DNA from: Chrysophaeum taylorii
Lineage: Eukaryota; Sar; Pelagophyceae; Pelagomonadales; Pelagomonadaceae
Length of the DNA stretch: 23,163 nt
Direction: 5' to 3'
Assembly: GCA_029834535.1 (NCBI GenBank)
Contig: JAQMWT010000312.1
Coordinates: forward strand, 1-23,163
The notes under the pieces were generated by a model, which was not told the origin of the DNA, made no database searches, and saw nothing but the letters and a program-made list of their open reading frames with translations. The translations under genes and the position numbers were made by a program. Of this stretch, positions 1 to 23,163 are shown one piece after another. Positions within the stretch are counted from its first letter, which is position 1, and each line of letters begins with the position of its first letter.

Positions 1-610
1 ATTTGCTCGCCTCGGAAGACCGCGACGCGAGCTTAAGGACAAGGTCGATGCGATGGCGGACTTCGAGGCGTTTTTGGGCGAGATGGGAAGAACACGTGGA
101 CGTCTCGGCGCTCGAGGTGGCTTACGAAAGCCGAGCAGACGCACTACTACCTCAAACAGGCGCAGTGGGCCGAACTTCGAGACGATCAAGTCCTTGCCGA
201 GGCCGCCGTCTGGCGACCTTTGATTTATATCGTTACCTTAACCGAGTCTAGAGCTATCGTCGACGCCCTTTCGACTTCCCGCGGTCCTTTGGAAACTGTC
301 GACGCCTTTGCCGGCTGGTTCGACGTCGACTTTGATTTCGACGGCCGTCGCCCCAAGAACCCACAGAAACTCTCCACAGCCCCGACCAAGGCTACACCCA
401 CTGGGGCCAGCAGCTCTTCCTCCCTGGTGCCGCCTTCCGCCGCTCCCCTCCTCCACGGCTGCCCTCTCCATGACCAGGCAACGGGACGCCGTCCGTCTCT
501 ACAACATCGACATCCGCCTCGACGTCCACACGTTGATGAACCCCACACTTCTGGGGAACTATCTAAGCTTTCCCTCAAAGTCCTTCTCTCGCTCGTTTTG
601 TAAATACTGA
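1..610 (+). pseudogene. Protein arginine N-methyltransferase, C-terminal part, multiply frameshifted
   Basis: PRMTs transfer methyl groups from S-adenosylmethionine to arginine in histones and RNA-binding proteins. Here the C-terminal beta-barrel half can be followed only by hopping between forward frames. Frame 3 near 90-130 reads VDVSALEVAYE. Frame 1 near 145-220 reads HYYLKQAQWAELRDDQVLAE. Frame 3 near 218-230 reads FDLY. Frame 1 near 315-350 reads FAGWFDVDFDFDG followed by LSTAP. Frame 3 at 390-437 reads GYTHWGQQLFLPGAAF. Frame 2 at 470-530 reads DAVRLYNIDIRLDV. The GWFDVxF...LSTxP...THWGQ order is the signature of the PRMT barrel, with THW in the conserved THW loop. At least four frame changes occur within 600 bases, so this is a pseudogene or a locally damaged sequence. 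The catalytic Rossmann half lies before the window. Confidence 0.6.
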
Positions 611-729
611 CATTAGTCGCTTTTAATTCATAATTTTCTCTCGAGTCGGTCAGTCGGTCGGTCGCCATCTTCTTCAATGTGTGTTGTTGTTGTTTGTTGT
701 TGTTGTTGTTGTTGTATTTGTAATGGGTT
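611..729. repeat. AT-rich spacer with (TTG)n run
   Basis: This spacer lies between the PRMT relic and the Copia LTR. It contains a short CGGTCAGTCGGTCGGTCG run at about 645-662 and an imperfect TTG microsatellite at 683-714. No gene is supported. The last bases before the LTR (726-729, GGTT) are the candidate target-site duplication of the element. Confidence 0.6.
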
Positions 730-1123
730 TGGAGAGATTTGACCCTCTCCGGGTACATGTGTAGAGACCGCGTGCAGTCTTAGGCGTGTGCAGACCATTC
801 GTTTGTCACATGCTACTACTACACAAGGTAGGGTTTCAGCCCGAACTCCTTGGAGGACATTAGGCCCCATAGAAGCGTTACTGACAACGAGGAACGAAGT
901 CTCTGTTAATTAAACAGAAAACCATACCGACGGTACGCACCTGGAGGCCTACTCCATTTTGGAAAAGAGCTTCAGATTGGGTTCTTCATAAGCTGAGATA
1001 AAAGGGCGGAAGGGTAAGGAAAGAAGGAGAGAGGGAAGCCGTATCACGGAGAAAACCCTCTTGTAGAGATAGAGGTGTGAAATGTTCCAGTGTCGCTCGC
1101 ACACATAAGTGTAGCTCTCTGGA
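730..1123 (-). repeat. Copia 3' LTR (left copy)
   Basis: This is a direct repeat of 12490-12897, with shared starts TGGAGAGATTTGACC and shared ends GTAGCTCTCTGGA on the plus strand. The inner edge is set by the polypurine tract that follows at 1124. The outer edge is set by the loss of similarity before TGGAGAG. In element orientation it starts TCCAGAGAG and ends CTCTCCA. The 3' terminal CA is canonical but the expected 5' TG is not seen. Confidence 0.9.
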
Positions 1124-1133
1124 CCCCCTCAAC
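1124..1133 (-). other. Polypurine tract of the Copia element
   Basis: Read on the minus strand this is GTTGAGGGGG immediately upstream of the 3' LTR start TCCAGAG. A purine run at this exact place is the plus-strand primer site for reverse transcription. The position agrees with the LTR boundary found independently by comparing the two LTRs. Confidence 0.75.
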
Positions 1134-1342
1134 GTGTGGAAACGGTTTATGCATTTCAGACGTTCTTGAGGCGGAACTTGTGCAATATACATGAGAACAG
1201 TGAACAATGGAACAAACAACAACAGAGCAGGACAAATTAATTACGACGTCGAGCGTGTTGTGATGTTGCGCAAAGAAGCAGTATCGGTATCCACAGCATC
1301 ATGTGTGGTCCAATTCATCCCTCGCTATTTCGTCCAGTTCGT

Positions 1343-3203
1343 TTAACTCTGGAGAAGACGAATATGATCATCGGAGGATAGGTCGTTAGCAGTGTTGGTA
1401 TTATGCGTAGTCATTGCATCACTCAAGTTGACCAAGGGTGATATAACAGAAGAAAGGAAGGACATAGCAGCATCCGGTGTAAGAGCGTGTAGATCCAATG
1501 CAGGAATAACACGATCATGTGCATCAGACATAGCTGTGTGGAGGTTATGAGCTGCTGTCGATTAAACTCGCTCTGCCTCATTATACGTGTCTGGAGGAGC
1601 TGTCCAATGACGAGATAAGCGACCGAAATGAGTGGACAAATACAGCAGAGGACGGGATTATGGTGTCCTGATGCATCTGAAGACTTGACAAGATGTTGTC
1701 TAACAGGGACACATGCTTGATGTTCTCGAACTCTTGAGTGTTTAAATTTTCGTAAGTCTCTTGCATCTGAGAGACGTTAGTGCAAGCGATAGTTGTGATC
1801 TCGCGCCATCAATTGCTGTTTCGGTATTAGTGAGACGTAAGGATAAAGACCGAACCTCTTCTTTTAATTGGTGTAAGATTCAGCCCTATTGTCGTTAGCT
1901 TTATCTGGCGTTCAGCAGGTGGATTGTCGATCGGCCGCTGGTGAAACATCTTCAGAAGGTATTATCTGAAAGACATCAATTATGTCGAGGGTAGCCAACT
2001 TGGATTAGCACATTTAAAGAGCAACAGTTTGCTGGTCAAGTGATAGTTGACGAAGATAACTAGGCATTGGCGGTAACGTCTCGGAAGAAGTTACGTCAAA
2101 TGGTGGGAAAAACATCATTGACGAAGCGTTCGACAAGCACGTTAAGTAGCTCATCGGGGTTGGTCACTACACTTTATCTTTAACGGACTGTAACAAAGAC
2201 CAAGCTGCTACAAGAATCTCAAGATTTACACTCGAAGTAAAGGGCAGCTGAAGTAAGAGCATGGCGTTAGCGTCAAGGTTAACAACGATTTTAGAGGCAT
2301 CAACTTTAAGGATGTTGCAGTCTGCATGATTGCCTCTTCGAGCTGCTTGTTAATTGCAATTGACTTTCCAAGGCGGAGGATTATAGCTCTTGTGTGGGCA
2401 GCTGTATCATTAAAACAAGAGAGTTGGAAGGATGCTGGCTGTTGCGATTAAAGCTATCCCTTGGTGTGACAAATTGCACACACAAATCAACAAAAGAATC
2501 AAAGCAGTGCGATGCATGTTGCTCAGACGCGAGATGATCCTCAATAATTTGGCGAATCCTGTCAGTTTTAAGTTCATCTTCATTGCAGGTAATGAGCACG
2601 ACTGGTGTGCCCTCTCAGTTTTATTGTAGCACTTTGCACACGTCGCATGTACTTTGACAACCCCTTAATGGGGAAAGCGTGTGAGGCGTATCCCTTCATT
2701 AGGAGATATAGCGGGGGCATCCGAATGCGCTTTGCTTGACGCACAGCAATGACTGAGGTATTGGACGTTATCTACAAACTCTGTCTGTTGTGCTTCCGTA
2801 AGCAGCTGCTGCAGGACTTGAGCCAGCACTGGGGATCCTTATGTTGCGGAATGAGAAAATTGGGTGGCGAAGAACCAAGGCAGTAACGTTCCCGGTCATC
2901 ATCGCCAGTCACGTCAAACTTGCATGTTTGAGCAGGAAATACTCAGACTTTCTTGCGATTTAGACTGTGTATTGGACAGTTGCCTTGGGCGCCTTGGGCG
3001 TCAAGCGTAGATTGATGTCCTTGAGCCACCGACAAATAGGTTTGATGTTTCCGATTAGAACTAGTCGGTGCAACGCTTGGAGTTAGAGCATTAAAAGGTG
3101 GGGATAGTGACAGTGCACCACCGCGACCACGGTTCAGGGTAGAGTGGCGTCGGCTCGCAGCATCTTTGTTTTTAGTGGGATTCATCATGAAAGGGATCTC
3201 CAC
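1343..3203 (-). pseudogene. Decayed third ORF of the Copia element, unknown function
   Basis: This lies directly downstream of pol, where env-like or accessory ORFs sit in some large Copia and Gypsy elements. No single frame is open for long, but protein-like stretches can be followed on the minus strand with about eight frame changes or stops. They are an N-terminal basic, Ser/Pro-rich part starting at ATG near 3186-3203 (open to 2943); VLAQVLQQLLTEAQQTEFVD near 2800; TCAKCYNKTE then PVVLITCNEDELKTDRIRQI near 2560-2640; ASKIVVNLDANAMLLLQLPF near 2260; DELLNVLVERFVNDVF near 2130; a heptad-like stretch LHQLKEEVRSLSLRLTNTET near 1830-1870; and two open tails (1766-1581 and 1531-1343). I see no transmembrane segment and no family I recognise. 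A coiled coil near 1780-1880 is likely. Treating these pieces as one gene is inference from order, strand and continuity. Confidence 0.5.
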
Positions 3204-3314
3204 ATCACATCTTTTTATTGCATTTCACATTTCAGCGAGCCAGAATTCCTTTACATAGCAGGGTTAGTTTAAAGTCATTTCGGACATAATGAAGGGCAAT
3301 GATTAACCATCTTG

Positions 3315-4312
3315 TTGAGCTATGGGTTGTTGTAAGCCGAGTAACGTGCGAAATCAGCAGAAGAGTGGAGCTCCAAAGGGTTTGGTAAATCCATCGGCGA
3401 GAGTGGAGCTCCAAAGGGTTTGGTAAATCCATCGGCGATATTATGCCAATTTATGGGTACCGGAAACATGATGTAGACGTATGCGTTTTAACTGTACGTA
3501 GTCGTGTATACGGAACCAGCGTGTGCTGATAGCTTTAGCCTTAGTCGCGCTGTCGGGGTTATTTGATAGATGAATAGCAGAGGCCGAATCTCCAAGTATG
3601 GGACTGTTACGTATGAACGACATGTCCGATGGGAGGGGGTTGTCGTGAGCATCATAATCTAGTAGCAAATCTTTCCCTGAAGGTTGGCGAAGATAGAAGT
3701 GAGGGTTTATAACGAATGCCATTTCCGTTAGCAATTTGCGTAACCAAACCACATCATCGGCACACATATTGAGGGCGATAAGTCCACTCTCATGCGTAGA
3801 AGTAGCTGTTACAGGCTGTAGCTTAGACTTCCAAGTGATGAGAGAACCAAACAAAAAGATGGCGTAGCCTGTTGTAGATTTGCGGTCTTGTTCATAAGAA
3901 GGTGCATTATCGGCATCAACGAATGCGACCAGTGGATCAAAATTACCTGAATTAACTTGTTCTTTAGTGTAGTCCAACATGGTGGCCATGTCAGTACGAT
4001 TACCGATAAGAAGTCGAAGATGGTCCATTAGAGCGGAAGAACCAGAGTAGTACCAGAGGCGAAGATTACGATTTTCGGGCTTGCGCAAGTAGCGGAGCGT
4101 TCCTGTTAGTACTTGAACATGTAGAAATGCTGGATTATGCATTCCTCGAGAGCAACGACTAAGACTTTGTGATAGATCGGGGCGACAGGCCAAACGTGAG
4201 CTTGCCGAGTAGAGTAGAAGGTATGAGAGGATGAACTTGTCCATATCAGAAGATGGCTCTCCAGTTTTATACGTGGTGGTTGTTGACATCGGTGTGGAGT
4301 GGGACGTAACTG
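3315..4312 (-). pseudogene. Copia pol, RNase H domain and C-terminus
   Basis: RNase H removes the RNA strand during reverse transcription. An open stretch runs from 4289 to 3441 (282 aa). It holds a YLRKPE-type spacer near residue 68, then FVDADNA (Asp125), the Copia hallmark RKSTTGY (136-142), STHESGLIAL (Glu167) and LGDSASAIHL (Asp234). These are the acidic residues expected for this domain. The stop at 3441 comes one frame away from ADGFTKPFGAPL, the usual end of Copia pol (A-D-x-x-T-K-P). A single indel plus a 38-bp tandem duplication therefore broke the C-terminus. The upstream join to the reverse transcriptase is also out of frame, near 4312. Confidence 0.88.
3363..3438. repeat. 38-bp perfect tandem duplication in the pol C-terminus
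   Basis: Two identical 38-bp units occupy 3363-3400 and 3401-3438. Each contains the bases encoding the conserved D-G-F-T-K-P tail of Copia pol. Because 38 is not a multiple of three, the duplication changes frame. It looks like a recent slippage or repair event, as the copies have not diverged. Confidence 0.95.
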
Positions 4313-5707
4313 CATTAAAATGGGGTACTCTTCGAACAATGCGTCAAGTTTAGCCTGACAGTCCAGTGATATAGAGCCATCAGTTGTACGCGTTATGCGC
4401 ATGCCTAGGAGAGTATGGACTTCCTCGAAGGTGTCGACTGAGTATTCCTTTTTCAGGGCTTGCTGGAACTCACGACGTAGAGTTTCCGAAGTACAAGTAA
4501 TGACGACGTCGTCTACTGAGAGCGTGCAAATTAGAAATGTAGCGTCAGCTTGGACTATAGAGTAAATGCATGTGTCTGTTCGAAATCGTGTGTAGCCTAA
4601 TGAATCAAAGAAGCCGTTTATGGTTTGATTCCAAAGGGCAGGGCTCTGACGCAATCCATAGAGAGATTTAAGTAGCTTTGGGAGACGGCGGCCTTGGTAT
4701 TTAGTATCTTCGGGATCGAGAAGGTAAATACCTTGTGGCAGTTTGACATAGACATGAGAATCGATGGGAGCTTGAACAATAGCGTTAGGGACGTCGACAT
4801 GGTAGACGGGAAGTCGCAGATGAGCTGCTAGCGCCAAAACACAACGGATGCCGGTAAGCTGTGCCATACGGCGGAATGTGTTGAAGAAATCGGTGCCCAG
4901 AGAGGCTAAGAATCCTCGTAGGACCAGGCGTGCTTTGTGTTTAATGTACTGACCAGCAGCGTTGGTTTTTATACGTAGGACGAGACGGGTGTCAATAGGC
5001 TTTGAGTTGACCATTGGCAGCGCTAGTTTAAAGCAGCCAAACTTAACAATATCGAAAATGTCTTTGGAGATGGCAGCAACATAAGCTTTGCGATCAGCGT
5101 CAGAGAGACCTTTGAGGCAGTTCAACTCATATTCATCAATTTTGATATCTTTGGCTTGAATCTTGTATTCGTCCGAACCAACCGTGCTGGGGTCGGTGAT
5201 CGTCGTCAGATGAGTAATTGCGTAAGAAGCGACATTATCGGGCAGATGAGCGTGATTGGGATCTTCGATGAGTTGAACGACTAGTAGAGGCATCACCAAG
5301 GTGGGCTTCAATGTAATGCGATTGCACGGTGATATAGTCTTCGATGGCGGAGATGAGGCTCGGAAGCACCATAGAAGCGTCATTATGATCCAAATGGAGT
5401 GGGGTGTGAACAAAGCATAAACATATTGAGCGGGAGGAACTTGAAAGGCGTGAGCATGTTCAGAAATTAAATGAACGAGAGCTTGAGGAAGGTGAAAGTC
5501 TGCAGGGTTGACGTCGTCGCAGAAGTGAACATGAGGAGTATCAGGCGATGGGTGGCTATGGCTCCTATGACACATAACTGAAGAGGACTGTGAAATCGCT
5601 TGGTGCACATGGTGATGAAGGGATGGTGTAAACTCCCCCTCTGGAGTATAGCCGTCCAGTGGATGCCATGAGCGAGATGAAGGAGTTGAGGGTGGGGTCG
5701 CAGAACG
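4313..5707 (-). pseudogene. Copia pol, reverse transcriptase (RVT_2)
   Basis: This encodes the RNA-dependent DNA polymerase of the element. An open stretch of 500 codons (5608-4106) covers it. By residue, KHKARLVLRGF is at 224-233, VYHVDVPNAIVQAPIDSHVY (first catalytic Asp272) at 268-287, SLYGLRQSPALWNQ at 315-328, and LSVDDVVIT, the YVDD-type active site, at 363-371. The frame is shared with the integrase tail upstream but separated from it by an in-frame TAA at 5708-5710. Between about 5280 and 5400 the reading frame appears to shift out and back, because another frame there reads ASMVLPSLISAIEDYI. After about 4313 the last ~70 codons of the open stretch are out of frame with RNase H. The core motifs are intact but the polyprotein is not. 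Confidence 0.92.
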
Positions 5708-7376
5708 TTATGTACTTGCTTGGAGAGGTCCACTTGTCGTAAGCGTACCCCCGGCTTGTTTATAAGCGGCAACAGTAGGCGAAGCAATCCGAGTAAGAAC
5801 ATCCTTGAGATTGGTTTTGCGACGAGGCTGAGGGTGATGAGGACCACGGGTGAGACGGAGGACATCCTGGGAATAGAGAGACCGATAAGATGGTAAAAGT
5901 GGCAGAGTGTCGGAAGACACTTCAGATGTAGGTGTGGTGGCGGAAGTAGCGGGTGCAGGAGCAGCTGGAGCACATGCGGGAGCGGGAGAGGGAGCATGGA
6001 GATGAGAAGAAGGAGTCCCCCTCTCAAGGTCAGTGTCGGTAGGCATAGCATTCCCCCTCTGCGCCGCATCATTGGGGGTGCTGTGAACAGAGAAGGGAAT
6101 GTCGGGTGAAGGTGCGGGAGGTGGATGCTGTTCATAATCAGGAGGAGATTTGGAAATAAGATGAGGAAAAGGCAGTTTAGAGGAAACACGGACTTGACCG
6201 TTTTCAGGATTATGGACAACATCGGCTAAATGATTAACATGGGGTGTTATTAAAGGGCTTATAACGTTAGCACCGCATAAGTAGATGTAGGGACGACATC
6301 GGGGTTCATATTTATGAAATTCGTTAGGTTCCAAATGCAGATAACAAACAGAACCAAAAGGTTTGAGGCAGTCTTGTTGGGGAACATTACATTGGTCTAA
6401 CAAAACTTGTTGGGGGCTTAGGACTTTATTGTAAATACGTTCGAGGGAAACGTTAGGGAGGAGATTATACGATTGGATAGCATGTATAACAGCCCACGGG
6501 TAGTGTGGTGCCGGATCTGTTAGGGGGTGACCTTTATAGAATACATTAAGCATATGCCGGAGTCGTGTAGACGCGGCAGTGGCTATGTGACCAAAGCGGC
6601 TTCGACTTCATGATTAAAGACATGTAAGTAAGGGGGGAACGCGGACATATTAATACCATGTTCCACACGGAAGGGGGTTGTAACATGCTGAGATAAATAG
6701 GGTTTAAAGGAATCACAATAGATTTGTTTTAGTTGTACGTGAACATAAGTAGAACAAAAATTGCGGACAAACTCAAGGGCGTTACAAAATTCGCTGGAGT
6801 TAGTGCTACGACAAAAGTACACTAACAGAAATTTAGAAATGAGAAACTTGAAAACAATGATATGTCGAAAGGATCCCCATTCCGAGAGCACAGAGACGTA
6901 ACCACCGTCACATGCCCAGGCTTCACCAGGTTGAAAAATTTTTTCGAGTGATGGTTGCTTGATAAGGTGGTGTGGATGAGGAAAGCGTTTTTATGAATCG
7001 TGCAATCCACACAGAACTTACGGTAGAGTACGTCAGATGGGTGGTGTCCAGGACTGGCAATAATCTGAACAGCTTTTATAGCTTGAGAGTCTCTAGAATG
7101 GTGAATGTTGTGAAAATTGGTAGCTCGTTGTTGCGCATCTCGAAATGCGAGGGTGCCCCTGGCATGGACTTTCTTATCGAAGGGCGCATGCTTCTCATGG
7201 AGCTGTCTTGGCGTTATAAGGGGTATTTGTTTTTCTTTAGTAGGAGGTGATATATCTGCGGATGAGGTGTTAGAGAGGAAGGCATGAGCTACTGAATCAA
7301 TATGAAAAGAAGGAAGTTCGTGGTTAGAAGTGATAGTATCAGAACATAAGAGTTTTTTATTGGAGATGTAGAACAT
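5708..7376 (-). pseudogene. Copia pol, GAG-pre-integrase and integrase, frameshifted
   Basis: Integrase inserts the cDNA into the genome. Reading from 7376, the first frame carries an N-terminal zinc-finger-like region (HNIHH then KFCVDCTIHK). Near 6920, at a run of A and T, the frame changes to PGEAWACDGGYVSVLSEWGS, which supplies the first catalytic Asp. The continuing frame gives IYCDSF (second Asp) and HEVEAA (Glu), with about 35 residues between the last two, completing the D,D-35-E core. A further shift near 6560-6580 leads to RLRHMLNVFYKGHPL, then LKPFGSVCYLH and PYIYLCGANV, the usual Copia integrase tail. A Pro/Ala-rich linker follows and ends at an in-frame TAA (5708-5710). The start overlaps the methyltransferase stop by 20 bases, in a different frame. 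Confidence 0.88.
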
Positions 7377-9262
7377 TGTAATGGAACTCTGGTGTAATGT
7401 TTGTTAAGGATGTATCTGTTGGGAATATACTTGTGAAGAAGCTTGACCTATAGTTTTTGGTTAGAGAAGCGTGATCAGGGTCAAACGATGGTGATAGCGT
7501 TAATATACGCAAGTCATAAACAAGCTGACACAAATGTTTATAAGTTGTACGATATGTTCCAGCTGGAATAGCATTTGCGATGATATCACAGCATAGGTCA
7601 GGGGACAAAGACAAAAGAAAATTGATTTGGTACGCTGTGAAGTTATTGGCGCGTGCCAATTCGCGAGTTGAGTAGTGTCGAATGCGATCGAGTCGTGGAT
7701 CGTACACCAGCATATTAGCAAATCCACGAATGGTGGGAGTGGGAGCGTATATAGAATGAACTTTGGCACCCATCTTCCTATCGCTTGATGTTATAAAGCC
7801 CAAATATCTGCTTTGGGACAAATGCATGTCACTTAAAGCAAACATTTTGTCAATAAATTCGAGACGATTTTCCTGAGGGTGGAAGACAAAAGAATCGTGA
7901 AATACAGGAGAAGTATGGGGAACCAATGCTTGTACTAGACGACGCGTGTCTTGATTTTCATTATTATTATGGTATGCTTGGCAAAGCCAAAGAAAACCGG
8001 TAACTGGTTCGAGAGAAGCAGTCTTATCGATTCCGGCATCGTGTGTTAGGAGGGTGTAGGTTTCGCCAAAAGCATTTATATGTGCCTGGTATTTAGAAGA
8101 AGAGTTAGAAACTGTTATGTCTCCGCCTGTATGTCTTCCACCGGTGATGTAAATGATGGATGAAGTAGAGGATTTATTTAAGAATAGCCTGGGAGATGGT
8201 TGGTTAGATTCGATAGTTGTAATACGAAAGGACACAGGTAATGTGATGGATTTAGGGAATAATCGTCCCATAATATTATAGAGGAGCACAAAAGCTTTGA
8301 GTTCAATAGGGGATCTCGTGCAAGCAAGTGGTTTTCTTGAATTAGTCAAGAATCCCAGGCGAAAGTTAGAAATGCCCTCCATTTCATCTTGACTGGGATG
8401 TTCGACTGTTTTATTAGAGTGCAGACGAAGGAACAGCATAGTTAAGGTTTCAAGCTCAGTTACAGTTAAGCGCACGGATCCTGTACGACTGAAAATATTG
8501 TAGATTTTAGGTGTGGACACGAATGGTATTTCAGGAAAGACCTGCGTCCAAGGTTCGTCGACTATTAACTTGCGGCTAATGGAGTTAGCGTGGTCTGCAA
8601 TATCTAGAAAAGAAGTGACTCGTTTATTAGGCCATGAAACCAGATCAAGAGGGCCGGTGCTATATTTGCGTGCGACGAGGATCCATCTTTCTCTGGCTTG
8701 ATAATCTCCACATAAATAGCATGGAAATCGGTCACATATGTCCACCGTATAGTGCATCGTTGAGAAGATGAGATTAGCAACTCGTATATGATCTTCATAC
8801 GATGCGGAGTGTGGTGGAGTCATTTCCATGAAGAGAACAAGCGGCTTTAAAAGCTCAAGTACATTTAGAGCACTTGGGAACAAGGAATCATCCATATCGC
8901 GCTCGAAGGTGGAAATGGATTTCCCATTGATTATGTTGCGATTTTGTGCATGGTGATGTCAATTCCACTATGTCAGTGTAATATCGTGCACGTTCAACGT
9001 CCGATGCTCGATGGAGATATGTCAAAAACTTAGGTAGGGATGGGAAAACTTCGATGGAATTACCAAAACGTCTTCGTAGCATGTGCGTGATATTGTCGTC
9101 GCTCTCAACAAGAACTTTAACGTTGATGTTGATTTGCAAGTCATTAGAAGCGCAAGCCAAGAATGCAGGAGTGGACATCCCAGAGCAAAGTAGGGTTACT
9201 GTAGGTATTCGTGGGCTAGGAGATGAAGTTACTGTATGGAGCAAACGTGTTGTAACCTTGCG
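7357..9262 (-). pseudogene. C5-cytosine DNA methyltransferase-like protein encoded inside the Copia element
   Basis: C5-methyltransferases add a methyl group to cytosine in DNA. All main motifs are readable in order. Counting from the TTG at 9244, motif I is LLCSGMSTPAF (18-28), motif II is VLVESDD (Glu47), and motif IV is ELTSPCTKS, with the catalytic Cys99 codon at 8948-8950. A one-base indel near 8925 then changes frame. Counting from the ATG at 8895, motif VI is LFMEMTPP (Glu24), motif VIII is GDYQARERWILVA (63-75), a PTIRG element is at 386-390, motif IX is STRELARANNF (409-418), and motif X is ANAIPAG (440-446). The first part is in the same frame as Gag-PR, separated only by a TGA at 9263-9265. 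Motif VIII and the PTIRG element are about 300 residues apart, far more than a usual target-recognition domain. Without the indel the protein would be about 630 aa. Its role in the element is inference: self-methylation or reshaping of host silencing. Confidence 0.82.
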
Positions 9263-12004
9263 TCATACAGGAGGTGGGAAATGCTTGCGTATGTAAGACA
9301 GCTGCGAATGCATTGACTCCAGGATGGTTTTAAGCCATGGGACGTAAATTACGCGTCCCATGAGGGTGGAATATAGTTTAGGCATTTCGCGTTGTTCATT
9401 AAAAGCACATAGTCTGAACTGTAGTGAGTGAAGTTCAATTTTACGCGCTTTTGCTTGTTGTAGCGAATAAATTGGTACAGTAGGCAACAGGTTACTGAGT
9501 CTAAACAAAGTAATCTTGACATTATCATCAATTTTACTCTGGATAGAGGATTGTCCCTTAAATTCAACTCCATAAAGATGTATACCAAGTTTATCTTCTC
9601 CCCATTGAGTCATACTGATGATGTGCAGATCGGGATCGTTATGGTCGTTTTGCTTGGGTAGGAAAAGCGCAACGTCTAGCTTTACATATCCCACATTTGG
9701 ATGCTCTGGGAGAGCGGGAATGACAGTTCTTATAATCAAAGCATGTGTGATTCTCGGCGTATCCGTAGCAGTCTGGATAGCAGGTGATAAGGACTCGGGT
9801 AGCTTTACGATGTGGATAGGATCAGCATAACGTTTAAAGTCAATTACATGTTGAGAAGCACATGTGTCAGCATATCCTGGCGTAGTCATTAGCGGCAAAT
9901 TGTACTCGTTGTACAGTTCAAGCATTGTTGCATAACAGGCATGTGTTGAGCTTTGACCAAACACGTACTGTGTCATGAAACTTTGCGTTTGTTCGGAAGG
10001 CACAACGACGAGTGTAAAACCAGTATTTAATTTTGGTAGAAACACAGGGGGATCTGTACCATCTTCATTATCTTCATTGGGTAGATTACTGGGGAGCTCA
10101 GAGTGCGAGGAAGTTCCCCGAGCTTGACGACGAACGATAGCGTTCTGAGCTTTAGCATTTATGTGCTGCAATAGCGGCTGAGGGATGTTGTCGATTTCAT
10201 CATCTTTAATGGACAGAAAAGTGTGGAACATTTTCTCTGTATCAGCAGCCCCCCTCTGCTCCGCATCACTGGGGGACGCTTCCGGAGCAGATGTTTCAGT
10301 TTGATACTTTTCTTCTGAAACAAGAGATTCCTTGTCGGCTTCCAAGAGGTTCGATATGGTATTGGACATAATATCAACTCGAGATAAGTAGAGATGAACT
10401 TGGGTGGCTTCATCAGAATCTAAGAACTGTGTCGAAGCTTGAGAAGCGGTTGTCCAGAGGGTACTCAATAAGCATTTCATTTCCTCCTGTACCATTTTAG
10501 AGTCGGTAGAAGGGTTGGGATTGGCTTCCTGTAATTTACCAAACAGGTGGCGAAGACGATCAACTTGATAAGTTGCCCGGTTCATAAGAGACATATTAGA
10601 GCGTGCATTACGGTTAGAGGAAGATGAGTAGACAGGACGATCGAAGCTGGTACCTTTGACGTTATAATTTGAGGGTGGACGATAGTACGACGTGTCACGG
10701 GGTGAAATTGTCGATGCTTTGTCTTTTGCATTACGAAGCTTACGAGCGTTGAAGCCAGACTGTCCAGCTACCGTGGCTAACAACGAGTAAGCGTTGTTTA
10801 GAGAGTCGTGGGATTGATGAATAGTATCCATCAATAATACCTTAGGTGGCTTGGTAGCGGTAGTACCAGAGATGTAAGGGATCCAAGAAGCGGGTTTATC
10901 CAAGCGTCGGTTAGAAGAAAACTTTGTTTCATTGTATATCTTTAACAAGAATTCCAATAGTGGACGAACGTCGTTAGGATCAACTAGCTTTAACAATTCG
11001 GGATCGCGACTCGAGTTGTTACCAGAGCGTGTCTCGTAGGGTTTACACCATTCCAATAAAGATTGAGAATAGCGCTCGTGATCCGAGGGATTAGCATATA
11101 GACGGTAGATCTCCTCGTGAGCTTTGAGAGTGATTATGGAGTTGTTAAATTGGATTGATGCTTCATCATTATTTAATTGCTTTGCCTGAGATTGAAAGGC
11201 AAGGAGTTGTTCGACAAATGCATGGGCATACCAATTAACATTTAGAGACATTCGATTAAACTGAGATTTAAGCTCAGTAACATCTGTACAAGACACTGTC
11301 TCATAGTAATGATAGGCTAAAAGCATTACAGCGCGCAATTTATTGGGATGTGCAGGGATTGCATAAATTTTCTTTAATTGAGGCCACATAGCGAGAGCGG
11401 GCTTTTCCTGGGACTCGAGGTTAAAGAATATGTACAAAAAAACAGCATAAGTTTCGCAGTGTTTGATCCAATCGGCATTAGAGAGACCTGTAAAGGATAT
11501 GTTAGTTGAAGATGAATCATACACAATTGATTTAGGAAATCGGGTATCTAATAAAGTAAAGACATTTTTAACATCCTCATTTAATTCAGGACGGTCAAGG
11601 TTGTACGACTCTTGGTAGTAGAGTCGTTCAAGGCTATTACGGGCATCGACCGTTAGTTGATGGGAAGAGTTGACGTGCCAAGTCTTTAAATGTTCGGGCA
11701 GGGCATCTTCATCAGGTAAGTTTAAATCATTTATTTGTTCAGCTTTCCATTGAGCGAAGATGATATCAACTTCTTGTTCAAGAAGTTGATTATATTCCGG
11801 AGCATTCCGGGTGTAAGCTTCATATGAATCAAAGCAGAATAACGCGTCCACATATGGACTTGTCATATGCCTGCGAAGCACCTCAATTTGCAAGCTCACC
11901 TTGGTTGAGTTGTCTTGGAAACGCAATCCTTCCTTAATCTTATCAACGAGGATTTGTTCTTGTTTGTAGATATCCGTGGTGGATATTGGTTTTTGTTTTG
12001 ACAT
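9263..12004 (-). CDS. Copia Gag-protease, 913 aa, open reading frame intact
   Basis: Gag forms the virus-like particle and the protease matures the polyprotein. The ATG at 12002-12004 starts MSKQKPISTTD, and the frame stays open for 913 codons. The first ~580 residues are helical and polar with no visible CCHC zinc knuckle, consistent with a diverged Gag. A low-complexity linker follows near residues 570-650. The protease active site is ADTCASQHVID with Asp713 (codon 9866-9868), a D-T-C-A-S variant of the usual Copia D-S/T-G-A-S. Further on, LHIISMTQW matches the N-L-L-S-V-x-Q region that follows protease in Copia elements. ORF1 ends ...FPPPV at TGA 9263-9265, and the same frame continues straight into the methyltransferase. 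The protein is longer than usual for Copia Gag-PR. It is the only long element ORF without a break. Confidence 0.85.
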   Translation of the reverse strand: MSKQKPISTTDIYKQEQILVDKIKEGLRFQDNSTKVSLQIEVLRRHMTSPYVDALFCFDSYEAYTRNAPEYNQLLEQEVDIIFAQWKAEQINDLNLPDEDALPEHLKTWHVNSSHQLTVDARNSLERLYYQESYNLDRPELNEDVKNVFTLLDTRFPKSIVYDSSSTNISFTGLSNADWIKHCETYAVFLYIFFNLESQEKPALAMWPQLKKIYAIPAHPNKLRAVMLLAYHYYETVSCTDVTELKSQFNRMSLNVNWYAHAFVEQLLAFQSQAKQLNNDEASIQFNNSIITLKAHEEIYRLYANPSDHERYSQSLLEWCKPYETRSGNNSSRDPELLKLVDPNDVRPLLEFLLKIYNETKFSSNRRLDKPASWIPYISGTTATKPPKVLLMDTIHQSHDSLNNAYSLLATVAGQSGFNARKLRNAKDKASTISPRDTSYYRPPSNYNVKGTSFDRPVYSSSSNRNARSNMSLMNRATYQVDRLRHLFGKLQEANPNPSTDSKMVQEEMKCLLSTLWTTASQASTQFLDSDEATQVHLYLSRVDIMSNTISNLLEADKESLVSEEKYQTETSAPEASPSDAEQRGAADTEKMFHTFLSIKDDEIDNIPQPLLQHINAKAQNAIVRRQARGTSSHSELPSNLPNEDNEDGTDPPVFLPKLNTGFTLVVVPSEQTQSFMTQYVFGQSSTHACYATMLELYNEYNLPLMTTPGYADTCASQHVIDFKRYADPIHIVKLPESLSPAIQTATDTPRITHALIIRTVIPALPEHPNVGYVKLDVALFLPKQNDHNDPDLHIISMTQWGEDKLGIHLYGVEFKGQSSIQSKIDDNVKITLFRLSNLLPTVPIYSLQQAKARKIELHSLQFRLCAFNEQREMPKLYSTLMGRVIYVPWLKTILESMHSQLSYIRKHFPPPV

Positions 12005-12475
12005 GATTGTGACCTATTAAGAGATAGGTTATAGGATTGATAGACATATTCAACACATAAGAATGAGGGGTTTCTCAAGTGCGGGTTCTATGTACAGTAC
12101 GCTATTTTAAACGTGGGCTTCTTGACAAGACCAAACAAATCAACATGCTATTTGAAACAGGGTGACTTGAGACTGAAGAATGGATTAGCTCTCGAGCAGT
12201 CAGTATTTTGTTGGGAATGGAAGTAAAAAACCCGTACAAGTTTCCGCGGCTCGTATAGGAAAAAATTTAAATTTTGTTGGTTATGCGAGTGCATGTGACC
12301 AGTGACCGACCCAACTCGGCCACAAACCAAATTAACTGGTGGGCACATACCGTCACACAACAAATATGTACAGTAGACCACCGCCAAACACATTGTCGCA
12401 TTGTACTCGTGATCAGGCGTAAATTGATCACTCCATTTAGACGTACAACACAGTTGGGCTGACACACCTACGCAT
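12005..12475 (-). other. 5' leader of the Copia element
   Basis: About 470 bases lie between the primer-binding site and the Gag-PR start codon. No convincing ORF is present. This is where the packaging signal and Gag translation signals would lie. I see no specific motif that I can defend. Confidence 0.6.
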
Positions 12476-12489
12476 CTGGGCCCATAACC
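12476..12489 (-). other. Primer-binding site, initiator tRNA-Met anticodon arm type
   Basis: The plus-strand bases CTGGGCCCATAACC directly abut the inner edge of the 5' LTR (12490). They equal the anticodon stem-loop of eukaryotic initiator tRNA-Met, so the element RNA carries the complement GGTTATGGGCCCAG. Drosophila copia uses the same site, primed by a tRNA half cut in the anticodon loop. The site fixes both the LTR edge and the element orientation. Confidence 0.88.
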
Positions 12490-12897
12490 TGGAGAGATTT
12501 GACCCTCTCCGGGTACATGGTAGAGCCTGCGTGCAGTCTTAGGCCTGTACAGGCCATTCCGCTTGTCACATGCTGTACTACACAAGGTAGGAATTTAAGC
12601 CCTAACTCCTTAAGGACATTAGGTCCCATAGAAGCGTTTACACTGACAACGAGGAACGAAGTCTCTGTTAATTAAACAGAAAACCCCGTACCCGACGGTA
12701 CGCACCTGGAGGCCTACTCCATGTTGGAAAAGAGCTTCAGATTGGGTTTTTTTCTTCAAAATCTGAGATAAAAAGGGCGGAAGGGTAAGGAAAGAAGGAG
12801 AGAGGGAAAGCCGTATTACGGAGAGAAAACCCTCGTGTAGAGATAGGTGTGAAATGTTCCAGTGTCGCTCGCACACATAATAGTGTAGCTCTCTGGA
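12490..12897 (-). repeat. Copia 5' LTR (right copy)
   Basis: This is a direct repeat of 730-1123. In element orientation it runs TCCAGAGAG...CTCTCCA and is 408 bp. A CCCTTTTTATCTC stretch (minus strand, near 12763-12776) is a weak TATA-like candidate for the element promoter. Position 12898 onward (GGTT) matches the four bases before the left LTR (726-729) and is the candidate target-site duplication. Confidence 0.9.
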
Positions 12898-13193
12898 GGT
12901 TTTTTTTTGTGGTCGGCAGACCCCCCCCCACGAAGAGAGTTTGTTGTTATAGTGCTGCGGCACGACCGGAATTTTTTTGGTAGCGTGTGTTTAGCCGCCA
13001 AGTCCAGTCCCCTGCCCGATTTCTTTATCTCGTCGGCTTTTTTTTTAGCCTCGCGTACCATGAACTCGTATAGTGGACGATGGGCCCCACCGCCGGTTCC
13101 GAAACGGCAATAAGGGGAGTCGATCTTTTTCTTGAAAGGGCCGGCTTGTGTGTAATAATCAAAGTTACACACGCGTTGTGTGTTATATTCCAT
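12898..13193 (-). CDS. Short hypothetical ORF interrupted by the Copia 5' LTR
   Basis: The ATG at 13191-13193 in an AAAATGG context opens about 98 codons before the frame runs into the LTR. The reading shows MEYNTQRVCNFDYYTQAG, then a SPYCRFGTGGGAHRPLYEF segment and a Lys-rich helical stretch EAKKKADEIKKSGRGLD. The composition is protein-like, but I do not recognise a family. Beyond the insertion, the sequence left of 730 continues as Asn/Gln-rich repeats (TTG microsatellite read antisense) without a clear homologous tail. The retrotransposon therefore either truncated this gene or landed in its 3' region. It is also possible that the ORF is spurious. Confidence 0.35.
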
Positions 13194-13238
13194 TTTCTTG
13201 CGCTTTCAAAATTTTGAAGTCCTTCGGCCTCTGGTGAA

Positions 13239-14783
13239 TTGTTGTGTCATTTTGAGGAGCAGGCCGGTTTCTGGCCCGCTGGAAGTTTCGTGAAACACTC
13301 GATTTCGGAGATCCTCTGTTGTAATGGTCGCCTTCACTATGACTCACACCATTGGCAGCGCGCTAGCGAGCGAGCAAAAACCTGGGTGCGATCAGCGCGC
13401 GTGCTCGAGGTGTCTTATGCTGACCTAGGAGGAGAAACTTGTGTAGAGCTCGAAACATTGGTGTCCGTCCGCGTGTTGCTCTCACCATGAGCGCGGAACG
13501 TGGTTGATAGAATTCCTGACATTGCCCACAGCAAGTAGTGCCTTCCTGCCCAGTCACTGGGTCACTGGGCGGGTCACCACGTTTCGAGCCTTGATCGAGC
13601 CCACTCCTGGTGTTTCTTTTTCCTCCTCAAACACGAACTCCTCTTCGTCCGTCCTCGACCTCTGACCGCTCTAGGCATCGTATTTGCCAATCCCGTCGTC
13701 ATAGTCATTCGTCTCGGGGACACCTCGAAGATAGATACCTCGGCCGTCGGGGCGTGACCTACAAGTCGCTGCAGGCTTTCGTTTTTCTTTGCCCGAAGAA
13801 CTGATAGGTGGCAAGCGACCGCTCCTGCTTGGCGTTCTTGTAAATCCCGCGGACACGTCGCCATACTCCACAGTGGTGATAGGCATCGGGCCAGAGACAT
13901 TCGATATCTGGATCGCCACCGAGCGAGCCTCAAGCAACCGTGGAATTTCGAGTGTTTCTGTAGGGTGACACCCGAAACTCGCATCGAGCCCACCGAAGCG
14001 GCAGCAGAGCTCTGGAGCACGCGCGACAAGAGCCAGCCCGGTAGTTGGCTACTTCATATCACGCCGCGCCCATTGGATTCCTCCGGGTTCTTCTACGCTC
14101 CGGTAACCGCCGAAACGACGTTGCCACAACTGCGTAATCGTAATTTGCAACCCCGAGTAACCTTCTACGACTTCAGGAAAGGTGTGTTGATGAGTCGAAC
14201 GCGACTTTAAATATAAGTATGTTGCCGCGCGCGGCGGTGGGCTGTATCCGGATGATGAAATGAAGCGCGTGGACGAAGATTGGCGACGGCGTAAACTTCG
14301 AAAAGCGATCCCAGAAGTTGGGGTACGTCGGACCGCGCGGTGGTCCGCATTGCGGAGATGGAGATCTTCAGACGTACGTGGGTTTTTTCTAGCTCTAGCG
14401 CCGCCCTCGGAGTATAGTATCTGTGCGAGATCACCACCGTCGCCGCCGACTGCGAAGCTAGAAAAAAAATCGCGGGGACGATTGATGACTTCCTCTCCGG
14501 AAATCACCGCATAGATGATGCGCGTCCATCACCAAAAACCTTAGGTCATCTGAGGAGGGTCGGCGATAAAACGCAGGCGCAGACGTCGGGGCCATAGGAG
14601 CTGTGTTTGTAACACAGGTATGGTCGGATTTCTTCTTCGGGGGCTGGGGGAGGTCGAGGCGGACGAGGCGCTGGCTGGTCGTTGTAGCGAGGCGATTCGC
14701 GGCCAGAGTGAGAAAAAAAATGCTGCGGCCGTAGTGGACGAGGACGTCGCGGAAAGAGAGCAAATGGAGCTCGAGGAAACCTA
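13239..14783 (+). pseudogene. Decayed gene of unknown function, plus strand
   Basis: No frame is open throughout, but connected protein-like pieces follow one another on the plus strand. One frame gives ARVLEVSYADLGGETCVEL near 13400, LGIVFANPVVIVIRLGDTSK near 13673-13730, and after further stops LWSTRDKSQPGSWLLHITP near 14010-14070 and VTFYDFRKGV near 14160. A shifted frame gives YPDDEMKRVDEDWRRRKLRK near 14245-14304. The first frame resumes with DRAVVRIAEMEIFRRTWVF near 14330-14385, ARKKIAGTIDDFLSGNHRID near 14456-14515 and SPKTLGHLRRVGDKTQAQTS. After another shift come GLGEVEADEALAGRCSEA and the acidic end DEDVAEREQMELEET with TAA at about 14781-14783. I do not recognise the family. It could be a pseudogene, or a gene with unrecognised short introns. 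Confidence 0.35.
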
Positions 14784-14794
14784 ATGATTCCCCC

Positions 14795-14836
14795 AAACCT
14801 CCGCCTAAATCTAACAAACCTCCGCCTAAATCTAAC
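14795..14836. repeat. 21-bp perfect tandem duplication
   Basis: Two identical 21-bp units (14795-14815 and 14816-14836, AAACCTCCGCCTAAATCTAAC) lie just after the stop of the decayed plus-strand gene. No function is evident. Confidence 0.95.
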
Positions 14837-14914
14837 AATATATGCCGCGTTTGGCTAATTGACGTTCAGCCTACAATGCTGTAAAATCCCAAGTGTAGGT
14901 TTCTTGGACAATCA

Positions 14915-15620
14915 TTAGGTCCCGTGGCCCCAGACATCGCGGACCCCCTTTCCACGCCTCAGGCGGTCTGGCGCGAGCAGGACGCTGTTGGTGATTAACC
15001 CGTTCACGACCGACTGGTAGCCGGCGCGGTCGGTGGCGAGGACGACGCCCGAATTGTTATCCCGCCACGCGTCGAGGCACTTGACCGTGCGCGACAAGGA
15101 GATCGCGAGCCACAGGGGCTAGCCGCCGCATCTCTGTCTAAACAAGTCGTCCGCGGATACGTTGTTGTTTCGTCGTCGCGGCGGCGAATAAATAAGCGGC
15201 GAAGTCGAGATCCATCCACTCCGTCGCGTTTCTCGCAAAGGCCCGGGACTGCGCGCACAACTTGCGATAGGTCACCCCAAATTTGGGGAATGTGTCTTTT
15301 CTTGACAGCATCATCTAAATCCATTTCAAAAGCGTGGTCGGCGTAGCCCGTCCTCAGGTGCCGACGAAGTCCAAAACGGACGCCATCGGGGGGGGGCGTG
15401 GACGCGACCTCGAGGGCCGCCGCGCGCCGCGAGCCGTTCAACCCAGTGCCCGAAGGTCGACTTTTGTTCAGGAATTTCCACCACCACCAACGGCCGCTCT
15501 CCGCGCCGCGTCAGCTCCACCACGCGCTCGATACCCTCGCGCTCCTTGCTGCTGCTGCTGCTGCTGCTGCACAGCCGCTCGTACGCTGCCTCTTTCTCGA
15601 AAACTTATGAAAAGCGAGAT
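14915..15620 (-). pseudogene. Decayed gene of unknown function, minus strand
   Basis: Reading leftward from about 15610, one frame shows EKEAAYERLC, a run of seven serines coded by a (GCT)n microsatellite, then RGERPLVVVEIPEQKSTFGH and WVERLAARG. A second frame supplies GVRFGLRRHLRTGYADHAF and EMDLDDAVKK. A third gives DTFPKFGVTYRKLCAQSRAF and ATEWMDLDFAAYLFAAATT near 15180-15300. After a stop the final part is CLDAWRDNNSGVVLATDRAG and VVNGLITNSVLLAPDRL, ending at TAA (14915-14917). At least three frame changes or stops separate coherent stretches. I recognise no family. The order and common strand suggest one former gene of about 230 residues. Confidence 0.35.
15548..15570. repeat. (GCT)n microsatellite, seven units
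   Basis: Seven perfect GCT units, read as a serine run on the minus strand of the decayed gene there. A CAA microsatellite of about six units lies nearby at 15648-15666, and a TTTC run at about 15730-15750. Confidence 0.9.
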
Positions 15621-15770
15621 TTCGGATGCCGCTACACGGCTCCTCCGCAACAACAACAACAACAACGTGATGATCAGATCAGACCAGACTCTTCTCTCGG
15701 TGTGGTGGTAATAATAACATTAGAACAACAACTTTCTTTCTTTCTTTCTTTAAGGGGTATGTATGTATTA

Positions 15771-17177
15771 TTAGAAGTCCGCGCCCGAGAGGAACTTGTG
15801 CATCATCGCGAAGGCGCGTTGGGGCGCCGTCTCGGGGACTTCGTGGCGACCCCCCCGGACCGTGGTGAAGGTGAACCACTTGGGGACATCGAGCTTGGTG
15901 GCGTAGCCGCCGACGCTCTGGTAGCCGTTGGTCTCGAGGAGCCACGGGTGCCAGGGGGCGGAGATGTTGTAGGGAAGCGAGAGGACCCAACCCTCGGCGT
16001 CGGTGTAGGGGACGCACGAGTCCCAATCTCCGTTGTAGACGAGGACCTTGATGTGGTCGACGAGGTAAGGGTAGGTGTCGCGCGGAAGGTTGGCAGCCGT
16101 CGACGTGTACTCCCAATTAGAAGGCGTTCCGCACACGCTCCAGTCGGAGACGCCCGCCGGAGTAACGTGAATCGCCTCTTGGACGTCGGCCTGGTTGAGC
16201 CACGCGCTCGCAGCGACCGAATCGATACAGGCGGTGGTCGGCTCTTCGTCGTCCCCCAGAGCCTTGCCGACGCGGCGACGACGCCCGCGCATTTGTTCTC
16301 GCGAGTTCGCGGAAAACTGCTCGCCGCAATCGCAGTAAACACAGTAGGTGTCGAGTTTCGAGGTCAGCTTGTCCAACGTGTCGACATGGGTCTGGCACTC
16401 GTCGGCGATTTCGCCGCCCTGGCTCCACTCGGCCCAATTGCACGTCGCGTCGAGGTCGTTCTTCAACGAGTTGGGAACGAAAGCGGTTTGCATCAAATAC
16501 TTGGTGACGTAGTAACTGCCCTGCGTCGAATCCCCAAAGGCGCAAATCCCGACCTCGTTGCCCGAGCAGCCGTTACCCACCGCAATCCCCGCGAGGGCAA
16601 GAGTCCCGTCTTCGATGATCGCTTGCGCGAGGGTTGGCACGTAGACCCCGGCGTACGACTCCCCCGTCACGTAGAGCTCGTGGCCCTTCAAGCCGGGGTA
16701 CTTTACGAAAAATTCCTTCAAAGCGGCCAGATTGTCGGCGGCGGCCGTCGCGTCGGTGCACGCGTAGTCGCTCGTCGTGTTCTCGGCGCTCGAATAAGAG
16801 AAGCCCACGCCGCACGGCTGCTCTACGTACACCACGTTCGCGAGCTTTGCCCACGTGTACTCAAACCGCTCCAGCTGCGGGCTCCCGGTCCCGTTGTACG
16901 TTTGGAACCGGAAGGGACCGTGTTCGTACAAAAATCCGTCGAGGGACGAGCATCCCGGCCCCCCGTTGAACCACACTACCAAGGGATCCGACGACGGATC
17001 CCCTTCGGATAGGACGAGGTAATAGTGCAAGTGTTTGGTCGCAGAAGCGTTGATGTAGCCCGAGTAGTGCTTCGAAGGCAGAGGCGGCGCCCCGGGCAGA
17101 CTCAAAACGCGATCGTCCGCCGCCGCGCCGCTCGCCAACACCCACAACAACACCACCATGACGTACCTACCTCCCAC
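15771..17177 (-). CDS. Serine carboxypeptidase, peptidase family S10, secreted or vacuolar
   Basis: S10 enzymes remove C-terminal amino acids at acid pH in vacuoles, lysosomes or outside the cell. The 468-aa ORF is complete and intronless. Residues 1-20 are a signal peptide with cleavage likely after AAA. Landmarks are WFNGGPGCSS (69-78, oxyanion and substrate-binding region), VYVEQPCGVGFSYS (116-129), the nucleophile elbow TGESYAGVYVP with Ser174, YNGDWDSCVPY with catalytic Asp384, and GGRHEVPET with His445. The usual sequence around the histidine is G-A-G-H-x-V-P, so GGRH is a variant. N-glycosylation sequons occur at Asn43, 95, 133 and 404. A basic-acidic loop (GRRRRVGKALGDDEEP, about 298-313) sits where two-chain S10 enzymes are often cleaved. 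The length is normal for the family. The stop is TAA. The gene diverges from the decayed gene on its left only by spacing; both are on the minus strand. Confidence 0.95.
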   Translation of the reverse strand: MGGRYVMVVLLWVLASGAAADDRVLSLPGAPPLPSKHYSGYINASATKHLHYYLVLSEGDPSSDPLVVWFNGGPGCSSLDGFLYEHGPFRFQTYNGTGSPQLERFEYTWAKLANVVYVEQPCGVGFSYSSAENTTSDYACTDATAAADNLAALKEFFVKYPGLKGHELYVTGESYAGVYVPTLAQAIIEDGTLALAGIAVGNGCSGNEVGICAFGDSTQGSYYVTKYLMQTAFVPNSLKNDLDATCNWAEWSQGGEIADECQTHVDTLDKLTSKLDTYCVYCDCGEQFSANSREQMRGRRRRVGKALGDDEEPTTACIDSVAASAWLNQADVQEAIHVTPAGVSDWSVCGTPSNWEYTSTAANLPRDTYPYLVDHIKVLVYNGDWDSCVPYTDAEGWVLSLPYNISAPWHPWLLETNGYQSVGGYATKLDVPKWFTFTTVRGGRHEVPETAPQRAFAMMHKFLSGADF

Positions 17178-17185
17178 CTCTCGTC

Positions 17186-17290
17186 TTGTGGTCGTCCAAT
17201 CACAAGATAAAAGGGTAACGATTTAAACTCCGTCGATTTAAACTCCGTCTTTGTGGTCCAATCAAAAGAAAGATAAAAGGGGAAGTAAGG
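17186..17290 (-). promoter_or_regulatory. Duplicated CCAAT / TTTTATC module upstream of the carboxypeptidase
   Basis: Two similar blocks sit just upstream of the carboxypeptidase ATG. On the plus strand they are TCCAATCACAAGATAAAAGG (from about 17196) and TCCAATCAAAAGAAAGATAA (from about 17255), each followed by a GTAA or GGAAGTAA tract. On the gene strand each offers CCTTTTATC followed by TGATTGGA, an inverted CCAAT box. ATTTAAACTCCGTC is also repeated between them. A promoter role is inferred from position and repetition only. Confidence 0.35.
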
Positions 17291-17294
17291 ATTT

Positions 17295-18322
17295 ACAAGT
17301 GCAGGCGCCAGTAAGTTCTTCACTTATAGTCCCAATCTCTAACCCCAGTAAGTTCACCTGGTACCAGTAAGTAAGTTCACCTGGTCCCAGTAAGTTCACC
17401 TAGTCCAAACCTCTAACCCCAGTAAGTTCGGCGGCGTAAACCCACTCGTGCTCACACCACTCCTTCGAGCTCGTCGCTGTCGCCTCCGCCAATCTAAGCT
17501 GCTTTGATCCGCACACGCCGCTAACCTTTGAGTCCTTACTACAACTAATCGACAGTATGTTTGTCAGTAAGTTCACCTGGTCCCAGTAAGTTCACCTGGT
17601 CACTATATTCACCTAGTCCCAATCTCAAACCCCAGCAAGTTCACCTGGTCCCAGTTGTAGTTCACCTAAGTCAGTGCGCGTGTAGACGCCGGGAGGGGGC
17701 TTGTCGGTATTGCGCAGCACGTGTGGGGGTAGGGTGGAGTCGTCGACTCAGAAGAGTATATTCTCGGGGTTGCCGATCGACAGAGAGCCACGTAGAGCTG
17801 GACGTGACAGAAGACGGGCTTGTGGGCAAGAGGACGCGGACCTCGCGGGGCGTCTGGCCCTAGCTCTTTTTGATCGTTTGGCGTAGGCGGGCCTTAAGGG
17901 ATACAGGTTGGAGGAGCCTCGGTGACAACGACGCGATCAATCACGTATCTGGTACCGTTGCAGTGGCCGTGCGACGGGTCGAGGTTGCGAAGACTTTAAG
18001 CTCGCGATCAAAGTCAGCATGCCGTTGGTTGTCAGGGAGTTGAAAATTCGACTGTAAAGAGCGAGGCGTCGGCTTCCGACCCAACCTAGTCGTCGGGGGC
18101 CGAAAAGAACTCCGACGCCTCGTCTCCGGGAAAAAAAGGCCGCGGTCATGCGCGCGTTGTCAGCATCGACAACATCGTTTCGACGGGGCGTGAGAATGGC
18201 GCGCTGGCTAAAAGAGCCGCCGCCGCGGGTCGTGGAAATAGTCTGTGAGGTCGGCGTAGACGGCTTGGAGGATCAATGCCTGGCTCGCGGGCCTACCTGA
18301 TCCTTACCCTGAATCGAGGGAC
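17295..18322 (-). mobile_element. Helitron/PIF1-helicase-derived repeat unit, left copy
   Basis: PIF1-type helicases unwind DNA, and Helitron transposons carry one fused to a Rep domain. On the minus strand this unit holds the decayed C-terminal third of such a helicase. AILTPRRNDVVDADNARM is at about 18145-18200, near the usual a-I-L-t-P-x-N. A VEF...NSLTTNGM stretch lies near 18030-18050. RNLDPSHGHCNGTRYVI is at about 17940-17990, matching the L-R-N-L-d-x-x-x-G-l-C-N-G-T-R motif. The next motif (TIKKS, then a stop, then GQTPREV) lies near 17850. Several frame changes occur. The 3' side is a minisatellite built on CCAGTAAGTTCACCTGG. The unit ends on the right at CGAGGGAC (18322), the same point as the right copy. 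Only the helicase end is present, with no Rep domain. Confidence 0.72.
17304..17672. repeat. CAGTAAGTTCACCTGG minisatellite, interrupted
   Basis: The 17-19 base unit CCAGTAAGTTCACCTGG(TC) and variants occur about nine times, in two blocks (about 17304-17432 and 17566-17672), separated by about 130 bases of unrelated sequence. Each unit is a small inverted repeat, with CCAG at the start and CTGG at the end. A shorter array of the same unit is at 20209-20285 in the right Helitron-like copy. Some units are preceded by CCCAATCTCTAAC. Confidence 0.9.
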
Positions 18323-20127
18323 TACATCGCGCAACACTGCTGCCCCACCAACGCCTTGAGCGCGCTCCGCCTCTTCGACGTTGCCGTCCTCAGCTTCGTC
18401 GCCACAGCACTTGGCGCAGAGCCGTGTCAGGTTTTTGACTCCACCGGCATCGTCCTCCAACGCCTCCGTCTTCCTGCTCGAAGTGGGGGTGGCGGCATTC
18501 GCTCCTGCGCCGACCTCAGCCCCGCCGCCTTTGTTGGTACGGCGGCTCAGGCCCTCCCACACCTCGTCGACCTTCGCGATCCTACGGGTGCCGTGGAGTT
18601 CCCTGGCTACCTCCCCCGCCTCGCCTCGGTCCTGGGTACCACTTCTTTTCGCACAGGTAACGAGTTGCACCGTTGGCACCACCTCCTCGCATCCGGTTGC
18701 CGCCTGGGGCGAGCACTCGCGACTGCGTGGGACGGACTTCGGGCTGATCTCCGTACCACGCTGGCTTCCCACGGCGGCGCTGTTTCCGGCGACCCCGCCA
18801 ACGTTCATCTCGTCGACGGTCCTCTTTCCCACGAATTCGTCTCCGTGGGCGTCCTCGTCGACCCCACCATCTCGACGGACACCCGTGCTCATACCCCACC
18901 TACAGCGTGCTCTAACCTCCCAGCGCGAGACAGCTCGGGCCACTGCACTCCAGCGCCTTGCGGCCACCCTTCCCATCACCGATGCACTTCGAGTAGCGGC
19001 GTCCTCATGGGATCGCTTCTCGACCACGTTCATAAGCTCGTGGCCCAGCTCCGCCCTTCAAATCCCCAACCGCTGCTGGGCTGAGATGTTTGCCCAGTAC
19101 TTTGGCTACCCCTCTCCAGCTTGTTCGGGCCTGGTGGGCACTCGCATTCTGGGCACTGACGTCGTTCTCGACGCTCACGGCAAGGTGCTTCTCACGCAGG
19201 CCAACCTTGTCAACCGCGGAGGAGCGCGGACCACCTGGCATGACGGCCAGCTCGACTGCGTCCTCTCTGCAGCGTCAAAGAGGCCGGCATCCCAGCCCTG
19301 TAAAACCGAGGTTTTCGGCATCTTTGCTGACGTCGTCGCCCCTACCATTCGCACGCGCCTCTACGGCCGGTACCGAGGCAATCTCGCCCGTCGCCACGTC
19401 GTCCCAGACATCCTCACCACGCTCGACAACAAGGAGCAGCTCTACGACATCAAAAACCTCGCTTGGGGTTCGTTCGTTCTACACCGCCCACGCCCTCCAT
19501 CCCTCCCACCCGTCGCCCGTCGATCGGCGCGCAGCGCAAGTCCACTCCGAATACCTCGCTCGCGCCCGCGGCATCGACGCCATCATCCCCCAGCCGGGGA
19601 CAGCACCACCGCCTGGCTTCTTGGGCCTTGTCGAACAGCGGCTACTTAGCTACGGTACCGTCGCCGGCCTCGTGTTTGGTGCCTTCGGTGAGGCCCCCAG
19701 TGCGGCGCGCCACGCCCTCGCCCAAACATGCGCAGAGCGCATCGCTGCGCGAACCTGGGTGGCAAACGGCTGCGCCAACTTTGAACACAGAGGCAAAGGC
19801 GGCCCAAAAAAAACTCGCCGCATCTACCGTGAGTGGGGGATCGCCAACGCATTGAAACCCGGGCTCGCTGTGCCCTCACCGCCCTCACCCATGTCGCCGC
19901 CTCTGGGAACCCCATCCAGGCCACCCGATCCCAGCAGGACGTCACCCTTCATCGCACATACGTCCGGCGGCAGCATGCGTACGACCTACCAAGGCGGGGC
20001 CCTTGGTCCGCTCTTCGCCTGCCCCACGACTCGGCGATGACCCCGACGACTAGGTCCCGCGTACTTATCTCCGCCCATCAGAGGCACATCCCTCCTACCC
20101 CACAAACCCACCCACATCCTTCATGCT
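18323..20127 (+). mobile_element. 5'-truncated non-LTR retrotransposon, C-terminal polyprotein relic with PD-(D/E)xK nuclease motif
   Basis: The polyprotein can be read across three frames (switches near 18890 and 19465). It begins abruptly after CGAGGGAC with YIAQHCCPTN...ALRLFDVAVL. It continues with RLPARSGGGGIRSCADLSPA (the region that follows reverse transcriptase in many protist elements) and VEFPGYLPRLASVLG. In the second frame come ILGTDVVLDAHGKVLL and TWHDGQLDCVL, then TEVFGIFADVV and VVPDILTTLDNKEQLYDIKN. The last has Pro-Asp at 19404-19409 and Asp-Ile-Lys at 19446-19454, a PD-(D/E)xK-type endonuclease core. The third frame gives DRRAAQVHSEYLARARGID and GTVAGLVFGAFGEAPSAA and ends at TGA 20038-20040. 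A C-rich 3' end follows near 20127. The reverse transcriptase itself is absent, as expected after 5' truncation. Confidence 0.6.
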
Positions 20128-20198
20128 CCCCCCACACCCCCCCCTCTCAACAGTCGACTTATTTAAAGACAAAAACAAAGCATTCGACTTATTTAAAG
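20128..20198. repeat. C-run plus paired TCGACTTATTTAAAGAC repeats
   Basis: After the non-LTR 3' end comes a C-rich run, then GTCGACTTATTTAAAGAC (20153-20170) and again TCGACTTATTTAAAGAC (20184-20200). The second copy touches the start of the right Helitron-like unit. An inverted near-copy, GTCTTTAAATGTCGAC, lies at 21122-21137 beyond that unit. Confidence 0.85.
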
Positions 20199-20312
20199 AC
20201 AAGTGCAGGCCAGTAAGTTCACCTACTCCCAATCTCTAACCCCAGTAAGTTCACCTGGTCACGTGGTCCCAGTAAGTTCACTTATAGTGCGCGTGTAGAC
20301 GCCGGGAGGGGG

Positions 20313-20476
20313 GCATGAAGGATGTGGGTGGGTTTGTGGGGTATGAGGGATGTGCCTGACGGGCGGAGATAAGTACGCGGGACCTAGTCGGGGTTATCGC
20401 CGAGGCGTGGGGCAGGCGAAGGAGGAGGCCCCGCCCGGGTCGCACGCTGCTGCGCCGGACGTGTGCGACGAAGGGT
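20313..20476 (-). mobile_element. Tiny 5'-truncated non-LTR retrotransposon tail, antisense
   Basis: This segment is absent from the left Helitron-like copy. It is the reverse complement of the last ~180 bases of the non-LTR relic (about 19943-20127), including the end of the ORF (...FACPTPRR, then a stop) and the CATCCTTCATGC 3' terminus. It sits within a G-run: five Gs at the empty site (17695-17699), six Gs before the insert and four after it. This is consistent with a short target-site duplication of G residues. Confidence 0.8.
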
Positions 20477-21027
20477 GGGGCTTATCGGTATTGCGCAGCA
20501 CGTGTGGGGTAGGGTGGAGTCGTCGGGGATGCCGATCGACAGAGAGCCACGTAGAGCTGGACGTGGCAGAAGACGGGCTTGGGAAAGAGGACGCCGACCT
20601 CGCGGGGCGTCTGGCCCTGGCTCTTGTTGATCGTTTGGCGTAGGCGGGCCTTAAGCGATACAGGTTGGAGGAGCCTCGGTGACAACGACACGATCGATCA
20701 TGTATCTGGTACCGTTGCAGTGGCCGTGCTACGGGTCGAGGTTGCGAAGACATTAAGCTCGCGATCAAAGTCAGCATGCCGTTGGTTGTCAGGGAGTTGA
20801 AAACTCTACTGTAAAGAGCGAGGCGTCGTCTTCCGACCCAGCCTAGTCAGCCGAAAAGAACTCCGACGCCTCGTCTCCGGGAAAAAAAGGCCGCGGTCAT
20901 GCGCGCGTTGTCAGCATCGACAACATCGTTTCGACGGGGCGTGAGAATGGCGCGCTGAAAGAGCCGCCGCGGGTCGTGGAAATAGTCTGCGAGGTCGCCG
21001 TAGACGGCTTGGAGGATCACTATCTGG

Positions 21028-21073
21028 CTCTCGCGCCTACCTGATCCTTACTCTCGCGCCTACCTGATCCTTA
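21028..21073. repeat. 23-bp perfect tandem duplication
   Basis: Two copies of CTCTCGCGCCTACCTGATCCTTA minus small edge effects (21028-21050 and 21051-21073) lie inside the right Helitron-like unit. The left unit has one diverged copy at the same place. Confidence 0.92.
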
Positions 21074-21089
21074 CCCTAAATCGAGGGAC

Positions 21090-21290
21090 AAACAGACAAA
21101 CAAACAGACAGACAAACATCTGTCTTTAAATGTCGACTGCTAAGAGGGGGGGGTGTGTGTGGGGAACCAAACATCTGTCGATTAGTAGTTAAGACAAACA
21201 AACTAACAGACAAACATCTGTCGATTAGTAGTAGTAGTTAAGAAGGAAACATCTGTCGTTTAGTAGTAAGGAAGTAAGGATTAAAAAATA
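21090..21290 (+). promoter_or_regulatory. Repeat-rich upstream region of the PARN-like gene
   Basis: This short intergenic stretch is made of (ACAAACAG)-like repeats followed by four spaced copies of AAACATCTGTC (about 21112, 21168, 21208 and 21247). Three of these continue as G(A/T)TTAGTAGT. A GGGGGGG/GTGTGTG tract lies near 21145-21160. The last copy is about 45 bases before the ATG. Repeated elements at this position could be regulatory, but the arrangement may equally reflect microsatellite growth. Confidence 0.4.
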
Positions 21291-22844
21291 ATGGACGTGA
21301 CTCGCGAGAACTTTGGTGTGGCCATGGAGAAGCTCGAGGCGGCGGTAAGCGCGGCGGAGTTTATTTCGTACGACGAGGAGATGACCGGGATCGGGTTCGC
21401 GGGCGTGAGCTTCCAGGAGTTCAACGCTTATTCTGACAAGCCGTTCGAGCGATACGAGAAGATGAGAAAGGTCGCGACAGCCTTTGGGATAGTCCAGTTG
21501 GGCGTGACAGCGTGGGTCCGGGAAGGAGGCAAGCTCGTGGCGTCTCCGTTCAACATCTTCGTGTTTCCTGGCGGGGATGGCGACGACATCCTCGTGTCGC
21601 CGGGGGCTGTGAAGTTTCTGTCGGAGCACGGAATGGACTGGCGCGAGTGGCTGGACAAGGGGGTGCCCTTCGTGGACGCTGGTCGCGAGGAGGAGAAGAG
21701 GGTGGCGTTGACGCGGGCCGGAGACTTGGAGTTCTGCGACCGGCAGCTCGCAAGGTGCAAGGCGCTGGAGAAAGGTTCGATCCAGCTCGATCCGCAGCCG
21801 AACCCTTTGGTGCGACGATACCTCTACCAGGAAATCGAAAGGCGGTTTCCGGGGTTGGGGGTCGAGAAGCTCGCGGGCTTTCGGATCGGGGTGACGAAGT
21901 TGACTCCCGCCGACCGCGCGCGGCGGCTAAAGGATATTGAACGATGCCGGGCAGAGAGACTCGGGGCGAGGCGAGTCTTTCTCTCGTTGAGCGAAGCGTG
22001 CCGGCGCGGCGTTCCGCTGGTGGGCCACAACTGCTGGTTCGACCTGTTGTTCATGATGCGCTCCTTCGATGGACCCCTCCCCGCATCCTACGCCGAGTGG
22101 AAGCGTCGGTGTCGCGCGCTCTTTCCATTACTCTACGACACTAAGGTCCTCGCCGCTCGACGCGGCGCCTACGGCAAGCTCGACGAACTCTACGCCAAGG
22201 TTCTCGCCGAGGATAAAAAAAATATCGAAATTATTTGCTTTGCGAATGGATTCGACAAGTATTCCCCCGAACGCGAGGACGGCGAAGAGGGCCCCCTCCT
22301 TCCCTTTGGGGAATTCCACGAAGCGGGCTGGGACTCCTTCGTCACCGGCGTGGTCTTCGTCCACTTCCGCGATAACACGCGTGGCGAAAATCGTCTCAAC
22401 AACATGAGATCCCCCTACCAAATTTCCTTGGAGCCAAAGGCAACCCTCGTCGACGAGTACCTCGACCCCCTCTCCTGGGACCCCGCGGCCAACGTCTTCC
22501 ACGTTTCTGGCCTCGACACCCCGGACGACGCGCCGCTCCATTTCACTACCGTCCACCACCACGCCTTCCACGGCAACAACGAGTGGCTCGTCGACGCCGA
22601 CGACGTCAAATCGCTACCGGCGGCGGCGGCGGCGGGGAACGGTAATCATCGCCCCCTCGTTGCGGTCACGCCCTTCGACCTCTTCGCGAAGCAACAGGCC
22701 CTCGACAGCGCCAAGCGCCAGCACCCCGACATCGATACCTCGGGCTGGTGGGCCTGGCTCCGCACCAAGCTCGCGGCGATTCACATCCTCTCCGATCCGA
22801 CCGCCTCACCCCCGCGCAAGCGCCACTGCCCCTCCTCTTCCTAA
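21291..22844 (+). CDS. PARN: PARN-like poly(A)-specific 3' exoribonuclease (CAF1/DEDD family)
   Basis: PARN shortens poly(A) tails of mRNA and trims small non-coding RNAs. The intronless ORF is 517 aa, starting MDVTRENF, a typical PARN beginning (D-V-T-R-x-N-F). The DEDDh residues are visible. ISYDEEMTGI gives Asp28 and Glu30 (the same numbers as in human PARN), VGHNCWFDLLF gives Asp251, and FHEAGWDSFVTG gives His343 and Asp348. YDTKVLA at 282-288 follows the second motif as in the family. Residues about 140-240 form the insert between Exo I and Exo II, where PARN proteins hold an R3H domain. I see the right length and basic, helical character there but no decisive R3H motif. The C-terminus ends in a basic PPRKRHC stretch, a possible nuclear signal. 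The stop is TAA. The only plausible alternative is a PNLDC1-like paralogue, but I see no membrane anchor. Confidence 0.92.
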   Translation: MDVTRENFGVAMEKLEAAVSAAEFISYDEEMTGIGFAGVSFQEFNAYSDKPFERYEKMRKVATAFGIVQLGVTAWVREGGKLVASPFNIFVFPGGDGDDILVSPGAVKFLSEHGMDWREWLDKGVPFVDAGREEEKRVALTRAGDLEFCDRQLARCKALEKGSIQLDPQPNPLVRRYLYQEIERRFPGLGVEKLAGFRIGVTKLTPADRARRLKDIERCRAERLGARRVFLSLSEACRRGVPLVGHNCWFDLLFMMRSFDGPLPASYAEWKRRCRALFPLLYDTKVLAARRGAYGKLDELYAKVLAEDKKNIEIICFANGFDKYSPEREDGEEGPLLPFGEFHEAGWDSFVTGVVFVHFRDNTRGENRLNNMRSPYQISLEPKATLVDEYLDPLSWDPAANVFHVSGLDTPDDAPLHFTTVHHHAFHGNNEWLVDADDVKSLPAAAAAGNGNHRPLVAVTPFDLFAKQQALDSAKRQHPDIDTSGWWAWLRTKLAAIHILSDPTASPPRKRHCPSSS

Positions 22845-22973
22845 ACCCCCCGTCTGCGTTTGTTCCCGGTACGAGGAGTTTTTTTTTTTACCGGTTTTTA
22901 TCTTATCGGCTGTGTACCGGAAGAGGAACCGAAGAAGAAGAAGAAGAAGAAGAAGATTCTTCCTCACAAAACA
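22845..22973. repeat. Intergenic spacer with (GAA)8
   Basis: The 129-base spacer between the PARN-like gene and the next gene contains a T-run near 22880 and a perfect (GAA)8 at 22931-22955. No clear promoter or polyadenylation signal is visible. Confidence 0.8.
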
Positions 22974-23163
22974 ATGCATAAGCTTCTAGGAGGAGGCGCG
23001 GCGGTACGTGCCAGGCGGATCGAGGGGCTCGGCGCGACGGCCGTCGTGCTAGAGGACGTGCTGTCCCCAGATGAGTGTGCGAAACTCATAGAAGGTTCGG
23101 AAACCAAAGGGTACGAAGCGGCGCTGCTCAACGTTGGCAACGGCCGTCAGGTGCTCGCCACCA
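22974..23163 (+). CDS. 2-oxoglutarate/Fe(II) oxygenase, prolyl 4-hydroxylase-like, 5' part
   Basis: The ATG at 22974-22976 opens a frame that runs off the window after 63 codons. After a short basic start it reads ATAVVLEDVLSPDECAKLIE, then TKGYEAALLNVGNGRQVL. The first piece matches the start of the P4H-like double-stranded beta-helix domain (V-x-x-x-x-L-S-x-x-E-C-x-x-L-I). The G-Y-x-x-A-L-x-N-x-G-x-G-R-Q-V-L stretch is typical of a widespread protist and algal 2OG oxygenase group. The iron-binding HxD and H lie beyond the window, so activity cannot be judged. No signal peptide is seen, so it is probably cytosolic or nuclear. Confidence 0.7.
   Translation, partial: MHKLLGGGAAVRARRIEGLGATAVVLEDVLSPDECAKLIEGSETKGYEAALLNVGNGRQVLAT

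Follow-up and report, generated by a model that had tools for sequence, protein, structure and literature searches.

Does the retrotransposon in this stretch of DNA carry a C5-cytosine DNA methyltransferase (MTase) as a part of its own Pol and, if so, what might the enzyme do for the element? The window, that is, the whole stretch analysed, is a contig of 23.2 kb from a genome of 70.8 Mb (697 contigs). It holds a single damaged LTR element of 12.2 kb at 730-12897 on the minus strand, and all features of the element given below are located on this strand. An earlier reading of the letters without any searches (the sequence-only reading) had described the element as a Copia retrotransposon with an MTase inserted between protease and integrase, and its claims are taken up where the evidence bears on them.

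Structure of the element and its MTase segment

The alignment of the 5' LTR (408 bp, 12490-12897) with the 3' LTR (394 bp, 730-1123) has 24 gap columns and shows identity at 371 of 389 aligned bases. The sequence GGTT on either side of the element (12898-12901 and 726-729, plus strand) may be a target duplication of 4 bp. The primer binding site GGTTATGGGCCCAG (12476-12489) is of the half-tRNA type, and its 14 nt are complementary to CTGGGCCCATAACC, the anticodon-loop/5' half of tRNA-Met(CAU), which is present in two host tRNA-Met(CAU) genes. Drosophila copia primes with a half-tRNA in the same way. A short polypurine-like tract, GTTGAGGGGG (1124-1133), adjoins the 3' LTR. The window element therefore possesses the LTRs, primer binding site and polypurine tract of a Ty1/Copia element, and all three enclose the MTase in one element, as had been stated before.

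The first open reading frame (ORF) encodes a putative Gag-PR protein of 913 amino acids (9263-12004) with a protease-like motif, DTCASQH, at 9848-9868; Gag and protease (PR) were assigned by position and motif, because Pfam gave no match there. Beyond the MTase segment, the GAG-pre-integrase finger (HHCC, 7002-7118) and the start of the integrase (IN) core were found in broken frames at 6583-7376. The C-terminal, SH3-like part of the integrase follows at 5711-6553 (PF25597, E 1.5e-4, under the Pfam cut-off), and in the relative L040 the integrase core model rve matched weakly, likewise under the Pfam cut-off (E 0.011). The reverse transcriptase (RT) at 4364-5011 is of the Copia type (RVT_2, PF07727, E 1.3e-37), and the assignment of the element to Copia is based on this match. 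An ORF at 3441-4289 with a motif at 3855-3926 was assigned to the RNase H (RH) end of Pol by position, with no Pfam match. The order Gag-PR-IN-RT-RH, with IN before RT, is that of Ty1/Copia elements, Gag, PR and RH being placed by position and motif.

The MTase segment lies between Gag-PR and the GAG-pre-integrase finger, so the neighbourhood named by the sequence-only reading was recovered, with an ORF on one side and the HHCC finger on the other. Its N-terminal piece (8888-9262) contains motif I (LLCSGMSTPAF, 9161-9193), motif II (VLVESDDN, 9092-9115) and motif IV (SPCT, within 8945-8971). Its C-terminal piece (7552-8958) contains motif VI (MEMTPP, within 8812-8838), motif VIII (QARER, within 8668-8709), a target-recognition region of about 330 residues, motif IX (RELAR, within 7639-7674) and motif X (ANAIP, within 7552-7587). 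All seven motifs previously listed were thus located in canonical order on the element strand, including the Pro-Cys of motif IV, the Glu of motif VI and the QxRxR of motif VIII that are expected of a C5-MTase. In the family to which the window element belongs, motif VI reads EMT rather than ENV and motif IV PCT rather than PCQ. The earlier description of the MTase as complete did not hold for this copy: the domain is interrupted, and Pol is broken again further on. The frame is lost at about 8945, just past the PCT of motif IV, and not at about 8925, where the two frames had been joined. Several other genomic copies of the domain are uninterrupted.

Homology, copy number and origin of the MTase

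Three families were distinguished, namely family A, which includes the window element, its sister family C and a second Copia family, B. Pfam detected no MTase in the two window pieces at E 0.1, so the assignment cannot rest on Pfam and a profile comparison was used instead. A profile of 18 aligned members of families A and C was compared with a reference profile (alignment A3) built from eight C5-MTases, of which the host contributed two and plasmids and phages three each. The two were aligned by hhalign with an E value of 5e-5 and a probability of 68%, with motifs I-VIII in register; the score was 44.5, whereas none of 24 column-shuffled controls scored above 21.6 and the reversed control scored 19.6. 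With a threshold of E 10, PF00145 matched 2 of the 18 A/C members, the stronger match having an E value of 0.043. Families A and C and the window pieces thus fall under the curated cut-off of PF00145, whereas family B exceeds it, with matches in all six aligned members and 32.2 bits for L041 (cut-off 22). When families A and B were compared with each other, the alignment spanned their full length, including motifs I and X (E 0.0019, probability 14%). In L040, the region of motifs IX and X was matched by the PADLOC type II MTase model (E 0.022), and the NCBIfam dcm model matched family B (E 2.7e-7 and 6e-7, under the model's cut-off); NCBIfam gave no match for L040 or L049. Structure prediction of the MTase yielded one finished model, whose mean pLDDT of 34 made it uninformative on the Rossmann-type fold expected of an MTase.

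The residues expected to take part in catalysis are conserved. In a joint alignment of the catalytic halves (32 rows: 17 A, 9 C, 6 B), the Glu of motif II, the Glu of motif VI and the Arg of motif VIII are found in every row, and the Pro-Cys of motif IV in 30; L024 lacks the Pro and L030 the entire motif. The profile search that had been suggested as a check on the MTase gave a divided answer, in that Pfam misses the window copy, but profile-profile comparison and family B support the homology. That the MTase segment is NEVERTHELESS a C5-METHYLTRANSFERASE homologue, within the element, is in our judgement very likely.

At least 150 stretches in the genome match the N-terminal piece (150 of 845 candidates scored) and at least 88 the C-terminal piece (84 of 1381 candidates scored). 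Family C accounts for at least 151 stretches (150 of 1000 candidates scored) and family B for at least 85 (76 of 754 candidates scored), fragments being included in all four counts. L043 represents the pol of family C. In L041 (family B), the PR-like motif, the MTase, the IN finger and RT share one frame of 1868 residues, and in L040 a frame of 1464 residues covers the MTase and IN and reaches the first part of RT. The MTase was thus found between PR and IN in many of the further copies for which a search of the host genome had been advised. An A/C MTase match is located 2.5-7.5 kb upstream on the same strand for 72 of 150 scored RVT_2 matches (of 1670 candidates), compared to 1 of 150 and 0 of 150 in control placements. 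The other 78 RT matches are not evidence for the absence of an MTase, since pairing was sought only among the matches listed for the MTase.

Six of these 78 loci were fetched to find a Copia copy free of the MTase. Four of them (L063-L066) contain MTase sequence upstream of RT. In L068 all that is left of the MTase is its C-terminal end, preceded by an apparent nested insertion that contains a further Gag-like zinc knuckle. L067 matched neither MTase nor IN and seems to be cut off inside Pol. The reading that MTase-free Copias exist was rejected on these loci, none of the six being a clean Copia copy without MTase. Family copies lacking the segment at clean junctions, which would have spoken against the sequence-only reading by its own account, were likewise absent from the six. 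The sequence comparisons support the view that the C5-MTase homologue is a fixed part of Copia Pol, situated between PR and IN.

Selection was computed on uninterrupted MTase frames, and broken copies were left out. Among 12 uninterrupted family A copies, the complete domain had a pN/pS of 0.123; taken separately, motifs I-VIII gave 0.107, the target-recognition region 0.123 and motifs IX-X 0.068. The comparison of L040 with the same 12 copies gave 0.115, 0.048, 0.130 and 0.087, respectively. For RT, dN/dS values of 0.024 (silent sites near saturation), 0.049 and 0.061 were obtained in three A pairs; three pairs with family C were saturated or nearly so, with 0.085 in the single computable pair. 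Judged by these substitution ratios, the MTase domain is under purifying selection, as is RT.

Families A, B and C cluster together in a 19-sequence tree, with a support of 91/84 and recovery of the cluster in 92% of the bootstrap trees. The tree has long branches and eight references, so that one capture is favoured rather than proven. The alternative that A/C and B took their MTases separately, from different donors, is unlikely. It would account for the identity of merely 13-15% between the catalytic halves of A and B and for the length of both branches in the tree, but A and B share the slot in Pol, are collinear from end to end at the E value given above and fall together with C in most bootstrap trees. 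Protein searches with the MTase regions of L041 and L040 and with alignment A2 gave no relative at E 0.001 or 0.01 among candidates that had to share short exact words and be similar in length. No relative was detected in viral contigs (alignments A1 and A2) or prokaryote contigs (A2). A search of PDB sequences returned no MTase with A1 and one C5-MTase, at E 0.73, with A2. Because Copia is another superfamily, a capture independent of the known retrotransposon DNMTs is plausible.

Expression and possible role of the MTase

Gag-PR and MTase-Pol are separated by an in-frame UGA (9263-9265). This UGA is present in 24 of 24 distinct family A copies compared and in 4 of 4 family C copies. The family A comparison had 28 rows, four of them repeating a place already counted, and the Gag side shows small gaps in two copies. 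No ATG precedes motif I in the family A rows, which makes bypass of the UGA the simplest route in this family; with the UGA in all 24 copies, the MTase of family A is probably made by readthrough as a Gag-Pol product. In L043 of family C, an in-frame ATG directly follows the UGA, so that re-initiation is possible there; the letters are identical in three other C rows. Gag and Pol are in different frames in L041 of family B, and L042 is broken near that place. Recoding of UGA in the host is unlikely, because both host genes within the window use UAA as their stop codon and the DNMT5-like gene of the host (L002/L069), which combines MTase and SNF2, has a frame of 2086 residues without any stop. 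Tca2 of Candida albicans is a Copia-type element as well. According to the abstract of PMC2194720, its gag and pol are likewise split by a UGA that needs to be bypassed; the bypass in Tca2 is reported to be non-canonical, and the abstract mentions no methyltransferase.

Methylation genes of the host and the CpG signal were also considered. The genome contains 57 stretches matching PF00145, of which 28 overlap listed family B copies and two lie within 3 kb of them. The remaining 27 comprise the L001 gene, a lone host C5-MTase gene, and the L002 gene, four stretches that belong to family B by sequence (L003, L005, L007, L008) and 21 others that are unclassified. The ratio of observed to expected CpG was 0.89-1.01 in four element bodies and 0.71-0.74 in LTRs; five host stretches had higher ratios of 1.25-1.46, and 17200-21200 had 1.06. 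Rare transitions affected 18 of 158 CG sites, compared to 41 of 624 among the remaining C/G positions and 99 of 1075 among A/T positions. Neither the CpG ratios nor the C-to-T context of the measured stretches carried a strong mark of self-methylation.

The explanation that we prefer as a whole, and to which we attach about even confidence, is an ancestral capture of the MTase into Pol that was selected and serves to methylate the element's own cDNA. A C5-cytosine DNA methyltransferase would have entered Pol between PR and IN in the ancestor of A, B and C, and selection would have preserved it there as a functional domain. Pol would be produced when the UGA after Gag is occasionally bypassed, the MTase would enter virus-like particles together with RT and IN, and fresh double-stranded cDNA would be methylated before or during integration. 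The host DNMT5-like enzyme could then maintain the marks, and new copies would thus arrive as already marked, host-like or quiet DNA. Taken on its own, the proposal that the MTase methylates the cDNA of the element could equally be right or wrong. The broader proposal that a whole Copia clade has a core-Pol C5-MTase, which predates the A/B/C split and acts as a de novo writer for marks maintained by the DNMT5-like host enzyme, is tentative and rather doubtful. The statement of the sequence-only reading that the element encodes its own epigenetic writer stands as far as a C5-MTase homologue in Pol is concerned, but marking of the cDNA or tuning of silencing stays conjectural.

DNMT2 methylates tRNA, and its target-recognition region is small. 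The element enzyme might similarly be a real C5-MTase with an RNA substrate, either the primer tRNA or the genomic RNA, and aid priming, packaging or RNA stability. The fit of the primer binding site to a tRNA-Met half and the weak CpG depletion in the elements are consistent with this, but the stretch separating motif VIII from motif IX is long, which is more in keeping with target recognition on DNA. In the passages of PMC5890265 concerned, the 2018 authors raise RNA methylation for LINE elements and the LINE enzyme tested did not methylate DNA in yeast, whereas a DIRS-borne DNMT is reported to methylate CG. We consider an RNA substrate quite unlikely, and the same applies to the idea that the MTase is a relic that hardly catalyses, if at all, and now has a structural or nucleic-acid-binding function in Pol. 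The unusual motifs IV and VI in A and C, the low PF00145 scores of these families and the loss of Pro-Cys in 2 of 17 A rows could be read as signs of such decay; however, all three families retain Pro-Cys together with the Glu of motifs II and VI and the Arg of motif VIII, and a relic would have no need to retain precisely the catalytic residues. The enzyme could also act in trans and shape the host methylome, from which the element would gain indirectly, as proposed for Symbiodinium. The very high copy number would fit, as would the identification of merely two C5-MTase genes outside the elements, with the 21 unclassified PF00145 stretches to be kept in mind, but the window copy and many others are broken, and CpG is not depleted in the measured host stretches. 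Action in trans is likewise quite unlikely. Compared with these alternatives, methylation of the element's own cDNA remains our preferred reading.

Relation to known retrotransposon-borne methyltransferases

The DNMT-bearing retrotransposons described in the passages of PMC5890265 (de Mendoza et al. 2018) are LINE, DIRS and Gypsy elements. The earlier statement that LTR elements of dinoflagellates and charophytes carry MTases is accurate for the charophyte Gypsy element, but the dinoflagellate cases are LINE and DIRS elements (PMC5890265). A close parallel in these passages is KnitGypsy-Dnmt3 of Klebsormidium nitens, in which a C5-MTase is likewise located inside the Pol polyprotein of an LTR element and which is also present in several copies under purifying selection; it is, however, a Gypsy element with a DNMT that groups with Dnmt3, whereas here the element is Copia and its host has a red-type RuBisCO (PMC5890265). 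SymbioDIRS-Dnmt3 and SymbioLINE-Dnmt similarly comprise hundreds of intronless retrotransposon-borne DNMTs under purifying selection, but in DIRS and LINE elements, not in Copia; the Copia elements of Symbiodinium, the most abundant class there, are described in the same source as being without any DNMT domain (PMC5890265). One sentence published in 2025 places DNMT3 in 'LTR Copia and DIRS' elements (PMC12344493). The word Copia may be a naming slip, since the sentence cites PMC5890265, which describes Gypsy, and no Copia case is described in the passages of PMC12344493. Beyond this sentence, a Copia element with a C5-MTase was not found among the open-access titles and abstract beginnings listed, the scope of the literature search. 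Retrotransposon-borne C5-MTases are already known; the presence of such an enzyme among the core domains of a Copia Pol appears to be new.

Retrotransposons are prime targets of DNA methylation, and here a major class of them appears to make the writer. The putative writer is joined to the copying machinery, and selection has retained it across deep divergence; the genome, of only 71 Mb, contains copies or fragments by the hundred. An element with its own putative MTase may be able to write chemical marks on its own DNA. The case extends the few captures of this kind to Copia and probably to an alga with a red plastid. The assignment of the host is based on a red-type RuBisCO large subunit encoded on contig C697. 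Its best solved relatives are diatom enzymes, and its ends presumably recall pelagophytes; on this evidence, the host is probably a red-plastid alga.

Gag/Pol junction in family B

The frame relation between Gag and Pol in family B was judged from the locus L041, which was the sole copy clear enough for this purpose. Near 6310–6330 of L041, the Pol frame differs from the Gag frame, and a run of five T is located close by. Because of this difference in frame near the five-T run, the sequence suggests that family B may use frameshifting in place of the in-frame UGA of family A.

Distal part of the window element and the family-A copy at L068

Just beyond RNase H, the window element contains a perfect tandem duplication of 38 bp (3362–3437). 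The 2.3 kb up to the 3′ LTR (1124–3440) are devoid of a long sense frame. The family-A copy at L068, a locus fetched around an RT match, includes a zinc-knuckle Gag-like reading frame from a different element (1–1239), which is apparently a nested insertion.

Repeat-flanked region and host genes

The region 17344–21089 of the window is possibly a second mobile element. It comprises two sets of repeat blocks approximately 2.75 kb apart (the longest measuring 269 bp and 95% alike) and inverted repeats at 20013–20421; the ORFs between the two sets (18356–20040) had no Pfam match. Two host genes with uninterrupted frames encode a serine carboxypeptidase (S10; 15771–17177) and a CAF1-family deadenylase (21291–22844). 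Elsewhere in the host genome, L069 (contig C621) is a DNMT5-like gene combining C5-MTase and SNF2 domains, whose motif I (CSG) appeared by eye similar to that of family A.
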